Shown: positions 1 through 64,000 of the stretch, in pieces
How positions within the stretch are numbered: position 1 is the first letter of the stretch
Layout: every line of letters begins with the position of its first letter
NCBI GenBank assembly: GCA_947500295.1
Contig: CANMRM010000005.1
Coordinates: forward strand, 248,001-312,000
Direction: 5' to 3'
From: an uncultured Kordiimonas sp.
GTDB lineage: Bacteria; Pseudomonadota; Alphaproteobacteria; Sphingomonadales; Kordiimonadaceae
DNA: 64,000 bases
Made by a program: the position numbers and the translations under genes
The notes under the pieces: generated by a model
The model's database searches: none
Told to the model about the DNA's origin: nothing
What the model saw: the letters and a program-made list of their open reading frames with translations, nothing else

Positions 1-503
1 CGGTTGTGATCCTGTTTTCGATCCCACTGGGTATTTCGGGTGCCATCTTCGGTCATATGCTTCTGGGGTTTGACCTGTCGTTTGTCTCAATGTTTGGTGT
101 CGTTGCGCTTTCAGGGGTGGTGGTGAACTCATCTGTCGTGCTTGTCGACCGGTTCAACATCGAGTATAGCGCGCCCGGTGTGTCCGCCATGGATGCCGTG
201 GTGAAGGCAACCATCCGCCGGTTCAGGCCCATAACGCTGACCACTATCACGACGGCGCTCGGGCTTTTGCCCATTATGTCGGAAACCAGTCCTCAGGCGC
301 AGTTCCTGATTCCGATGGCCGTCAGCCTTGCCACTGGTCTGGTGTTTTCGAGCCTGATGATGATGTTTGTGCTACCGGCGCTGGTGCTGGTTGTGGAAGA
401 CCTTCGAAACCTGGTGCCCGGCCACGAGCATGAAGCGCTGGAGGATGAAGAAACACCTGATGAGCCTAAACAATCGGAACTGACGCTGAAGGCGGGGGAA
501 TAG
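1..503 (+). CDS. RND efflux transporter permease, C-terminal end (partial)
   Basis: The reading frame is already open at the window edge (frame beginning at base 3) and ends at TAG 501-503, so only about 166 C-terminal residues are visible. The sequence is the last transmembrane block of an inner-membrane RND pump: hydrophobic helices around ILFSIPLGISGAIFG and VSMFGVVALSGVVVNSSVV, then the cytosolic loop with RRFRPITLTTITTALGLLP, which is typical of AcrB/MexB-like permeases, then two more helices and a charged tail. RND pumps use the proton gradient to expel drugs, metals or lipids with a periplasmic adaptor and outer-membrane channel. Substrate cannot be told from this fragment. The partner genes must lie upstream of the window. 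Family confidence is high, substrate unknown. Confidence 0.9.
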   Translation, partial: VVILFSIPLGISGAIFGHMLLGFDLSFVSMFGVVALSGVVVNSSVVLVDRFNIEYSAPGVSAMDAVVKATIRRFRPITLTTITTALGLLPIMSETSPQAQFLIPMAVSLATGLVFSSLMMMFVLPALVLVVEDLRNLVPGHEHEALEDEETPDEPKQSELTLKAGE

Positions 504-516
504 CTCGAACACCGCC

Positions 517-900
517 CTATTTACCGGGCCAGCCCGCCTGGATGGTCAGATAGTCAATCGGGTCAAAACCGTTGCGCTCCAGCCAGCTATCGCTTGGGCC
601 ATGCCACCTGTGTTCCTTCCAGTTCACGCGCCCGGACTTTGAAAATGCGACACCTTCCTCTTTCAGGCGGGACATTTGGCGCACCGCTCCTTCACGGTCG
701 CTGACTTTCCCCTGCGAGTTGATCACCCGTTGCCAGGGAATACCCTTTCCAGCAGGTGTTGCCGCCATGGCAAAACCAACAATGCGCGCCGTTGCACCCG
801 GGATCAGGCTGGCAACCATGCCGTAGCTTGCAACCTGCCCCGGCGGAATTTCCCTGACGAGTTCATAAATCGCTGGAAAGCTTTTGTATTGGCGTGTCAT
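517..900 (-). CDS. Alkyltransferase-like protein (ATL, MGMT fold without the acceptor cysteine)
   Basis: A 127-residue protein from the ATG at 900. It has the DNA-binding domain of O6-alkylguanine transferases: the helix-turn-helix with GQVASYGMVA, the ATARIVGFAM stretch and the active-site loop. In true MGMT the loop reads PCHR; here it is PWQRV (residues 55-59), with tryptophan in place of the alkyl-accepting cysteine. This is the hallmark of ATL proteins, which bind O6-alkylguanine, flip it out and hand the lesion to nucleotide excision repair rather than repairing it directly. A GTG at 963 would add 21 residues, but that stretch translates a strong hairpin and does not resemble the family, so ATG 900 is preferred. 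An extra C-terminal tail of about 30 residues follows the ATL core. Confidence 0.87.
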   Translation of the reverse strand: MTRQYKSFPAIYELVREIPPGQVASYGMVASLIPGATARIVGFAMAATPAGKGIPWQRVINSQGKVSDREGAVRQMSRLKEEGVAFSKSGRVNWKEHRWHGPSDSWLERNGFDPIDYLTIQAGWPGK

Positions 901-923
901 GGCGTCGCTTGTGCCAGACGAGG

Positions 924-954
924 AAGGCAAAAGGCAAGACCTGCCTTTTGCCTT
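924..954 (-). terminator. Perfect 13-bp hairpin downstream of the PAS receptor gene
   Basis: Arms 924-936 and 942-954 are perfectly complementary, with a 5-base loop. The hairpin lies 30 bases past the stop of the receptor gene and 24 bases before the ATL start, both on the minus strand. There is no clean U-tract beyond it, although the 3' arm itself is T-rich. It could end receptor transcripts or act as a 5' leader structure for the ATL gene. Confidence 0.55.
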
Positions 955-984
955 TATGCTCACACTTGGGTGAACGGCTTCATG

Positions 985-3081
985 CTAGTTCATGTCGGCT
1001 TCGAGTGCCTCGATCTGCATGCGCGTATCTTCAATCAGGCTGGCGATTTCCGCCGCTGAGTCTGATGATCCGGTTGCCAGGTTGCGCACTTCACTTGCGA
1101 CCACGGCAAAGCCGCGGCCCGCATCACCCGCGCGCGCCGCCTCAATCGTCGCATTCAGGGACAGCAGATTGGTCTGGCGGGCGATGCCTTCAATGGAATT
1201 TGCCGTACCGCTGATACGGTCCAGTACATTGCGCATGAGATTGCTGGTTTCTTCAATGGCGGTGCGGCGTTCGGTTACGTCATTGCCATACAGCACGATG
1301 GAAGAAAGGCGGCCCTGGTAATCCGTAATGGCCTGCAGGCTGCCGGACAAATACAACTTTTTGCCGCCCGCGCCTTCAAGGGTGATCTCACGTGAGAGAA
1401 ATTCTCCCTCTTTCAGCGCCTTGGCATCCTGTTCGCTCACGGTTTTCGTCAGGTTTGGACTGTCAACGCCATACTCTGACAGAAGGTCAAAGCCAATATT
1501 GTTGGCCTTTGAAAAGGCACCATATTCGTCCCACTCAAACACGACATTCGAGCGCTCGATACCATCAATCCGGGCGGTAAACTCAAGCGCAGCAACCTTG
1601 GTATTGGTAATGTTGGCCTGAACTGAAATAAAGCGTTCCAGCTTGCCGTCTGCGCCAAAAATCGGATTGATCGACAGGGAAATCCAATAGGGTTCCCCTT
1701 CCTTGCTATAGTTCAGTATTTCTTCATAGAAAGGTTCACGCGCCTGCAGCTTTTCCCGAATGCGGGCAACAGCCCCATGATCGGTGAGTTTGCCCTGCAG
1801 CACGTCCCCAGGTTTGCGGCCCTTTACCTCGTCAAAGGTGAAGCCGGTCATCCGCTCAAAGCCCGGGTTGGTGTATTCAATTAGACCCTTGGCGTCTGTG
1901 ATGATAACGGAGTTGTCGGTTTCGTCTGCCACCAGAGACAACATCTGGAAACGCGCCCGGTTTTCAACATCCGCTGTGACGTCCTGCACAAAAGCGGTGT
2001 AAATTGTAGCGTCGTCGAGCTTCACGCGTGCCAGGGACAATTTGCCCCAGAGAATGTTGCCATCCTTGCGGTGCACCTCCACTTCGCGACTGGTGCCAAC
2101 GATTTTATCCTGTCCGGTCTCGCGGTTGGCATTCACATAACCGTCGTGAGCGCTCTGGATCACGGACGGGACAAGCATTTTTACGTTCCGGCCCACAACC
2201 TCTTCACGCGTGTAGCCCCACAGCTGTTCAGCTGCGGCATTGAAGAAAGTGACATTGTTGTGTTCATCAATGGTGACAACGGCATCAAGTGCCTGCTCCA
2301 GCGTCTGATTGACGATCTCCTGGGCACGGCGCTGCTGAGTGATGTCCTTTACAAAAGCCGTGTAGATAATCTCATCACCGATTTCGACCTTTGACAGCGA
2401 GAGATTGGCCCAGATGCGGGAGCCATCTTTGCGCTCCACTTCCACATCCCGGCTCATGCCAACAATTTTGTCCTGACCGGTCGTACGATTGGCATTCACA
2501 TAATTGTCGTGGTTGGTGCGGAATTCATGCGGTACCAGCATCTTCACGTTTTGGCCAACTACCTCGTCACGATGGTAGCCCCACAGTTTTTCTGCCGCCG
2601 CGTTATAGAAGGTAACATTGTTGTTCTGGTCGATGGTAACAACCGCATCCAGCGCTTGCTCGAGGGTCTGGTTGACGATTTCCTGCGCCCTGCGCTGCTC
2701 GGTAATATCTTTGACAAACGCCGTGTAGGTGATTTTATCGCCAATCGCCACTTTGGAAAGCGAAAGGTTTGCCCAGATCCGACTGCCATCCTTACGTTGT
2801 ACTTCAACGTCTCTACTTGTGCCGACAATCTTGTCCTGACCGGTCGTACGATTGGCGTTCACATAGTTGTCGTGGTTGGTGCGAAACTCCGTCGGAACCA
2901 GCATCTTGACGTTTTCGCCAATCACTTCATCGCGGGTATAGCCCCACAGGTTTTCCGCCGCAGCATTGTAAAATGTAACACAATTGTTTTCGTCGATCGT
3001 GACAACTGCATCAATCGCCTGTTCCAGAATTTGTTCAAGCGAGCTGCTATTGTCCTGACTTTTGATATCTCCGTCGCGCAT
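985..3081 (-). CDS. Soluble multi-PAS chemoreceptor-like protein (five PAS domains and MCP tip)
   Basis: A 698-residue protein without any membrane segment. Residues 18-138, 139-259 and about 260-375 are three tandem PAS units of 121 residues, nearly the same (each carries a TID-NVTF-NAAAE-LWGY pattern and ends in FVKDIT or FVQDVT). A fourth PAS (about 385-505, [10 protein letters not shown] and YSKEGEPYW) and a weaker fifth (about 510-605) follow. The last 80 residues hold the methyl-accepting signalling tip ([20 protein letters not shown], then [15 protein letters not shown]), without the long methylation helices. The PAS4 region lacks the flavin-binding cysteine of LOV domains. A cytoplasmic redox, oxygen or ligand sensor feeding a CheA/CheW array or another partner is likely. 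The ATG at 3081 follows a TAGGGAAT ribosome site. No che genes are in the window. Confidence 0.85.
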
Positions 3082-3386
3082 GATTCCCTAGCCTCATCGC
3101 GACCCCCAATAATGTTATTTTTCTACCGCGAAAAGGTAACGAAACTATTAAGAACAAAGGCTTTTTCGCTATATGAAATTCTCGCCTTATTAGAGTTTTT
3201 CCCCTTATTGGTGCATAGGGCCGTAGCAGCTCGAGTGTTCAACAGACGAATTACAATTGAAAACGACAAGTGTTCAATGCAGCCAATATTTTGCACCATC
3301 TGAAGTACCCGGCAATTATTTGCGGTAACGCACATCGGTCGGCAGCGTATCAGTTGGGCTGCCTTGAGCACCGCAGTCTAAGGTTG
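3082..3386. other. Intergenic stretch between receptor and FkbM genes
   Basis: 305 bases, AT-rich close to the receptor start, presumably holding the receptor promoter on the minus strand. An 82-codon minus-strand frame at 3123-3371 has no recognisable product and no clear ribosome site, so it was not called. No terminator or repeat stands out. Confidence 0.4.
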
Positions 3387-4085
3387 TCAGGGACCAAGCA
3401 ACCCGTCCCGGTACAGAGCAACCACACTTCCATTGCTGTTGTGCAAATCGATCGAAAAACCATTGAGAACCAGATGCCGAATCATGTCATCGGTTTTTTG
3501 TCGGCCGGCAATTCCGTAATGGATTTCCATAATAATTTTCTCGATGGAATCGAGCGCAGCTTGCATCAGCAGGTCGGTTTCTGCGCCCTCAATGTCTATC
3601 AGCAGAGTGTTGGCCGAATGCTGAGCAATGGTTTGCTCAAGCGCCAAGGTTGGGACAGCAATCGTTTCGATGGTGCCTTCCCGTGCAAGCAAAGAAGAGC
3701 CCCAGAAATTTTTGTGAATATGAAAGTCAATTGTATCGCCGCTTATCATGGATTGCGGGAGCAGCGCGACTTGCTGCGCTTCAATTTCGAGCCCGTTTCG
3801 GGAAAAGTTGAATCCCGACCATTCAATCAAATAAGGGTTTAGTTCGTAGGGAAAGACATTTTTGCTGCCAACAATCTTTGCGACGGCCATTGTCGTTAAC
3901 CCAATTCCGGATCCAAGTTCAATCACTCTGTCAGAAGGACTGACAAATGTGTCGATCAGTCGGATTTCCCCACCCTCATACCAGCCCTTGAGGATGGCCC
4001 TCAGTATTGGAAGCGGCAGTGCATTTCGATCAAGACCAATCTCGAAGCCATGCAGTTTGACGATGTCCTGGCTTTTGAAATGCAT
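3387..4085 (-). CDS. FkbM-family SAM-dependent methyltransferase
   Basis: A 232-residue protein with the class I methyltransferase fold. The SAM-binding glycine loop is VIELGSGIG (about residues 53-61), followed by an acidic residue region (YELNP) and the FkbM hallmark LLIDIEGAE (about 162-170). FkbM enzymes methylate hydroxyl groups on sugars, polyketides or lipids; the substrate here is unknown. The ATG (4085-4083) overlaps the TGA of the serine dehydratase gene by one base (TGATG), so translation is probably coupled and the pair forms an operon. No biosynthetic cluster surrounds it, which leaves its job open. It is terminal in the operon; no obvious terminator was found after it. Confidence 0.82.
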   Translation of the reverse strand: MHFKSQDIVKLHGFEIGLDRNALPLPILRAILKGWYEGGEIRLIDTFVSPSDRVIELGSGIGLTTMAVAKIVGSKNVFPYELNPYLIEWSGFNFSRNGLEIEAQQVALLPQSMISGDTIDFHIHKNFWGSSLLAREGTIETIAVPTLALEQTIAQHSANTLLIDIEGAETDLLMQAALDSIEKIIMEIHYGIAGRQKTDDMIRHLVLNGFSIDLHNSNGSVVALYRDGLLGP

Positions 4086-5479
4086 CAGCAGTCAACCACT
4101 GTCGCCGCGATCGGAACAGTAATTGCCAATCCACCCTGAGCCGTTTCTTTGTATTGAGTTTTCATATCGCGACCTGTAATCCGCATGGTTCGAATGACTT
4201 TGTCGAGCGACACAAAATGGTTGCCGTCCCCTCGAAGTGCAAGGCGTGCCGCATTGATTGCTTTCACAGCTGCCATCGCGTTCCGTTCGATACAGGGCAC
4301 TTGGACGAGACCACCAACCGGGTCGCAGGTCAGCCCAAGATTATGCTCCATACCAATTTCAGCTGCATTTTCCACCTGCTCAGGCGTACCACCCAGTACT
4401 TCTGTCAACCCAGCAGCAGCCATTGAACAAGCACTGCCCACTTCACCCTGGCACCCAACCTCGGCCCCCGAAATGGAGGCATTCATTTTAAACAGCAGTC
4501 CAACTGCACCGGCCGTTAGCAAAAACCGCACAATTCCATCATCGTCCGCACCTGGAACAAAGCGCGCATAGTAATGCAGCACTGCTGGAACAATGCCGGC
4601 AGCGCCGTTTGTTGGTGCGGTCACGACCCTGCCGCCTACAGCATTTTCTTCGTTGACGGCGAGGGCATAGAGATTGACCCAATCCATAATTGTCAGCGGA
4701 TCTGTCAGCGCACTTTCAGGGCGAGAAGAGAGTTGTTGATGGAGGCTGTGTGCACGCCGACCGATCTTCAGGCCCGGCATGTCGCCACCTCGTTCACACC
4801 CCCGCTTTACGCACTCTTCCATAACAGACCAGATTTCCAGAAGTTCGGCACGCACCTGATCCCCGCTCCTGAGCACGCACTCGTTGGCAAGGGTGACATC
4901 GCTGATCGACTTACCCGATGCTCTGCAGTGTTCCAGCAATTCGTCGCCACTGTTGAACGGGAAAGGCTGATCCACTTTCACTTCATCAAAGTGATCGGCT
5001 TCGGCTTCGCTTTCGTGCACGATAAAACCGCCGCCGATGGAATAGTAGATTGCGCGGGCGCGCTCACTGCCCTGGTTGCAATAAGCCCAAAACTCCATGC
5101 CATTGGGATGGAAATCAAGCTGCTCTCTTGGCAGCAACTGCAAATCCGACTCTTCGTCAAAAGTCACGGTGTGCTGACCAAGCAATTTGATTTGCTTTTC
5201 GTCGCGCACACGTTGAACCATCTCACCAATGGCTTCAACATTCACATCGCGAGGTGTTTCGCCCATCAACCCAAGAATGACAGCTGTATCAGACCCGTGT
5301 CCGCGCCCTGTAGCTCCAAGCGACCCATAAAGCTTTACAGCAATACGGGAAATATCCGGAAGGCAGCCTGTGTCCTTCAGCCCCTCGACAAACTCGGCCG
5401 CTGCTTTCATCGGCCCAACGGTATGGGAGCTCGAAGGCCCAATGCCGATATTAAAAAGGTCAAGCACGCTTAATGTCAT
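4085..5479 (-). CDS. sdaA: L-serine ammonia-lyase, iron-sulfur dependent
   Basis: A 464-residue single-chain L-serine dehydratase that converts L-serine to pyruvate and ammonia in the cytosol. The N-terminal beta domain carries the [13 protein letters not shown] motif near residue 12, diagnostic of the family. The C-terminal catalytic domain has the cysteines expected to bind the 4Fe-4S cluster: [16 protein letters not shown] and [12 protein letters not shown]. Length matches the E. coli SdaA/SdaB type (about 455). Start ATG 5479. It is first in a two-gene operon with the FkbM methyltransferase. Which E. coli paralogue is the orthologue cannot be told from the sequence; the generic symbol is used. 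Confidence 0.95.
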
Positions 5480-5576
5480 AGCGTCAGAACTCCAAAGTCA
5501 TGCGATACGGCACAGTAGAGTAAAAGTTACAAGTGAAACAATATTAATCGCGATAGGTTTTGCGCAGGCAGGCAAT

Positions 5577-5927
5577 CTACCACATCAAGGTTTGTGGGTC
5601 ATCGATCGGTTGGTCTTCCAAGGCCGCGATCACCCCTTTAATACATCGGATCAGGGTCCAGACTGTCCAGGCGACAATCACAAGCCAGCCAATCAGTACT
5701 ATGGCGAGCAATGCACCAACAAACAGCATGGCCAGGCCGATCCAGAAGGTTCGAATGAGATACTCAATATGACTGCGCCATACGCCGTCCATCGCGGGCT
5801 GCCTGTTGTGTGCAACGAAAGCGCCGGCTGCAGCGCTGACACCAGTGGCAAATCCGAGAAAGTACAGGATATATACGAGCAACACCGTTCGTCTGTTCTT
5901 GTCTAAGCTGCGCTGATCATCATGCAT
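5577..5927 (-). CDS. Small DUF4870-like membrane protein
   Basis: A 116-residue inner-membrane protein. Start ATG 5927 is chosen because the minus strand shows GGGGAGGAG seven bases before it; an upstream in-frame start at 6011 lacks this support. After a charged N terminus there are three hydrophobic segments (VLLVYILYFLGFATGVSAAAG, then RTFWIGLAMLFVGALLAIVL and WLVIVAWTVWTLIRCIKG). The ending LIRCIKGVIAALEDQPIDDP resembles the conserved C terminus of small alphaproteobacterial membrane proteins related to DUF4870. Function is unknown. It stands alone: serine dehydratase is upstream in the same direction with its own leader, and a divergent gene starts at 6144. Confidence 0.7.
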   Translation of the reverse strand: MHDDQRSLDKNRRTVLLVYILYFLGFATGVSAAAGAFVAHNRQPAMDGVWRSHIEYLIRTFWIGLAMLFVGALLAIVLIGWLVIVAWTVWTLIRCIKGVIAALEDQPIDDPQTLMW

Positions 5928-6143
5928 CTGTTTCTCCTCCCCTGAAATCATGCTGGCCACCATAAGCCAGAGAAAGGGTATTTGCCCAGTCAAACCTCCA
6001 TGATGCTTCATAGTTCATCTGCCAAACGCCGTCCGCATAGCCCAAAAAACGGTTCATGCCTCAATATCGGCGACTCCCGGCTTATACGGTCCTGCGGGTT
6101 TTCTGCTGTGGCAGGATAGGATGATCAAACAAGGAGCAGGAAA

Positions 6144-7049
6144 GTGAACCTATCAAAACTTTGTATGACAGCCTTGGTGGCGGCCAGTTTTTCAAGTGTG
6201 GCACCAGCCGCTGATGATGAAAGCGCATCGGTGCTGATCAAGGATTTCGGTTTCAGCTTCAGCCTGGCAGGCACCGAAGTCACTTATTACTCTTATCGGG
6301 GCGATGCCCTGCCCGACATCTACAAACGAAGAGGCCACGGCGCGGAGGTCAACCTGACGAACAGACCGGACACATGGGACATTGAGCCGAACTATTCGCC
6401 CGACGGGCGATACATCGTGTATACGTCAGGCGAGCACATGGCTGATCTCTCCCTCTGGGTCATGCACCAAGATGGCAGCGGTAACCGCTTGTTGTATGAT
6501 GGTCCTGATAACGAAGTCGGCGCAAAATGGTCGCCTGACGGATCAAAGATTTTGTTCACATCATTTGACCCCAACACAAACATCAGCTCGCTTTATGTGA
6601 TGGACAGCGACGGCCGCAACGCACGCCACCTGGCCGCAAACCTTTCCGGACAGGCATCGGGCGCGAGCTGGTCAGCAAACAGCGAGCGAATTCTGTTTGC
6701 CCACCGCACCGACAATGATAGCCAGCGGGACATATACCGCATACGGGCAGATGGAAGCGAACTGACACGCCTGACCAATGACACCATGAGCCAGTCAACA
6801 CCGGTCTATTCACCAGATGAAAGCAGGATAATCTTTATTGGCGGAGAAGGAGAAAACCACTCAGGGCTTTATTCCATACCGGCAGATGGACTTCATCATG
6901 GCCAGAAAGCCAAACAAGTCATCAGTTCGGAAACCGACCATATGTATTTTCTGACGTATGGGCCCGGTAGCGACACACTGGTTTATTCACAAGGCGACTG
7001 GACCAATGGCTTCAGCATGGGCCATACACCCACGCCGAAATCTGATTAA
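6144..7049 (+). CDS. Secreted TolB-like beta-propeller protein (PD40 repeats)
   Basis: A 301-residue protein starting with GTG at 6144, preceded by AAGGAGCAGG. The N terminus is a signal peptide (LCMTALVAASFSSVAPAA, cleavage likely near AAD). The rest is WD40-like PD40 repeats, each with the pattern YSPDGRYIVYTSG, WSPDGSKILFTSFD, WSANSERILFAHR or YSPDESRIIFIGG, so about five blades of a periplasmic beta-propeller as in the C-terminal domain of TolB. It lacks the N-terminal TolB domain and any catalytic domain, so it is likely a binding or scaffold protein. The same repeat type recurs in the two giant amidohydrolases near the far end of the window. The neighbour downstream is convergent. Confidence 0.78.
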   Translation: MNLSKLCMTALVAASFSSVAPAADDESASVLIKDFGFSFSLAGTEVTYYSYRGDALPDIYKRRGHGAEVNLTNRPDTWDIEPNYSPDGRYIVYTSGEHMADLSLWVMHQDGSGNRLLYDGPDNEVGAKWSPDGSKILFTSFDPNTNISSLYVMDSDGRNARHLAANLSGQASGASWSANSERILFAHRTDNDSQRDIYRIRADGSELTRLTNDTMSQSTPVYSPDESRIIFIGGEGENHSGLYSIPADGLHHGQKAKQVISSETDHMYFLTYGPGSDTLVYSQGDWTNGFSMGHTPTPKSD

Positions 7050-7056
7050 GCTATCT

Positions 7057-7395
7057 CTACAGCGACGGAGCAGGGATGGAATCCTGTTCCTTCGCCCGCA
7101 TCCAAAGGTAAAGCGGCAAAGCCAGAGAGAGGCCGACAGCCAAGGTTGCAGGGATCACGGTCCACCAGTTTGAAACGTTTTTCTGGCGCGCATCACCGTA
7201 TGACCAGACCCAGAACACAGCAGCGGACAGGAACAGGTCTGTTACGGCACCGGCAGCGGCGCCGTTCACATACATCGAGCCGACAAACCCGCCGAGCCCG
7301 GCGCCATATTCTGCGATAAAACCGCTAAAGAAATACCAGGGTGCGATTGTGCCAACAATCATCATAATCAAGTAGAACGTACGGGAGCCATTCAT
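7057..7395 (-). CDS. DUF2834-like small membrane protein
   Basis: A 112-residue protein from ATG 7395, which follows GGAGGAAGGCC. It has three hydrophobic segments (FYLIMMIVGTIAPWYFF, then a stretch around VTDLFLSAAVFWVWSY, then TVIPATLAVGLSLALPLYL). The YFFSGFIAEYGAG region and WVWSYGDARQ match my memory of DUF2834, a family of small bacterial membrane proteins without known function. It is convergent with the propeller gene (7 bases apart) and follows the ScfR-like regulator gene on the same strand with a 45-base gap, so it may share its transcript. Confidence 0.68.
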   Translation of the reverse strand: MNGSRTFYLIMMIVGTIAPWYFFSGFIAEYGAGLGGFVGSMYVNGAAAGAVTDLFLSAAVFWVWSYGDARQKNVSNWWTVIPATLAVGLSLALPLYLWMRAKEQDSIPAPSL

Positions 7396-7440
7396 GGCCT
7401 TCCTCCGGTTGTTGTTTCTAACCAACCGGAGGCAACTGCC

Positions 7441-8874
7441 TTACTCCTGACTGAAGCGATAGGCTGAAATGCCGCGCGACCGCTCGTCGAGCACAAGATT
7501 GCGCGTCAGCGGCGGGTTCGCCCGCTGCGGGCACGCAGGACGTTCGCATAATCGGCAATTGGGGCCGACGGGTGTTGCGTCCAGGCTCTCTAGGTCGTGG
7601 CCCTTGGCATAAACAAGTTCCCGCGCAAACGCGATATCGCACCCAAGACCGATGGCAAGCTGCTGGTCCGGTTCTCCATACAACGCCCCAACACGCCGAA
7701 CGGTTCGTGCGATGGAAAAATAAGTGGTGCTGTCCGGCATCTGGATAATCTGGGTCATGATCCGGCCGGGTGTCGCAAACGTGTCATGCACCTGCCAAAG
7801 CGGACATGTGCCGCCAAAGCGCGAGAAATGAAATCGCCCGGCAGAAAAACGCTTCGAAATATTACCCGCCTTGTCAACGCGAATGAAAAAGAAAGGCACG
7901 CCGCGCTCTCCCGGCCTCTGCAGTGTCGTCAGGCGGTGCGAAACCTGTTCAAAGCTGGTGCGGTAGCGCCGCCCCAGGTGCTCGATGTCATATTTGAGGT
8001 CTTTGGCGTCCTTGAGAAAGCGGCCATAGGGCATCAGGAGCGCGCCAGCGAAATAGTTGGCAAGGCTGATGCGCACAAGCCGCCGTGCTTCTTCTGTCTG
8101 AAAAGCGTGACTGTCAGCGATCCGCTGGATCATCGGCTTGAACTCTAGCTGGGCCAGCTGTACAGCCAGCTGGAAAATGCGCGCACTGGCGTCCAGCATT
8201 TCACTGATCAGCAGCTGGCGGCGGTGCAGATCAAAATGCCGCAGCGTTTCGGGCATGACATCGTGCGGCATGATCCGTACCCTGATGCTGTGTTCTTCAT
8301 CCAGCCTGCCGGACAAAACCATGAAAGCATCTTCGCGCTCCAAAGCGAGCTCTGTGTGCATGCTTTCCGCTGCTTCATCCAATTCGGCGAAATAGTTTTT
8401 CCTGTCATGGATAAAATCACGCACTTCATCAACAGGGAAGACCGCATCAAGGTCGACGCCGCCGCGCTCGGCAAATTGGCTTGAAAGCTCTGTCGCGTTG
8501 GTTTTGGCCTGCTGGAATGATTTGTACAAAAGCGAAAAGGCTTCAATGGCGCGCGGCGCCGAATCAGCCATATCCTGCAGTTCCCCGCGAGAAATCCCGA
8601 GGCTTTTGAACATGGGGTCCGCCATGATTTCATTCAGGTCAGCGAAGGCCCGGGCTTCATCCGTTCCCGCAAAAGCCGCCAGTTCGACATCGTAAACCTC
8701 GGCAAGACGCAGCAGAAACTGCGCCGAAACCGGCCTTTGATTGCGCTCCACGAGATTGAGATAGCTCGTTGAAAACCCAAGCTCCGAAGACATCTGGGAC
8801 TGCGAAAGCCCCCGCTCGCGCCGCAGGCGCCGGATACGGGGCCCTGCGAATATTTTCTTTGTCACATTTTCCAT
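7441..8874 (-). CDS. ScfR/RamB-like XRE regulator of short-chain acyl and acetate metabolism
   Basis: A 477-residue regulator. Residues about 10-65 are an XRE helix-turn-helix (RRERGLSQSQMSSELGFSTSYLNLVERNQ). The middle and C-terminal parts match the IrrE-like and DUF2083 domains of RamB/ScfR proteins, with a C-terminal cysteine set CRLCERPACPQR that may bind a metal or sense redox. Known relatives repress or activate glyoxylate-shunt or propionate genes in response to acetyl- or propionyl-CoA. The gene is divergent from aceB, so control of aceBA is the natural inference. The start ATG 8874 lacks a Shine-Dalgarno sequence; instead the TTTAC repeats run up to the start codon, which suggests strong autoregulation or a leaderless transcript. 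Confidence 0.85.
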   Translation of the reverse strand: MENVTKKIFAGPRIRRLRRERGLSQSQMSSELGFSTSYLNLVERNQRPVSAQFLLRLAEVYDVELAAFAGTDEARAFADLNEIMADPMFKSLGISRGELQDMADSAPRAIEAFSLLYKSFQQAKTNATELSSQFAERGGVDLDAVFPVDEVRDFIHDRKNYFAELDEAAESMHTELALEREDAFMVLSGRLDEEHSIRVRIMPHDVMPETLRHFDLHRRQLLISEMLDASARIFQLAVQLAQLEFKPMIQRIADSHAFQTEEARRLVRISLANYFAGALLMPYGRFLKDAKDLKYDIEHLGRRYRTSFEQVSHRLTTLQRPGERGVPFFFIRVDKAGNISKRFSAGRFHFSRFGGTCPLWQVHDTFATPGRIMTQIIQMPDSTTYFSIARTVRRVGALYGEPDQQLAIGLGCDIAFARELVYAKGHDLESLDATPVGPNCRLCERPACPQRANPPLTRNLVLDERSRGISAYRFSQE

Positions 8875-8913
8875 GTTTACAATTTTTACATGTTTACTTT
8901 TTTACATTTACAT
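8873..8913. promoter_or_regulatory. Cluster of five TTTAC(A) repeats between the ScfR-like gene and aceB
   Basis: TTTAC occurs at 8876, 8885, 8893, 8901 and 8907, four times as TTTACA. On the minus strand this is TGTAAA repeated directly in front of the regulator start codon. The repeats are nearly back to back and lie in the divergent promoter region. They are a candidate multimeric operator for the XRE regulator. Confidence 0.6.
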
Positions 8914-8917
8914 ATCC

Positions 8918-8940
8918 ATACAAAAGAACACTTTTTGTAT
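8918..8940. promoter_or_regulatory. Perfect inverted repeat in the aceB upstream region
   Basis: ATACAAAA at 8918-8925 and TTTTGTAT at 8933-8940 form an 8-bp dyad around a 7-base centre. It sits 108 bases before the aceB start and just beyond the TTTAC cluster, so it may be a second operator or overlap the aceB promoter. Confidence 0.5.
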
Positions 8941-9047
8941 CAATAGTATTTTTCAAGCCGCAAGAAATATGAAATATACAAGCTCACAGCGCAACAAAGT
9001 TACAGAAATGCGCAAGAGTTCTGTTTTTGAGGGAAGAGAGAATAATT

Positions 9048-10658
9048 ATGGCCGCTGCCGCTGAAAATAGACCGGATGAACCGATTTTGACGCTAACGTC
9101 TGCCGTTGATCCAGCCCATGCCCACATTCTGACCCCGGACGCCCTGCGTTTTGTTGCTGCGCTTGAAACCGCTTTTGGCGGCCGTCGCCAGGAACTGCTG
9201 GATGCACGCATGGCGCGCCAGGCACGCTATGACGCCGGTGAGCTGCCGGACTTTCTGCCCGAAACACGCGACATCAGAAACAGCAACTGGTCCATCCTGA
9301 ATACACCGAAGGACCTGCAGGACCGCCGCGTGGAAATTACCGGGCCTGTTGATCGCAAGATGATGATCAATGCGCTCAACTCCGACGCCAACGTATTCAT
9401 GGCCGATTTTGAAGATGCGTCCTCGCCAACCTGGTCAAACATGATCGACGGCCAGGTCAACATGTATGACTATGCACGCGGCCAGCTTGAATTCACCGAC
9501 CCGAAATCCGGCAAACATTATGAACTGGGTGATGATCCCGCCGTTCTGAAAATACGCCCTCGCGGCTGGCACATGCTGGAAGGGCACGCCGCCCTGGACG
9601 GCAAACCTGTTTCAGCCGGCCTGTTCGATTTTGGGCTTTATGTTTTCCACAATGCCAGAAAACTGATGGAACGTGGCACTGCCGCTTACTTTTATCTGCC
9701 GAAGATGGAAAGCCATCAGGAAGCCAAACTGTGGGATGACGCCTTTACGCTTGCAGAGCGCATGCTCGACATTCCGCACGGAACCTTCAAGGCGACCATC
9801 CTGATCGAGACGCTTCCAGCAGCGTTCGAGATGGACGAAATTCTGTTTGCGATGAAGGATCATATCGTCGGCCTCAACTGCGGCCGCTGGGACTATATCT
9901 TTAGCTATATCAAACGAATCGGCGGCAACGCTGATTACCTACTCCCCGACAGAGGTCAGGTTGGCATGGGAGAAGCCTTCCTGAAAGCGTATTCGCTTTT
10001 ACTCATAAAGACCTGCCACCGTCGGGGAGCTCACGCCATGGGCGGCATGGCGGCGCAAATTCCGGTAAAAAACGATGAGGCGGCAAATGACGCAGCTTTT
10101 GCCAAGGTGCGTGCCGACAAGGACCGCGAAGCGTCAAACGGTCATGATGGCACCTGGGTTGCTCACCCAGCCCTTGTGCCTGTCGCCAAAGAAGTTTTTG
10201 ACGCCCTGATGCCACAGGCAAACCAGATCCACCGCACCCGGGAAGACATCACCATTACCCGTGAGGACCTGCTGGCGCCCCACAAGGGCACAACAACCGA
10301 AGACGGCATTCGTGAAAACATCCGTGTCGGCGTTCAGTATATCGGCGCCTGGCTCAACGGCCGGGGCGCAGTGCCGCTCTATAACCTGATGGAAGATGCC
10401 GCCACGGCGGAGATCAGCCGTACGCAAATCTGGCAACAGCTCAAGCACGGCGCCAAGCTCAGCGACGGCAGGGTCGTCGACAGGGCACTGGTAAATCACC
10501 TGTACGCTGACGAAATGGCGGCGCTCAGAACCGCGCTTGGCGCAGACGCATTTGCCGAGGGCAGGCTGGACGAAGCCGGGGATCTGTTCCTTGACCTCAT
10601 CTATGCCGACGCATTCACAGAATTCCTGACAACACCCGCATATGAACTGATCAAATAA
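9048..10658 (+). CDS. aceB: Malate synthase A
   Basis: A 536-residue cytosolic enzyme that joins glyoxylate and acetyl-CoA to malate, the second step of the glyoxylate shunt. Length fits the A isoform (about 533 in E. coli) rather than the 720-residue G form. Recognisable segments are NVFMADFEDASSPTW, KIRPRGWHM, YFYLPKMESHQEA, ATILIETLPAAFEMDEI, GLNCGRWDYIFSYIK and the C-terminal DGIRENIRVGVQYIGAWL. The glutamate and aspartate that bind Mg2+ are in the ETLPAAFEMDEI and GRWDYIFS region. ATG 9048 is chosen over the in-frame start at 9027 because of the GAGGGAAGAGAG upstream and family length. It is followed by aceA after 42 bases, so aceBA is an operon, probably controlled by the divergent ScfR-like protein. 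Confidence 0.96.
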   Translation: MAAAAENRPDEPILTLTSAVDPAHAHILTPDALRFVAALETAFGGRRQELLDARMARQARYDAGELPDFLPETRDIRNSNWSILNTPKDLQDRRVEITGPVDRKMMINALNSDANVFMADFEDASSPTWSNMIDGQVNMYDYARGQLEFTDPKSGKHYELGDDPAVLKIRPRGWHMLEGHAALDGKPVSAGLFDFGLYVFHNARKLMERGTAAYFYLPKMESHQEAKLWDDAFTLAERMLDIPHGTFKATILIETLPAAFEMDEILFAMKDHIVGLNCGRWDYIFSYIKRIGGNADYLLPDRGQVGMGEAFLKAYSLLLIKTCHRRGAHAMGGMAAQIPVKNDEAANDAAFAKVRADKDREASNGHDGTWVAHPALVPVAKEVFDALMPQANQIHRTREDITITREDLLAPHKGTTTEDGIRENIRVGVQYIGAWLNGRGAVPLYNLMEDAATAEISRTQIWQQLKHGAKLSDGRVVDRALVNHLYADEMAALRTALGADAFAEGRLDEAGDLFLDLIYADAFTEFLTTPAYELIK

Positions 10659-10700
10659 CACTGATTTCGCAACGGAAGTTGCACACAAAGGAGAGTACCC

Positions 10701-11984
10701 ATGAGTAAGACATTTGAAGACCTGATCCCAAACACCCCAAAGGATCGCTTTAAATACATCGAGCGCAACTACACCGTAGACGATGTTTTGCGGCTGCGCG
10801 GCTCGGTCCATGTCCAGCATACGCTGGCAGACCGCGGTTCACGCAAGCTATGGGACCTGCTCCACACCGAAGATTATGTGCATTCACTGGGCGCCATGAC
10901 CGGCAATCAGGCCATGCAGATGGTACGCGCCGGCCTGAAGGCCATCTATCTTTCTGGCTGGCAGGTAGCTGCCGACAGCAACACTGCATCTTCCATGTAC
11001 CCGGATCAGAGCCTCTATCCCGCAAACGCCGCTCCCGAGCTTGCCAAGCGTATTAACCGCACCTTGCAGCGTGCCGACCAGATCGAACACGCCGAAGGCG
11101 GTGCTCAGCGGGACTGGTTTGCACCCATTGTTGCCGATGCAGAAGCAGGGTTTGGCGGTAAACTGAACAGTTTTGAAATCATGAAGGCATTCATCGAAGC
11201 AGGCGCCGCTGGCGTGCACTTCGAAGACCAGCTGGCAGCGGAAAAGAAATGTGGCCACCTTGGTGGCAAGGTCCTTATCCCGACCCAGGCGCACGAGCAG
11301 AACCTGCAGGCCGCACGGCTGGCCGCCGACATTGCAGGCGTGCCGTCCATCATCATTGCGCGCACCGACGCTGAAAGTGCAAAGCTGATCACATCCGACG
11401 TGGACGAGCGCGACCATGAATTCATCGTCGACCGCGACAACCGCACATCTGAGGGCTTCTATCACCTGAACGCCGGTGTGGATCACTGTATCGCTCGCGG
11501 CCTCGCGTTTGCGCGCCACGCCGACCTGCTGTGGTGGGAAACGTCGACGCCGAACCTCGATGATGCGAAACGGTTTGCGGAAGCTATCCAGAAAGAATTC
11601 CCCGGCAAGATGATGGCATACAATTGCTCGCCGTCCTTCAACTGGGAAGCCAATCTGGACAAGGACACGATTGCCAAGTTCCAGCGTGAACTGGGCGCCA
11701 TGGGCTACAAGTACCAGTTCGTGACCCTGGCTGGCTTCCATAGCCTCAACTACGGCATGTTCGAGCTTGCAACCGGTTACCGCGATCGCGGCATGGCGGC
11801 ATACTCCGAACTTCAGCAGGCTGAATTTGGTTCCGAAGACGCTGGTTACACAGCAACGCGTCACCAGCGTGAAGTTGGCACCGGTTACTTTGATGCAGTC
11901 GCGGAAGCCATCACAGGCGGCAACTCCTCGACAACTGCCATGGGCGAATCGACCGAAACATCTCAATTTAAAGCTGCCGAGTAA
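10701..11984 (+). CDS. aceA: Isocitrate lyase
   Basis: A 427-residue enzyme that splits isocitrate into glyoxylate and succinate, letting the cell grow on acetate or fatty acids. The catalytic signature KKCGH is at residues 182-186 with C184 as general acid. Other family stretches are [33 protein letters not shown] and NCSPSFNW. Length matches bacterial ICL (about 430). The ATG follows AAAGGAGAGTACCC. It is the second gene of aceBA and is followed by a strong terminator at 12037-12062. The C-terminal tail is rich in Ser, Thr and Glu and looks disordered. Confidence 0.97.
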
Positions 11985-12010
11985 TCCGGCGCAACTAGCC
12001 TTTGTCCCTC

Positions 12011-12028
12011 ACACCTGAATTCAGGTGT
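12011..12028. repeat. Perfect 18-bp palindrome after aceA
   Basis: ACACCTGAATTCAGGTGT reads the same on both strands. It lies 27 bases past the aceA stop, directly before the terminator hairpin. It could be a protein site or a second element of the transcript end. Confidence 0.6.
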
Positions 12029-12036
12029 ACTCAAGG

Positions 12037-12062
12037 CCGGTCCTCCTGGACCGGTCTTTTTT
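12037..12062 (+). terminator. Intrinsic terminator of aceBA
   Basis: Stem CCGGTCC at 12037-12043, loop TCCT, arm GGACCGG at 12048-12054, then a T-rich run to 12062. A clear rho-independent terminator. Confidence 0.88.
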
Positions 12063-12180
12063 CTGTCTTCCGACGCTGAATTTTGCTAAGCGCTGTGGTT
12101 CCACTGGTCGGCATCACTCTGCCGACCTGAATTTGCAAAAACAAATTTCCCGTTCGGGCCAAATCAACGGAACTGTCTTC

Positions 12181-12501
12181 ATGGTAAAAATCTCAGTCAC
12201 CAACCTTGCCGGTCAAACCCGCGACATCAACGCCGAATCCGGCCTGTCGCTCATGGAAAATATCCGCAACAACGATTTTGACGACCTGGCCGCCATCTGC
12301 GGTGGTTGTTGCAGCTGCTGTACCTGCCACGTGTTTGTCAATTCGGACGATGTTGGCAAACTGCAAACCATGGAAGAAGATGAACAATATCTTCTGGAAG
12401 ACAGTGAGCACTATCAGGAAGGCACATCGCGGTTGTCATGCCAGATCGAAGTAGACAACAATCTCGACGGTTTGCGCGTAACGATCGCACCTGAAGCCTG
12501 A
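12181..12501 (+). CDS. Adrenodoxin-type 2Fe-2S ferredoxin with extra cysteines
   Basis: A 106-residue electron-transfer protein of the adrenodoxin/putidaredoxin class. The expected cluster ligands are present as C40, C46, C49 (CX5CX2C) and C87 in RLSCQIE. The motif loop reads CGGCCSCCTCH, with three further cysteines at 43, 44 and 47; most relatives have one extra at most there. Partners of this class are cytochromes P450 and iron-sulfur or heme biosynthesis enzymes; none is in the window. The start ATG 12181 is chosen because the longer frame from 12025 runs through the aceA terminator. It lies 22 bases before the aminopeptidase gene, so the two probably form a transcript. Confidence 0.9.
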   Translation: MVKISVTNLAGQTRDINAESGLSLMENIRNNDFDDLAAICGGCCSCCTCHVFVNSDDVGKLQTMEEDEQYLLEDSEHYQEGTSRLSCQIEVDNNLDGLRVTIAPEA

Positions 12502-12523
12502 ACCAAAACTGCCGGAGCCCTTC

Positions 12524-13933
12524 ATGGTCGCCCTCACGTCTCTCATTTCACCTGCAAAAGCCAAAGAAGGCTGTGTTGCGCTTGTTCCTGTGTCTCGAAA
12601 AACATTGGATGCAACACTCGAGAAAATAGGGAAAAGTGGACGCGCGTGGGTTGAGGCAAACGGATTTGACGCACGAGCGGGTTCCGTCGCGCCAGTACCC
12701 GGTAAAAGTGGCTCAATTGGACGGGTTCTTGTCGGTACAGGCGCCGACAACCCCTCGCCGCACGACCCCTGGTGGTTGTCCGGCGCCGTTAACAAACTGC
12801 CAGCCGGCACATACGCAATAGATACCGATCTGGACGAACAAACACTGACTGCGGGAGCGCTTGGCTGGTGTCTGGCACAGTATCAGTTTGACCGCTACCG
12901 AAAGCCATCCGCGCCAAAACGCAAGCTTGTCGGACTGGCACGCACAGTATGCGCCAATGCAAAACGCCAGGTCGCGGCGACTGTTCTGGTGCGGAACCTT
13001 GTCAACACACCTGCGGAAGACATGGGTCCTGCCGACCTGCAGGATGCGGCAGAAGCATTGGCAGAAAAGCACCAGGGTACCTCTGCAACAATCGTCGGCG
13101 AAGACCTGCTTGAGGAAAACCTGCCGGCCATCCATGCCGTTGGCCGAGCCGCAGCCGAAGGTCGTGAGCCACGCTTGATTGATCTTCGGTGGGGCAATCC
13201 GGACGCCCCGTCGCTGACGCTCGTGGGCAAAGGCGTGTGTTTCGACACGGGCGGACTGGACATCAAGCCCAGTGCCGGCATGCGCATGATGAAAAAGGAC
13301 ATGGGCGGTGCAGCCCACGTCCTTGGTCTGGCACAACTGATTATGGCCAATAAGCTGGACGTAAACCTTCGTGTGCTGATTTCAGCAGTCGAAAATTCTG
13401 TTTCGGCAAATTCTTACAGGCCGGGCGACGTGATCCATACACGCAGGGGTCTGACCGTGGAGATTGGTAACACCGATGCAGAAGGGCGCGTTGTTCTCTG
13501 CGACGCACTGACCGTCGCCTGTGAAGAAGCACCTGATTTGCTCATTGATTTTGCGACCCTTACCGGCGCGGCGCGGGTGGCACTCGGTGCAGATCTGCCA
13601 GCGACCTACACCAACAAGGATAGCGTTTGGCAGGCGCTTGATGCGGCTGCCACAACAACCGGTGATCCTTTGTGGCGCATGCCGCTTTGGGCCCCCTATG
13701 ACAGCAGCCTGTCCAGCAGCATTGCTGACCTGGGCAATGTTGCAGATGACGGGTTTGCGGGTTCGATAACTGCAGCGCTGTACTTGCAGCGTTTTGTGAA
13801 CAGAAATGTGCCCTGGGTTCATTTTGACGTATATTCCTGGAATAAAAAATCCCGGCCCGGGCGGCCGATTGGCGGCGAAGCTCAGGGCCTGCGCGCAACA
13901 TACACTGCCATCAAGTCATATCTGAACCTGTGA
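12524..13933 (+). CDS. M17 leucyl aminopeptidase family protein
   Basis: A 469-residue cytosolic metallo-aminopeptidase that removes N-terminal residues from peptides. The catalytic domain carries the M17 signature NTDAEGRVVLCDAL and the metal and substrate motif VGKGVCFDTGGLDIKPS followed by MKKDMGG. The N-terminal 170 residues are the variable domain. Length fits PepB-like or alphaproteobacterial forms rather than the 500-residue PepA. All metal-binding lysine, aspartate and glutamate positions that I can recognise are present. It follows the ferredoxin gene closely and is followed by a MarR gene after 79 bases. Confidence 0.92.
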   Translation: MVALTSLISPAKAKEGCVALVPVSRKTLDATLEKIGKSGRAWVEANGFDARAGSVAPVPGKSGSIGRVLVGTGADNPSPHDPWWLSGAVNKLPAGTYAIDTDLDEQTLTAGALGWCLAQYQFDRYRKPSAPKRKLVGLARTVCANAKRQVAATVLVRNLVNTPAEDMGPADLQDAAEALAEKHQGTSATIVGEDLLEENLPAIHAVGRAAAEGREPRLIDLRWGNPDAPSLTLVGKGVCFDTGGLDIKPSAGMRMMKKDMGGAAHVLGLAQLIMANKLDVNLRVLISAVENSVSANSYRPGDVIHTRRGLTVEIGNTDAEGRVVLCDALTVACEEAPDLLIDFATLTGAARVALGADLPATYTNKDSVWQALDAAATTTGDPLWRMPLWAPYDSSLSSSIADLGNVADDGFAGSITAALYLQRFVNRNVPWVHFDVYSWNKKSRPGRPIGGEAQGLRATYTAIKSYLNL

Positions 13934-14012
13934 TGTCCGCGTCTCGTTAGGACTGTCTTAAGGAACAGTTGCTAAACCGGGCCTGTCGACAATTCGCACG
14001 AAGGATACCGGG

Positions 14013-14372
14013 GTGACGGAAAAGACCAATCCGAGAATGCTGAAGGTATGGCGGGAAGCGCACAGGGCATGTGTACGCTCCAATGACCCGGACCTGACCT
14101 CAAGGCAAATGTCTGTTTTGCTGAGCGTATACATGACGGACCCACCTCATACGGTGCGTGGGCTGGCTGCTGATTTGAATGTCGCAAAACCCGTTATCAC
14201 CCGCGCTCTTGATACGCTGGGCAAAAAAGGGCTGGTCAAACGCACCAAGGACGAGCGCGATGGCCGCAGTGTCCTGGTTACGCGCACCGTAAAAGGAGCG
14301 GTGTTCTTGAGCGAGCTTTCTGATAGGATTGTTCAGGCAGACAAGTCAATTCCAGCGGATGGTGAGACCTAG
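14013..14372 (+). CDS. MarR-like winged-helix regulator
   Basis: A 119-residue DNA-binding protein. The winged helix is clear: LTSRQMSVLLSVYM, then HTVRGLAADLNVAKPVITRALDTLGKKGLVKR (recognition helix) and the wing TKDERDGRSVLVTRT. The GTG at 14013 follows GAAGGATACCGGG; an ATG at 14037 is the alternative. It ends three bases before the NlpC/P60 hydrolase gene, so the two are co-transcribed and may be functionally linked, with the regulator possibly controlling its own operon. The signal is unknown. Confidence 0.83.
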   Translation: MTEKTNPRMLKVWREAHRACVRSNDPDLTSRQMSVLLSVYMTDPPHTVRGLAADLNVAKPVITRALDTLGKKGLVKRTKDERDGRSVLVTRTVKGAVFLSELSDRIVQADKSIPADGET

Positions 14373-14375
14373 CGC

Positions 14376-15242
14376 GTGGCAACACAGTCAAAAATGGACC
14401 GTCTTAAGGCATTTGGCCTCCCGGCAGTTCACGACCCAAATGATGAACTCTCCAGCAACAATTCGCTCCACAGGTGCACGAATATTGATGCGGAATGCGC
14501 TCTTCCCTGGGCGGCGCTGAAAGCGGACCCTGAAGCGCAGGCACGGACAGTTAGTGAAATACTATACGGCGAGCCACTACAGATTCTCGACCGGCGGGAT
14601 AACTGGCTGAAAGTCGCGGCAATATCAGATGGTTATATCGGCTGGGTGCTCGCTGGTGCAACAATGCGTGGCCTAACAAAGCCAACCCACCGTGTTCGAG
14701 TGCCTATGAGCCACATTTACCGGGAACCGGACCTGAAATCGGAGCCGCTGTTGCCGCTGCCCATGTTGAGTTATGTGCATATCAGAACTCCGGCATCCGT
14801 TGAGAACGGCTTTTTGCCGCACGAAAACGGCGGCTATATCTATGCCGCACACCTTAGCCCACTGGGTGCCTTCAGCGACGACCCCGTTGCCATTGCAGAG
14901 AGTTTTTTGGGAACACCTTACCTGTGGGGCGGAAGGACACTGATTGGACTGGATTGCTCTGCACTGGTCCAGCTTGCTCTGTCCGCAGCGGGGCACCGGG
15001 TCCTGAGAGATAGCACCAGTCAGTTCAACAGCCTCGGCAGACCGCTTGAAAAAGCAGAGACCCCTTCAAGAGGGGACCTTGCTTTTTTCCCGGGTCATGT
15101 TGGCTGGATGATTGATGGTGTGCACCTGTTGCACGCCAATGCGACGCACATGGCGGTCACGATTGATACAGTGGAAGACGTGACGGCCTGGTTGAAAGCT
15201 GAAGGCCACAAAAAGCCCTTTTCAGGCTTTCGCCGTCTCTAA
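14376..15242 (+). CDS. NlpC/P60 cysteine peptidase with SH3-like domains
   Basis: A 288-residue protein. The N-terminal half has two SH3-like segments (EILYGEPLQILDRRDNWLKV and a second near VRVPMSHIYREPD), followed by the NlpC/P60 domain. The catalytic cysteine is in GLDCSALVQLAL and the histidine in PGHVGWMIDGVHLLHANA. Such enzymes cut the gamma-D-Glu to diamino-acid bond of murein peptides. No signal peptide is evident, so it may act on recycled muropeptides in the cytosol, as dipeptidyl peptidase VI does. The start is GTG 14376, three bases after the MarR stop; an ATG at 14394 is possible. A bidirectional terminator follows. Confidence 0.87.
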   Translation: MATQSKMDRLKAFGLPAVHDPNDELSSNNSLHRCTNIDAECALPWAALKADPEAQARTVSEILYGEPLQILDRRDNWLKVAAISDGYIGWVLAGATMRGLTKPTHRVRVPMSHIYREPDLKSEPLLPLPMLSYVHIRTPASVENGFLPHENGGYIYAAHLSPLGAFSDDPVAIAESFLGTPYLWGGRTLIGLDCSALVQLALSAAGHRVLRDSTSQFNSLGRPLEKAETPSRGDLAFFPGHVGWMIDGVHLLHANATHMAVTIDTVEDVTAWLKAEGHKKPFSGFRRL

Positions 15243-15244
15243 AC

Positions 15245-15274
15245 AAAAAAAACGGACCTCCGGAGGCCCGTTTT
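15245..15274. terminator. Bidirectional intrinsic terminator
   Basis: Arms AACGG-CCTCC at 15251-15261 and GGAGG-CCGTT at 15262-15272 (one mismatch) are bounded by an A-run on the left and TTTT on the right. It ends the NlpC/P60 transcript on the plus strand and, with eight T on the minus strand, the cytochrome transcript. Confidence 0.85.
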
Positions 15275-15296
15275 CCAAACATTGCTGTTTCCCGGC

Positions 15297-15881
15297 TTAA
15301 TGGCCTGACACGGCTTCCGCTACGGCCTCAACCGCTTCATCTGCAACTTCCGGTGTCGGGAAAGGCACCTGAACATCGGTAAAGGTTGAGAGATACGCGA
15401 TCAGGTTGGCACGCTGCTCTGGCTTGCGAAGCACATAAACCATCTTGGAGCCCTTTGCCATGGCTTGCGGATTGGTCAGCCATTCATCCATCATCTCATA
15501 GGTCCAGATCGATGTACCCATGGACTGAAGCGCGCCTGAATAATTGAAATCATCCAACGCTGCCACTGTGCGGCCAATGACACCGTATAGGTTTGGACCG
15601 GTTTTGTTGGCACCACCTTTATCGACGGTATGGCACGCTTTACATTTGTTCCACTCGCGGGCGCCCCGGCCTGCATCGGCAGATGCCAGCAGTTCAACAA
15701 AGCTTGGCCCTTCGTCAACAACAACCTCGGCAGACGCCTCCTGCGCGACCTCAATACTAAAGGCAGGCTTTTCCTGCTCCTGATGATGGAAAGGCATTTC
15801 CGAAATAATGCCGACAACCATGATCAGCAACACGGATGCAATCACTGCGGCGAACACTTTGTTCCACTCGAAGGAATCCAC
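15297..15881 (-). CDS. Membrane-anchored cytochrome c (CycM type)
   Basis: A 194-residue class I cytochrome c. The GTG at 15881 is chosen because AAGGAGAAAATTCA precedes it and because the N terminus DSFEWNKVFAAVIASVLLIM matches the membrane anchor of alphaproteobacterial CycM/c552 proteins. A flexible acidic linker (residues about 45-65) leads to the heme domain. The heme site is CKACH and the axial methionine is in KGSKMVYV. It carries electrons from the bc1 complex to the terminal oxidase at the periplasmic face. The position divergent from pheA is a conserved alphaproteobacterial arrangement. The acidic tail rich in Glu, Ala and Val is unusual but common in the family. Confidence 0.9.
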   Translation of the reverse strand: MDSFEWNKVFAAVIASVLLIMVVGIISEMPFHHQEQEKPAFSIEVAQEASAEVVVDEGPSFVELLASADAGRGAREWNKCKACHTVDKGGANKTGPNLYGVIGRTVAALDDFNYSGALQSMGTSIWTYEMMDEWLTNPQAMAKGSKMVYVLRKPEQRANLIAYLSTFTDVQVPFPTPEVADEAVEAVAEAVSGH

Positions 15882-16201
15882 TGAATTTTCTCCTTGCAGG
15901 CAACGCGGCACCGGGCCGGTCGGCTGGTTAGTTTGGGCTTTTGCATTGGTCTGTTTGGCTACATTCGCCCCAGACCCAGAAAGCCCGCCCATTTGCGCGC
16001 GACAATAGCCGCAGCGCTGGTCAGAATTCAAGTCGAGAATCTCTGAAAAATAGCACCTGGCGCAAAAATAGCACTTTTTTTGCCGCGACAAATGAACGCA
16101 AGCACGATTATTCGCCCGCAAATCGTTTGGCGCGTTGACTAACAGCGGACCAATGGGCACTAATCGTGCTTTCCCTAAGCAATTTATTATGCAGCCAGCT
16201 C
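15882..16201. other. Divergent promoter region between cytochrome c and pheA
   Basis: 320 bases holding the promoters of two divergent genes. The minus-strand reading frame stays open upstream of the cytochrome start and would encode a CxxCxxC...CxxC stretch, but the strong ribosome site at the GTG argues against an extension. No clear hairpin or repeat was found. Confidence 0.4.
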
Positions 16202-17065
16202 ATGTCGTCAGATACACCAAACAATGCAGATAATCTCATCGCCTTCCAGGGTGAACTCGGTGCCTATTCCCATATGGCTTGCCGGGCCTGCTATCCAGAG
16301 ATGGAACCCCTTCCCTGCCCAAGCTTTGAGGACGCACTCGCAGCTGTCCGCAATAAAAAAGCCCGGCTGGCGATGATCCCGATCGAAAATTCAACGGCTG
16401 GTCGCGTGGCGGATATTCATATCCTGCTGCCGGGCAGCGGGCTTTATATCATTGGCGAGCATTTCGAAACCATCCGGCATTGCCTGCTCGCGACAAAGGA
16501 CGCGAGCGAAGACACGCTGCACACGGTGACGAGCCACGTACAGGCGCTTGGTCAATGCCGCAAGAACTTGCGAGCCATGGGCCTGTCGCGAGAACCCTTT
16601 GCCGATACGGCGGGCTCCGCCAAACATGTAGCAGCGCTCGGCGATAACGGTATTGCCGGGATCGCCAGCGAGCTGGCGGCGGAAGTATACGATCTCAAGA
16701 TCATCAAACGCGACCTGCAGGATGAAGGCAACAACACCACCCGTTTTGTTGTTCTTTCCCGCTCACCTCTCAACCATGAGGACATCGATGGCCCGGTGAT
16801 CACGAGCTTTACCTTCGAGGTCCGCAACATCCCGGCCGCTCTTTATAAGGCGCTCGGCGGGTTTGCCACCAATTCCGTCAATATGACCAAGCTTGAAAGC
16901 TATTACGAATCGGACAGCTTCAAGGTCAGCGAATTCTACGCAGACATTGTCGGGCATGAAGGTATGGCCAATGTCGCCCGCGCCATGGAGGAGTTGAGGT
17001 TTCACACAAAGCGCGTCCGTGTTTTCGGCACTTATCCGATGGAACGGGACCGGGGCATCACCTGA
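16202..17065 (+). CDS. pheA: Prephenate dehydratase
   Basis: A 287-residue stand-alone prephenate dehydratase that makes phenylpyruvate for phenylalanine synthesis. The catalytic domain starts IAFQGELGAYSHMA and contains IPIENSTAGRV and the signature NNTTRFVVLSR, with the catalytic threonine. The C-terminal ACT domain (about residues 195-275; TFEVRNIPAALYKALGGFA, then NMTKLESY) would bind phenylalanine for feedback inhibition. There is no chorismate mutase domain, as is usual in Alphaproteobacteria. Start ATG 16202 is the first that gives the usual N terminus; a GTG at 16166 is in frame but less likely. The ribosome site is weak. Confidence 0.94.
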   Translation: MSSDTPNNADNLIAFQGELGAYSHMACRACYPEMEPLPCPSFEDALAAVRNKKARLAMIPIENSTAGRVADIHILLPGSGLYIIGEHFETIRHCLLATKDASEDTLHTVTSHVQALGQCRKNLRAMGLSREPFADTAGSAKHVAALGDNGIAGIASELAAEVYDLKIIKRDLQDEGNNTTRFVVLSRSPLNHEDIDGPVITSFTFEVRNIPAALYKALGGFATNSVNMTKLESYYESDSFKVSEFYADIVGHEGMANVARAMEELRFHTKRVRVFGTYPMERDRGIT

Positions 17066-17068
17066 CAG

Positions 17069-17470
17069 TCAGGCCGCAAAATTGTCCGGCAATAGAAAAT
17101 GGCGCCGTGCCGACTGCGCCTGCAGGGTCTCCTGGCGATAATAACGCGTCAGCATGGCTTTTGTGTCTGTCACCAGATCAGAGTTCGCCGCGATAAAATC
17201 GTCGAAGCTGTCCGCCTGATCTCTTGCCTGCCTGTCCGCAATCAACAACAGGTAAAACCATGTAATCGTTTCATGATATTTGTCTTCAGCACCGCACCGG
17301 CGGGTAAAAGCCTTTAGGCCAGCAACAAAGCGGTCAATAGCCTCAGCCATTGGCATATTCCTCAGGTATAGCCAGCCCAGCCTCACATGGGCCCTATGGT
17401 CAAACTCTGTTGCCGCCAGCGACCCACTTTCAAATGCCGCAATAAAATCCTCGTCCTGCATGCGCTTCAC
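17069..17470 (-). CDS. Conserved hypothetical protein, helical
   Basis: A 133-residue protein with no clear hydrophobic segment and a mostly helical pattern. It shows FDHRAHVRLGWLYLR near residue 23 and KYHETITWFYLLLIADR near residue 64, which I recall from small uncharacterised proteins. The repeated histidines (HRAH and YHET) may form a metal or active site, but no function is established. The GTG start at 17470 overlaps the TGA of the upstream gene as GTGA, so the two are translationally coupled. It is convergent with pheA, three bases apart. Confidence 0.7.
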   Translation of the reverse strand: MKRMQDEDFIAAFESGSLAATEFDHRAHVRLGWLYLRNMPMAEAIDRFVAGLKAFTRRCGAEDKYHETITWFYLLLIADRQARDQADSFDDFIAANSDLVTDTKAMLTRYYRQETLQAQSARRHFLLPDNFAA

Positions 17471-17706
17471 TCCTGCAATTTGTGGCTATGCGAAGCGTCA
17501 AGGTCACAGTCATACACTTTCCTGAGCGCCGCAATTTTTCCAAGCGTGTCGTCACTAAACGGCGATGGCTTGCCGTCCATCGCATGCAAAACCACACCTT
17601 CAAGGAAATCACCCAGAGACAAGTCCAGATATTCTGCTGTCGCCTTCATCACCTTCACCAGCCGTTTTTCCATCCGGACACCCGTCTGAATGCGTTCAAT
17701 TTTCAT
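17467..17706 (-). CDS. Small ribbon-helix-helix-like protein
   Basis: A 79-residue protein. The N-terminal 45 residues (a beta strand IERIQTGVRM, then two helices VKVMKATAEYLDL and SLGDFLEGVVLHA) resemble a ribbon-helix-helix DNA-binding fold, as in CopG/MetJ-type repressors. The C terminus (about residues 46-79) is polar. It overlaps the next gene by four bases (GTGA) and has a palindromic site 31 bases upstream of its ATG at 17706. The two-gene layout is like a toxin-antitoxin or self-regulating pair, but the partner shows no toxin motif, so that is only a suggestion. Confidence 0.6.
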   Translation of the reverse strand: MKIERIQTGVRMEKRLVKVMKATAEYLDLSLGDFLEGVVLHAMDGKPSPFSDDTLGKIAALRKVYDCDLDASHSHKLQE

Positions 17707-17731
17707 GGTGTTTCTCTATTCATAATGCTAT

Positions 17732-17755
17732 CTATGTACCATGGTAACATCATAG
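17732..17755. promoter_or_regulatory. Palindromic site upstream of the RHH-like gene
   Basis: TACCATGGTA at 17737-17746 is a perfect palindrome, flanked by CTATG on the left and CATAG on the right. It lies just upstream of the small RHH-like gene and is a plausible autoregulatory operator. Confidence 0.45.
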
Positions 17756-17793
17756 TTATGAAAAGGCAATGAGACGGAAGGAAACACCGGAAC

Positions 17794-18210
17794 CTAGAAA
17801 GTAAGCCAGTCGCCGCCAGCGCCTTTCTCGATAATATCGGCGAGGCCCGAGACCTCAACGGCGGGGCGCTTGATCAGGTCAACAGCCTCGAGGCCATGCT
17901 CCCTGAGCGCGGTTTCGCAGGCAACAATACGGACATCGAGAGCAGCCAGACCATCCATCAGCACTGACGAATCGGCAATACCTTTGGAGTCGAGGTCCGA
18001 GTCCATTGAAGGCGCGGGGTGCCCGGTTGACGTACGCATATCCGCCCATCCACCCGGGGTCAGAAATCGTATCGCACCCTTGGAGAAGAAATAGGTGACC
18101 GGCCTGCCCATGGCGGCAGCGGTGGCCCCAACCATCAGCGCCATGTGCAAACGTTCGGCCTCGGCAGACATCACAAGCAAGGTCATGGGGCGACGATCGG
18201 CTTTAGCCAT
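17794..18210 (-). CDS. DsrE-like sulfur-relay family protein
   Basis: A 138-residue protein of the DsrE/DsrF/TusD-like family. Residues about 10-45 give the Rossmann-like start MTLLVMSAEAERLHMALMVGATAAAMGRPVTYFFS without long stretches quoted here being unique; the later part has VRIVACETALREHGL, with a cysteine in the position where DsrE proteins carry the sulfur acceptor. Relatives move persulfide sulfur or act in unknown redox roles. The ATG at 18210 lies inside the end of the MoeB-like gene (8-base overlap), so the pair is coupled. The link with an E1-like enzyme suggests a sulfur-transfer role. Confidence 0.75.
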   Translation of the reverse strand: MAKADRRPMTLLVMSAEAERLHMALMVGATAAAMGRPVTYFFSKGAIRFLTPGGWADMRTSTGHPAPSMDSDLDSKGIADSSVLMDGLAALDVRIVACETALREHGLEAVDLIKRPAVEVSGLADIIEKGAGGDWLTF

Positions 18211-18988
18211 CCTGGGCTCCTGTTGCTTTTTTGAGCGCACATACCGGGCACTTGGGGTCCTGCGGCAACTTTATGGTGCGCGTCGACGCAAAAAGCGCGT
18301 CATAAAACAGCATCTTGCCCGCCAGGCTATCGCCTATGCTCAAAATCTCTTTCAAAATCTCGGTCGCCTGCAGCGTGCCTACGACACCGGCAACAGCACC
18401 AAGGATGCCGAGGTCAGAGCAGGTGCGCTGCATGTCTTCCGGTGGCTCATCAGGCAGGAAACAGCGATAACAAGGCAAGCCTTCGCCTGCATGTGGTTTG
18501 AAGGTTGCCACCTGCCCTTCAAACGGGCCGAGCGCCGCCGAGACCAGTGTTTTTCCCAGCGCCACACAGGTGTCGTTCACGATGTGGCGGGTTTTGAAGT
18601 TATCGGTACCGTCCGCAACAATGTCATAGTCGGCAATGATGTCTGCTGCATTGTCAGCCGTCATCCGTTCTTTATGCAGCACCACAGAAACATCCGGGTT
18701 GAGGCCCGAGATTTTCGCGTTGGCGCTGTCGGCTTTTGCCATACCGATGTCACCCGTAGCATGGATGATCTGGCGCTGCAGGTTCGACAAATCGACCACG
18801 TCATCATCCACGATACCAAGGGTACCGACCCCGGCTGCAGCCAGATAAGACAAGACAGGAGAGCCCAGCCCGCCTGCGCCGACCACCAACACCCGGGCTT
18901 TCAGAAGCGCCATTTGCCCGGCTCCGCCCACATCCCTCAGGATGATATGGCGGGCGTAACGCTCAAGCTGTTTGTCGGTGAAATCCAT
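18203..18988 (-). CDS. MoeB/ThiF/HesA-family E1-like adenylyltransferase
   Basis: A 261-residue enzyme that adenylates the C-terminal glycine of a ubiquitin-like sulfur carrier (MoaD or ThiS). The ATP site is VLVVGAGGLGSPVLSYL (about residues 30-46). The two CxxC zinc pairs are CYRCFLPDEP and CPVCALKK near the C terminus. RYARHIILRDVGGAGQ is the usual N-terminal motif. Length matches E. coli MoeB (249). The sulfur carrier partner is not in the window, so MoeB and ThiF roles cannot be separated. The gene overlaps the DsrE gene and follows the cytochrome c' gene by 8 bases. Confidence 0.9.
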   Translation of the reverse strand: MDFTDKQLERYARHIILRDVGGAGQMALLKARVLVVGAGGLGSPVLSYLAAAGVGTLGIVDDDVVDLSNLQRQIIHATGDIGMAKADSANAKISGLNPDVSVVLHKERMTADNAADIIADYDIVADGTDNFKTRHIVNDTCVALGKTLVSAALGPFEGQVATFKPHAGEGLPCYRCFLPDEPPEDMQRTCSDLGILGAVAGVVGTLQATEILKEILSIGDSLAGKMLFYDALFASTRTIKLPQDPKCPVCALKKATGAQDG

Positions 18989-18996
18989 AGTCTCTC

Positions 18997-19455
18997 TTAC
19001 TCAAGCACTGGCGCTTCAGGCGCATAGGTTTTGTGGCAAGCCACACATTGCCTGAGCATCGCGTCAAAAACCCGTTGCTGTTCGATGAGATCATTTTTTT
19101 GAGCGTGCGCCTCAAGTTCACGGGCAAGCGCGTGAAACGCATTGTCCTGCATGACAAACTCTTCGCCTAGCTCAGCCTGCAATATACGCAAATCGAAGGT
19201 TGTTACTTCTTCCTTGTGAACAAAGGTTTCGTGCATTTTCTCGGCTTCAACAGCGACCCGTTCACTCTTACCAGCGGCAAGCGCACCTTCAATGGCGCGG
19301 CCGCCTTCGGCGAGCAGCCGCATTTCTTTTTTCAAAAAGCTGCGCACCTTGCCCGTCAGAGCTTCCGCGGGTGCAGACACTTCATCTTGTAGCGCGCCAA
19401 CGGAAAAGGTGAGGGTTGCAGCCAGGACAACCCAGATTGCAAATGGTTTCTTCAT
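18997..19455 (-). CDS. Periplasmic class II cytochrome c'-like protein
   Basis: A 152-residue exported heme protein. A signal peptide (IWVVLAATLTFSVGA) is followed by a four-helix bundle pattern and a C-terminal heme site CVACH at residues 137-141, the placement typical for cytochrome c' and c556. These proteins bind NO or transfer electrons in the periplasm. It sits in a tight run with a zinc-ribbon gene upstream (20 bases) and the MoeB-like gene downstream (8 bases). The functional link to those is not obvious and may be only operon sharing. Confidence 0.82.
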   Translation of the reverse strand: MKKPFAIWVVLAATLTFSVGALQDEVSAPAEALTGKVRSFLKKEMRLLAEGGRAIEGALAAGKSERVAVEAEKMHETFVHKEEVTTFDLRILQAELGEEFVMQDNAFHALARELEAHAQKNDLIEQQRVFDAMLRQCVACHKTYAPEAPVLE

Positions 19456-19475
19456 GTCTTTTCACCGGTTACCAT

Positions 19476-19679
19476 CTAGTTTCCAAAGAAATCGACAATA
19501 TTACCAAGCGTGCTTGTATCGCCTTTGTACAATTCAGTGTAGTGGCAGCGCGTGCAGCTTACAGCTGTAAACCTGCGGTTCTGGATATTGAAGAACTTAC
19601 TGAATGTCGAGCCGGTTGTCCTAATCTCGTCTCTTTCAAAACGGTCATTACCGCATTTTGCGCATTCATAACGGGCCAT
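19476..19679 (-). CDS. Small zinc-ribbon protein (DUF2082-like)
   Basis: A 67-residue protein with one zinc ribbon: C6-x2-C9 (CAKCG) and C42-x2-C45 (CTRCH). The pattern RFTAVSCTRCHYTELYKG resembles the nucleic-acid-binding zinc ribbon family recorded as DUF2082. No function is established. It lies between dut (78 bases upstream) and the cytochrome c' gene (20 bases downstream) on the same strand. Confidence 0.75.
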   Translation of the reverse strand: MARYECAKCGNDRFERDEIRTTGSTFSKFFNIQNRRFTAVSCTRCHYTELYKGDTSTLGNIVDFFGN

Positions 19680-19757
19680 TGCTCATCCTCGCATATTGTA
19701 ATTTTTGATACTTTATACGTGGTGGGCGGCAAGCTTAACTTCAACAAAGAGGGATTG

Positions 19758-20216
19758 CTACTTCACCCCCGTGGAGCCAAACCCGCCAGCGCCGCGCGCC
19801 GTCTCGTCAAGGCTTTCGACCTCAACCCAATCGCCTTGCGTCACAGGCGCAATGATCATCTGCGCCACACGCATGCCGCGCTCAATGGTGAAGGGCTCGT
19901 TCGACAGGTTCACGAGGATGACTTTCACTTCACCCCGATAGTCAGCATCAATGGTGCCGGGCGTATTGAGGACTGACACGCCGTTTTTGGCGGCAAGCCC
20001 CGACCGCGGGCGCACCTGCGCTTCATATCCGGCCGGCAACGCCATCGCGAGCCCAGTAGGGATCATGGCACGCTCCAGTGCACCCAACGTCACGGCCTCT
20101 CCTTCACCGAGTGCTGCATAAAGGTCCATACCTGCGCTCTGCGCGGTTTCATACTTCGGCAGGGGCAAGCCCTGCCCATGCTCGAGAACGGTGACGTTGA
20201 TCGAAACAGTCGACAT
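19758..20216 (-). CDS. dut: dUTP diphosphatase
   Basis: A 152-residue trimeric dUTPase that hydrolyses dUTP to dUMP and pyrophosphate, keeping uracil out of DNA. All five motifs are visible: [39 protein letters not shown] and the C-terminal [10 protein letters not shown]. The ATG at 20216 is chosen because AGAAAGATT precedes it; the frame continues two codons upstream to a TTG. It is 25 bases after coaBC, the usual alphaproteobacterial order. Confidence 0.97.
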
Positions 20217-20241
20217 AGACAATCTTTCTGAATTGATAAAA

Positions 20242-21447
20242 TTATTGGGTCAGCGCGTCCGCGATGGTTTTGGCGAGCGCCTGCGCAACCTCATCCTTGC
20301 GCATCGACGGCCAGCTTTCAACGCCTGTATCGGAAATTACATGCACCTGATTGCTGTCGCCGCCCATGATGCCGGTCTCATGCGATACATCGTTGGCAAC
20401 AATCATGTCGCAGCCCTTGCGCGCACGCTTGGCCGTGGCGTGCTCTACCACTTTCTCGGTCTCAGCTGCAAAACCCACAACAAGCGCAGGACGCCCCTTT
20501 TTCATGCCTGAAAGGCTTTTGAGAATGTCCGGGTTTTCGCACAGGTCCAGAGCCGGAACCCCGTCCTTGGACTTCTTGAGTTTTTCGCCGTTCGAACCCG
20601 CTTTCATGCGCCAGTCCGCAACCGCCGCCACACACACGGCCGCATCAGCCGGCAACGCTGCCTTGACCGCCGCATCCATCTCCAGCGCGGTTTCCACATC
20701 CACCCGCACAACTCCTGCCGGTGTCTCCTGCGTCACCGGGCCTGCTACCAATGTCACATCTGCGCCAAGATCCACGAGCGCACCCGCAAGCGCGAACCCC
20801 TGCTTGCCGGATGACCGGTTGGCGATGTAGCGCACCGGATCGATTGGCTCGTGGGTCGGGCCGGCTGTAAGCACTATTTTTTTACCCGCCAGCGGGCGGT
20901 TGCCACCTGCAAAAAAGCCTTCAATCGCTTCAACCATGTCCGGTACTTCAGCGAGCCTGCCTGGGCCCACCTCACCGCAGGCCAGCATGCCGTCACCGGG
21001 GCCGACCATAAGGATTCCATCACGCCTGAGGGTTTCAAGGTTGCGCTGTGTCGCCTTGTGTGCCCACATTTCTGCGTTCATCGCCGGTGCGATCATCACC
21101 TGTTTGTCGGTTGCAAGCAGAATGGTGCTTGCCAGATCGTTGGCGAGACCGTTGGCCATCTTGGCCATCAAATCGGCTGTGGCGGGCGACACAACCACAA
21201 GGTCAGCCTCGCGCGAGAGGCGAATGTGCCCCATCTCGGCTTCATCCTTCAGGGAAAAAAGCTCTGTGTAACATTCGTCGCCCGTCAGGCTCGCCACACT
21301 CATCGGGGTGATAAACTGTTGGCCCGCAGGCGTGAGCACGCCGCGCACACTGGCGCCGCGTTCCATCAGGCGGCGCGCCAGATCAAGTGACTTGTAGGCA
21401 GCAACACCGCCGCCAATAATCAGTAGAATGCGTTTGCCATCAAGCAT
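20242..21447 (-). CDS. coaBC: Bifunctional phosphopantothenoylcysteine decarboxylase/synthase
   Basis: A 401-residue bifunctional enzyme of coenzyme A synthesis. The N-terminal CoaC flavoprotein domain (about residues 1-185) carries [35 protein letters not shown] and the PAMNAEMW motif, with the catalytic cysteine in [14 protein letters not shown]. The C-terminal CoaB domain shows [24 protein letters not shown] split over the synthase active site and KKSKDG. Together they make 4'-phosphopantetheine from phosphopantothenate and cysteine. ATG 21447 is chosen over an in-frame TTG at 21453. It lies between a DoxX gene and dut. Confidence 0.96.
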
Positions 21448-21561
21448 CTGCAAAAAGCCTCACCAAAATATGTCTCAGACATATAGGGGGCTTTGGCCCT
21501 GCCTGCAAACATCCTCTCGCCGATGTGACTGAGGCGAGAGGTGTTTTTGCCAGGCTGCGTG

Positions 21562-21951
21562 TTAACCAGAGGCACGGTTGTCGACGCTGAACTCCCCTGC
21601 GCCAAAACGGGCCAGAATCAGGAAACCGCCGCCTATGGCGATATTTTTCATAAACAGCACCGATTCGATTTGTTGACTGAAGTCCATATGGAAAATGACG
21701 GCTGTCATCAGACAAAATCCCGCAAGCAAAAACGCAAAGATGCGTGTTTGGAACCCTGCAAGGATTGCGAGCCCACCCACGACTTCAAAAAGTGCCGTCG
21801 GCCAGAACAAAATGCCCGGAACCCCTTTGGATTCCATATAAGGCACCATGGCTTCAGCGCCCGCTCCAATTTTGTTAATACCTGCTCCAATAAACAAAAG
21901 CGCCAGCAGAATACGTCCCGCAAGCGCCACATAAGGATCAAGTTTTTCCAT
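21562..21951 (-). CDS. DoxX-family membrane protein
   Basis: A 129-residue inner-membrane protein with four hydrophobic helices (ALAGRILLALLFIGAGINKI, FWPTALFEVVGGLAILAGF, IFAFLLAGFCLMTAVIFHM and NIAIGGGFLILARFG). The pattern is that of DoxX/YphA-like proteins, linked in some bacteria to quinol oxidation or oxidative-stress complexes; the role here is not known. The ATG at 21951 follows GGGGAGATGGATC. It is inserted between ubiB and coaBC on the same strand. Confidence 0.85.
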   Translation of the reverse strand: MEKLDPYVALAGRILLALLFIGAGINKIGAGAEAMVPYMESKGVPGILFWPTALFEVVGGLAILAGFQTRIFAFLLAGFCLMTAVIFHMDFSQQIESVLFMKNIAIGGGFLILARFGAGEFSVDNRASG

Positions 21952-22050
21952 GATCCATCTCCCCAGTTGTTGACCCGATACGCCGAACAATCGTGCGACA
22001 GTGTCGCGGATCAGTAGGTTTTTGGCAAGCGGGAGGCGCAGAACAGGGCG

Positions 22051-23583
22051 CTAGTAGGTCAGGATTTTAAGCAGGAGAGCCCCCACAAGGAGGCCAAAAG
22101 CAAAAGGCCACAAACGACCGTTTCTCTGGTGGGTTGCTTCATTGAAAGAAGGCATATCTGGCGCTGGTGCGTCTTCCTCGGCGAGCCAGCGTTCGATCCG
22201 GGAGGGCAGCCGCTCGATGAGCCTTGGCAACTGGTTGATCGCATCAGCGAGTTGCACCTCGGGTGACAGGTTTGAACGCACCCACTCTTCTATGACAGGC
22301 TCCGATATGTTCCACATGTTCGATTTTGGATGGAGGTGCAACGCCATGCCTTCTGCCATCACCATCGTGCGCTGCAACAGAAGAAGCTGTGGCTGAGTCT
22401 GCATATTGAAGCGTTCCGTGGTCGCAAAAAGCTGGGTCAAAAGCTTGCCAGCGGATATTTCCTCGACGGGCAAATCCATGATCGGGTCCGCGATCGCCCG
22501 CATGGCCTGCGCAAACTCCTCATGGCTTTCGCGGCGAGACACATAGCCTGCATCAAAATGCACGTCTGCGACCCGGTCATAGTCCCGTCTGATAAAACCA
22601 TACAGGATTTCCGCCAGGAAACGCCGCTCCAGCTTGGTGAGACGGCCCATGATACCAAAATCAATGGCACAGATCGTACCATCACTCTCTACAATCAGGT
22701 TGCCCTGATGCAAATCCGCATGGAAAAACCCGTCCCTGAGCGCCTGTTTGAGGAACACCTGCACCACGCGTGCGCCCAAGGCCTCAAGATCATGACCAGC
22801 GGCTTCAAGGGCATCGCGGTCAGCAACACGGATGCCGTCAACCCATTCCAGGGTCATGACACGCCTTGCGGTCATCTCCCATTCTATTGTTGGCAAGCGG
22901 TAACCCGGCTCGCCGTGCATATTGTCGGCGAGTTCTGCGGCAGCTGCAGCTTCAAGCCGCAAATCCATTTCGGCGAGGACAGTTTCCCGGATTTTTGCCA
23001 CAACCTGAAGAAGCCGCAAGCGGCGGCCCTCGACGCTATGGCGCTCTCCCAGACCAGCCAACCATTCAAAAAGAGCAAGATCGCGCGTAAACCGGCTTTC
23101 TATATCAGGTCGCAAAACCTTTACGGCCACTGCCCTGCCATCCTTGAGAACCGCTTTATGCACCTGTGCGATCGAGGCCGCAGCAACCGGCGTTTCTTCA
23201 AAAGTGTCGAAGAGTTCGGAAAGTGTATGCCCGAGCTGCTCCTCGACAGTTGCTTTGGCTTTTTCGAAGGCGAATGGCGGCAGCCGATCCTGCAGGGTCG
23301 CCAATCCCTCGGCGATGGGGCGCCCGACAAGGTCAGGGCGTGTCGCCAGCGTTTGGCCAAGCTTGATGTACGCGGGGCCCATCGCGGCCAGTGCCATTGC
23401 CAGTCTCTCACCATCTGCTTCGGGCAACTTCCGTCGCCGCGGTATATAAAAGGTGAGGAATCGCAAAAGGCGAGGCGCCCACACCGGCACCAGCTCAATT
23501 CTCGTCAGCGCCCGAATAGCGCCAAAACGCCGGAAGTATGCTGCTAACAGAAAAAGCTGTAGGAAATGACGCAATGCAGGCAT
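22051..23583 (-). CDS. ubiB: UbiB, ABC1/ADCK-like atypical kinase of ubiquinone biosynthesis
   Basis: A 510-residue membrane-associated protein needed for ubiquinone synthesis. The ADCK signature KxGQ is in AYIKLGQTLATRPDLVG (near residue 73). Kinase-like motifs follow: the ATP-lysine strand AVAVKVLRPD, the catalytic loop FHADLHQGNLIV and the metal-binding CAIDFGIMG. The C terminus is a membrane anchor (LWPFAFGLLVGALLLKIL). UbiB is thought to extract or present quinone intermediates through ATP use. The gene follows ubiE after 9 bases, so both belong to one operon. Confidence 0.96.
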   Translation of the reverse strand: MPALRHFLQLFLLAAYFRRFGAIRALTRIELVPVWAPRLLRFLTFYIPRRRKLPEADGERLAMALAAMGPAYIKLGQTLATRPDLVGRPIAEGLATLQDRLPPFAFEKAKATVEEQLGHTLSELFDTFEETPVAAASIAQVHKAVLKDGRAVAVKVLRPDIESRFTRDLALFEWLAGLGERHSVEGRRLRLLQVVAKIRETVLAEMDLRLEAAAAAELADNMHGEPGYRLPTIEWEMTARRVMTLEWVDGIRVADRDALEAAGHDLEALGARVVQVFLKQALRDGFFHADLHQGNLIVESDGTICAIDFGIMGRLTKLERRFLAEILYGFIRRDYDRVADVHFDAGYVSRRESHEEFAQAMRAIADPIMDLPVEEISAGKLLTQLFATTERFNMQTQPQLLLLQRTMVMAEGMALHLHPKSNMWNISEPVIEEWVRSNLSPEVQLADAINQLPRLIERLPSRIERWLAEEDAPAPDMPSFNEATHQRNGRLWPFAFGLLVGALLLKILTY

Positions 23584-23592
23584 GTCCAGGCT

Positions 23593-24381
23593 CTAGATCC
23601 GGGTTCCGCTGTGGATAGCAACGACACCTGCCGACATGCTGCGCCAGCCCGTCCGGCTGAATCCGGCAGCCTTGATCATGGCATCAAACTTTTCCGGTTT
23701 CGGGAACTTGCGGATGCTTTCAACCAGATACTGATAACTGTCCCGGTCCTGTGCCACCATCTGCCCCATCGCCGGGATAACCTTGAAGCTGTAGTTGTCG
23801 TAGGCGTCCTGCAGCACGGGCACGACGGCCGGGCTGAATTCCAGACAGTGAAATCGTGCACCGGGCCGGAGTACCCGGTAGGCTTCCGTGAGTGCTTCTT
23901 CGATGCGGGTTACGTTACGAATGCCAAAAGCGATTGTATAGGCGTCCATGGACCGGTCCGGAAACGGCAGCTTCATGGCATCGCCGCAAATGAAGCTGCA
24001 GCGGTCCGCATAGCCTTTTTTCTCTGCCCTTGTCTCACCAACCCGCAGCATTTCCGCATTTATGTCACATACTGTCACAGAGGTTTTGGGCGCAGCATCC
24101 AGAAAGCGGAAAGCGATATCACCAGTACCACCCGCGACATCAAGCAGGGCCATGCCCGGACGCGGGTTGACGGTGTTTATGAGTGAGTTTTTCCAGACAC
24201 GGTGAACGCCGACACTCATGACATCATTCATAATGTCATACTGGTCCGCAACCGAGTTGAAGACACCCTTAACCAGACTTGCCTTGTCTGCTTCCTTTAC
24301 GGTCCGAAAACCAAAATGGGTGGTTTCACCCCCGGTCTGACCGCCCACAGCATCCGGCGTTTTCTTGTTGCTTGCCGACAT
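23593..24381 (-). CDS. ubiE: Ubiquinone/menaquinone C-methyltransferase
   Basis: A 262-residue SAM-dependent methyltransferase that adds the ring C-methyl group of ubiquinone (and of menaquinone where present). The SAM loop is [16 protein letters not shown]. Family marks are [21 protein letters not shown] and [13 protein letters not shown]. The ATG at 24381 opens the leftward operon ubiE-ubiB-doxX-coaBC-dut. The N-terminal 30 residues (Lys, Thr and Gly rich) are longer than in E. coli UbiE. It is divergent from mutM over 121 bases. Confidence 0.97.
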
Positions 24382-24502
24382 TTCCGTCTTGTCTCTTGTC
24401 TGTGACCAGCTTAACGATGGTCCCTCCTGATTGCGCGGACCATAGCGAACAGGAACCGACTGCGCCAGAGATCATTGAAACAACTAGGAAAAGCGCGACA
24501 AA

Positions 24503-25339
24503 ATGCCCGAACTTCCTGAGGTTGAAACAGTAATGCGCGGGCTTAAGCCGGTGCTTGAAGGGGCGCGACTCGACACTGTGCGCGCTTATGTCCCGAAACT
24601 GCGCGTCGATCTGCCAAAGGATTTTGAAAAACGCCTGAACGGTAACCGTGTGACACAGTTGTCCCGGCGGTCCAAATATATATTGATCGAATGCGAAGAC
24701 GGGCTCGTGGCCATTCTGCACCTCGGCATGTCCGGACGCGTCAGCATCCACGGCGCCGGGACCGACCAGCCCGAGCGGGCCAAACATGACCATGTAACCC
24801 TACGGACCGAGCAGGGTGATCTTGTTATATATAATGACACAAGACGTTTTGGCCTGATCGTCTTTTCCGATCAGGCGAGTGTGCAGGACCACCCCCTTAT
24901 AAAAGACATCGGGCCTGAAGCGCTGGGCAATGCCTTTAACACTGACCACCTTTGGACAGCCCTGCAAAAGCGCAAATCACCAATCAAATCCACTTTGCTT
25001 GATCAAAAAGTCGTCGCGGGGCTAGGCAACATATACGTATGTGAAGCTTTGTGGCGCGCGGGTATTCATCCTGCCAGACGCTCGGACCACGTGACGCGAC
25101 AGGAAGTCGAAATCCTGGTCCCTTTGATCCGCGATGTCCTGAATGAAGCCATCGCCGCCGGGGGTTCTACCCTCAAGGACTATGCTCAGGTTTCAGGAGA
25201 ACTCGGATATTTCCAGCATAGTTTCAAGGCATACGGCCGCGAGGGGGAGCCTTGTCTTGGTGATGGCTGTCAGGCTAGGATGGAACGGATCGTTCAATCC
25301 AACAGGTCGACGTTTTTTTGCCCCAGTTGCCAGACATAA
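24503..25339 (+). CDS. mutM: Formamidopyrimidine-DNA glycosylase
   Basis: A 278-residue bifunctional glycosylase/AP lyase that removes 8-oxoguanine and formamidopyrimidines. The N-terminal proline and glutamate of PELPEVETVMRGL are the catalytic residues. The helix-two-turn-helix has GLGNIYVCEALWRAGIHP. The C-terminal zinc finger is C-x4-C...C-x2-C (CLGDGC and CPSC) with the lesion-probing arginine region between. Length is typical (about 270). The gene starts the plus-strand repair and replication block. Confidence 0.97.
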   Translation: MPELPEVETVMRGLKPVLEGARLDTVRAYVPKLRVDLPKDFEKRLNGNRVTQLSRRSKYILIECEDGLVAILHLGMSGRVSIHGAGTDQPERAKHDHVTLRTEQGDLVIYNDTRRFGLIVFSDQASVQDHPLIKDIGPEALGNAFNTDHLWTALQKRKSPIKSTLLDQKVVAGLGNIYVCEALWRAGIHPARRSDHVTRQEVEILVPLIRDVLNEAIAAGGSTLKDYAQVSGELGYFQHSFKAYGREGEPCLGDGCQARMERIVQSNRSTFFCPSCQT

Positions 25340-25346
25340 AGCATAT

Positions 25347-25754
25347 ATGCCCATGAATCATTCCAACATGCCCGAGAATTGGAAACGGCTGATTCGCTAC
25401 CCGGTGCTGGCGTTGGTCGCTTTGGGACTGGCGCATGTTGCAGTTGCTCAGGATCGTTTTATCGACGGTTTTCCGGATGTGCCGTATCTCGATATTATTG
25501 AAGTTGTTCTGGGCGAACCCATGGTGTTTGACACAGCCAGCGGCACAGTTGCTGAAGTCAGTATCCAATTCTCGGCACCTGCATCGACCGTACTAAGTGA
25601 ATACGGCACGGCGCTCTCGGGGCTTGGATGGACATGTACAAAAACTGCACGCCAGCTCAGTTGCCTGCGCGATACCAATATAGTCCAGCTTACTCCCACA
25701 AACACCGGGGGCGAGGCTGTCACCTTTATATTGCGGCTTGAGCCGAGACAATGA
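25347..25754 (+). CDS. Small exported protein of unknown function
   Basis: A 135-residue protein from ATG 25347, eight bases after the mutM stop; a second ATG is at 25353. A hydrophobic N-terminal helix (YPVLALVALGLAHVAVAQ) looks like a signal peptide ending in AVAQ. The mature part of about 100 residues has two cysteines (WTCTK and SCLRD) that could form a disulfide, and a pattern of alternating strands (VAEVSIQFSAP, EAVTFILRLEP). No family is recognised. Its frame continues open into mutM, so only the part after 25347 is counted. Confidence 0.65.
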   Translation: MPMNHSNMPENWKRLIRYPVLALVALGLAHVAVAQDRFIDGFPDVPYLDIIEVVLGEPMVFDTASGTVAEVSIQFSAPASTVLSEYGTALSGLGWTCTKTARQLSCLRDTNIVQLTPTNTGGEAVTFILRLEPRQ

Positions 25755-25856
25755 CCAGATGTTGCGGCTTCGCCGGACCGCGCCATTATTTCCTTTTCAA
25801 ATCGTCCACACAGCATTAGGACTCAGGGTCTTCTTGGGCAACAACAGGGCAAGCGA

Positions 25857-26633
25857 ATGAGCTTTGAAACCATCCTCCTTGACCATCAGGAAGGTGTTGG
25901 GCTGATCACCTTCAATCGGCCAGATGCGCTAAACGCGCTCAACAGCAAACTTCTAGAGGAATTGGGCGAAGCCCTGCTCTCGCTGGAAGCCGATAATGAC
26001 ATTGGCGCAATTGTTGTGACGGGCAGCGAAAAAGCCTTTGCGGCTGGAGCGGACATTAAAGAGATGTCCGGCAAGGATTTTGCGGATGTTCTCTCGGATG
26101 ACCTTTTCGGGCGAATCAACCAGGTTTTTGCCAGCGTCCGCAAACCTGTGATCGCTGCTGTTGCCGGTTATGCGCTCGGAGGCGGCTGTGAAATAGCCAT
26201 GGCCTGCGATTTTATCATTGCCGGTGAAAACGCAAAATTCGGGCAGCCCGAAATCAAGCTCGGGGTTATCCCCGGCATTGGTGGTTCGCAGCGATTGACC
26301 CGTCTCGTTGGAAAGTCCAAGGCCATGGACATGATGCTCACGGGCCGGATGATGGACGCCGCAGAGGCAGAGCGGGCAGGCCTCGTGAGCCGCGTTGCCC
26401 CAACGGAGGATTTGCTGGAAACGGTGATGGAAGTCGCGACAACTATCGCGGAATTGTCCTCGCCCTCTGTAGCACTTGCCAAAGAGGCAACCAACGCTGC
26501 GCTTGAAACGACCCTTCAGCAGGGACTGCTGTTCGAGCGACGGTTGTTCCATTCCCTGTTTGCGACAGAAGACCAGAAAGAGGGCATGAACGCTTTCATT
26601 GAAAAACGGCAGCCCCAGTTCAAGAACCGCTAA
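25857..26633 (+). CDS. Enoyl-CoA hydratase
   Basis: A 258-residue crotonase that hydrates enoyl-CoA during fatty-acid or amino-acid breakdown. The oxyanion-hole segments [12 protein letters not shown] and [16 protein letters not shown], and the two catalytic glutamates (in GGCEIAMA and in the [19 protein letters not shown] region), are present. Length matches mitochondrial-type ECH (about 260). It stands between mutM and rpsT, a common alphaproteobacterial order. Confidence 0.94.
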
Positions 26634-26670
26634 CGCCCGACAGCGGCTTGTGAAAAGGCACGTTTGGCTA

Positions 26671-26699
26671 TTGACGCGGCCGTCCGGTGCGTATATAGA
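26671..26699 (+). promoter_or_regulatory. Sigma-70-type promoter of rpsT
   Basis: TTGACG at 26671-26676 and TATAGA at 26694-26699 with a 17-base spacer, both near consensus. The -10 ends 119 bases before the S20 start codon, so the transcript would carry a leader of about 110 bases. Confidence 0.75.
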
Positions 26700-26818
26700 G
26701 CCGTCCTCGAATTGATTTACGGCTTCGGCGCAAGCTTGAGGCCGGTTGTAAAGTGAAATGGCACCGCGGCGCCTGAAAGAAAACAAGCAGCCGCAGAGAG
26801 CCAAACAAAGGTAGAAAA

Positions 26819-27082
26819 ATGGCAAACTCACTACAGGCCAAAAAACGTATTCGCAGCAATGACCGCCGCGCCGTGATCAACAAATCACGCGTGAGCCGTA
26901 TCCGGACATTCATCCGCAAGGTTGAGGAAGCAATCGAATCCGGTGATCAGGCAACTGCTGCAGATGCATTGAAGTCCGCTCAGCCCGAAATCATGCGCGG
27001 CGTGACCAAAGGTGTGATGCACAAGAAAACTGCTTCACGCAAAGTATCTCGTCTGGCAAAACGCGTTAAAGCGATCGCTTAA
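26819..27082 (+). CDS. rpsT: 30S ribosomal protein S20
   Basis: An 87-residue basic protein that binds 16S rRNA early in 30S assembly. The sequence [20 protein letters not shown] is typical for S20, and the C terminus [21 protein letters not shown] has the conserved HKKTASRK motif (written here [14 protein letters not shown]). Length is standard (86-88). Its own promoter and a terminator flank it. dnaA follows 524 bases downstream. Confidence 0.98.
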
Positions 27083-27129
27083 CGCCGCTCCGATTCGCAG
27101 GGCATTTTGGCCCCTGTTATCGATTGAAA

Positions 27130-27158
27130 GGCTGCTTCAACTGGAAGCGGCCTTTTTT
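27130..27158 (+). terminator. Intrinsic terminator of rpsT
   Basis: Left arm GGCTGCTTC (27130-27138), loop AACTG, right arm GAAGCGGCC (27144-27152), then six T to 27158. One G-T pair in the stem. Confidence 0.9.
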
Positions 27159-27606
27159 GTGCCTGATGATTATGGGAACAAAAAGAGCACATATCTTGTG
27201 CCTCCTCAGGTCAAAACCACATATTGTGTCCCGCTATGATTCACGCCATAGGGTGATTCCTGAACTTTCTGTCAAGTGATAGATTCGGTTGCTGGGCTAT
27301 GGCGGCCTATGTAATCTACCCCTCTGACCTCGGTGGGTCTGGTGGGCAACCAATCTCCCAATTTTGGGAACTGTCCGCAGGTATTTTGTGCACGGGTGCG
27401 TGCGGGGGATGCCGCCACCGACTTTGGCCATAACAAAAACAGGATTGGCGCCTTATTGCGCCAGCAGGGGTCTTTTGTGTGTGCCATCATACAGGAAACG
27501 CGTGACCGCTTGCATGCCCTTCAGGGCAGGGCTCGCAAGCGATCCAATCGGAATAATACGTGCGGGCACGTCAGGTGCCGCAGCACGACAAGGAGAATAA
27601 GTTCCG
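27159..27606. other. Long leader region upstream of dnaA
   Basis: 448 bases without a recognisable gene between the rpsT terminator and dnaA. I looked for DnaA boxes (TTATCCACA and close variants) and AT-rich 13-mers and saw no convincing cluster, so it is not called an origin. GGCGCC-type dyads (around 27444-27460, GGCGCC-TTATT-GCGCC) are present. It presumably carries the dnaA promoter and a long 5' untranslated leader. Confidence 0.4.
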
Positions 27607-29022
27607 ATGTCGGAAGGGGAGAATGAAGAAATGGGGGCAACCGGGGGGATTGCAGCCAGTGTCAGTCAGGATGTGGACTCGCCGTGGGCGCGCGTCTGCA
27701 GCAAATTCAAAAAGGAATTCGGGCAACAGGCCTATTCGACCTGGCTGGGGCAACTTGGGTACAATGGGCTGGACGGTGGCACGGTTGAGTTGACAGCGCC
27801 AACAAAATTTGTGCGGGACTGGATCCAGCGCAATTACGGTTCTCGTCTGATGGACTTTTTCCATGCCGAAGACAAACGCGTAAAAAGCCTGAGCATTCGC
27901 CTGGCTGCCAAAGGTGCTGTACCGGCTACGCCGAGCCAGCCTGTGGCGCGCGCTGCCGCGGCTGAAGCGCCGGCGGATGCAAACGGTGGTTTCGGCCAAC
28001 AGGCAGCGCTTGATCCGAAATACACGTTCGACAGCTTTGTTGTCGGCAAGTCAAACGAGCTTGCTTACGCAGCGGCAAAACGAATTGCCGAAAGTGATGA
28101 AGTCGCCTTCAATCCATTGTTTCTGCACGGCGGCGTGGGCCTCGGCAAAACCCACCTGATGCACGCCATCGCCTGGGAAGTGAAACGACGTGCCCCGGAG
28201 AAAAAAGTTGCCTATGTATCGGCAGAAAAATTCATGTTCGAGTTCATCTCGGCCATCCGATACAAAGACACTCACGCTTTCAAACAAAGATTTCGTGCTG
28301 CGGACCTGCTGATGGTGGACGACGTTCAGTTCATCGCCAACAAAGACAGCACCCAGGAAGAGTTCTTCCACACATTCAATGCTCTGATCGACAACCGCTG
28401 CCAGTTGGTGATTACGGCAGATCGCTCTCCCACCGACCTCGAAGGCATCGAAGAGCGTATTGTCTCAAGGCTGGGGTGGGGTCTGGTTGCGGACATTCAC
28501 CCAACCGACTATGAGCTCAGGCTCGGCATTCTGCAGTCCAAGGCAGAACAAGTGCCAGGCGTGGAGGTGCCGGTTGAAGTGCTGGAGTTCCTTGCCAAGC
28601 GCATCATCTCGAACGTGCGGGAACTTGAAGGGGCCCTCAACAGAGTGATGGCCTACGCAACCCTTGTTGGCCGCCCCATCACAATGGAAATGACCCGGGA
28701 CGTGCTGCAGGACCTCATTCGTGCCAATGACAGAAAGGTAACGATTGATGAAATCCAGCGCAGCGTTGCTGAATATTACAATTTGCGGCTCGCGGAGATG
28801 CTGTCGCAGCGGCGGTCGCGCATGATCGCACGCCCCCGTCAGGTCGCCATGTATCTCTCCAAGCAGTTGACGGCCCGCAGCCTGCCGGAAATCGGGCGCC
28901 GCTTCGGAGGTCGCGATCATACCACCGTCATGCACGCGGTGAGAAAGATCGAAGACCTGGTTAAATCGGACAGTCAGCTTGACGAGGATATCACCCGTTT
29001 GACCCGCCTTCTTGCCGGCTGA
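27607..29022 (+). CDS. dnaA: Chromosomal replication initiator DnaA
   Basis: A 471-residue AAA+ initiator that binds DnaA boxes and opens oriC. Domain I (about residues 20-90; WARVCSKFKKEFGQQAYSTWL) is followed by an Ala/Pro-rich linker. Domain III has Walker A GGVGLGKTHL and Walker B LLMVDDVQFI; domain IV ends with the DnaA-box helix GRRFGGRDHTTVMHAVRKI. The ATG at 27607 follows AAGGAGAATAAG; an ATG at 27631 (MGATGG) with its own GGGGAGAAT is an alternative. The terminator at 29116-29141 follows. Confidence 0.97.
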   Translation: MSEGENEEMGATGGIAASVSQDVDSPWARVCSKFKKEFGQQAYSTWLGQLGYNGLDGGTVELTAPTKFVRDWIQRNYGSRLMDFFHAEDKRVKSLSIRLAAKGAVPATPSQPVARAAAAEAPADANGGFGQQAALDPKYTFDSFVVGKSNELAYAAAKRIAESDEVAFNPLFLHGGVGLGKTHLMHAIAWEVKRRAPEKKVAYVSAEKFMFEFISAIRYKDTHAFKQRFRAADLLMVDDVQFIANKDSTQEEFFHTFNALIDNRCQLVITADRSPTDLEGIEERIVSRLGWGLVADIHPTDYELRLGILQSKAEQVPGVEVPVEVLEFLAKRIISNVRELEGALNRVMAYATLVGRPITMEMTRDVLQDLIRANDRKVTIDEIQRSVAEYYNLRLAEMLSQRRSRMIARPRQVAMYLSKQLTARSLPEIGRRFGGRDHTTVMHAVRKIEDLVKSDSQLDEDITRLTRLLAG

Positions 29023-29115
29023 CCCGGGGGCATCTGCCCCCTGCAGGCTGACATTTGAAAGCCCCGATTTCCTGCGTATGCGACTCGGCAGAAAACCAGT
29101 GATTCCAGCTTGAAA

Positions 29116-29141
29116 AAAAAGCGTCATTTTTGGCGCTTTTT
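29116..29141 (+). terminator. Intrinsic terminator of dnaA
   Basis: Left arm AAAAAGCGTCA (29116-29126), loop TTTT, right arm TGGCGCTTTTT (29131-29141), with one wobble pair. It lies 93 bases past the dnaA stop, so dnaN likely has its own promoter between here and 29310. Confidence 0.85.
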
Positions 29142-29309
29142 CGTTTGGTTTTACCCCCAAAACCGCTATTGTTGCAAAAGGCCTTGTATGGGGGTGCCGA
29201 TAGGCTGGTTTTTCACCTATTCCGGTGTGTCTCGGGGGAGACGAAGCCGGGCACTGCGGCGCTATCTGAAAGGCAGCCGATTAATGCAGTCAGACAAGAA
29301 GATTTTTTC

Positions 29310-30425
29310 ATGAAATTCACGATTGAGCGGAATTCCCTCCTGAAAACCCTGGGCCACGTGCAATCCGTCGTTGAACGACGGAACACGATTCCAATCCTGT
29401 CAAATGTCATGATCGAAGCGGATGGGGAAGGCGTCGCCATGACCGCCACCGATCTCGACATTTCGATCGTGGAAAAGACCGGAGCTGCTGTAGCGCAGCC
29501 CGGTGCAACAACAGTGCCCGCGCACACCCTGTTTGACATCGCGCGGAAGCTTCCGGACGGCGCCGAGGTTGAGTTGACACTCGAAGATGGCGATCGCCTC
29601 GTTGTAAAAGCCGGGCGTTCACGCTTTACGCTCGCCTGTCTCGACAAAGAAGACTTCCCCACCATGAGCGAAAGCGATCTGCCGCACCGGTTCGCGATCG
29701 CGGCGGAAGAACTCAAGCGTTTGATCGACAAAGCCAGGTTCGCGATCTCCACGGAAGAAACCCGTTACTATCTGAATGGTATTTATTTGCATGTAGCAAA
29801 CAGCGATGCGGGCGCCACACTGCGCGCTGTCGCAACAGACGGGCACCGGCTTGCGCAGGTCGAGCAGGAAGTGCCAGAGGGTGCGACCGGCATGCCGGGC
29901 ATCATTGTGCCGCGCAAAACCGTCGCCGAGGTCAGAAAACTGATCGACGAATATGAAGGGGACGTTGTTGTTGCCCTGTCAGATACGAAAATGCGTTTCA
30001 GCTTTGACAGCACAGTTGTCACATCCAAGCTGATTGACGGCACATTCCCTGACTACAGCCGGGTCATCCCGCAGGGTAACGACAAGATGCTGGAGATTGA
30101 CTGCCGTCTCTTTTCTCAGGCGGTGGACCGGGTTTCCACCATCAGTTCGGACAAAACACGGTCAGTAAAACTGTCGCTCGCGGAAGATACACTCAAGCTG
30201 TCAGTCAACAGCCCGGACAGTGGCACAGCCCGCGAGGAATTGGCTGCCGCCTACAGTTCGGACGAACTGGAGATTGGCTTCAACAGCCGCTACCTAATGG
30301 ACATACTGGCCCAGATCGAAGGCGACATGGTGCAGGTTATGCTTGCTGACCCGTCGGCGCCGACAGTGCTGAAAGACCTGATGGACGAAGGCGCGCTGTA
30401 TGTGCTGATGCCCATGCGCGTGTAG
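29310..30425 (+). CDS. dnaN: DNA polymerase III beta subunit (sliding clamp)
   Basis: A 371-residue protein that forms the ring-shaped processivity clamp. Three clamp domains of about 120 residues each are apparent; typical stretches are LGHVQSVVERRNTIPILSNV, AVATDGHRLAQVE, VIPQGNDKMLEID and the C-terminal LYVLMPMRV. The ATG at 29310 gives the standard N terminus; the open frame extends upstream through the dnaA terminator and is not used. recF follows after 114 bases. Confidence 0.97.
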   Translation: MKFTIERNSLLKTLGHVQSVVERRNTIPILSNVMIEADGEGVAMTATDLDISIVEKTGAAVAQPGATTVPAHTLFDIARKLPDGAEVELTLEDGDRLVVKAGRSRFTLACLDKEDFPTMSESDLPHRFAIAAEELKRLIDKARFAISTEETRYYLNGIYLHVANSDAGATLRAVATDGHRLAQVEQEVPEGATGMPGIIVPRKTVAEVRKLIDEYEGDVVVALSDTKMRFSFDSTVVTSKLIDGTFPDYSRVIPQGNDKMLEIDCRLFSQAVDRVSTISSDKTRSVKLSLAEDTLKLSVNSPDSGTAREELAAAYSSDELEIGFNSRYLMDILAQIEGDMVQVMLADPSAPTVLKDLMDEGALYVLMPMRV

Positions 30426-30539
30426 AGGGCTTTTGGACCGACGCTCACATACCCTAAACGCATTGGTGTCAGGCTTTGCCGCGCTGGACAGGGTGGGTCT
30501 ATCGGTTCTGCTCAACGCCAATCTAGAAAGCCCTGCCGG

Positions 30540-34254
<3,715 letters not shown>

Positions 34255-34383
34255 GAAGGGGCTGATCAACCTTCGTTTTTCAATAACGGGAAGCTGAAAG
34301 CGAGATTTTGCTATTAGATTGAACCTTGGGATATTTTGCAAATCTAGATATGTCGAAACCTGTTTGGCAAACATTGGACAGTC

Positions 34384-35343
34384 ATGAAAATATCTGTCGT
34401 CATTCCAAGCTATAATCGCGCCGATCTGATCGGTGAAACGCTGGACAGCGTCGCGTCACAGACCCGCGCTGTTGACGAAATAATTGTCGTCGATGACGGT
34501 TCCGCGGACGACACAAAAGGCGTCATAGAGAGAAGAAACGATGCCCGCATTCGGTACCATAGGATCGAAAACAGCGGTGTTGAAGGTGCGCGCAGCACAG
34601 GCATCAGGCTTGCCAGCAACGAATGGATCGCTCTGATCGACAGCGATGATATCTGGCAATCGGATCACATTGAAAGGCTGGCCGACTTGTCAGTCCGCTA
34701 TCCGGACCACGACTATCTGTTCTCCAGCTTTTATGAATTTGGCTCAACGGCTAAACATGCTGATAAATTCAGCGCCATGTCACACAAATGGTGGCCGGAA
34801 TTCGAAGACGCAGACAGCGAAAGTCTTATTTGCTTCGATCGCAATATCTTTGTTTCCGTCTTGAACCAAAATCCCATTTTTCCATCCAGTTCAATGTTTC
34901 GGAAGTCCCTGTATGACCGCGTAGGCGGCATCGATGTCCGATTTTCCCGGATCCCCGCCGCTGACGCACAATTTGTCAGAAAGTGCACTGTTTCCGGAAA
35001 ATTTGCCTGCGACCGGCGCGCAACCACCGGCATTCGAAAACATGAAACCAACTTCTCGGGCAACAGTGCTGCAACGGACCTTGGCAGACTGGAACTTCTG
35101 GATCACGAGCGCCGCAACGAAGCAATTTTTAACGCATATGAAGCCGAAATCCGCACAGCCATGGCCAGAACAGCAGATGCGCTTATCGTTGGCGCCTTCA
35201 GCTGGCGAGATTTCGACGCAGTTTTGAAAACAGGCCGCTATGTTCCTTTTGCAGGCCTGAGCCACGCTGCCAAAGTGAGATACGCGGTGTCTATGGTGGC
35301 AAGACCCTTCAAGCGGTTCATCCGCTCTCCGTCCCAGGCCTGA
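34384..35343 (+). CDS. Family 2 glycosyltransferase
   Basis: A 319-residue GT-A fold sugar transferase. The nucleotide-binding start is VVIPSYNRADLIGETLDSV, with DDGSADDT and the metal-binding DSDD in ALIDSDDIW. A family 2 enzyme of this length usually adds a sugar to a cell-surface polysaccharide or lipid in the cytosol. No membrane segment is seen. It stands alone after gyrB (129 bases) with no polysaccharide genes around it, so the substrate is open. Two hairpins follow at 35360-35406. Confidence 0.87.
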   Translation: MKISVVIPSYNRADLIGETLDSVASQTRAVDEIIVVDDGSADDTKGVIERRNDARIRYHRIENSGVEGARSTGIRLASNEWIALIDSDDIWQSDHIERLADLSVRYPDHDYLFSSFYEFGSTAKHADKFSAMSHKWWPEFEDADSESLICFDRNIFVSVLNQNPIFPSSSMFRKSLYDRVGGIDVRFSRIPAADAQFVRKCTVSGKFACDRRATTGIRKHETNFSGNSAATDLGRLELLDHERRNEAIFNAYEAEIRTAMARTADALIVGAFSWRDFDAVLKTGRYVPFAGLSHAAKVRYAVSMVARPFKRFIRSPSQA

Positions 35344-35359
35344 TTTGGCGCCTTAACCC

Positions 35360-35406
35360 GTTAGGGGATAACCCTAACAAAGGGCGCCTCCAATACGGAA
35401 GCGCCC
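35360..35406. terminator. Two adjacent hairpins between the glycosyltransferase and MAPEG genes
   Basis: Hairpin one: GTTAGGG (35360-35366), loop GATAA, CCCTAAC (35372-35378). Hairpin two: GGGCGC-TCC (35382-35391) pairing with GGA-GCGCCC (35397-35406) with one unpaired base in each arm. They lie between convergent genes. T-tracts are short, so termination is probable but not certain. Confidence 0.6.
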
Positions 35407-35439
35407 CGGTTTTCTTGGCCTGGAAAGCGGTCATTCCAC

Positions 35440-35868
35440 TCAAATCGCCAGCGCAGCCTGAAATCCGATAGTCAGGATTGCAAGCCAGGACACCAGATAC
35501 ACCGGTGTGCGCAGGAAGGGGATACCAGCGATATAAACGATGGCATGCGCAATCCGTGCGAAGAAAAAGATTTGTGCCCACGCTGCAATTGTTGCTGCGC
35601 TGGCGGCGTCCACTTTTGGTGTCAGCGCGGCGGCAACAACCACCGCAATGAAAGCAGGCATGGTTTCAACCAGATTAAGGTGAGCCCGCTGCGCGCGCGC
35701 CGCCCACAGGGGTTGCTCCGGCGTTTTGGCTGGAAATCCTTCCGGATAGTTGTTGAGAAACGTCCCAAGTCCCCAACCAAACAGGCGCGCTGCGATGTAA
35801 GGTGTCCACAACAGCACGGTCAAAAGACCACTGAGTGCCAGGTAATAAAGTGCGGTTTCCATTGTCAT
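35440..35868 (-). CDS. MAPEG-family membrane protein
   Basis: A 142-residue membrane protein with four hydrophobic helices, of the MAPEG superfamily (microsomal glutathione transferase-like). The signature NYPEGFPAKTPEQPLWAARAQRAHLN has the conserved RAxRAHxN pattern (here ARAQRAHLN) for glutathione contact. Bacterial members are mostly uncharacterised. The ATG at 35868 and a VOC gene 12 bases upstream on the same strand make a likely two-gene unit of detoxification type. Confidence 0.83.
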   Translation of the reverse strand: MTMETALYYLALSGLLTVLLWTPYIAARLFGWGLGTFLNNYPEGFPAKTPEQPLWAARAQRAHLNLVETMPAFIAVVVAAALTPKVDAASAATIAAWAQIFFFARIAHAIVYIAGIPFLRTPVYLVSWLAILTIGFQAALAI

Positions 35869-35880
35869 TACTCCTGCAGG

Positions 35881-36261
35881 CTAGGCGGCAAAGCCGTTGG
35901 TTAACGCTTCAAGCTTGTGTCCAAAAGGATCCCGCACATAGGCGGCATAAACCTCTGCATGCGGATAGGCCCGGGCACCGGGCGCACCCTCGCACATTGC
36001 TCCCGCCTGCATGGCCGCGCGGTGAAACTCATCCACTTGCTCTGAGGTCGCGGCCTTGAATGCCACGTGCATACCGTTGCCAGCTGAAGCACTGTCGCCG
36101 TCATAGGGTTTCATGGCCAAAAACTGGATGCCGTTTTTGCCGTAGGCAAGCAGGCCATCCATTTCCGCAATCAAATAATATTCAAGCTTCTCCAGTATGG
36201 TGTCATAGAATTTTTTGGCGCTTTCAATATCGTCGACGCCAACACTGATGTGATCAATCAT
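35881..36261 (-). CDS. VOC-family (glyoxalase/dioxygenase fold) protein
   Basis: A 126-residue protein of the vicinal-oxygen-chelate fold, starting MIDHISVGVDDIESAKKFYD and ending RDPFGHKLEALTNG. The metal-binding histidines (H4 in IDHISV and one in GMHVAFKA) and the glutamate in KLEAL are in place. Members isomerise, open rings or bind antibiotics; the substrate is not evident. It is divergent from an AraC-type regulator gene over 151 bases and directly upstream of the MAPEG gene. Confidence 0.82.
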   Translation of the reverse strand: MIDHISVGVDDIESAKKFYDTILEKLEYYLIAEMDGLLAYGKNGIQFLAMKPYDGDSASAGNGMHVAFKAATSEQVDEFHRAAMQAGAMCEGAPGARAYPHAEVYAAYVRDPFGHKLEALTNGFAA

Positions 36262-36327
36262 GTTCGTTCCTCTTTGTCACGGGTTGAGCAGCCATACCTA
36301 AAGACTGGGACAGGATTAACAATTCGC

Positions 36328-36387
36328 GATCGTCCCGCTTTTATGTCAGATCGTCCGCAACAGTTGCGCACATACGGCGATTAGACA
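36328..36387. promoter_or_regulatory. Candidate AraC-type operator elements
   Basis: GATCGTCC occurs at 36328-36335 and 36349-36356, exactly 21 bases (two helix turns) apart, the spacing often seen for AraC-family sites. A third element CGATTAGACA at 36378-36387 recurs as CGATTGGACA at 37385-37394 upstream of the YHS gene. Confidence 0.5.
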
Positions 36388-36412
36388 TAATTAGGCAAAA
36401 GGAGAAAATGTC

Positions 36413-37360
36413 ATGGATGTCCTGAGTGATATTCTCGATCTGCTCAAATTCAGAGGCTCGCTTTATTTCGCAACCGAGTTCAATGCTCCCTGGGGCATTC
36501 AGGTTCCGCCTTACCAGAACGTCGCCCGGTTTCATCTGGCGACCGGTGGTGATTGCTGGGTGCGCGTGGAGGGCAGCCGGGAAGCCGTACTTTTATCGGC
36601 CGGTGACATGATCATCATTCCGCATGGCGCATCCCATACACTGTCAGACCAGCCCGATACGCCCATTGTCAGTCTGGATCGTGCTCTTGAAGTCAGTGGT
36701 TATGTCGGAGAAGGACATTTTATATACGGCGGCGAAGGCACAAGCCGCGGCCACCTGGTGTGTGGCCATTTCGAATTTGACGAGCGCTTCCGGCATCCCC
36801 TTCTCGACGATCTGCCTGACTATATCCTGATCCGCGGCAGGCAGGCGGTGGAGTTCTCCTGGTTTGAAAATGCCATGCGTTATCTTGACTATGAAAGCGG
36901 CGGCACCTCCATGGGCAGCCAGGCCATTGTAAAACGCCTGTCAGAGATTCTTTTCATCCATGCCGTGCGCGCCTGGAGCGCAGAAGGCAACCACGAAAGC
37001 GGGTTTCTGCGCGCCGTCGCAGACAGGCATATCGGTCGGGGGCTGAAACGCTTCCACGAAAAACCGGACGCGGCATGGACCATTGACCAGCTCGCATCCG
37101 AATGCGGCCTGTCCCGGTCCGTTTTTGCCGACCGGTTTCGCGATCTGATGGACATGACACCCGCACATTATATGACCTTCTGGCGCATGCAGCGCGCCTG
37201 CCAGTATCTGCTGGAAAGCGATCTGTCGACGGACGCGATAGCGGAAAAAGTCGGCTATCAGTCCCTTGCATCCTTCAGCAAGGTTTTCAAAAAAACCATT
37301 GGTACAGGCCCGGGGCACTATCGCAGGTCGGGGGCTCGCGCCGGCAGCGCCGCTGCATAG
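36413..37360 (+). CDS. AraC-family regulator with cupin sensor domain
   Basis: A 315-residue regulator. The N-terminal half is a cupin-type ligand domain (WGIQVPPYQNVARFHLATGG, GDMIIIPHGASHTL). The C-terminal 100 residues hold two helix-turn-helix motifs typical of AraC (WTIDQLASECGLSRSVFADRF and TDAIAEKVGYQSLASFSKVFKK). The ATG at 36413 follows AAAAGGAGAAAATGTC. It is divergent from the VOC-MAPEG pair and 115 bases upstream of the YHS gene, so both may be targets. The ligand is unknown. Confidence 0.89.
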   Translation: MDVLSDILDLLKFRGSLYFATEFNAPWGIQVPPYQNVARFHLATGGDCWVRVEGSREAVLLSAGDMIIIPHGASHTLSDQPDTPIVSLDRALEVSGYVGEGHFIYGGEGTSRGHLVCGHFEFDERFRHPLLDDLPDYILIRGRQAVEFSWFENAMRYLDYESGGTSMGSQAIVKRLSEILFIHAVRAWSAEGNHESGFLRAVADRHIGRGLKRFHEKPDAAWTIDQLASECGLSRSVFADRFRDLMDMTPAHYMTFWRMQRACQYLLESDLSTDAIAEKVGYQSLASFSKVFKKTIGTGPGHYRRSGARAGSAAA

Positions 37361-37384
37361 AGCAAGAACCCTGACATATGCGGA

Positions 37385-37394
37385 CGATTGGACA
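37385..37394 (+). promoter_or_regulatory. Shared AraC-type element upstream of the YHS gene
   Basis: CGATTGGACA, 9 of 10 bases as CGATTAGACA upstream of the AraC gene; the preceding ACATA and CGG are shared too. It is 81 bases before the YHS start codon, a plausible activator position. Confidence 0.42.
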
Positions 37395-37475
37395 ATTTAT
37401 CCGGTGATATGCACATAGATACGACAGGATAAGCACCTTATCTAACCATTATTGGCAAAAACTAAGGAGCTTAAA

Positions 37476-37985
37476 ATGTTTAGTTCAATGATCAAGAAAC
37501 TGGCGGTTTTTCTGATGGCCGCCACCACTGCCGTCGCCTTCGTTGGCGAAGCAAGCGCCGAAGATATGGTGCGCACCACCAACGTCAGCGATCATCAGCT
37601 GGCGCTCAAGGGCTATGACGCCGTCTCTTATTTCGATGCAGGCGCACCCACCGCAGGAAAAAGCCGTTTCACCTATACCCACAAGGGCGTTGAGTACCGC
37701 TTTACCACCGCCAGCAACCGTGACACATTTGCCGCCAACCCCCGCAAATACGAACCTCAGTATGGTGGGTTTTGCGCCTTTGGTGCGTCCGTCGGACTAA
37801 AGCTTGAGGTTGACCCCGAAGCCTTCGAGATTGTGGACGGCAAATTGTATCTCAACAATTCTCTCGATATCCACGCCATGTGGCTCGAAAACCCAAAAGG
37901 CCGCATCAAAGCCGCCAACAGCAACTGGAAACGCATTAAAGAGGTTTCTGCCGACAAGCTGGAAGCACTGCCGTTTGACGGCTAG
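37476..37985 (+). CDS. Exported YHS-domain protein
   Basis: A 169-residue periplasmic protein. The ATG at 37476 follows AAGGAGCTTAAA. A signal peptide (KKLAVFLMAATTAVAFVGEASA) precedes the YHS region, with the core LKGYDAVSYF near residue 41, YTHKGVEYRFTTASNRDTFAANPRKYEPQYGGFCAFG near 65-102 and LYLNNSLDIHAMWLEN near 120. YHS domains are small metal-binding or adaptor modules found near copper and heavy-metal proteins. One cysteine (GGFCAFG) and several histidines could bind copper. The AraC gene is just upstream; the likely shared operator fits metal or substrate-responsive control. Confidence 0.82.
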   Translation: MFSSMIKKLAVFLMAATTAVAFVGEASAEDMVRTTNVSDHQLALKGYDAVSYFDAGAPTAGKSRFTYTHKGVEYRFTTASNRDTFAANPRKYEPQYGGFCAFGASVGLKLEVDPEAFEIVDGKLYLNNSLDIHAMWLENPKGRIKAANSNWKRIKEVSADKLEALPFDG

Positions 37986-37999
37986 TCCAAATCAACTCT

Positions 38000-38023
38000 G
38001 ACCAGGGCAAGCCTCCCCTGGTC
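38000..38023 (+). terminator. Hairpin after the YHS gene
   Basis: GACCAGGG (38000-38007) and CCCTGGTC (38016-38023) form a perfect 8-bp stem, 15 bases past the YHS stop. No T-run follows, so it may pause or end transcription. Confidence 0.55.
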
Positions 38024-38200
38024 CAGATCGAACCCCGGCTCCACAGCACTCCCCCGTTTGTGGAGCGGCGCAGCCCGCACACCTCATCCGGCGCAGGCTG
38101 CGCCATTTCCCATTGAGAACCCGGTGTGTCCGGCTCGTACACTCAATCAGCCTCAAATCTATACAGCGCCGTATTCCGCATGATAAAGACAAGCCGGGTC

Positions 38201-38235
38201 GAGACGCCGCTGTTCGCAACAGCGGCGATGGTCTC
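38201..38235 (+). promoter_or_regulatory. Inverted repeat upstream of the winged-helix/hydrolase gene
   Basis: GCCGCTGTT (38206-38214), loop CGC, AACAGCGGC (38218-38226) is a perfect 9-bp dyad, with outer GAGAC (38201) and GTCTC (38231) continuing it. It ends 30 bases before the start codon at 38266 and may be an operator or an mRNA hairpin close to the ribosome site. Confidence 0.5.
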
Positions 38236-38265
38236 AGCTCGCTTTTTTCAAGTGGAAACGAGGCT

Positions 38266-39471
38266 ATGCGGTATTTATTTGATGAATTTGAGCTGGATTG
38301 CAGCAAGCAGGAGCTTCTGCGGGACAACAACCTCGTTGCAATAGAGCCGCAAGTGTTCAGCCTGATTGTCCACCTTCTGGAGAATAGGGACCGTATCGTT
38401 TCCAAGGAAGAACTGGTTGAGGTGATCTGGGACGGCCGTTTTGTGTCAGATTCTGCTGTGTCCAGCAGGATAAAGTCTGCGCGAAAGGCGCTGGGCGACA
38501 ACGGGCGGGAGCAAAAGTTTATCAAAACAACCCATGGGCGCGGCGTCCGATTCATAGCGCCAGACGTTGCGTCATTGAACAATAGGTTCGTACAGGAGCA
38601 AGAGGACCATGCATCTTCCGGGCAAAGTGACAACGTCTCCCAGAGTATTGGATTTTGCAAAAGCGCGGACGGCACAAAAATCGCCTTTGCGACAGCAGGT
38701 AAGGGGCCTTCCCTCCTTATGTCTCCTTGCTGTTTCAGTCATCTGGAGCAAGATTGGCAAAGCCCGTGCTGGGGGCACCTTTACGATGAATTACTGCAAC
38801 ACCACCAGCTGGTCCGGTATGATACACGCGGCAATGGGCTTTCTGATTGGAACACAACAGATTACAGTTTCGAACGTCAACTTGAGGACCTTGAAGCAGT
38901 TGTTGACTCGCTGGGCGTTGACAGATTTCCTCTCGTTGGATTTGCGCAGGGCTGCACAGTCAGCGCCGCATACGCCGCCAAGCATCCTGACCGGGTCACA
39001 AAACTGTTGTTGCTCGCGGGGTATACACGCGGTTGGCGTGTTGCTGAAGACGCCAACTACAAACAGGTATTTGAAGCGTTTGTGACACTCGTCAGAGCAG
39101 GTTGGGGGCGTCACAGTTTGCCTTTCCGTCAAATGTTCACATCACTTTTCATGCCGACAGCCCCATCGGCCAACCAATCCTGGTTCAACGAACTTCAACG
39201 CATCGCATCAACGCCAGAAAACCGAGCACTGTTGTTTGAAGCCTTTGGCGACGTTGATGTATGCAAATATTTGCCGGATGTGAAAGTGCCTACACTCGTA
39301 ATACATAGCCGAGGCGACATGTGCGTGCCGGTGGACTCAGGCCGCGAACTCGCTGCCGGCATCGACAATGCTCGATTTTTTGTGTTGGACACGAGTAACC
39401 ATATGATTCCGCACAGCGATCCCGCATGGAAAAAATGTGCCGCCAGCATCAACGCATTCTTGGCGGAATGA
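38266..39471 (+). CDS. Winged-helix regulator fused to an alpha/beta-hydrolase domain with altered nucleophile
   Basis: A 401-residue fusion. Residues 1-105 are an OmpR/CadC-type winged helix (FELDCSKQELLRD, AIEPQVFSLIVHLLEN, SRIKSARKALGDN, THGRGVRFIAP). Residues about 125-400 are an alpha/beta hydrolase (LVRYDTRGNGLSDW, the acid loop in LVIHSRGDMCVPVD, histidine in SNHMIPHSDPAW). The nucleophile elbow expected as G-x-S-x-G reads GFAQG, with alanine for serine (codon GCG), so hydrolysis is unlikely and the domain may bind a ligand such as a quorum signal. ATG 38266 is chosen because it begins the winged-helix core; the frame is open upstream to 38113. No membrane segment is seen. Confidence 0.82.
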   Translation: MRYLFDEFELDCSKQELLRDNNLVAIEPQVFSLIVHLLENRDRIVSKEELVEVIWDGRFVSDSAVSSRIKSARKALGDNGREQKFIKTTHGRGVRFIAPDVASLNNRFVQEQEDHASSGQSDNVSQSIGFCKSADGTKIAFATAGKGPSLLMSPCCFSHLEQDWQSPCWGHLYDELLQHHQLVRYDTRGNGLSDWNTTDYSFERQLEDLEAVVDSLGVDRFPLVGFAQGCTVSAAYAAKHPDRVTKLLLLAGYTRGWRVAEDANYKQVFEAFVTLVRAGWGRHSLPFRQMFTSLFMPTAPSANQSWFNELQRIASTPENRALLFEAFGDVDVCKYLPDVKVPTLVIHSRGDMCVPVDSGRELAAGIDNARFFVLDTSNHMIPHSDPAWKKCAASINAFLAE

Positions 39472-39501
39472 AGCGGTTAGTTTTGTAACTTCAAGCTAAC
39501 T

Positions 39502-40119
39502 CTATTCGATCACATTATGGATCGGTGTCTGCGTGCATTTGCCCAGGTTATGAATGCGGCCATAGAGGGTGTGGCCGACAAAATAGACGGCTTCCTTGGG
39601 CACCTTTGTTCCCATGGGGATTTCCCAGCTCAAAACATCGCCTGCCTCGTCCGCCGGCATGGCAACAACATGACCCGTGTCACGGAACCCCATGCAGTCA
39701 CCGCCCAGATCACCAGCGCCTGCATCATCCTGCGTGCCGGGCTCGCCAACTTCCAGCCCCCAATGGATCATATACATCGTGATACCGGCCTCCGCTTCAT
39801 TCAGGCGCCTGCCCGCTTCATCGACCGCTGGCTTCATCCTGATGGTGCCGCCAATGGTGGGGCCGGGATCCCTATCCGTAAACTCAATGGAGCCTTTTTG
39901 CGGACCGTAATGTGGGGACGGCGGCGCGGGGTACCTGTCTGCTGTGATCGGCGTTGTGTTCAGAGCCCTGCGCTGCGCGTCGGTCATATTGGCAAGTTGC
40001 TCGGCTGCTTTCTGAGCCGCCGTTTTCTCGCCTTTCTTGTGATGGTCAAGCGCTGCAACAGCTGCTCCCCCGCCAAGCGTCAGGCCGAGGATGATAATTG
40101 AAGACAGATATTTTGGCAT
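39502..40119 (-). CDS. Exported protein of unknown function
   Basis: A 205-residue protein from ATG 40119, which follows GGGAGAGACTTC. The N terminus is a signal peptide (YLSSIIILGLTLGGGAAVAA). A charged linker, then a folded region with repeated Gly, Asp and Thr and a pair of cysteines (GDCMGF, GKCTQ) follow. It reads ITMYMIHWGLEVGEPG and YGRIHNLGKCTQTPIHN, with several His and Asp that could bind a metal. No family is recognised. It is convergent with the winged-helix gene. Confidence 0.65.
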   Translation of the reverse strand: MPKYLSSIIILGLTLGGGAAVAALDHHKKGEKTAAQKAAEQLANMTDAQRRALNTTPITADRYPAPPSPHYGPQKGSIEFTDRDPGPTIGGTIRMKPAVDEAGRRLNEAEAGITMYMIHWGLEVGEPGTQDDAGAGDLGGDCMGFRDTGHVVAMPADEAGDVLSWEIPMGTKVPKEAVYFVGHTLYGRIHNLGKCTQTPIHNVIE

Positions 40120-40227
40120 GAAGTCTCTCCCGTTACACCAACTCTAGTTGGAAACATGCTTTCGGGAAAGACCGTTTGGGAAAGGGCGGGTAGCAGGGTT
40201 AAAAGCCTGAGTGGTCAGACAGGCAGG

Positions 40228-40746
40228 TTATTGCGACACGGTCAAACGCCGGATCGCCTCGGTTTTCACAAAATCAACCGCTGGCGCCAACTCATCCAGT
40301 TTGCTGGACGGTACACCATGCGAGATTTCGTCGAACGTCACCTTTGAGCCCGCACCTTCAGCCGCAATGGTTATGGTCCAGATTGTCTTGGCGCCGATAG
40401 GCTGCAAGGGGCCAAACGGTGCGTCAAGCCTGAGTTGCACACCCGGGTTTACAAATATCACGGTGCCATGGGTCACGGATCCACCGTCCCAGTCTTCGCG
40501 CCACAGACCGCCTGCCTCCACATCCAGCGAGAGATTTGCAGACGAGCCTGAGTAGGTGTGATCCGGATGCCACCAGCTGGCGGGGTCAATCAGGCGGGCC
40601 CATATGTCCGCTGGGGCCAGATCAGAGCTGGCCTCCTGCTTTAATACATAATGGTCCGGCGCCGCCTCAATAACCTCAGCCTGCGCCGTAGCGCTCAAAG
40701 CCATGGTCGCACCGGCAGCTATTGCAACATATGTTATTTTTTTCAT
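40228..40746 (-). CDS. Exported SRPBCC (START-like) domain protein
   Basis: A 172-residue protein from ATG 40746, preceded by GAGGGACGGGAC. A signal peptide (VAIAAGATMALSATAQAE) is followed by a START/SRPBCC-type hydrophobic-pocket fold: VLKQEASSDLAPADIWARLIDPASWWHP, then YSGSSANLSLDVEAGGLWREDW and IWTITIAAEGAGSKVTFDE. Members bind lipids, polyketides or hydrophobic ligands; a periplasmic form is less usual. It is upstream of the previous exported gene with a 108-base gap, so the two may be co-regulated. Confidence 0.75.
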   Translation of the reverse strand: MKKITYVAIAAGATMALSATAQAEVIEAAPDHYVLKQEASSDLAPADIWARLIDPASWWHPDHTYSGSSANLSLDVEAGGLWREDWDGGSVTHGTVIFVNPGVQLRLDAPFGPLQPIGAKTIWTITIAAEGAGSKVTFDEISHGVPSSKLDELAPAVDFVKTEAIRRLTVSQ

Positions 40747-40876
40747 TGTCCCGTCCCTCATAGGCGTTGTTGGTTGTGGATCAGTTTGGGCAAAATCATG
40801 CGCTTCCTGCAAGCAGGAAAGTGTCAGCACCCTAGTGTCGCCCTATCCCGCCCCAAAACTCGCTGCAAAAACCGGG

Positions 40877-41548
40877 CTAGACTTCCGGCGGCACATCGCC
40901 CACCTCGCCGGCGCAGGCCTGCTGTACCGCGCCCGGGTCTGACGCACCTTCAACAAAGGAAATAAAATAGCCATGGATGCCCTGAGCATTGATATGCGGC
41001 AACCCCAGACGCGGCGCGTTCGGGACTGCCTTAATGTCCTCGTTGGTCACATTCGGCGCATAGTGCATCAAGTGTGGCGGTATATTTGCGATGACGTCAC
41101 GACCCTGCAGATAAATGTAGTTATAGGAAGACATCATATAGTTAACGCCCAAAGATGAAGGTGCTTTGAACTCACCCCGGTCTACCCGGGCGCTAAAGTC
41201 GGCGCGGATATCGGCGGGATCCATACCCTGCATGGCAAGTTTGGTTTTGTGCATGATCGCCGGCAGGATCACGTCCACGCCCGCTGCATCCACACACTGC
41301 GGAATAACCGACTTTGGGTGGTTTCGTTCGACGATGCAGGTAAAGGGTCCATCGGAGTCCACGGTCTTGGTGAAGCCCTCGGGTCCGAGCGCATAGACGC
41401 TGGCGTGTGTCCGCAGATGGGAAGGCAGCGCACTAAGCGCCAGCGCCGTTTCACATTTGGCAGACAGATAGTCTGCACCCTGCACTGACTGAACACCCAG
41501 AGCACCAAGCACCAGCGTCGCGCTGATTGTTGTGGCTATCGTTTTCAT
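40877..41548 (-). CDS. Exported protein of unknown function
   Basis: A 223-residue protein. A signal peptide (TTISATLVLGALGVQSVQGA) precedes a domain with four cysteines (AKCETA, FTCIVE, PQCVDA, QQACAG) that could form two disulfides. Distinct stretches are SSLGVNYMMSSYNYIYLQGRD and PPHLMHYAPNVTNED. No family is recognised. It is third in a row of minus-strand exported genes downstream of a LytS/LytTR pair (127 bases after the kinase gene stop). Confidence 0.65.
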   Translation of the reverse strand: MKTIATTISATLVLGALGVQSVQGADYLSAKCETALALSALPSHLRTHASVYALGPEGFTKTVDSDGPFTCIVERNHPKSVIPQCVDAAGVDVILPAIMHKTKLAMQGMDPADIRADFSARVDRGEFKAPSSLGVNYMMSSYNYIYLQGRDVIANIPPHLMHYAPNVTNEDIKAVPNAPRLGLPHINAQGIHGYFISFVEGASDPGAVQQACAGEVGDVPPEV

Positions 41549-41675
41549 TGCTGTCCTCGCGTTGTGACTGTGTTAGCCACCACTATGACAACGCGATTTT
41601 TGCAGTCCCATGCGTGCTTTGCGAGCAGCACATGGAGTTCCTGAATGGCACGCGCATGACACCAGCAGCATGCAA

Positions 41676-42785
41676 CTAGCCGGGTATGCGGACAGTGACC
41701 GTTGTGCCGCCACCGGGTGTGCCGGCGAGGCTGAGCAGGTCTTCCCGACCATACAAAAGCGCCAGCCGGGCTCGCGTGTTTTTCAGCCCCACGCCTTCCT
41801 GCGGGCACCCGCCGCTTGGCAGGCCGGGGCCGTTATCCGCTACCCTGAGCACAAGATCAGCACCGTCGCACTGCACGGAAAGTGAAATTCTAACCTGACG
41901 ATTGGTTTTGCTGACAGCATGCTTGATCGCATTTTCAACAAGAGGCTGCAGCAGGAAAACCGGCACCTGCCGGGTCATCGCTGTTGGTTCAATGGTCCGT
42001 TCAAACAGCAGTCGGTCCCCGAAGCGGGTCGCTTCCAGCTCAATATAGGTTTCGATGAAGGAAACTTCTTCCTTGAGGCTCGTTGTTTTCAGTTCGGACC
42101 GCTCGAGAGTTTGCCGCAGCAGTGCGCCAAGCAGTTCCGTTGTCCGGTAGGCATCTTCCTTGCGCTCGGTCTCAATAAGCGCACCAATGGAATTGAGCGC
42201 ATTGAAGAGGAAGTGCGGGTTGATCTGCATGATGAGCGCATCAAGCCTGGCCTGCGTTAGCTCCCCGGCCAGACGGGACGCGCGCTCTACCTCAAGCAAA
42301 CGGTCGCGCTCGCGGGCAATGCCCTGGCGATAATATTTGAGCGCCAGCGAGCCCACCAGCAGGAACAGGAAAATAGCAACACTGAGAATTTGCGACCCGG
42401 GCGCACGGCTGCCATAGAGCCAGTCACGCCATTCGTCGCCGTGAACGACGATCGGCAAAAAGAGCACCATGAAAGCAAGACATAACGTGCATAGCAAAGT
42501 GGCTTGCAGCTTGTCCTTAAGCTGTGGCATCGGCCTCGAGACCACGGCGAAGATCACCACCGACATGACGGCCCAACTGTAATAATAGAGGATCATCGGC
42601 TTGAAGGTGTTGAGCCACAGGGCGGGGGTGCCGCCGCGCAAGGCGATGAACACCGTGGTCGTGGTGACGATCGCAATCCCGGTCCAGAAGGCGAGCAGGA
42701 GAGCAATCCGCATTTTGCCGGGCATGGGCGGCAAAGCGGGGTTCAGCAAGGGGTCCAATTCCTGTCTGTCACGTGTGGCCGTCAT
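41676..42785 (-). CDS. LytS/YehU-type sensor histidine kinase
   Basis: A 369-residue membrane kinase. Four hydrophobic helices (about residues 29-49, 63-83, 94-114 and 131-150) are followed by a coiled-coil and the HisKA_7TM/His_kinase-type dimer domain with phosphoacceptor H191 in QINPHFLFNALNS. The ATP-binding domain has VENAIKHAVSK and ADNGPGLPSGG. It pairs with the LytTR regulator upstream on the same strand (4-base gap). Such pairs often control envelope or secreted-protein genes; the exported genes just downstream are possible targets. Confidence 0.9.
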   Translation of the reverse strand: MTATRDRQELDPLLNPALPPMPGKMRIALLLAFWTGIAIVTTTTVFIALRGGTPALWLNTFKPMILYYYSWAVMSVVIFAVVSRPMPQLKDKLQATLLCTLCLAFMVLFLPIVVHGDEWRDWLYGSRAPGSQILSVAIFLFLLVGSLALKYYRQGIARERDRLLEVERASRLAGELTQARLDALIMQINPHFLFNALNSIGALIETERKEDAYRTTELLGALLRQTLERSELKTTSLKEEVSFIETYIELEATRFGDRLLFERTIEPTAMTRQVPVFLLQPLVENAIKHAVSKTNRQVRISLSVQCDGADLVLRVADNGPGLPSGGCPQEGVGLKNTRARLALLYGREDLLSLAGTPGGGTTVTVRIPG

Positions 42786-42789
42786 TGGT

Positions 42790-43614
42790 CTAGGCTCCTT
42801 GCCTGGAGTGGTTGAGATTTGTCATCTTCAGCAGGAAGGGAAGCAGGCGTGAGCGGCTGCGTGCAAGAATAACCTGATGGCCGCCTGCAAGTGTCAGGGT
42901 ATGGGCACCGCTTCCCCGGCGGGCGACAGACACCAGCTTCGATACATTGATGGTGGCTGATCTGTGCACTCTTGCAAAGGCCTGTTCATCCAGTTTTTTT
43001 GAAAACTGCGAAAGGTTCTCAGACATCAGGAAGCTCTCGGTTTCGGTGTGGATTTTGACATACTGGTTGGCGGCTTCCACCCAGACGATGTCGTCCGGCG
43101 GAACGGAAACCAACCGCTGCCCGGTGTTGATGAGAAACGCATTTTCTTGCCGCGGCAAGGCGGGTCCATTGCTTTCGTATGCGGAAACCAGCCCCAGCAT
43201 ACGTTCTGCAAGCCCAACGATCTTCTTTTGTGCAATTGCCTGCCTGGCGCGCTCCACTGTTGGGTAGAACCGCTCTTTCTCAATCGGCTTCAGAAGATAG
43301 TCGAGCACGTTCAACTCAAACGCCTTGATCGCATATTGGTCAAACGCCGTGACAAAAACGATATGCGGCATGTGCCGCCGATGCCGCAACCGGTTGGCAA
43401 CACCGATACCGTCAAGGACCGGCATCTGCACGTCCAGAAAAACCAGGTCCGGTTTTAACTTTGTGACTTGCGTCAGCGCTTCACCACCGTCAGCTGCCGT
43501 GCCGACGACTTGAAGCATCGGGTCCTTGTCGATCAACCGCACAAGCAGATCACGGGCGAGCGGCTCGTCATCAACGATCAGGGTACGAATTATGTCGTCA
43601 GTCAAAAGTGGCAT
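42790..43614 (-). CDS. LytTR-family response regulator
   Basis: A 274-residue regulator. The receiver domain (residues 9-125) has the acidic pocket VDDEP and phosphoacceptor D61 in FLDVQMP, and the conserved lysine in LLKPIEKE. The C-terminal LytTR DNA-binding domain (about 170-265) shows VSVPPDDIVWVEAANQYVKIHT and VHRSATINVSKL. It is transcribed first, with the kinase four bases behind. LytTR proteins bind direct repeats with an imperfect consensus; none was assigned here. Confidence 0.9.
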   Translation of the reverse strand: MPLLTDDIIRTLIVDDEPLARDLLVRLIDKDPMLQVVGTAADGGEALTQVTKLKPDLVFLDVQMPVLDGIGVANRLRHRRHMPHIVFVTAFDQYAIKAFELNVLDYLLKPIEKERFYPTVERARQAIAQKKIVGLAERMLGLVSAYESNGPALPRQENAFLINTGQRLVSVPPDDIVWVEAANQYVKIHTETESFLMSENLSQFSKKLDEQAFARVHRSATINVSKLVSVARRGSGAHTLTLAGGHQVILARSRSRLLPFLLKMTNLNHSRQGA

Positions 43615-43818
43615 CCAACCCGCTAGAATTTTCGACCAGCATACATCTCCTGCAATCGATTTGAATTCGAAGAATACCCAGATGAAAATCCGGACGTGCT
43701 GTTCGCAAAGAAATGACGCTGCTCGCGTTCTTTTTTTGACGGAATTCGTACTTTTTTCGTTAAAAATCCCTCTTTTTCGAGGATTTTGCGGCCTTTTTCG
43801 ACGATTTACTTGGCAGTA

Positions 43819-44730
43819 TCAATCAATGAGGTCCCATGAAGGACGATTGCCGAACCGGTCATACAAGAATGCCAGCAAATGTCTTATTTTCGGCGATATA
43901 TGCCTGCCTGGGGGGTACAGTAGCATCAGGTGAATGGGGGGTGGCGCATAGTCAGCAAGCACCCGGACAAGACGACCTGACTGCAGGTCAGGCCCGACAA
44001 TGAAAGTCGGCAGCATCGTAATACCCAACCCGCAAATGGCCGCCTCCCGCAGTGTTTCACCATTGTTGGCACACATGACACCGTTTACACGTACGCTCGT
44101 TTCTTCCTCGCCCCGCCGCAGTCGCCAGTCATGGCCTTCGCCAAGGGATCCGTAATGCAGGCAGGGCAATGCCTTCAGCTGCTCCGGCGCGGCGATGGGG
44201 CCTTGGCGGTCCACAAAGTCGGGAGAGGCCACCAGAAAGCGGTTCATTTCGGTGATCGGGTGGTCCACAAGCGAGGGCGTCTGGTCGAGTGGTCCAATTC
44301 TCAGTGTTGCATCAAACCCGTCCTCAAGAGGATCGATAAAGCGGTCGCTTAAAGAAAGTTCCAGCCTGAGCTCGGGAAACCTGACGAGGAAATCCGATAG
44401 GGCCTTGCCAAGGTGCAGGGTGCCAAATGACAGCGGCGCATTCAGCCGAAGTGTTCCCCTGGGCTCATCATCATTGTCCATCACGGCATGATCTGCAGCA
44501 CTGATGTCCTGCAAAATAGCTTTGGTACGCTGATAGTAGGCATCTCCGGTCGGGGTCACACTGACCTTCCGGGTTGTACGGTTCAGCAGCTGCACACCCA
44601 GTTGGTCTTCAAGCGCAATCACGGCTTTGTTGATACCCGAGCGGGTTTGGCCGGTTCGCCGTGCCGCGGCAGCAAAACTACCTTCTTCGACCACATGGGC
44701 AAAAGCCTGGAGACTACGCAATTTATCCAT
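43819..44730 (-). CDS. LysR-type transcriptional regulator
   Basis: A 303-residue LTTR. The N-terminal winged helix (LRSLQAFAHVVEEGSFAAAARRTGQTRSGINKAVIALEDQLGVQLL) and the C-terminal ligand-binding domain (PLDQTPSLVDHPITEMNRFLVASPDFVD) are typical. It is divergent from the pirin gene and has a TGTATC-N7-GATACA box between them, so pirin is the likely target. The ligand is unknown. Confidence 0.92.
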   Translation of the reverse strand: MDKLRSLQAFAHVVEEGSFAAAARRTGQTRSGINKAVIALEDQLGVQLLNRTTRKVSVTPTGDAYYQRTKAILQDISAADHAVMDNDDEPRGTLRLNAPLSFGTLHLGKALSDFLVRFPELRLELSLSDRFIDPLEDGFDATLRIGPLDQTPSLVDHPITEMNRFLVASPDFVDRQGPIAAPEQLKALPCLHYGSLGEGHDWRLRRGEEETSVRVNGVMCANNGETLREAAICGLGITMLPTFIVGPDLQSGRLVRVLADYAPPPIHLMLLYPPGRHISPKIRHLLAFLYDRFGNRPSWDLID

Positions 44731-44743
44731 CGGAATATCCTAT

Positions 44744-44762
44744 TGTATCGACATTGGATACA
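44744..44762. promoter_or_regulatory. LysR-type operator box between lysR and pirin genes
   Basis: TGTATC (44744-44749), seven bases, GATACA (44757-44762) is a perfect dyad with the T-N11-A core typical of LysR-type regulators. It lies 13 bases before the lysR start and 85 bases before the pirin start. Confidence 0.75.
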
Positions 44763-44846
44763 GTATGCCTCATTTTATCATAATTGTTTCTTGTATTGCT
44801 ACTAATTACATGGTGCTCAGACAAACATCCTTTCAGGAGCAAAACC

Positions 44847-45548
44847 ATGATAACCATTAGAAGAAGCTTTGAACGCGGCGTTGCCAACCATGGTTGGCTC
44901 AGCAGTCATCACACCTTTTCCTTTGGCGGCTACTATGATCCTGACTTCATGGGGTTTGGCCCCCTGCGCGTCATTAACGAAGACAGGGTCCAGCCGGGAG
45001 AAGGTTTCCCGACCCATGGCCACAGCGATATGGAAATCATATCCTACGTCATCGATGGAGGACTTGAGCACAAGGACACGCTGGGTACCGGGTCCGTGAT
45101 TCGTCCCGGCGATGTGCAACGCATGTCTGCGGGCACCGGCATTCGCCACAGCGAATACAACCATTCGACCACGGACGGGGTTCATTTCCTGCAAATCTGG
45201 ATCATGCCGGAAAAGAATGGCATCGCGCCAAGCTACGAACAAAAAACATATTCCGAAGAGGAAAAAACCGGCACTTGGCGCTTGGTCGGCAGCCCTGACG
45301 GCCGTGAGGGATCCGTCACCATTCATCAGGATGTCAGCCTATACGCAACCCTGCTGCCTGAGGGCGAAACAGTTGAATATTCAACCGGCAAGGACCGCCT
45401 GCTATGGGTTCAGGCTGTAAAAGGCGAGTTCAGCCTTGGCGGTGAAATGCTGGCGGCGGGCGACGGCGCAGCAATCAGCGAGGAAGAATTGGTCAGCATA
45501 ACAGCAGCAAAAGACAGTGAGGTTCTCTTGTTCGATATGACACGATAA
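44847..45548 (+). CDS. Pirin-family cupin protein
   Basis: A 233-residue two-cupin protein. The metal-binding cupin is in the N-terminal half: GFPTHGHSDMEIISYVIDG with the His pair, then RMSAGTGIRHSEYNHS with another His. The second cupin is degenerate. Bacterial pirins oxidise quercetin (YhhW) or modulate enzymes; the substrate is unknown here. The ATG at 44847 follows TTTCAGGAGC. The divergent LysR gene and the operator box suggest induction by a small aromatic or related signal. A strong hairpin (45559-45586) follows. Confidence 0.9.
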   Translation: MITIRRSFERGVANHGWLSSHHTFSFGGYYDPDFMGFGPLRVINEDRVQPGEGFPTHGHSDMEIISYVIDGGLEHKDTLGTGSVIRPGDVQRMSAGTGIRHSEYNHSTTDGVHFLQIWIMPEKNGIAPSYEQKTYSEEEKTGTWRLVGSPDGREGSVTIHQDVSLYATLLPEGETVEYSTGKDRLLWVQAVKGEFSLGGEMLAAGDGAAISEEELVSITAAKDSEVLLFDMTR

Positions 45549-45558
45549 CTGACAGGTT

Positions 45559-45586
45559 TGCATGCGGGGCTTCGTCCCGGCATGCA
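45559..45586 (+). terminator. Hairpin after the pirin gene
   Basis: TGCATGC (45559-45565) pairs with GCATGCA (45580-45586), and the inner GGG with CCC around a six-base loop; one G-G mismatch. No clear T-run, so termination is likely but unproven. Confidence 0.6.
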
Positions 45587-45684
45587 GCCTATCGCCGCCA
45601 ATAAAACTGGCAGCGCCCGGGCGCCGTAGTATAACTAGACGTTAGCGCTGCGGCGCAGACCCATTCAGCACCGAGGGACCTCCA

Positions 45685-47511
45685 ATGGAACACGGCGATT
45701 TTCTCTCTACAGCATTTATCTATCTTATCGCAGCGGTCGCATCCGTTCCGATCGCCAAGCGCCTTGGTCTCGGCTCGATATTAGGCTACCTCATCGCCGG
45801 TGTTCTTATAGGCCCCTTCGGCATTGGCGCAGTTGGCGACCAGACCGAAATGCTGCATTTCGCTGAATTTGGTGTGGTGATGATGCTGTTTTTGATCGGG
45901 CTGGAGTTGCGGCCAAGCCTGCTGTGGAGTATGCGGTCCCTGATCCTTGGGGCAGGCTTAACTCAAGTTGTGCTATCTACCGCCGTGTTGGCATTAATCA
46001 GCTATTTTCTCGTTGAAAACTTCAACCAGGCGCTGGCACTGGGCCTGATTTTTGCACTTTCATCCACCGCTATTGTCCTGCAGAGCCTCGGTGAAAAAGG
46101 CTTGATGAAAACACCCGGCGGGCAAACAAGTTTTGGCATTCTGCTTCTACAGGACCTTGCGGTTATCCCGATCATCAGCCTGATGCCGCTGCTCGCCATC
46201 GCTTCGATCCCCAGCGCCGGCGAGGCCGGTGGGGACAGCACTCTCATCAAGGTATTTGTCCCGCTCGTTGCGGTCGCGGCGCTCATTGTTGCGGGGCGCT
46301 ATGTGGTTAAACCGATTTTTCGCTTTATTGCACAGTCCCGGCTGCGCGAGGTCTTCACGGCCGCGGCACTGTTGATGATCGTTGCGATCGCACTGCTCAT
46401 GAACCTGGTTGGCTTGTCTCCGGCGCTCGGGGCGTTTGTTGCAGGGGTGGTGCTGGCAGAGAATGAATACAGGCATGAAATCGAAAGTGACCTGCAGCCT
46501 TTCAAGGGCCTGCTTATGGGCCTGTTTTTCCTCGGTGTTGGTGCCAGTGTAGACTTCAATCTGTTTGCCGCCGAGTTCAAGCTGATTTTGATAGCAGTTG
46601 GCCTGCTCATCGTCGCCAAATTCCTTGTACTGCTTGCTGTTGGCAAGATTTGCAAACTGGACAAGCGCTCCGGCCTGATGGCCGCTTTTTTTCTGGCCCA
46701 GGGCGGCGAATTCGGCTTTGTCTTGTTTGAGTATGCCCGTCAAAGCAGCGTTTTCGATGACCGCATGGTCTCAATCGGTATTCTGGTTGTCGCGGTTTCC
46801 ATGATCAGTGCGCCGCTGATGATGATCATATTTGAAAAACTACTCGCCCCCAGGCTGGAGGCCCAGCCCGAAAACCAGTCGGACGACATTGAACCGGAAG
46901 GGCCAATCATTGTTGCGGGCTTCGGTCGGTTTGGACAGATCATCAGCCGGATGTTGATCGCTGCAGGGCACCATCTAACCATCCTCGATCACGACAGCGA
47001 ACAGATTGAACTGGTACGCCGTTTTGGCAATAAGGTCTTCTTTGGCGACGCGTCTCGCCTGGACCTCTTGCGAGCGGCTGGCGCCAGCGAAGCGCAACTG
47101 ATGGTCATTGCCGTTGACAGCATTGAGAAGTCGATGGAGATGGTCCGGGTTGCTCAAAAGCATTTCCCGAACCTGCCGCTTGCCGTCCGGGCGCGTAACC
47201 GCCAGCATGCTTATGAGCTGATCAGAAGCGGTGTCCGGGTTTTTGAAAGAGATACGTTTCGCTCGGCGATCAGCCTTGGTGTCGATGCCCTCCAGCAGCT
47301 CGGTATGGACGAAAAACAGGCAATACAGGCGGGCGAACGCTTCACCAAGCATGATAGACAAGCACTCAAGGAGCTATCCGAGTTGTGGGGTGACGAAAAA
47401 GCCTACGGCACAGCCGTCCGCAAAAACATGGAAGAGCTGAAGCTAATCCTTGAGTCTGACGAGGACTATCTGACAGAGCGGGAAGAAGAGCCGGCGGCAA
47501 CCGCCGGCTGA
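45685..47511 (+). CDS. KefB/KefC-type cation:proton antiporter (CPA2) with RCK domain
   Basis: A 608-residue inner-membrane protein with about 12 hydrophobic helices (residues 1-390) of the monovalent cation:proton antiporter-2 family, followed by a Rossmann-fold RCK/TrkA-N domain (GFGRFGQIISRMLIAAGHHLTILDHD, about 412-437, with the dinucleotide glycines) and a short C-terminal acidic tail. Such proteins move K+ out in exchange for H+ and respond to glutathione adducts or nucleotides. The tail EEPAATAG is encoded by the terminator hairpin itself (47489-47518). No KefF/KefG partner is present nearby. Confidence 0.92.
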   Translation: MEHGDFLSTAFIYLIAAVASVPIAKRLGLGSILGYLIAGVLIGPFGIGAVGDQTEMLHFAEFGVVMMLFLIGLELRPSLLWSMRSLILGAGLTQVVLSTAVLALISYFLVENFNQALALGLIFALSSTAIVLQSLGEKGLMKTPGGQTSFGILLLQDLAVIPIISLMPLLAIASIPSAGEAGGDSTLIKVFVPLVAVAALIVAGRYVVKPIFRFIAQSRLREVFTAAALLMIVAIALLMNLVGLSPALGAFVAGVVLAENEYRHEIESDLQPFKGLLMGLFFLGVGASVDFNLFAAEFKLILIAVGLLIVAKFLVLLAVGKICKLDKRSGLMAAFFLAQGGEFGFVLFEYARQSSVFDDRMVSIGILVVAVSMISAPLMMIIFEKLLAPRLEAQPENQSDDIEPEGPIIVAGFGRFGQIISRMLIAAGHHLTILDHDSEQIELVRRFGNKVFFGDASRLDLLRAAGASEAQLMVIAVDSIEKSMEMVRVAQKHFPNLPLAVRARNRQHAYELIRSGVRVFERDTFRSAISLGVDALQQLGMDEKQAIQAGERFTKHDRQALKELSELWGDEKAYGTAVRKNMEELKLILESDEDYLTEREEEPAATAG

Positions 47512-47518
47512 TTTTTTT
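47489..47518 (+). terminator. Intrinsic terminator overlapping the end of the antiporter gene
   Basis: Perfect 9-bp stem AGCCGGCGG (47489-47497), loop CAA, CCGCCGGCT (47501-47509), then seven T to 47518. The stop codon TGA (47509-47511) lies at the foot of the stem, so the last eight codons form the terminator. Confidence 0.9.
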
Positions 47519-47529
47519 CTCTGAGGTTC

Positions 47530-50500
47530 TTAGTTGATTTCGCGGTTGTCGCCGCGATAGATCTCAGGGTTGTCCCATGGGCGCTGGCCAAATGGTTTGG
47601 CCGCCGGCCATACTTCATCGAGGGTCTCGGCATCATAAAGGACACCACCCTGCATCACATGGCCAATATCCAGCGTATTGCGGATATCCTCAAGAGGGTT
47701 GGAGCGTAGCACCACCAAGTCAGCCAGCTTGCCCACTTCGAGTGTGCCGATGTCCTCGATCGCACCGAGGAAGTATGCGCCGTGCCGCGTTGCAACCTCT
47801 AGAGCCGCGTGCGCACCCATAGCGCTCGCAACCATCCAGGTTTCCCAATGCGAACCGATGCCATGCTGCTGCCCGTGGGAACCAATGGCGCCGTAGCCGC
47901 CTTCGGCAATGACATCCGCCATGCCCTGCGCAACCAACGGGAAGCTATAGTCCGTATCTGGCCGCTTGATCGGCCGACGGGTGTTGGGCACCAGTTGACG
48001 CCAAGGCAGCCATTTGCGCTGCTTTTCATCCTGCCAGACATTTGTCTCACCCCAGAAATATTCCTCATTCCATGCGCCGGGGCCACCCACCACAAATGTG
48101 GGGGAATAGACGGCTTTTGCCTGACCGAAAAACTTGGCCGCATCGCTGTAGAGCGGCATATAGCTCATCGGGTGCTCAAAACCGGTTTGACCGTCCATAA
48201 TCATGCCAAGATTGTACGCGAGATCGGACCCCTCGGACGTGACCATCAAGCCCTCCTTGCGGGCAATATCACTGACCCACTGACGCTGGTCGCGGCGCGG
48301 CTGCAGATACTGTTTCGCTGAAACAGCTCCCCATGATTTCAGGCGTCTGACGTTATCTTCCGCCACTTCATAGCTGGTGAGCAGGTTCTCGCGGGCGCCG
48401 TCGCGGTTATAAAGCGGACCACCAGACGAATAGGTGCGCGGCCCAACCACTTTGCCTGCATCAATCAGCTCTGCAGTCGGGAACACATTTTGCGCCGCAA
48501 CCGCATTATCAAGGGCCGTCGTAACACCGTAGGCTGTGTAAATCGCGGTTTCATAGCCACGCGCCGGAATGATACCTCGATAGTCGCGGAAATGGTGGGC
48601 GTGCATATCCACCATCCCCGGCATGATGGTGGACCCTGCAGCATCAATCACGCGGTCGGCATTACTGGTATCGCACGTGCCAAGACAGGAGATGCGGCTG
48701 CCTGTCACGACAATTGTCGAGCCCTCCAGTATCTCCTTGCCGCGCATGGTCAGAATACGGGCGTTGGTAAGCGCAACTGTTCCGGTTGGGATCCGCTTTT
48801 CCACCGTCAGGGAAATGTTGGATTCTTGTGTTTCGCCGCTTGCGACATCATACGTATAGTAGGTCGAGGCCGAGCCATATTCGAGCGTTCCATCACCGCG
48901 CCAATTCGGGAACAATCCACCTGTCCTGGAAAGTTGCTTAACCGGCAGGGCACCGTTGCCCGAGCCTTTGCTGACAAGGACCGGGTTGCCCCTCGATTGC
49001 CTGAACGGCAGAGGGGACAAATATACATTGTCTCCTTCGAGGAAAGCCACATGGCGTCCGTCCGGCGCGATCACCGCTTCATCTGCAAAATCAAAACGCG
49101 CATGAATACGCGGCGGGTCAATGGACGGCATGGCCGAAACAGACACGAGCTCTGAATAGGCTGGTGGGCCGCTACCATTTGCATGCTCGCCGCTATGCTG
49201 ATCGGAACTGTGCAGATCGTCCTCTTCAGCGCTTAATCCGGTGCCTGCACCTGGAGCACCCTGAAGGAAGAAAATCCGTCCATCCGGTCCCCAGGTCGGG
49301 CGCGGAAGCTGTGTTCGTCCACGTCCAAAATTACCACTGAAATCAACCCGCCCGACGGTGACCTCATCGCCGCCGCCCGCAGACATATGCACAATATCCC
49401 AGTAGGAATTGTGGGTCATCTCACGCCCACGCGCTGTTGCGTTGGAGCCTTTTGCAACCACGAGCGAATTACTGTCCGGGCTCCAGTCAGGGTGGATGTA
49501 CTCACCCGGTTCGCTGGTAATCTGTTTTGGTCTGCCACCCGAGGCGCGAACAGTCCAGACCTGCCCTCGCGTTATGTCATCCCAGGTTGTGAAGGCGATG
49601 GTACGCCCATCCGGGGACCATGCCGGCGAAAATTCGAAGGGCGCAAAGCTCTCCCGTGTCAGACGCTCGGGTGTGCCATTAGGCAGGTCCTGCACCCATA
49701 TCTTACCAACGGCCTGAAAGGCAAGTTTGCTGCCGTCCGGCGAAGCTGCCGTCCAGCGCAAAAACCTGGCTTTGAAGGGATCGTCCGTAATCCGGAAACC
49801 CTTATAGGCCTGCTCTGAAATTGTGCGTTCAACTTTGGCGGAAAACGGGATGGTCGACACCGCGCCTGACGCCACATCCACACGCCTGATCTTGCCACCC
49901 TGTGTTAAAATCACTGACTTGCCATCTGGCGCGAAACTATAACCCGGCAGCACGCGCAAGGTCTTCATGCCTTCGACCATATCCTGCGTTACCGGGTCCA
50001 TCAGAATGCGTTCTGTACCGGTTTCCAGGTCCCGCAGCCAAAGCGCTGTGCGCGGCCCAAATTTCAACCCTTTATATGAAATCGTACCGTCCGGGATACG
50101 GCGGATGAATGTCATCAATTTACCATCCGGCGAAATTTCAGGCGCTCCAGCACCGCCGCTGGAAAATCGTGATTGCTGTCGGTTGACACCATGACTGACG
50201 GCCTCAATATCGCCAGTTTCCAAATTCAGGCGACTAACCTGAATTTCACCTGCCAGCGAATTCCACTGGCCCCAGGTGGTGCCCGTACTGGTGCGCCTGT
50301 GGAAATAAAGCCACTGGCCGTCAGCGGTGGCTGTTGGCCAAGCTGCACCGACTTGTTCCCGGCCAACCAGCTCAATGCCTTTGCCGCCATCCTTGTGGAA
50401 CATCCAGATACCAGCGGCTGGCCGCGCACCGCGCTTGGGCAAGCCACGCTTGCGCACAAAAATATAGTCGCCGTCCGGACTCCATTCAGGCGTCAGGAAA

Positions 50501-50931
50501 CGCGCATTCAGATCCTTCACAATCTGGCGAGGGTTGCTGCCATCTGCGTCCATGACCCAGAGATTGTCCTGCCCTCCCCGATCCGAGATAAAGGCAATAT
50601 GGCTGCCGTCCGGAGAGATGGCTGGGTGATAATTGGTCGCTACACCGCTGTCTTGCGTCAAGCTGACAGCGTCACCGCCATTGATGGGCAGGCGGTAAAC
50701 GTGAGCGAGCAAGTCAAATACAAGCCAATTGCCATCCGGCGATACGTCGACAGACATGAAGGTGCCTTCGTCCGTGGTGAAAGAAATCTCCCGCACTTCG
50801 CCGCGTGCGAGTGTCGTGTCCCACTTGGCGTCGTCGCCTGTCTCATCATTTGCGTTGGAGACGATTGTCGCGGTTACCAGTGCGCCAAGCGCCAGCCCCG
50901 CCATACGGATGACCCGATAGAAACTCTGCAT
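47530..50931 (-). CDS. Giant secreted beta-propeller/amidohydrolase protein 1
   Basis: A 1133-residue protein. A signal peptide (RMAGLALGALVTATIVSNA) leads to a propeller region of PD40 repeats (ISPDGSHIAFISDRGGQDNLWVMD, WSPDGDYIFVRKRG, WSPDGRTIAFTTWD; residues about 60-700) and a C-terminal amidohydrolase domain. The metal motif is HAH in GMVDMHAHHFRDYRG, with further histidines in GFEHPMSYMPLYSD and SHGQQHGIGSHWE. The fold is shared by secreted peptidases and imidase-like enzymes; the substrate is unknown. ATG 50931 is chosen to give a normal signal peptide; ATG 50961 is in frame. It is 125 bases after the ABC exporter, with its own candidate promoter, and convergent with the antiporter. 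Confidence 0.82.
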   Translation of the reverse strand: MQSFYRVIRMAGLALGALVTATIVSNANDETGDDAKWDTTLARGEVREISFTTDEGTFMSVDVSPDGNWLVFDLLAHVYRLPINGGDAVSLTQDSGVATNYHPAISPDGSHIAFISDRGGQDNLWVMDADGSNPRQIVKDLNARFLTPEWSPDGDYIFVRKRGLPKRGARPAAGIWMFHKDGGKGIELVGREQVGAAWPTATADGQWLYFHRRTSTGTTWGQWNSLAGEIQVSRLNLETGDIEAVSHGVNRQQSRFSSGGAGAPEISPDGKLMTFIRRIPDGTISYKGLKFGPRTALWLRDLETGTERILMDPVTQDMVEGMKTLRVLPGYSFAPDGKSVILTQGGKIRRVDVASGAVSTIPFSAKVERTISEQAYKGFRITDDPFKARFLRWTAASPDGSKLAFQAVGKIWVQDLPNGTPERLTRESFAPFEFSPAWSPDGRTIAFTTWDDITRGQVWTVRASGGRPKQITSEPGEYIHPDWSPDSNSLVVAKGSNATARGREMTHNSYWDIVHMSAGGGDEVTVGRVDFSGNFGRGRTQLPRPTWGPDGRIFFLQGAPGAGTGLSAEEDDLHSSDQHSGEHANGSGPPAYSELVSVSAMPSIDPPRIHARFDFADEAVIAPDGRHVAFLEGDNVYLSPLPFRQSRGNPVLVSKGSGNGALPVKQLSRTGGLFPNWRGDGTLEYGSASTYYTYDVASGETQESNISLTVEKRIPTGTVALTNARILTMRGKEILEGSTIVVTGSRISCLGTCDTSNADRVIDAAGSTIMPGMVDMHAHHFRDYRGIIPARGYETAIYTAYGVTTALDNAVAAQNVFPTAELIDAGKVVGPRTYSSGGPLYNRDGARENLLTSYEVAEDNVRRLKSWGAVSAKQYLQPRRDQRQWVSDIARKEGLMVTSEGSDLAYNLGMIMDGQTGFEHPMSYMPLYSDAAKFFGQAKAVYSPTFVVGGPGAWNEEYFWGETNVWQDEKQRKWLPWRQLVPNTRRPIKRPDTDYSFPLVAQGMADVIAEGGYGAIGSHGQQHGIGSHWETWMVASAMGAHAALEVATRHGAYFLGAIEDIGTLEVGKLADLVVLRSNPLEDIRNTLDIGHVMQGGVLYDAETLDEVWPAAKPFGQRPWDNPEIYRGDNREIN

Positions 50932-51010
50932 GATAATGCCCCTGCCTGTGTGAAAACCCACGGGTGAAGCACCTATTCGTCAGCCTGACTTCCCCCTACG
51001 CCCGGGCACA

Positions 51011-51038
51011 AGTATACGCCTGACCCGAAATTAGACAA
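51011..51038 (-). promoter_or_regulatory. Candidate promoter of amidohydrolase gene 1
   Basis: On the minus strand, TTGTCT (51038-51033) and TATACT (51016-51011) with a 16-base spacer. It lies between the exporter stop and the 50931 start, suggesting a separate transcript from the exporter operon. Confidence 0.55.
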
Positions 51039-51056
51039 GGCTGGCTCAACCGAAGT

Positions 51057-53837
51057 TTAGGTCTTGCCTGCAGGATGAACCATCTTCGCAAACACGCCGC
51101 CCGATGTGGCGAGCTCATCAAAGCCACCGCTTTCAGCAATTTTGCCGTCCTTCAGGACAAAAATTTTGTCAGCCTGCTGAATGGTGGACAGACGGTGCGC
51201 AACAACAATACGGGTTACGGTCATGGCATCCAGCGCCTGAATCACGCGGGCCTGTGTCGGCTCGTCAAGGGCACTGGTCGCCTCATCGAGCATCAGCACC
51301 CGGGGCTTGGCCGCAATCGCACGAGCAAGCATCAACCGCTGTATCTGGCCACCCGAGAAATTGGATGTGCCCTGCGTAATCTGGGTTTGCATGCCCATAG
51401 GCATGGCACGAATGTCAGCGGCAATGCTCGCGGCCTCGGCCGCTGCCCACGCATCATCAATGCTGCATCCTGATGCGCCCCGAATATTGTCATAAAGGCT
51501 GCCGGGCATCGCCTGTCCAAGCTGCGTAACCGCAGAAACCTGCCGCCTGAGCGCACTGCTGAGAAGCATGCGACGGTCCTTGCCGTCAAAATGTACCGAG
51601 CCAAGTTCCGGCTCCAGCACGCCCAGCATCAACCTCAGCAGCGTAGACTTGCCGCTGCCAGAATCGCCGACAATCGCGACCGACTGACCGGGCATAACAG
51701 AAAGCGACACATCATCGAGAACCCAGAGTCCGTTTTCTTCATAGCGGAATGAAACCCCGTCCACGGAAACATGGCCTTTCAGCGGACCGGGGTCGCGCTT
51801 GTGCGCCTCTGAAACCGGCACCGTTTCCAAAAAAGGTTTCACCCGTTTTTTCTGGCCAATCAGCGGTGCAATCTGGCTGCCAAGATGGGCGATCGCCACG
51901 CTTGCTGACGTAAAGGTGCCGAGCGCTGCAATAAACGCCAGGTAAAGGCCGCTGTTGAGCGCACCATCTTTTGATACATCGGTGACAACCAGCAGGAAAA
52001 CAATAAGAATTGATGCCGCCTGAACCCCGCTCGAGAGGGATTGGAAACCGGTCTTGATCGCTCGCGAGCGCATCGACCGGGCACGGAGTTCACTAAAATT
52101 GTGAGCCCATTGGTTGAACGCCCAGCGCTCTGCTCCGGCAGCCTTGATCTTGTTGATTCCTGCCACCAGCTCAAGCGTCTGGTTAAAGGCACTGCCCCTA
52201 AAGCTTTCACCCTCGGCGATGGTGCGGCGCTGGAGGTATACTGTTAGAGCACTGGCGGCAAACAGCAAAAGTGAAAGCCCAAGCATCGCCAGCGCCATCA
52301 TCGGAAACAGAGTTGCCATAACAACCAGACTGGCAAGAAAATGCTGGCCACGAACAATCAGGGTATGCGCCAGTGATTGCACACTGGAGTGCATGCGCCC
52401 TGCTACCGACAACCGTTGCATCAAATCGCCGGTGCCAAACCGGCCAAAAAACTTTCCTGGAAAATGGAGCAGCCTGTGCCAGAGGGCAGACGTTGTCAGC
52501 AGCGCTGTTCGTCCCTGAATACGAAGGGCTGACAAGGCTGCAGCCCGATCGAGGAAAAAGGCAACGCCAGCAATGACGACAAGCGCGAGCACCAACTGAA
52601 CCAATTTGTCCGACAGGGAAGACGGTACTATGCGCGAAAAGGCAACCCCCATTCCGTATGGCAGCGCCATCGCAAGCATAGCGCTGCCAAGCCCCAGAAG
52701 GGTCATCGCAGTTGCATCCCGCCAGTTCGCGCGTGCACCAAAAATCAGAAAGTCTTTGAAGCTCAACTCCCGCTCTGGCAGCAACGGCGAAACCGTGTAA
52801 ATTTCCGCTGCAAGGCACGCCGCTTTTTCGGGGTCCAGAGAGGTTATACTCTCGGTTTCCGTATCGTAAATCCGTGTCCCTTTATTATCCGGCACCAGAA
52901 CAAAGGGCGTTTTATCTTCAAAGGCGAGCAGTGGCTCGCTGAGCGTCATCAGCTGGTGCATCGGCACGTTGACCGGTTGCGCGAGAAGGTCGGCACGACG
53001 GCAAACAGCAAATAATGACTTGTCTTTGTATTTTTCTGCCGTGCGGGGGAGAACAAAGCCTGCATGTTTTCCGAGCTCGGACAATGCCTTCAGCAATGGT
53101 GTGTCAAAACTCGCCTTGCCGCTGTTCTTGCCGAAAATGCGAGCAAAGTGTGCCAGTTCCTTCTGCAACACTGTATTTTCATAGGCGTCAATATCATGAT
53201 CGAGTGAAAGATGATCAGCGCCGTTTTTGGCTGCAAGGGACCCCAGGATGGTAAGCAAAACTGATGAGGCTTCTGTTGCCGCCGACGCGAGTTCTTCCGC
53301 GGGCAACTCACCGCTGCGGCGCACGGCAAACCGCGCGCCTTCCGGCAACATAATCTGTATACCGGGGGGCATGGAAAAGCTGTCACCTGCTGACAGTTGA
53401 TCCAGCGCTTCACCGGCAACCGACCATGCGAGACCCGAGGGGCAGTCCGGCAGAAGCGTGACCCAGTGAACGGCACCCCGGCTTTCCGCAACGGTGGGTG
53501 CATTGACAGTTAGGGAAGCGGCGGGCGCAAAAACATACCCCGGGTCTGATGGTGCCTCATGATGATATTCGACAATCTCGTGTGCAACCGTTGCCAGCCA
53601 TTGTTCCACTGGCTCCACAGCAGGCACCGTATCTTCCAGGCCTGCCCCGCCGCGCGGCCTGAAAACCAGCTCGACGTCGCCGTTGCCAATACTATCCATT
53701 GAGGGCAGAACAGAGTTTTCCGACATCCTGCCGATGAAAACAGGTGCAAAGCTTGCCGACCGGCTGCTCAGAAACACATCGCAATGCCCGGCAATCACGC
53801 GGTGCCAGCAAGGCTTCTGTGTGGCGCCCCCAGTCAC
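51057..53837 (-). CDS. NHLM-type peptidase-less ABC exporter (second ATPase)
   Basis: A 926-residue half-transporter. GTG 53837 is the start because AGGAG precedes it inside the end of the previous gene, one base after that stop. The N-terminal ~390 residues are the variable domain of NHLM ABC2 proteins, ending in a degenerate C39-like stretch without the catalytic cysteine (TPFVLVPDNKGTRIYD). The membrane domain (about 400-660) has five or six helices. The ATPase has Walker A GDSGSGKST (724-732), signature FSGGQ (827), Walker B RVLMLDEA (846-853) and H-loop histidine at about 881. It matches the second exporter of NHLM bacteriocin systems (TIGR03797 from memory). No leader peptidase of its own; it probably dimerises with or relays to the first exporter. 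Confidence 0.88.
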   Translation of the reverse strand: MTGGATQKPCWHRVIAGHCDVFLSSRSASFAPVFIGRMSENSVLPSMDSIGNGDVELVFRPRGGAGLEDTVPAVEPVEQWLATVAHEIVEYHHEAPSDPGYVFAPAASLTVNAPTVAESRGAVHWVTLLPDCPSGLAWSVAGEALDQLSAGDSFSMPPGIQIMLPEGARFAVRRSGELPAEELASAATEASSVLLTILGSLAAKNGADHLSLDHDIDAYENTVLQKELAHFARIFGKNSGKASFDTPLLKALSELGKHAGFVLPRTAEKYKDKSLFAVCRRADLLAQPVNVPMHQLMTLSEPLLAFEDKTPFVLVPDNKGTRIYDTETESITSLDPEKAACLAAEIYTVSPLLPERELSFKDFLIFGARANWRDATAMTLLGLGSAMLAMALPYGMGVAFSRIVPSSLSDKLVQLVLALVVIAGVAFFLDRAAALSALRIQGRTALLTTSALWHRLLHFPGKFFGRFGTGDLMQRLSVAGRMHSSVQSLAHTLIVRGQHFLASLVVMATLFPMMALAMLGLSLLLFAASALTVYLQRRTIAEGESFRGSAFNQTLELVAGINKIKAAGAERWAFNQWAHNFSELRARSMRSRAIKTGFQSLSSGVQAASILIVFLLVVTDVSKDGALNSGLYLAFIAALGTFTSASVAIAHLGSQIAPLIGQKKRVKPFLETVPVSEAHKRDPGPLKGHVSVDGVSFRYEENGLWVLDDVSLSVMPGQSVAIVGDSGSGKSTLLRLMLGVLEPELGSVHFDGKDRRMLLSSALRRQVSAVTQLGQAMPGSLYDNIRGASGCSIDDAWAAAEAASIAADIRAMPMGMQTQITQGTSNFSGGQIQRLMLARAIAAKPRVLMLDEATSALDEPTQARVIQALDAMTVTRIVVAHRLSTIQQADKIFVLKDGKIAESGGFDELATSGGVFAKMVHPAGKT

Positions 53838-53838
53838 G

Positions 53839-56022
53839 TTATGCACTCCTGAGCCGGGCAAATGGCCCCGCCCGCGCCGACAATTCAGCATAGGTGCCTG
53901 TTTCAACGATGCTGCCGCTCTCCAACACGAGAATGCGGTCAAAATTTCCAAGCGCAGACAGACGGTGGCTGACAAAAATAACTGTGACCCCAAGAGAAAG
54001 CAGTTCCTCTACAACCGCTTTTTCCGTAGGTGCATCCAAAGCACTAGTTGCTTCGTCCAGCACCAGGATAGTGGGCTCCAGAACGAGCGAGCGCGCAAGC
54101 TCTATACGTTGCCTCTCTCCGCCGCTGAAATTCTGGCCGTCCGCTTTAACGGCAGCATCAAATCCGCCCGGCCGGCGCATAATCACATCATGAATGCAGG
54201 CCGCGCGCGCAGCCTTGGTCAGCATTTCCACCGGCAGCGAGCGATCGCTGAGCGACAGGTTTGTGGCAATACTAGCCTCAAACAATCGCACCTCCTGGTC
54301 AACATACGCGAAGGAGGCATGCAGCGCCGTGTGATCCAGCTCTGAGCGCAACTTGCCATCATAAAGCAGGCTGCCCGACGTTGGCGCATGGAGCCCGGCA
54401 ATTATCTTTGCAAGGGTAGATTTGCCACTGCCCGAAGCGCCGACAATAGCAATGCATTCCCCCGCCGCAACATTAATGGAAACGTTCTTGATGACTGGTT
54501 CCGAGAAGGCGGAATAGCGAAAGCACAGATCCTGAATTTCAATTGCACCCGATAGTTTGTGCACGGTTTTGTCCGTACCGGCAGTTTCACGCAGGACCAT
54601 CTGGTCCCGGGGTTCGTGCAGAACGTCGTCGAGCCTTTCGAGGTTACCCTTCAGTTGCTGCAGCGCGCTGCCCAGGCCCAAAAGCTCGTTTACCGGCGCG
54701 GAAAACAGGGACATAAGCATCTGGAAAGCGATCAGCATGCCCACAGTGATCACGCCGTCCATCACATCGAAACCACCCACCAGAATGAGGGCTATCAGAG
54801 CCAGCGAAGACAGGAGAGTTGGCAATGTCTCCAGAACCGCCTGCTGCCTTCCGAGAACTTGTTGCTGATTGACGATTTCACGTTGATGGAATGTTAGGGT
54901 CTGGAGAAAACTCTCAACACCGCCACCAGCAATCAAACTTTCAACAGACTGCAGACCGCGACTGCCCTGTGTAAAAAACTGCGCTTCTTCAACAAGCAAC
55001 CTGCGGTGACCATCCGCGAGTTTGTTTTGCAGAAACCGTAGCGTCAGCAAATTAAGCCCGGCAAAAAATGCGGCAAGCGCCGTCAAACCCAAATTATATT
55101 GAGCCATAGCAATGGCGTAAACGAACATGGTGAGCAGACCAAGCGCCGCAAGCGCAACACGGTTGGTGAGTGTGCCTGCAATATGATCGTTGAGCGAAAC
55201 ACGGCTCGCCACTTCAGAGGCATTCCTGTGAGCAAAATAGCTGACCGGCAAGTGCAGGACGTGCCAAAAAAAACCGGTCGCGCCAACAAGTGCGATTTTG
55301 GCGTCAAGTTTCATCAATTGCCGGTCCCGCATCCAGGTCAACAAAGCCTGGACAACACCAACGGTGGCAATGGAGCCAAGCATTGGCCAATACCAACCCG
55401 GATGGCTCTCCAGAATGAAATAGTCTGCCAACACACGGTTGAAAGCAGGCAGGATCAAGCCTGGCACCGTTAACAACAGGCCAAGGAAAACGGTTACACC
55501 AAGAGCAACCCGAGTGCCTGACAAGCGTTTTTCGATGGCTGCAAGCAAGGTCGGGCGGGCACCGCCGGGTTCAAAACCATCGCCTGGCTCCAGCTTGAGA
55601 GCCACACCCGTATAGTGCTTTTCAAATTCTTCACGCGGCAATTTGCGGGGCCCGGTCGCCGGGTCGTTGAGCCAGGCCGTCGTTTCATCAAGGTGTTCAA
55701 GGACCAGAAAATGATTGAAGTCCCAAAACAATATGAGCGGAAACCCCATGGATGGAAGGTCGGCCGCTGATGCCTTGACACCTTTTGCGGCAAGCCCGTG
55801 CGCGCGGGCCGCTGTCAGAATTTCTTTGGCTTTGACACCGTCGCGGGACACACCACAGGATACACGCCAATATTCCAACGGTTTTGTAAGGCCATGATAC
55901 TCCGCAACAATTGCCAGTGCCGCAGCGCCGCACTCGATGGCTTCCATCTGGAGGACCGTGGGTGTTTTCGCTCGGTGCCTGTCACCACCGATCAATTGGC
56001 CAATGTGCCCAACAAAGCTCAC
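53839..56022 (-). CDS. NHLM-type C39 peptidase ABC exporter
   Basis: A 727-residue peptidase-containing half-transporter that cuts double-glycine leaders and exports the cargo. The C39 domain has the catalytic cysteine C31 (AIECGAAAL), histidine H104 (NHFLVLE) and aspartate D120 (WLNDPATG). The membrane domain spans about 165-440. The ATPase has Walker A GASGSGKST (528-536), signature FSGGE (632), Walker B ILVLDEA (652-658) and H-loop H686. All key residues are intact. It matches the first exporter of NHLM systems (TIGR03796 from memory). GTG 56022 is one base after the HlyD stop, so it is translationally linked. Confidence 0.92.
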   Translation of the reverse strand: MSFVGHIGQLIGGDRHRAKTPTVLQMEAIECGAAALAIVAEYHGLTKPLEYWRVSCGVSRDGVKAKEILTAARAHGLAAKGVKASAADLPSMGFPLILFWDFNHFLVLEHLDETTAWLNDPATGPRKLPREEFEKHYTGVALKLEPGDGFEPGGARPTLLAAIEKRLSGTRVALGVTVFLGLLLTVPGLILPAFNRVLADYFILESHPGWYWPMLGSIATVGVVQALLTWMRDRQLMKLDAKIALVGATGFFWHVLHLPVSYFAHRNASEVASRVSLNDHIAGTLTNRVALAALGLLTMFVYAIAMAQYNLGLTALAAFFAGLNLLTLRFLQNKLADGHRRLLVEEAQFFTQGSRGLQSVESLIAGGGVESFLQTLTFHQREIVNQQQVLGRQQAVLETLPTLLSSLALIALILVGGFDVMDGVITVGMLIAFQMLMSLFSAPVNELLGLGSALQQLKGNLERLDDVLHEPRDQMVLRETAGTDKTVHKLSGAIEIQDLCFRYSAFSEPVIKNVSINVAAGECIAIVGASGSGKSTLAKIIAGLHAPTSGSLLYDGKLRSELDHTALHASFAYVDQEVRLFEASIATNLSLSDRSLPVEMLTKAARAACIHDVIMRRPGGFDAAVKADGQNFSGGERQRIELARSLVLEPTILVLDEATSALDAPTEKAVVEELLSLGVTVIFVSHRLSALGNFDRILVLESGSIVETGTYAELSARAGPFARLRSA

Positions 56023-56023
56023 G

Positions 56024-57313
56024 TCAGGTGGCCTTTGGCGCAGGAAAAATCTTTTCCATAAACGGCAGCATCAACGAAATAAGCCGCACATTCCGTACAG
56101 TTACATCGGCCACGAACTCACTACCATGACCCACCAGAAAGGGCGGCCCGTTCGAGGAAGCCCAGCTGAAACCACTTGGCGTGTCGCCGGCCGGAAGATC
56201 CACACGAACCTGAAAAGCAACACCACCGTTCAACAGGGATGACACAAGCGCCCTGTTGCGTGTGTAGCGCAGCATTTCCTGATCACTCACCGGAAGGCTT
56301 GAGACCGAAGCAACCGTTCCTCGAATAAATCCAAATTCCTGTCGCTTCACCGTTGTTGGGTAGACTTTGGCCGTCATGTTCTTCTGAACTTCCGAGCCTT
56401 TTTCTGCCGGAACGAACAAATAACCCACAAGGCGACTATTGCTCGGATCCACCAACGCGATCCGTTCAGCCGTTGGCAGAATTGTCATCAGGGTCATGTC
56501 GGTTTGAATGACATCCCCTTCCGAGACCCGGATCTCCACCACACGCCCCGCAACCGGGCTGCGAATGACATTCTGGCGCGCCAGTTGATCTGAGAGCTGT
56601 TTCAGCTTCCGTTCCGCGGCAGCAACCTGAAGGTCGAGATCAAGAATATTTTGTGCATCCTCAATCTCCTGAAGCTGCGCCTGCTCGTCCAATCCGGACA
56701 AAGCAGCTTGAGTGGCTGTAATCGCACTTTGGGTTGATGAAACCTGGCTTTCAGTATTGATGACCACGGTGCGTGCAATAACACCCTGAGACAGCAACCG
56801 CTGTCGCTCCGTGAGTTGATTCTGGTAGGTTTGTAGAAGCTCTTGCTGTTCCTTCAGGGTCTGCGTCAACCGCGTGCGCCTCTCGGCTGAGAAGGCGTCC
56901 CGTGCCTGTTTTCTCGTTACATTGAAAGCCTGAATTTGCGAACGCTCATCTCGCACACCATCAAGTGCAGCCTGCGCCAGCGCAACATCGTCGGCAAGCG
57001 ATGCCTGATCAAGCCGGACGACCACATCACCCTCTGCAACGGTGTCGCCGACCTGGACATCGACATCCAGCACCTGTCCGCCCGCATAACTTGCGATGCT
57101 GGAAACGCCGCCCCGGTCGAGGATAACGCCTTTGCCTTCAACACTAATAGGGACAGTGGTAAAAATGGAGGCGACAAGCGCGCCCAGTACCAGAAGACCC
57201 AAAACGGCAACCGCATTCGCGAAACCGGGTTTCACCAGTTGAATACTGCCTGCGAGCTGGTCTGGCGTGGCGGCGTGCGCCAGCGCCTTTTTTTGGAAAA
57301 GTGTTTCAGCCAT
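56024..57313 (-). CDS. NHLM-type HlyD-family secretion adaptor
   Basis: A 429-residue periplasmic adaptor that joins the ABC exporter to the outer membrane. A single N-terminal membrane helix (AVAVLGLLVLGALVASIF, about residues 34-51) is followed by the lipoyl half-motif (VEGKGVILDRGGVSSIASYAGGQVLDVDVQVGD), a long coiled coil (about 110-240) and the second lipoyl half (NVIRSPVAGRVVEIRVSEGDVI). It matches NHLM secretion proteins (TIGR03794 from memory). It is 42 bases after the 200-residue unknown protein gene. No outer-membrane TolC-like factor is in the window. Confidence 0.9.
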   Translation of the reverse strand: MAETLFQKKALAHAATPDQLAGSIQLVKPGFANAVAVLGLLVLGALVASIFTTVPISVEGKGVILDRGGVSSIASYAGGQVLDVDVQVGDTVAEGDVVVRLDQASLADDVALAQAALDGVRDERSQIQAFNVTRKQARDAFSAERRTRLTQTLKEQQELLQTYQNQLTERQRLLSQGVIARTVVINTESQVSSTQSAITATQAALSGLDEQAQLQEIEDAQNILDLDLQVAAAERKLKQLSDQLARQNVIRSPVAGRVVEIRVSEGDVIQTDMTLMTILPTAERIALVDPSNSRLVGYLFVPAEKGSEVQKNMTAKVYPTTVKRQEFGFIRGTVASVSSLPVSDQEMLRYTRNRALVSSLLNGGVAFQVRVDLPAGDTPSGFSWASSNGPPFLVGHGSEFVADVTVRNVRLISLMLPFMEKIFPAPKAT

Positions 57314-57355
57314 AGGTCATCTTCCCAAATCCTGACGGGTTTTGAAAGACGTCTA

Positions 57356-57958
57356 TTAATCCCTGAGTGCGGCCGTAGCATCCAGAGCCTGATAAAAGGC
57401 TGCTTCAAGGGCCGCGCCCCTATCCATCGCCGCATAAAAAGCAGCGCGAGCACGCTCCATTTTTTCTGCATCTCCAGCTTTTGATGTGTCAAGCTTTTGG
57501 GAAATGATGCGCTCAAAGGCTGCTTTCGGGTCTTCACCATTATCCGCCGCGGACATGATTGACCAGGCGGCATGAGCCCTTTGAGCCAGTGCAATTGCCA
57601 GATGCGTGGCACCGGCTGTATTGGCACCGCGCTCCACGGCTCTGAAGAAAATCAGCTCGGCCTGAGACGCGATATGTTTCGCTTCCTCTTCGCTCCAGCC
57701 TTCGGCTGGCGCGTTGTCCGCTATGATTTTCCGAAGGGCCTGACGCACCCGAAGAATGGATTCGCGCAGTGCTTCCAGGTCTGTCTGCGAGCCGTCACCA
57801 TCAGAAGGTTGCGGCAACCGGGCGTCGGCCGCCGGTTCGCCAAACCAGGCCTTTTCATGAGGAAACCCGCTCAGGAGAGCGCCATCACCCGGCAAAAGCG
57901 CGCCACCATAACAAGATGGGTCAAGCCGATCGGTTTCGATATTTACTGTCTCTGGCAT
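57356..57958 (-). CDS. Unknown 200-residue protein in the exporter operon
   Basis: A 200-residue protein without signal peptide, membrane helix or cysteine pairs (one cysteine, near residue 17). The N-terminal 55 residues are polar and Pro/Gly rich; the rest is helical and alanine-rich (EALRESILRVRQALRKIIAD, HLAIALAQRAHAAWSIMSAA, AAFYAAMDRGAALEAAFYQAL). No family is recognised. It lies 12 bases after the repeat-protein gene and 42 before the HlyD gene, so it is part of the operon and may be a chaperone, an immunity protein or a regulator of export. The alanine-rich helices suggest a protein-binding bundle. Confidence 0.72.
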   Translation of the reverse strand: MPETVNIETDRLDPSCYGGALLPGDGALLSGFPHEKAWFGEPAADARLPQPSDGDGSQTDLEALRESILRVRQALRKIIADNAPAEGWSEEEAKHIASQAELIFFRAVERGANTAGATHLAIALAQRAHAAWSIMSAADNGEDPKAAFERIISQKLDTSKAGDAEKMERARAAFYAAMDRGAALEAAFYQALDATAALRD

Positions 57959-57970
57959 GATTTATCCCCC

Positions 57971-59314
57971 TCAGAAAATCGATTTGAATGCATGAGAAAT
58001 TGAGTGCCCCACACTGCTGGCGGCGTGGGATATCGAGTGCCCCACATTGCTGGCTTCATGGGAAATCGCGTGGCCGACGTTGCTGGCCTCGTGGGAAATA
58101 TCATGCCCCACAGTGCTGGCTTCGTGCGATATTGCATGACCGACATTACTCGCTTCATGGGAAATGGCGTGGCCAACGTTGCTGGCTTCGTGGGAAATCG
58201 CGCTACCTGCTGCATCAAAACCATGCTCGATTGAGTGGCCTGCGGATTCAAAACCATGTTCAATGGAATGCCCTGCAGACTCAAAGCCATGCGCGACGGA
58301 CTCGCCCGCATGCTCTAGCCCATGTGCCATTTCACCAACGTTGATTGTTGTGCTCAGGTTGAAACTGGCGCCAAACAATTCAATGTCCGCACTGCCACCG
58401 ATACCCAGCGTAAGTTCGCCGTCATTGTATGTGGCTTCACCGGATATACCGGCACCAAGAGCACCCGGCGAGTGGATGGAACCACCTGCCGTTACATTGT
58501 TGTCGTCGCTGCCTACCGTGCCGCTTGCGCCGACTTCAGCATATTCGCCTTCTTCGGCACTTACGTTTTCGGCAACGCCGTGGTCGTCCGCTTCAACGGA
58601 CGCGGTCGCCGACGCGCCCTCAGATACACCGGCGTGGACTTCACCACTGGCCGACGCGCCGCCACCAATATTACCGCTGACGCCTGCGCCTGCTTCTGCT
58701 GTCACGGAGGCACCCGCTTCCGCGTCAGCTTTCACGCCTTCATTGCTAACGGACGCACTGGCGTCGGCGTGGGCTTCTTCGGTCGTCTGAACCCCCACAG
58801 TGCCGGTTACGCCGCCGCCAAGGCTGCCGCTGTCGCTGACGCCCTGGCTCGCAGATACGGAAACACCTGCACTGCCTTCAACGTCTACACCGCCCGGCCC
58901 GATTGTTGCCGTGCCTGATGCATCGGCAGACGCAGTTTCGTTGGTTTCTGCGGTCACACCGTGGCCGAGGTTAGCGTTCGTGCTGTCACTTACAGAGGCG
59001 CTGGCTTCGCCTGTGGCACTGACGCCATCAGACGAGACGCTGACGCTGCTGTCCGTTCCAGCATCGGTTGTGACATGATTGCCTTGCGATTCGTCCGTAT
59101 CAGCATTGACATGACCCACCTGATCACCCGAAACGATATTCTCGGCCAGCGGATTGTCTTCCTCTTCTTCACCGTCATCGCCTTCACCGGCAGCAGCGTC
59201 ATCTTCGCTGGCTTTGGCTTCTGTATGTTGATCCGCGCCCACACCACCGGTGATGCCTTCGAGTGCATCATCATCCAGTTCCTGTGGGCCACCTTCCATA
59301 TCGTCCATGCTCAT
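57971..59314 (-). CDS. Large double-glycine-leader protein with histidine-rich 11-residue repeats, proposed cargo of the exporter
   Basis: A 447-residue acidic protein without cysteine. Residues 1-24 form a double-glycine leader: ELDDDALEGITGG (12-24) has the acidic/hydrophobic pattern and GG of C39 peptidase leaders, so cleavage after G24 is expected. Residues 30-60 are strongly acidic. Residues about 75-310 are rich in Ser, Ala, Gly, Thr and Val with alternating polarity (SVSVSSDGVSATGEASASV), suggesting an extended beta-rich repeat domain. Residues 331-440 are ten 11-residue units (HEASNVGHAIS type), then HAFKSIF. The ATG at 59314 follows GGGAGAT. It is first in the operon, just where a precursor gene is expected. 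It is far longer than known bacteriocin precursors. No homologue is recognised. Confidence 0.8.
   Translation of the reverse strand: MSMDDMEGGPQELDDDALEGITGGVGADQHTEAKASEDDAAAGEGDDGEEEEDNPLAENIVSGDQVGHVNADTDESQGNHVTTDAGTDSSVSVSSDGVSATGEASASVSDSTNANLGHGVTAETNETASADASGTATIGPGGVDVEGSAGVSVSASQGVSDSGSLGGGVTGTVGVQTTEEAHADASASVSNEGVKADAEAGASVTAEAGAGVSGNIGGGASASGEVHAGVSEGASATASVEADDHGVAENVSAEEGEYAEVGASGTVGSDDNNVTAGGSIHSPGALGAGISGEATYNDGELTLGIGGSADIELFGASFNLSTTINVGEMAHGLEHAGESVAHGFESAGHSIEHGFESAGHSIEHGFDAAGSAISHEASNVGHAISHEASNVGHAISHEASTVGHDISHEASNVGHAISHEASNVGHSISHAASSVGHSISHAFKSIF
57995..58324 (-). repeat. Ten 33-bp coding repeats (11-residue histidine-rich units)
   Basis: Codons for residues 331-440 of the cargo protein form ten in-register 33-bp units. 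Two early copies (HGFESAGHSIE) are identical in protein, and five later units share HEAS(N/T)VGH. The DNA copies differ at third positions, so the repeat is maintained at protein level and is not a fresh slippage expansion. Confidence 0.9.
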
Positions 59315-59334
59315 GTTTTATCTCCCTAATGAGT

Positions 59335-59368
59335 GGCGCGCACGCGCCGACTCAATCCACCAATTGAG
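59335..59368 (-). promoter_or_regulatory. Two hairpins in the leader of the cargo gene
   Basis: GGCGCG-CA-CGCGCC (59335-59348) and CTCAAT-CCACCA-ATTGAG (59351-59368) are perfect 6-bp stems located 21 to 54 bases upstream of the start codon, next to the ribosome site. They may affect translation or transcript stability. Confidence 0.5.
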
Positions 59369-59407
59369 GATTATGGAGCCACAGCAAAATGTCGAGCACA
59401 AGGCAGG

Positions 59408-59448
59408 AATTGTCTAAATTTGTCTCTGAAAATGTCGCAATTTGTATC
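59408..59448. promoter_or_regulatory. Direct repeats upstream of the cargo gene
   Basis: AATTTGTCTC at 59417-59426 and AATTTGTATC at 59439-59448 are 22 bases apart, with a shorter third copy AATTGTCTA at 59408-59416. Distance to the start codon is about 94-134 bases. They look like a tandem activator site. Confidence 0.5.
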
Positions 59449-59457
59449 AGGCAGGAT

Positions 59458-59486
59458 ACCGACACACACCGAAAATGTGTGCCGGT
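59458..59486 (-). terminator. Hairpin after amidohydrolase gene 2
   Basis: ACCGACACAC (59458-59467) pairs with GTGTGCCGGT (59477-59486) with one mismatch. It is 27 bases past the stop of the amidohydrolase gene. No T-run, so moderate confidence as a terminator. Confidence 0.5.
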
Positions 59487-59513
59487 AGTGGATCAGTGCA
59501 TCTTCACGAAAAC

Positions 59514-62500
59514 TCAGTTTTCCTGAAAATACATCGCTGGTGTCGAGGCCGGGTTCGGGAAGACGCGAGACGCGTCCTCGCCCTTGTAGAGCACACCGTT
59601 TTGTATCACCCAGGTGATCGCCCTTGCGTTCCGGATATCATCAAGCGGGTTTTCTGAAAGCACCAGCAGATCGGCATATTTTCCCACTTCCAGTGAACCA
59701 ATTTCGTCACCAAAACCATGGTATCTGGCACCATTAATGGTCGAAATTTCAATGATCTGCTCCGGGGTAAACCCGCCTTGCTGGAAGAGCTCCATCTCCC
59801 AGTGGGCATCGAGGCCGCTCATCTGACCATGCGCTCCAAGCTGCAGGGAAATGCCTGCTTCATACAGTGGCTTCAGCGCAGCTGCCATCCTGGGTGCATA
59901 GTGCTCATCATCCCAGTAGAAAGTGGGGCGACGAACCCGCAAAAGCTCATCCCGCGTCTGGAACTTCAACAGTTTTGGATTTTCCCAGACCCGCTCATTG
60001 TGGTGGAAATACTGCTCGCCGGCAGGACCATTGTAGACAACGATCAGCGTCGGCGTGATGCCCACATCTGTTGCTGCCATAAACCGCACAACATCGCTGT
60101 AGAGTGGTGTCATGCCCATAGAGTGCTCGAGCCCGGTGATACCATCGACAACCTGCGTCAGGTTCATCTGCAGGTTGGCAGCGGTTTCGGCGACATCATG
60201 GAGGCCAAGCTCACGAGAGGCTGCGACCGTCGCGTGGCGTGCGCGCCGAGAGAACTGTGTATAGTCTTTCACCGCTTCTGCACCAAAAGCCTGATTATAG
60301 CTCAGGGCCTGCCGGGCTTCTTCCAGGCTATCGATCGGTCGCATCAGCCCCTTGCGGTATTTGGCACCAAAAATCGGCGTGCCGACCGTGAACAACCGCG
60401 GCCCATAGGTCAGGCCGGCCTCAAGCCGGTCTCTGATCCAGGCGTCCTTTTCCGCGGTACCGTACACTTCATAAAGCGTGGTAACGCCGTGCGCAAGTGG
60501 CGACAAGAGCCCCGATACAGACTCTTCAATGGTGTGAAGATAGGACTGCACATTGCCGCCATAGTGACCATGTGCGTCGATTATGCCGGGCATGATCGTC
60601 TGGCCGCTTGCATCAAACACCTGTGCACCGCGCGGAATATTGATGTTCTGGCCAATGGCACTGATACGATTGTTTTCGATCAGAATGCTGGCGTTTTCAA
60701 GCACGCGCCGACCTTCATCCATTGTGATGATCCGGGCGTTGGTGATGGCGATAGTACTGTCCGGTACCGCAACATCGTATGAAACCGCGATGTTTGTGAC
60801 AGAGGCGTCACCGCCCTCTTCAGCCAGCACGTCCTCAAGTGATTTCCTGTAAAAATCCGTGCCTCGGGTCCAATAAAGGCTTGCACTGTCATCGGACCAC
60901 CCGAGATACACACCTTCCGCCGTATCAATACGCTTGGTGAAGCCCGTCTTGTTTTCACCGCTGACCTTGATGGTTTTTCCAACAAATTCAAACGGAGTGA
61001 CAAAAGCCCGCTGGTATTCGCGGAAGGCAACCCACTTCATATCGGGAGAGATAACGGCACGCGTGGACCATGGGAAATGATAGAGCTCCTGCTCGCCTTC
61101 CCCGTCAATGCCTATGCTTTTCAGTTTCAGGCCATCATCGGTAAACTCTGAGAAATAGATTTTTCGGCTATCAGCGGAAAACATCAGCGGAGAAGCACGC
61201 CGGATTTCAGGCGTGTTGCCGTTGGACCATTGCGCCCCCACGTCAGTCACCTTCCATGTGGTACCGTTTTCGTCGCGTACCATGAGATCGAAACTGGTCT
61301 GGTTTTCAATCCTGCCGCCATTTTTCAGGCTGCCGGGGCCTCGCAAAAATGCAAGCTTTGAGCCGTCATGCGACAGGGCAAGCGCTCCATACTGGGTTGG
61401 CAGGTCCGTCAATGTCTCGGCGGCACCCCCCGCGAGCGGACGACGTTTGATTGCACCAAAGCCTATGTCGCTCCAGGTCGCATAATAAAGCATGCCCGAA
61501 GGCGCGTGATAGAGCGGGTTGGTTTCCAGTTCGGCACTGTTGGTGATGTTACGCGAAGTCCCGCTCGAATGGAGATACAGGTCCCCCAGAGCTTCCGACA
61601 GAATACCTCCGGCGGCAGGTGCCGCAAATCGCTGTATACGGGTTTGCTGGCGACCTGACTTAATGGGGTTGGTCGTGCGAACGGTGGCATTAACCTCCCG
61701 GGACACTGCGGCTCTGAACGGAATATCGCTGACGCGTCCTGTGTCCATGTTCACCCGTTTGAGCCCACCCTTGTCGCTCAACACAATATCTGTGTTGTTG
61801 GCCCAGCTCATGCCGGCACTTGAGCCATATTGGCTGAGGTTCTCCATCTGGTCCCGGTCTAGACCTTCAAGCACCAACCTGTCCTGATTGGTCTCAAGGT
61901 CGCGGACATAAAGAGCACGCACCAGATCTTCCCGGCCCATGTAGGCCAGACGCTTGCCATCAGGTGACAGTTGCGGATTGAATGCCCCTCCGGCCCGCTG
62001 GATCAAAATCTCGGTTTTGCCGGTTTTTTTGTTGAAACGATAGATGCGGGCGCCGTCACCGGGCAGGCGGCCATTGATGTGCTCGTAGTAGAAATACCCC
62101 CGCTCCGCATCGTCAACAAAATGGTTGGCAAATCGAAATACGGCACTCTCGACAAGTTCCTGTTTCTTGCCAAAACGATTATATATTTCGCCGTGCAGGG
62201 TGAGCTCTTTCGGGAAACGAACCGCCAATATATGCCGACCGTCCGCCGACCAGTTGCCCCGCAGAACCGGATCCTCTGATTTGGTCAGGTTTTCAAGCTC
62301 TCCGCTTTCGCGGTTCATAATCCAGATATTGTCGACACCGTTGCGATCTGAGGTGAACGCGATTTCGCCGCCATCCGGGCTGTAGCGTGGCATCTGGTTC
62401 CAGGAGCGTCCCTCGGTCAGCCGGCGGGCGTTGCCCCCCTCAATCGGCATTTCATAAATATGGCCAAGCAGGTCAAAGATGACGGTCTGCCCATCGGGTG

Positions 62501-62684
62501 ACACATCGACACTCATCCAGGTGCCTTCCTGAGTATCAAAATCCACCTGAAGGGTTGGTGTACCCTCCGGGTTGGCCGTGTCGATTGACCACTCTTCCTT
62601 TTTGTTGTCTGCGTTCTCCTGTGCACTGACACTGCCAGCTGCAATAAACACAAGTGCCGTAAGCACTGCCCAAACCTGTGCCAT
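59514..62684 (-). CDS. Giant secreted beta-propeller/amidohydrolase protein 2
   Basis: A 1056-residue relative of the protein at 47530-50931. ATG 62684 follows GGGGAGGGTTATC. The signal peptide (VWAVLTALVFIAAGSVSA) is followed by PD40 propeller repeats (YSPDGGEIAFTSDRNGVDNIWIM, LSPDGKRLAYMGREDL, ISPDMKWVAFREYQ) and an amidohydrolase domain with HGH in GIIDAHGHYGG, GLEHSMGMTPLYSDVVRF and LGAHGQMSGLDAHWE. The two proteins share layout and active-site wording but differ clearly in sequence, so they are old paralogues. The enzyme likely cleaves an amide or cyclic amide outside the cytoplasm. It is 199 bases upstream of the cargo gene. Confidence 0.82.
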   Translation of the reverse strand: MAQVWAVLTALVFIAAGSVSAQENADNKKEEWSIDTANPEGTPTLQVDFDTQEGTWMSVDVSPDGQTVIFDLLGHIYEMPIEGGNARRLTEGRSWNQMPRYSPDGGEIAFTSDRNGVDNIWIMNRESGELENLTKSEDPVLRGNWSADGRHILAVRFPKELTLHGEIYNRFGKKQELVESAVFRFANHFVDDAERGYFYYEHINGRLPGDGARIYRFNKKTGKTEILIQRAGGAFNPQLSPDGKRLAYMGREDLVRALYVRDLETNQDRLVLEGLDRDQMENLSQYGSSAGMSWANNTDIVLSDKGGLKRVNMDTGRVSDIPFRAAVSREVNATVRTTNPIKSGRQQTRIQRFAAPAAGGILSEALGDLYLHSSGTSRNITNSAELETNPLYHAPSGMLYYATWSDIGFGAIKRRPLAGGAAETLTDLPTQYGALALSHDGSKLAFLRGPGSLKNGGRIENQTSFDLMVRDENGTTWKVTDVGAQWSNGNTPEIRRASPLMFSADSRKIYFSEFTDDGLKLKSIGIDGEGEQELYHFPWSTRAVISPDMKWVAFREYQRAFVTPFEFVGKTIKVSGENKTGFTKRIDTAEGVYLGWSDDSASLYWTRGTDFYRKSLEDVLAEEGGDASVTNIAVSYDVAVPDSTIAITNARIITMDEGRRVLENASILIENNRISAIGQNINIPRGAQVFDASGQTIMPGIIDAHGHYGGNVQSYLHTIEESVSGLLSPLAHGVTTLYEVYGTAEKDAWIRDRLEAGLTYGPRLFTVGTPIFGAKYRKGLMRPIDSLEEARQALSYNQAFGAEAVKDYTQFSRRARHATVAASRELGLHDVAETAANLQMNLTQVVDGITGLEHSMGMTPLYSDVVRFMAATDVGITPTLIVVYNGPAGEQYFHHNERVWENPKLLKFQTRDELLRVRRPTFYWDDEHYAPRMAAALKPLYEAGISLQLGAHGQMSGLDAHWEMELFQQGGFTPEQIIEISTINGARYHGFGDEIGSLEVGKYADLLVLSENPLDDIRNARAITWVIQNGVLYKGEDASRVFPNPASTPAMYFQEN

Positions 62685-62791
62685 GATAACCCTCCCCATT
62701 TATAGACCGGGATCAGGATACCGCCTTCAATGACCAGACTGGAGTCTATTTTTAGATTAGTGAGACAAACCCGTGTATTACCGAGAGAAAA

Positions 62792-64000
62792 TCACGGATT
62801 TCCGGCAAGATATTGATGGACGTTCGAGACAACGACTGACCCCTCACCAACAGCTGACGCAACCCGTTTGACTGACCCTGACCTGACATCTCCAACCGCA
62901 AAAACACCAGCGCAGGATGTTGCAAACGGGCCATTGGCGGGGCACTGGGACGTTCCGGTAATCACAAAACCTTTTTCATCCAGGGCGACAAAGTCCTTGA
63001 GCCACCTGGTATTCGGCACCGCGCCGGCCATTACAAACATCGCACTGCAATCAATGTCGAAAGTTGATGCGTCGGCGGAGTTGTGTGCCGTCAACCGTTC
63101 CAACTGGGCTTCGCCGTGCAGCGCTTTAACCTGTGTCGTGGTGTGAATGGTTACACCTGGGTCCTGTTCAAGGCGGTTCAGAAGATAGTGCGACATGCTG
63201 GCCGCCATTGAGTTACCGCGAACCATGATATGCACGTGCTTGGCGTATCGGGAAAGGAACATGGCCGCCTGACCAGCCGAGTTGCCGCCACCGATGACCA
63301 CCACTTCAGTGTTTCGGCAGAAACGTGCCTCGAGTTCGGTTGCCGCATAATAGACGCCTGCGCCTTCAAACTCCTCCAGCCGTTCAAGAGGCAAGCGCCG
63401 ATATTGCACGCCGGTTGCCACCACAAGGCTGCGCGTATTGACAACACTGCCATCGTTGCAGGTGACTTCCAGATAGTCTTTGGTTTGCCTGAGACCTACG
63501 GCACGCAAAGGCATCGTGAACCTGGCCCCGAACTTGATCGCCTGGACTTCGCCGCGCCAGATCAGGTCGCCGCCTGAAATACCGGTCGGAAACCCCATAT
63601 AGTTTTCAATACGCGACGATGTACCCGCCTGCCCACCAATGGCCGTGTCTTCAATCACAACCGTCGAAAGCCCCTCTGAAGCGCCGTAAACTGCGGCAGC
63701 AACTCCTCCGGGCCCCGCACCGACAACAGCAAGGTCGGCGACGCAGGCTTCTTCAACACTGAGGCTGATACCGAGTGTTTTCGCCAAGCTGGCAGGCGAT
63801 GGGTCTTTCAGGACCTGCTTGTCCCCAAACACGACACTGAATGTCGAGACATCAATTCCGCATTGACGGCCGAGTTCCTGCGCACGCTCCCCCTCGGGGT
63901 CCAATAGGCGGTAGGGAATTTTGTTGCGGTTCGCGAATTCAAGCAGGCGCAACGCCTTCGGGTCCTGCTCGCTCGCGATAACGTTCAGACCGCCAAGATT
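62792..64000 (-). CDS. Thioredoxin-reductase-like FAD oxidoreductase (5' end outside window)
   Basis: The frame is open to the window edge (first visible residues NLGGLNVIASEQDPKA), so the N terminus is missing; about 402 residues are seen. The FAD-binding motif VVGAGPGGVAAAVYGASEG and the NAD(P)H motif VVIGGGNSAGQAAMFL are present, with the C-terminal GVFAVGDVRSGSVKRVASAVGEGS. The redox CxxC of classical thioredoxin reductase is replaced by a GGQAGTSSRIENYMGFP stretch, the mark of a family usually fused N-terminally to a cyclic-nucleotide-binding or response-regulator domain. That domain would lie outside this window. It is upstream of the amidohydrolase gene on the same strand (107 bases). 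Confidence 0.85.
   Translation of the reverse strand, partial: NLGGLNVIASEQDPKALRLLEFANRNKIPYRLLDPEGERAQELGRQCGIDVSTFSVVFGDKQVLKDPSPASLAKTLGISLSVEEACVADLAVVGAGPGGVAAAVYGASEGLSTVVIEDTAIGGQAGTSSRIENYMGFPTGISGGDLIWRGEVQAIKFGARFTMPLRAVGLRQTKDYLEVTCNDGSVVNTRSLVVATGVQYRRLPLERLEEFEGAGVYYAATELEARFCRNTEVVVIGGGNSAGQAAMFLSRYAKHVHIMVRGNSMAASMSHYLLNRLEQDPGVTIHTTTQVKALHGEAQLERLTAHNSADASTFDIDCSAMFVMAGAVPNTRWLKDFVALDEKGFVITGTSQCPANGPFATSCAGVFAVGDVRSGSVKRVASAVGEGSVVVSNVHQYLAGNP

Follow-up and report, generated by a model that had tools for sequence, protein, structure and literature searches.

A compact five-gene cassette in the genome of an uncultured Kordiimonas species probably forms a self-contained secretion unit, in which a large protein with a double-glycine (GG) leader would be cut and leave the cell unmodified to act as a surface or matrix protein, with a protein of 200 amino acids (aa) as its helper. 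Our check of the open reading frames (ORFs) in the window (i.e., the whole stretch of 64,000 nucleotides [nt] analyzed, to which all positions refer unless a locus is named) located the five genes exactly where the original prediction had them, in a row on the minus strand (51057–59314) with intergenic gaps of 12, 42, 1, and 1 bases. Three of them encode transport proteins, namely, a HlyD-type periplasmic adaptor of the NHLM class (56024–57313, minus strand; TIGR03794, 254.4 bits against a cut-off of 156.2), a C39 peptidase-permease-ATPase of the NHLM ABC1 class (53839–56022, minus strand; TIGR03796, 819 bits against a cut-off of 853), and a peptidase-less permease-ATPase of the NHLM ABC2 class with a GTG start and a long N-terminal region (51057–53837, minus strand; TIGR03797, 588 bits against a cut-off of 709). 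The proposed assignment of these proteins to an NHLM trio by hidden Markov models therefore stood for HlyD, the only member above its curated NHLM cut-off, and held in part for the two ABC proteins, which score below their equivalog cut-offs yet have TIGR03796 (next family at 344 bits) and TIGR03797 (next family at 295 bits), respectively, as their best families by far. The TIGR03796 cut-off is also missed in 8 of the 27 alphaproteobacterial genomes with a strong match. Because one of the three curated cut-offs is passed and the three genes adjoin one another, with one C39-bearing and one peptidase-less ABC protein among them, "diverged NHLM-class trio" is the careful name that their sequences suggest.

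The exporter appears intact, as had been claimed. More specifically, the C39 domain occupies residues 20–147 of the first ABC protein (PF03412, 4e-31) and contains Q25/C31, H104, and ND119-120, and the Walker A, ABC signature, and Walker B motifs are preserved in each of the two ABC proteins. The nearest solved relatives of the C39-ABC protein are bacteriocin-type exporters, including 4ry2 (6e-86). PADLOC matches on the ABC proteins were set aside as generic ATPase matches, and no relatives of the HlyD protein were found in phage contigs (viral_contigs). The cassette contains no gene for an outer membrane channel.

The remaining two genes encode the cargo (57971–59314, minus strand) and the 200-aa protein (57356–57958, minus strand). 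The cargo is a protein of 447 aa, and both its ORF and its leader were verified. The leader comprises 24 residues (59243–59314, minus strand) and ends in ELDDDALEGITGG at residue 24, so that the predicted cut lies before V25 and the mature protein would start there. In its published form, the NHLP/Nif11 cleavage motif has acidic residues at positions 1 and 4, Leu at 2 and 7, a hydrophobic residue at 10, and GG at 12-13 (PMC2887384); the cargo leader fits this motif, and the precursor domain of ~80 residues is missing. Likewise, comparison of eight cargos revealed the features of a C39-substrate leader, i.e., an acidic leader and a hydrophobic-x-GG end. Behind the leader follow an acidic linker, a beta-rich region dominated by Gly, Ala, Ser, and Thr (residues ~79–325; 58340–59080, minus strand), 11-residue helical repeats, and a C-terminal aromatic residue. 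The beta-rich region is delimited by alignments, which also revealed a conserved cap, EATYxDGxLTLG, near its end, and by a run of beta strands predicted at low confidence by AF2. The C-terminal tail (57974–58324, minus strand), which ends in FKSIF, is a near-perfect tandem repeat with a unit of 33 nt; its self-identity peaks at a lag of 11, its hydrophobic positions stand 3-4-4 apart, and its hydrophobic moment peaks at 98 degrees. Helices of this 11/3 type, with moments around 98 degrees, serve in membrane binding or assemble into right-handed coiled coils. The AF2 model of the cargo shows beta strands followed by one long helix, at a low confidence (mean pLDDT, 41). No family for the cargo was found in Pfam and NCBIfam, and the cargo appears to represent a family undescribed in the libraries searched.

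That the gene is real rather than a chance reading frame follows from its conservation in a congener (G070), which has the same layout spread over two contigs: over the beta region, the cargos of the window and of G070 share 92% identity at the protein level versus 76.5% at the DNA level, a disparity that also indicates purifying selection on this region. Where the residues of the beta region are identical, 56% of the codons differ at their third position. The transporters are less conserved than the beta region (62–76% amino acid identity), the leader and acidic linker differ more than the beta region, and the repeat tail is the most divergent part of the cargo (45% identity).

The original prediction had called for a survey of neighborhoods in which a long GG-leader protein precedes such a trio, and we found the arrangement to recur, with homologous cargos of 365–942 aa directly adjoining NHLM transporters, in at least seven other genomes (i.e., congener G070, Azospirillum oryzae, Rhodopila, Rhodoferax, Phaeobacter, Pseudoponticoccus, and the alphaproteobacterial genome G561). 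On an Azospirillum oryzae plasmid, a GG-leader protein of 365 aa lies directly before HlyD, C39-ABC, and ABC genes, and no maturation enzyme is annotated within 10 kb of that locus. Scanning 84,980 species genomes for HlyD with a three-sequence alignment (a broader one lacked a sufficiently conserved stretch) and then inspecting the upstream regions yielded cargos in Rhodopila (425 aa), Rhodoferax (613 aa), Phaeobacter J2-8 (942 aa), and Pseudoponticoccus marisrubri (916 aa), where the lengths for Rhodoferax and Phaeobacter count from upstream starts and the true starts may lie later. The G561 locus came from profile searches that covered about 780 genomes. Azospirillum, Rhodoferax, Phaeobacter, and Pseudoponticoccus each have all three transporter genes, and in Rhodopila the trio breaks off at a contig end. 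A filter of ORFs by third-position G+C hid real Gly/Ala-rich cargos, and no conclusion rests on it. All eight GG-leader members of the family, which come from alphaproteobacteria and a metagenome-assembled genome (MAG) named Rhodoferax, have a complete or partial NHLM trio next to them.

Pairwise BLAST linked the window cargo to that of Rhodoferax (1e-29) and the Azospirillum cargo to that of Rhodoferax (7e-33). In a control with shuffled 30-residue blocks, the best of 200 shuffles reached 32 bits versus 111 bits for the real sequences, which indicates that the homology of the cargos exceeds what composition would give. Consistently, a profile of the core, run against the 11,738 reading frames of the retrieved loci, matched nothing outside the family, and it detected only one further genome, G853, among 398 of the phylum. 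All GG-leader members share a leader end of the NHLP/Nif11 pattern, a Gly/Ala/Ser/Thr-rich region with the EATYxDGxLTLG cap, and an aromatic-ended tail. Of nine tails compared for their hydrophobic moment, six have the peak at 98 degrees (the window cargo, G070, Azospirillum, Rhodoferax, Phaeobacter, and Pseudoponticoccus), two at 99 degrees (G561 and G853), and that of Rhodopila has a weaker one at 94 degrees. The Azospirillum tail weakly resembles apolipophorin-III, a lipid-binding helical protein, at a level below the cut-off (E, 0.001). On plasmids, the repeat tail had weak matches (to phage tail and tape-measure proteins and to an unannotated Nostoc stretch), which were rejected as repeat likeness. 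As the pairing of cargo and exporter recurs in unrelated bacteria, these data suggest an undescribed family of secreted surface proteins.

Genome G853 encodes two full-length family members that lack a GG leader and a nearby NHLM trio and start with an apparent Sec signal peptide. Their link to the family comes from the profile match (1e-11 to 1e-9, with no shuffle reported); pairwise BLAST against single cargos gave scores mostly within those of shuffles, with one pair above (41 versus 26 bits). These Sec-type members would place the module in an exported context by another route, which favors an extracellular role of the beta/helical-tail module. Both G853 proteins (L144:5557-7641 and L145:5117-7072) carry the beta and helical-tail module and have similar aromatic ends (KHAFHF and KKAFRW). 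In a partial protein of genome G340 (L148:877-1752), the module precedes SDARLKENI, a stretch similar to a tail-fibre (S74-type) chaperone domain.

Comparison with a second congener, G029, places the cassette within an insertion. By blastn, window positions 45003–50825 and 59524–63997 match positions 6512–12341 and 12460–16947 of the G029 locus L154, leaving an inserted cassette at 50826–59523, where the limits are those of the alignment and not exact ends. In G029, the flanking amidohydrolase genes are adjacent, with the stop of one over the start of the other; the outer flanks keep the same order in both genomes, and the window has about 8.6 kb extra. The C39-ABC gene of the cassette is present in 2 of the 20 genomes of the genus, and an NHLM HlyD scored over its cut-off in 3 of the 198 genomes of the order. 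On these sequence comparisons, gain of the cassette in the lineage of the window would be the simpler reading. The G+C content of the cassette (55.9% versus 55%) gives no sign of foreign origin. The flanking genes (47530–50961 and 59514–62699) encode paralogous TolB-like/amidohydrolase fusions that are 29% identical to each other.

Association with NHLP and Nif11 precursors was what defined the trio class (Haft et al. 2010, PMC2887384), and the original prediction had seen neither such a precursor nor a lanthionine synthetase or cyclodehydratase in the window. For the YcaO, LanC-like, and Nif11 families, this claim now extends to the whole genome, the completeness of which is estimated at 100%: we found no YcaO cyclodehydratase, no match to LanM/LanC-type enzymes (LANC_like), and no Nif11 precursor (TIGR03798) over the cut-off (best score, 14.7 bits versus 32.3). 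A short precursor just outside the window, which would have spoken against the prediction, was also sought, and within the window and about 78 kb of its flanks the strict NHLP/Nif11-type motif matched once, in the cargo leader, with no second occurrence. By the tests for Nif11 precursor, YcaO, and LanC-like proteins, the locus does not appear to be an NHLP/Nif11 natural-product cluster. Together with the recurrence of the layout and the homology of the cargos, the missing YcaO, LanC-like, and Nif11 genes support the predicted use of the trio for a large, unmodified cargo.

The 200-aa protein remains, as first described, without a family in Pfam or NCBIfam and without a solved fold among its matches (best E, 0.21). 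Its AF2 single-sequence model consists of helices (pLDDT about 63–91 for residues 61–196), its sequence contains no clear membrane segment, and no plasmid relative was found. At three of the cargo loci, the protein is the neighbor of the cargo, and it is missing from several others. In G561, the cargo and the homologue (30% identity, 3e-8) are located downstream of the second ABC gene; since the two still adjoin each other on the other side of the transporters, they have moved as a pair relative to these. In a congener MAG, the homologue (L042:453-1056) is split over two frames, by either an assembly error or decay of the gene, and this broken frame and the limited presence at three loci imply that the protein is not essential in all members. 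It is most likely a cytosolic helper or cargo chaperone that would keep the long substrate export-competent.

From these features we infer how the cassette would operate. The 447-aa protein would be the dedicated substrate of the trio, with the C39 domain of the first ABC protein reading the acidic GG leader and cutting after Gly24, while the 200-aa helical protein would hold the long chain export-competent in the cytosol. The unmodified chain of 423 residues would then pass the ABC pair and the HlyD adaptor, with a TolC-like channel presumably supplied from elsewhere in the genome. Outside the cell, where the cargo would most likely serve as a surface or matrix protein, a beta-rich body would be combined with a long 11/3 amphipathic helix that may bind membrane, envelope, or other copies of the protein. 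We counted against this model that the two ABC proteins score under the NHLM cut-offs, that the cassette includes no channel gene, and that AF2 models the cargo with low confidence. The main objection is the length of the cargo, because CvaAB, one studied C39 exporter, exports poorly above about 100 aa (PMC10231218). This objection is countered by the Treponema denticola proteins TDE_0422 and TDE_0424 (607–614 aa), which carry a double-glycine leader, are encoded beside tepA1-tepB1, and reach the culture supernatant (PMC11879956).

Several known systems resemble parts of the cassette. The HlyA/RTX type I systems export a large substrate through an ABC protein and a HlyD adaptor by means of an uncut C-terminal signal; in contrast, the window cargo has an N-terminal GG leader and lacks RTX repeats. 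The cassette would work like a C39 type I exporter, sharing with the microcin V exporter CvaAB a HlyD-type adaptor and, as predicted here, an N-terminal leader that the ABC protein removes with its protease domain, whereas CvaAB has a single ABC protein and a native cargo of 88 aa, with export falling at 116 aa (PMC10231218). With the described NHLM/NHLP trio it shares the tight order of HlyD, C39-ABC, and ABC and the leader cleavage motif; it differs in the missing YcaO and LanC-like genes, Nif11 precursor, and NHLP/Nif11 precursor domain, in the 423 residues of the mature cargo, and in two proteins that stay under the curated cut-offs (PMC2887384). In Treponema denticola, long GG-leader proteins likewise adjoin a bacteriocin-type ABC exporter, but the organism and the transporter are different, and the dual-ABC NHLM trio is not described there (PMC11879956). 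The original prediction had not recognized the layout from described systems; it is new for the NHLM class, but the Treponema denticola precedent means that it is not without parallel.

A toxic role stays a rival because the Cdz type I substrates of Caulobacter, which are apparently unmodified, aggregate on the cell surface and kill on contact (PMC5380434), as might a cargo that is predicted to be kept on the surface. The window cargo could by analogy be a contact-dependent bacteriocin held on the producer, with the 200-aa protein as its immunity factor, and the long amphipathic helix of its tail and the small second gene downstream would suit such a role. We nevertheless consider this unlikely, in that Cdz consists of a pair of small hydrophobic glycine-zipper proteins (CdzC and CdzD) rather than one large cargo, its immunity protein CdzI resides in the inner membrane whereas the helical 200-aa protein has no evident membrane segment and is missing at several cargo loci, and the beta region is strongly conserved, not diversifying. 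Given that the trio class was defined by precursor linkage (PMC2887384), one could also propose that the exporter acts on a short modified peptide from a gene elsewhere in the genome, the large protein being a passenger of the locus; the genome-wide lack of YcaO, LanC-like, and Nif11-precursor matches over cut-off, the single strict leader motif near the locus, and the recurrence of the cargo-trio link in distant genomes make this highly improbable. We likewise give very little credence to export followed by further cutting of the cargo, with its 11-residue repeats released as short peptides: the near-perfect repetition of the tail and its strong difference between congeners (45% identity) would fit, but the cassette lacks a protease gene, no cleavage site is conserved in the repeats, and the hydrophobic phase runs on as it would in a single continuous helix.

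Secretion of the intact mature cargo, the reading we prefer, bears on how type I systems are divided. These systems usually split into exporters of large proteins and cutters of N-terminal leaders from small cargo (PMC10231218), and here both traits come together, in that an N-terminal GG leader precedes mature cargos of about 340–890 residues in the cassette and its relatives. A bolder proposal, which we put forward only tentatively and hold to be rather doubtful, is a third kind of type I system that is specialized for long unmodified beta/hendecad exoproteins. Such a machine would combine C39 cleavage with two ABC proteins, and the peptidase-less second one, together with the helper, would lift the length limit observed for single-ABC C39 exporters; if so, the use of the trio for short modified peptides would be only one branch. 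Annotation pipelines call such transporters "NHLP bacteriocin" exporters, and our results warn that an NHLM trio alone should not be taken as a modified-peptide cluster. The compact five-gene cassette also lends itself to asking how long a cargo C39 exporters can handle and what the second ABC protein contributes.

In addition, other exporter-linked loci were observed. A second, unrelated kind of GG-leader protein lies directly before NHLM trios in four alphaproteobacterial genomes (L073, L074, L075, and L076); these proteins are helical-looking, extend for roughly 170–185 aa after the leader, and end in NIIxNMR. Short GG peptides with about 10–17 residues after the GG were found before NHLM HlyD genes in Magnetospirillum and Telmatospirillum (L094:6687-6884 and L096:6542-6691), where they are preceded by PEP-CTERM-like proteins. 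In the genome of the window itself, contig C3 carries a second exporter locus (L047:5003-12052) with a GG-leader ORF, an M16-type peptidase, a C39-ABC protein, and a HlyD-type protein, and contig C5 contains, about 35–40 kb past the end of the window, an open frame of >4,800 aa in the vicinity of a HlyB-type ABC exporter (L044:1-14591).

Follow-up and report, generated by a model that had tools for sequence, protein, structure and literature searches.

The question raised by this locus is what a small protein of no recognised family does inside a protein export operon. The DNA that we analyzed, called the window below, is a stretch of 64,000 nucleotides from an uncultured Kordiimonas sp. (assembly GCA_947500295.1, contig CANMRM010000005.1, positions 248,001 to 312,000). 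The gene in question, whose product we call the helper, lies at 57356-57958 on the minus strand. A sequence-only reading of the window had described the product as an unrecognised protein locked between the cargo and the adaptor genes, with a role specific to export as a chaperone, an immunity factor, or a modifying enzyme of a new type. The gene itself is real: it is an ORF of 200 codons, the plus strand across the same interval contains 2 stops, and the selection acting on it is clear, as described below.

The genes of the operon are arranged on the minus strand in the order cargo, helper, HlyD, ABC1, and ABC2. The cargo gene (57971-59314) encodes a protein of 447 amino acids, of which residues 1-24 (59243-59314) form an acidic leader that ends in ELDDDALEGITGG, where cleavage is predicted. 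That is, an acidic leader ending in GG and a C39 peptidase are encoded in the same operon, which is the pattern of a double-glycine cargo. The helper gene begins 12 bases behind the cargo gene. A ribosome-site-like stretch on the minus strand, GAGGGGG (AGGGGG at 57966-57971), overlaps the cargo stop codon and, as read from the sequence, is placed at ribosome-site distance upstream of the helper ATG. After a further 42 bases comes the gene of the HlyD-type adaptor (56024-57313), followed by ABC1 (53839-56022), which carries the C39 peptidase domain (Pfam Peptidase_C39, E 4e-31), and ABC2, whose true start is probably inside the ORF at 51057-53993. The operon is flanked on either side by one of two paralogous propeller-amidohydrolase proteins (47530-50961 and 59514-62699, both on the minus strand), which are 29% identical. 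Elsewhere in the window, at 27607-34254 on the plus strand, the starts of the ORFs resemble what we take to be the dnaA, dnaN, recF, gyrB run found near a replication origin.

Against the NHLM models, the HlyD protein scored 254.4 bits (TIGR03794, cut-off 156.2), ABC1 819.2 (TIGR03796, cut-off 853.3), and ABC2 587.7 (TIGR03797, cut-off 709.4). Since HlyD is above its cut-off and the two ABC proteins are below theirs, with NHLM still the best family for both, we regard the operon as NHLM-like and diverged. With the NHLM exporter cassette for NHLP/Nif11 cargos (Haft et al. 2010, PMC2887384), the window operon shares the HlyD protein, the C39-ABC protein, and the second ABC protein, and differs from it in the low scores of the ABC proteins, in a 447-residue cargo on which no NHLP or Nif11-type leader was matched in NCBIfam at E <= 1, in the lack of a modifying enzyme beside the cargo, and in the extra gene of the 200-residue helper.

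The helper contains 43 Ala among its 200 residues and has a pI of 4.85. The maximum hydropathy over 19 residues is 1.01, meaning that it has neither a membrane helix nor a hydrophobic signal sequence, just as the sequence-only reading had stated. The description of the protein as unrecognised also held in the family libraries. No match was obtained at E <= 1 in Pfam (hence none to the HlyC family, to TPR, or to any immunity family) or in PHROGs, none was obtained in PADLOC, and neither Pfam (E <= 1) nor NCBIfam gave a match to a TPR or LcrH/SycD model. The sole match in NCBIfam was ClpP at E 0.036, with 13.6 bits against a cut-off of 228, and the helper piece from a second genome of the genus (G014) had no match there at E <= 0.1. 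As this E value was the best in any family library and the second piece had no match, we rejected a kinship with ClpP as chance. Weak ClpP-type matches recurred in the genome searches; when the ORFs were read at 20 such loci, 10 were ClpP-like by motif and the rest were unrelated or looked non-coding. Thus no homologue with a housekeeping role, which had been named beforehand as the finding that would speak against an export-specific role, was found at these loci. As judged from sequence matching, the helper family is new to Pfam, NCBIfam, PHROGs, and PADLOC.

An AlphaFold2 model of the helper, built from a two-row alignment, had a mean pLDDT of 67.7. In this model, residues 1-56 are disordered (pLDDT <50) and residues 58-200 form helical hairpins, with helices at 58-86, 90-109, 114-139, 144-155, 161-179, and 184-196. 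The pLDDT of the helical part ranged from 69 to 94 in ten-residue blocks, with a mean of about 81, and an alanine-rich, helical C-terminal half is what had been expected from the sequence. An internal repeat in this part is weak, its score being reached by 9 of 200 shuffles of the window protein and by 1 of 200 shuffles of the most distant relative described below. A Foldseek search of solved structures with the model gave nothing at E <= 0.001 (best E 0.14), a sequence search of solved structures gave chance-level matches only, and no VIA match exceeded a Z of 6.7, a value that in helical models may arise from a common arrangement alone. We read the Foldseek and VIA matches, to sigma-factor helices and designed repeats, as generic helical resemblance; for a predicted model of this kind, the missing structural match does not establish a new fold.

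Relatives of the helper were searched for in 59 related genomes, 29 genomes of the family, 396 of the order, 385 of the class, and 299 of the phylum (by profile), and in 9 of a second order named below, these samples being overlapping. Over all of them, credible matches were obtained in three genomes only. Among the 59 relatives, two genomes matched, namely the source genome itself and G014, in which the helper adjoins a related cargo on one side and HlyD on the other, as in the window. The reading frame of this second helper is interrupted close to residue 128 in window-protein numbering, possibly through an assembly fault, since the G014 draft consists of about 150 contigs and splits HlyD, too, across two of them. 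Among the 385 genomes of the class, the third match (E 4e-8) was in a metagenome-assembled genome (MAG) of the alphaproteobacterial order Sneathiellales (G759, record JALXAG010000092.1). The MAG helper has 156 residues, lacks the N-terminal part, has a pI of 4.56 and no membrane segment, and is 30% identical to the window helper over 136 columns (BLASTP, E 2e-10). A profile search for remote homologues had been proposed in the sequence-only reading. On genome contigs, the window protein alone matched nothing, and the two-row profile matched one sequence, the same MAG, in a search whose pattern step can miss distant relatives. No match was obtained among plasmids by tblastn with either the window or the MAG helper, and no helper match was obtained among viral contigs.

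In order to clarify the selection on the helper, we compared it with its G014 counterpart in two pieces. The pS values were 0.76 and 0.82, that is, saturated, and the pN values were 0.35 and 0.27. As pN stays at this level while pS is saturated, the helper is a real protein under constraint and not a chance ORF. Over all genes and pieces compared, pS was 0.75-0.87, and since synonymous differences are saturated, we give no selection ratios. The pN values of the other genes were 0.25 and 0.16 for the two HlyD pieces, 0.26 for ABC1, and 0.18 for the cargo; by this measure, the helper diverges faster than its neighbours. Residues 61-270 of the cargo (58505-59134, minus strand), a Gly/Ser/Ala-rich stretch, are 94-96% identical to G014 despite the saturated synonymous sites, so this middle part appears to be under unusually strong constraint. 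The identity at the cargo end (residues 331-447) is 45%.

We then asked with which gene the helper is associated. The MAG helper is encoded 43 bases downstream of a 382-residue GG-leader cargo, which is preceded by ABC2. The order in the MAG is therefore the end of ABC1, ABC2, cargo, and helper, and HlyD and the start of ABC1 are on a separate contig, which we infer to adjoin the first. Thus the placement between cargo and adaptor holds for the window and for G014, and does not hold in the MAG, where the helper is behind the cargo and not beside HlyD. In all three loci, over two different gene orders, the helper is directly downstream of a related cargo. We therefore think that its partner is the cargo and not the adaptor.

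The distribution of the two genes points the same way. Of 19 genomes of the genus, two have the cargo, and the helper, which was searched in 29 genomes of the family, is in the same two; of the 9 genomes of the MAG's order, one genome has both. At 20 other NHLM loci from 16 alphaproteobacterial genomes (L088-L108 minus L102, that is, all loci over the cut-off in the class sample except our own and that of the MAG, some of them ending at contig edges), the helper profile found nothing, phmmer found no cargo, and no GG-leader ORF was prominent by 11-residue periodicity. The proposed export-specific role thus gains support in the form of a tie to one cargo type. The expectation that the helper always co-occurs with the long GG-leader protein agrees with three loci of three, which are few cases. 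Cargos without a helper may have been missed, because phmmer with the window cargo does not recover the MAG cargo. A class-wide cargo search of 372 genomes that found the source genome only is weak evidence from too insensitive a method. The kinship of the window and MAG cargos is indicated by a local score of 353, against 178 for the best of 100 shuffles, and also by their leaders and 11-residue repeats; both proteins are of low complexity. In a tree of ABC2 the three loci form one group (91/88), and in a tree of HlyD they do not (2 changes); with very long branches, these trees do not tell whether the cargo-helper pair was inherited once or transferred. Two of the other NHLM loci have features of their own. 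At L106 (1839-2501, plus strand), in another alphaproteobacterium, a 220-residue GG-leader protein, a fairly long cargo without a helper, is encoded directly upstream of HlyD. At L101 (3856-13342), the gene order is altered, with HlyD last, and the locus adjoins a second ABC/HlyD pair.

The cargo contains no Arg, Cys, or Trp and 3 Lys, and has a charge of about -70. Its C-terminal part, residues 333-447 (57974-58318, minus strand), consists of 11-residue repeats; the identity at a lag of 11 is 0.70 in the window, 0.44 in G759, and 0.46 in G014. Treating this end as a helix with 11 residues per three turns gave hydrophobic moments of 0.40, 0.35, and 0.37 for the three cargos, compared to maxima of 0.17, 0.18, and 0.15 in 500 shuffles each. 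In all three cargos the histidines are grouped on one side of the helix (R 0.95, 0.65, and 0.96), opposite the hydrophobic face. In a low-confidence model of the window cargo (mean pLDDT 42.5), strands occur from residue 79 to 325, and a single helix spans 333-446, with a pLDDT of 63-75 in its final six blocks.

From these results, our leading proposal, which we hold tentatively, is that the helper acts as a dedicated cytosolic chaperone that would bind the cargo encoded just upstream. The helper is small, consists of helical hairpins in the model, is made immediately after the cargo, and lacks an export route of its own, and is in these respects well placed to cover the cargo helix. Before export, the 115-residue amphipathic helix of the cargo could attach to the inner membrane or self-associate while still in the cytosol. 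The helper would bind by its helical hairpins to the histidine-striped C-terminal helix, shield it from both, and keep the cargo in a state fit for export by the C39-ABC1/ABC2/HlyD exporter, which would also cut the double-glycine leader. The histidine stripe may make the helix responsive to pH. The proposal is favored by the adjacency in all three loci, the absence of the helper from the 20 other NHLM loci, the amphipathic target helix, and the all-helical, soluble-looking, acidic nature of the helper. Against it, the loci number three only, and in one of them, from a draft genome, the reading frame of the helper is interrupted; no solved structure is a clear match to the model; the internal repeat is weakly significant; and the other NHLM loci manage without such a protein. 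In addition, outside its C-terminal helix the cargo is very hydrophilic and presents no obvious need for a chaperone, and charge does not favor the binding, since both proteins are acidic.

The closest functional parallel appears to be that of the type III class II chaperones, which are all-helical proteins that act in the cytosol without ATP, bind partly unfolded membrane-active substrates, and cover their translocators in a comparable way (PMC3443056). The helper resembles SycD, IpgC, and PcrH of that source in being a small cytosolic protein of all-helical hairpins with a membrane-active substrate, properties that for the helper come from the model and our interpretation. It differs from them in lacking a TPR or LcrH/SycD match and in the secretion machine; as to a TPR fold, the model offers helical hairpins with no clear counterpart among solved structures. 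Our best reading by analogy is that the helper would work like these chaperones without belonging to their families by sequence. It is possible, though we consider it doubtful, that the operon represents the same principle independently reached in a type I-like system, that is, a cargo-specific chaperone encoded in the operon of a double-glycine C39-ABC exporter and covering a pH-responsive, histidine-striped, membrane-active helix. A chaperone for an exported cargo is also known from SecB, which keeps the type I cargo HasA export-competent in the cytosol (PMC8277102). In contrast to the helper, SecB is a general chaperone that is not encoded with its cargo, and the two do not match in sequence. 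In the titles and abstract openings of the literature on NHLM/GG-leader systems and chaperones, we found no operon-encoded chaperone for such an exporter, which is not proof of absence.

Among the roles offered earlier, a chaperone fits best and immunity is possible. If the cargo were bacteriocin-like and membrane-active, the helper might protect the producer by binding the cargo or its target. The location of its gene immediately downstream of the cargo gene at each of the three loci, the naming of NHLM exporters for bacteriocin export, and the amphipathic, histidine-rich cargo end agree with this. A protein without a signal sequence or membrane helix, however, would not encounter a cargo that acts outside, except where the target is accessible from the cytosol; moreover, the cargo is not known to be toxic, and no immunity family was matched in Pfam. 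We consider this role unlikely. The same grade applies to a docking or gating adaptor that would deliver the cargo to ABC1/ABC2, or open these two proteins, and would leave the cargo helix unchaperoned. In G014 as in the window, the helper adjoins HlyD and carries a conserved stretch, SGFPHE[KR].WFG[ED]P, in its disordered N-terminus, which may serve to dock the helper to the exporter also if it is a chaperone. The MAG helper, in contrast, is not beside HlyD and lacks that stretch, and no helper is present at the 20 other NHLM loci.

It is improbable that the helper is an unrelated passenger or regulator that is in the operon by chance; the loci are few, but the gene is under selection and has stayed beside the cargo in two gene arrangements, with an identity of about 30%. 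Quite improbable, too, is a second component that is exported with the cargo or active alongside it outside. The helper is linked to the cargo in the same operon, but it has no signal sequence, and the GG at its residues 18-19 is not kept, the position reading GY in G014 and being absent from the MAG helper.

HlyC-type acyltransferases are small soluble proteins encoded beside RTX toxin genes, and in classical type I operons a modifying gene stands beside the cargo. The helper resembles HlyC in being small, soluble, and cargo-adjacent, and other NHLM clusters encode modifying enzymes; yet a cargo-modifying enzyme active before export, whether of a new type or in HlyC's place, fits least among the offered roles, is less likely than immunity or docking, and is very improbable, given that no enzyme family was matched in Pfam or NCBIfam, that the model is all-helical without a known enzyme fold, and that the positions identical across the helper relatives are dominated by Ala, Gly, and hydrophobic residues and do not form a catalytic-type set.

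Taken together, the helper family is new to the libraries searched, the operon is a variant of NHLM-type operons, and the mechanism of a cargo-specific chaperone is plausible, with few examples. C39-ABC exporters are usually pictured as requiring the exporter and the cargo only. A partner that travels with one cargo type would reveal how these exporters cope with proteins that are long and membrane-active rather than with short peptides, and the helper and the 115-residue helix form a defined pair open to direct testing. The cargo is of interest in its own right, with its histidine-striped helix of 11-residue repeats behind a strongly conserved middle.
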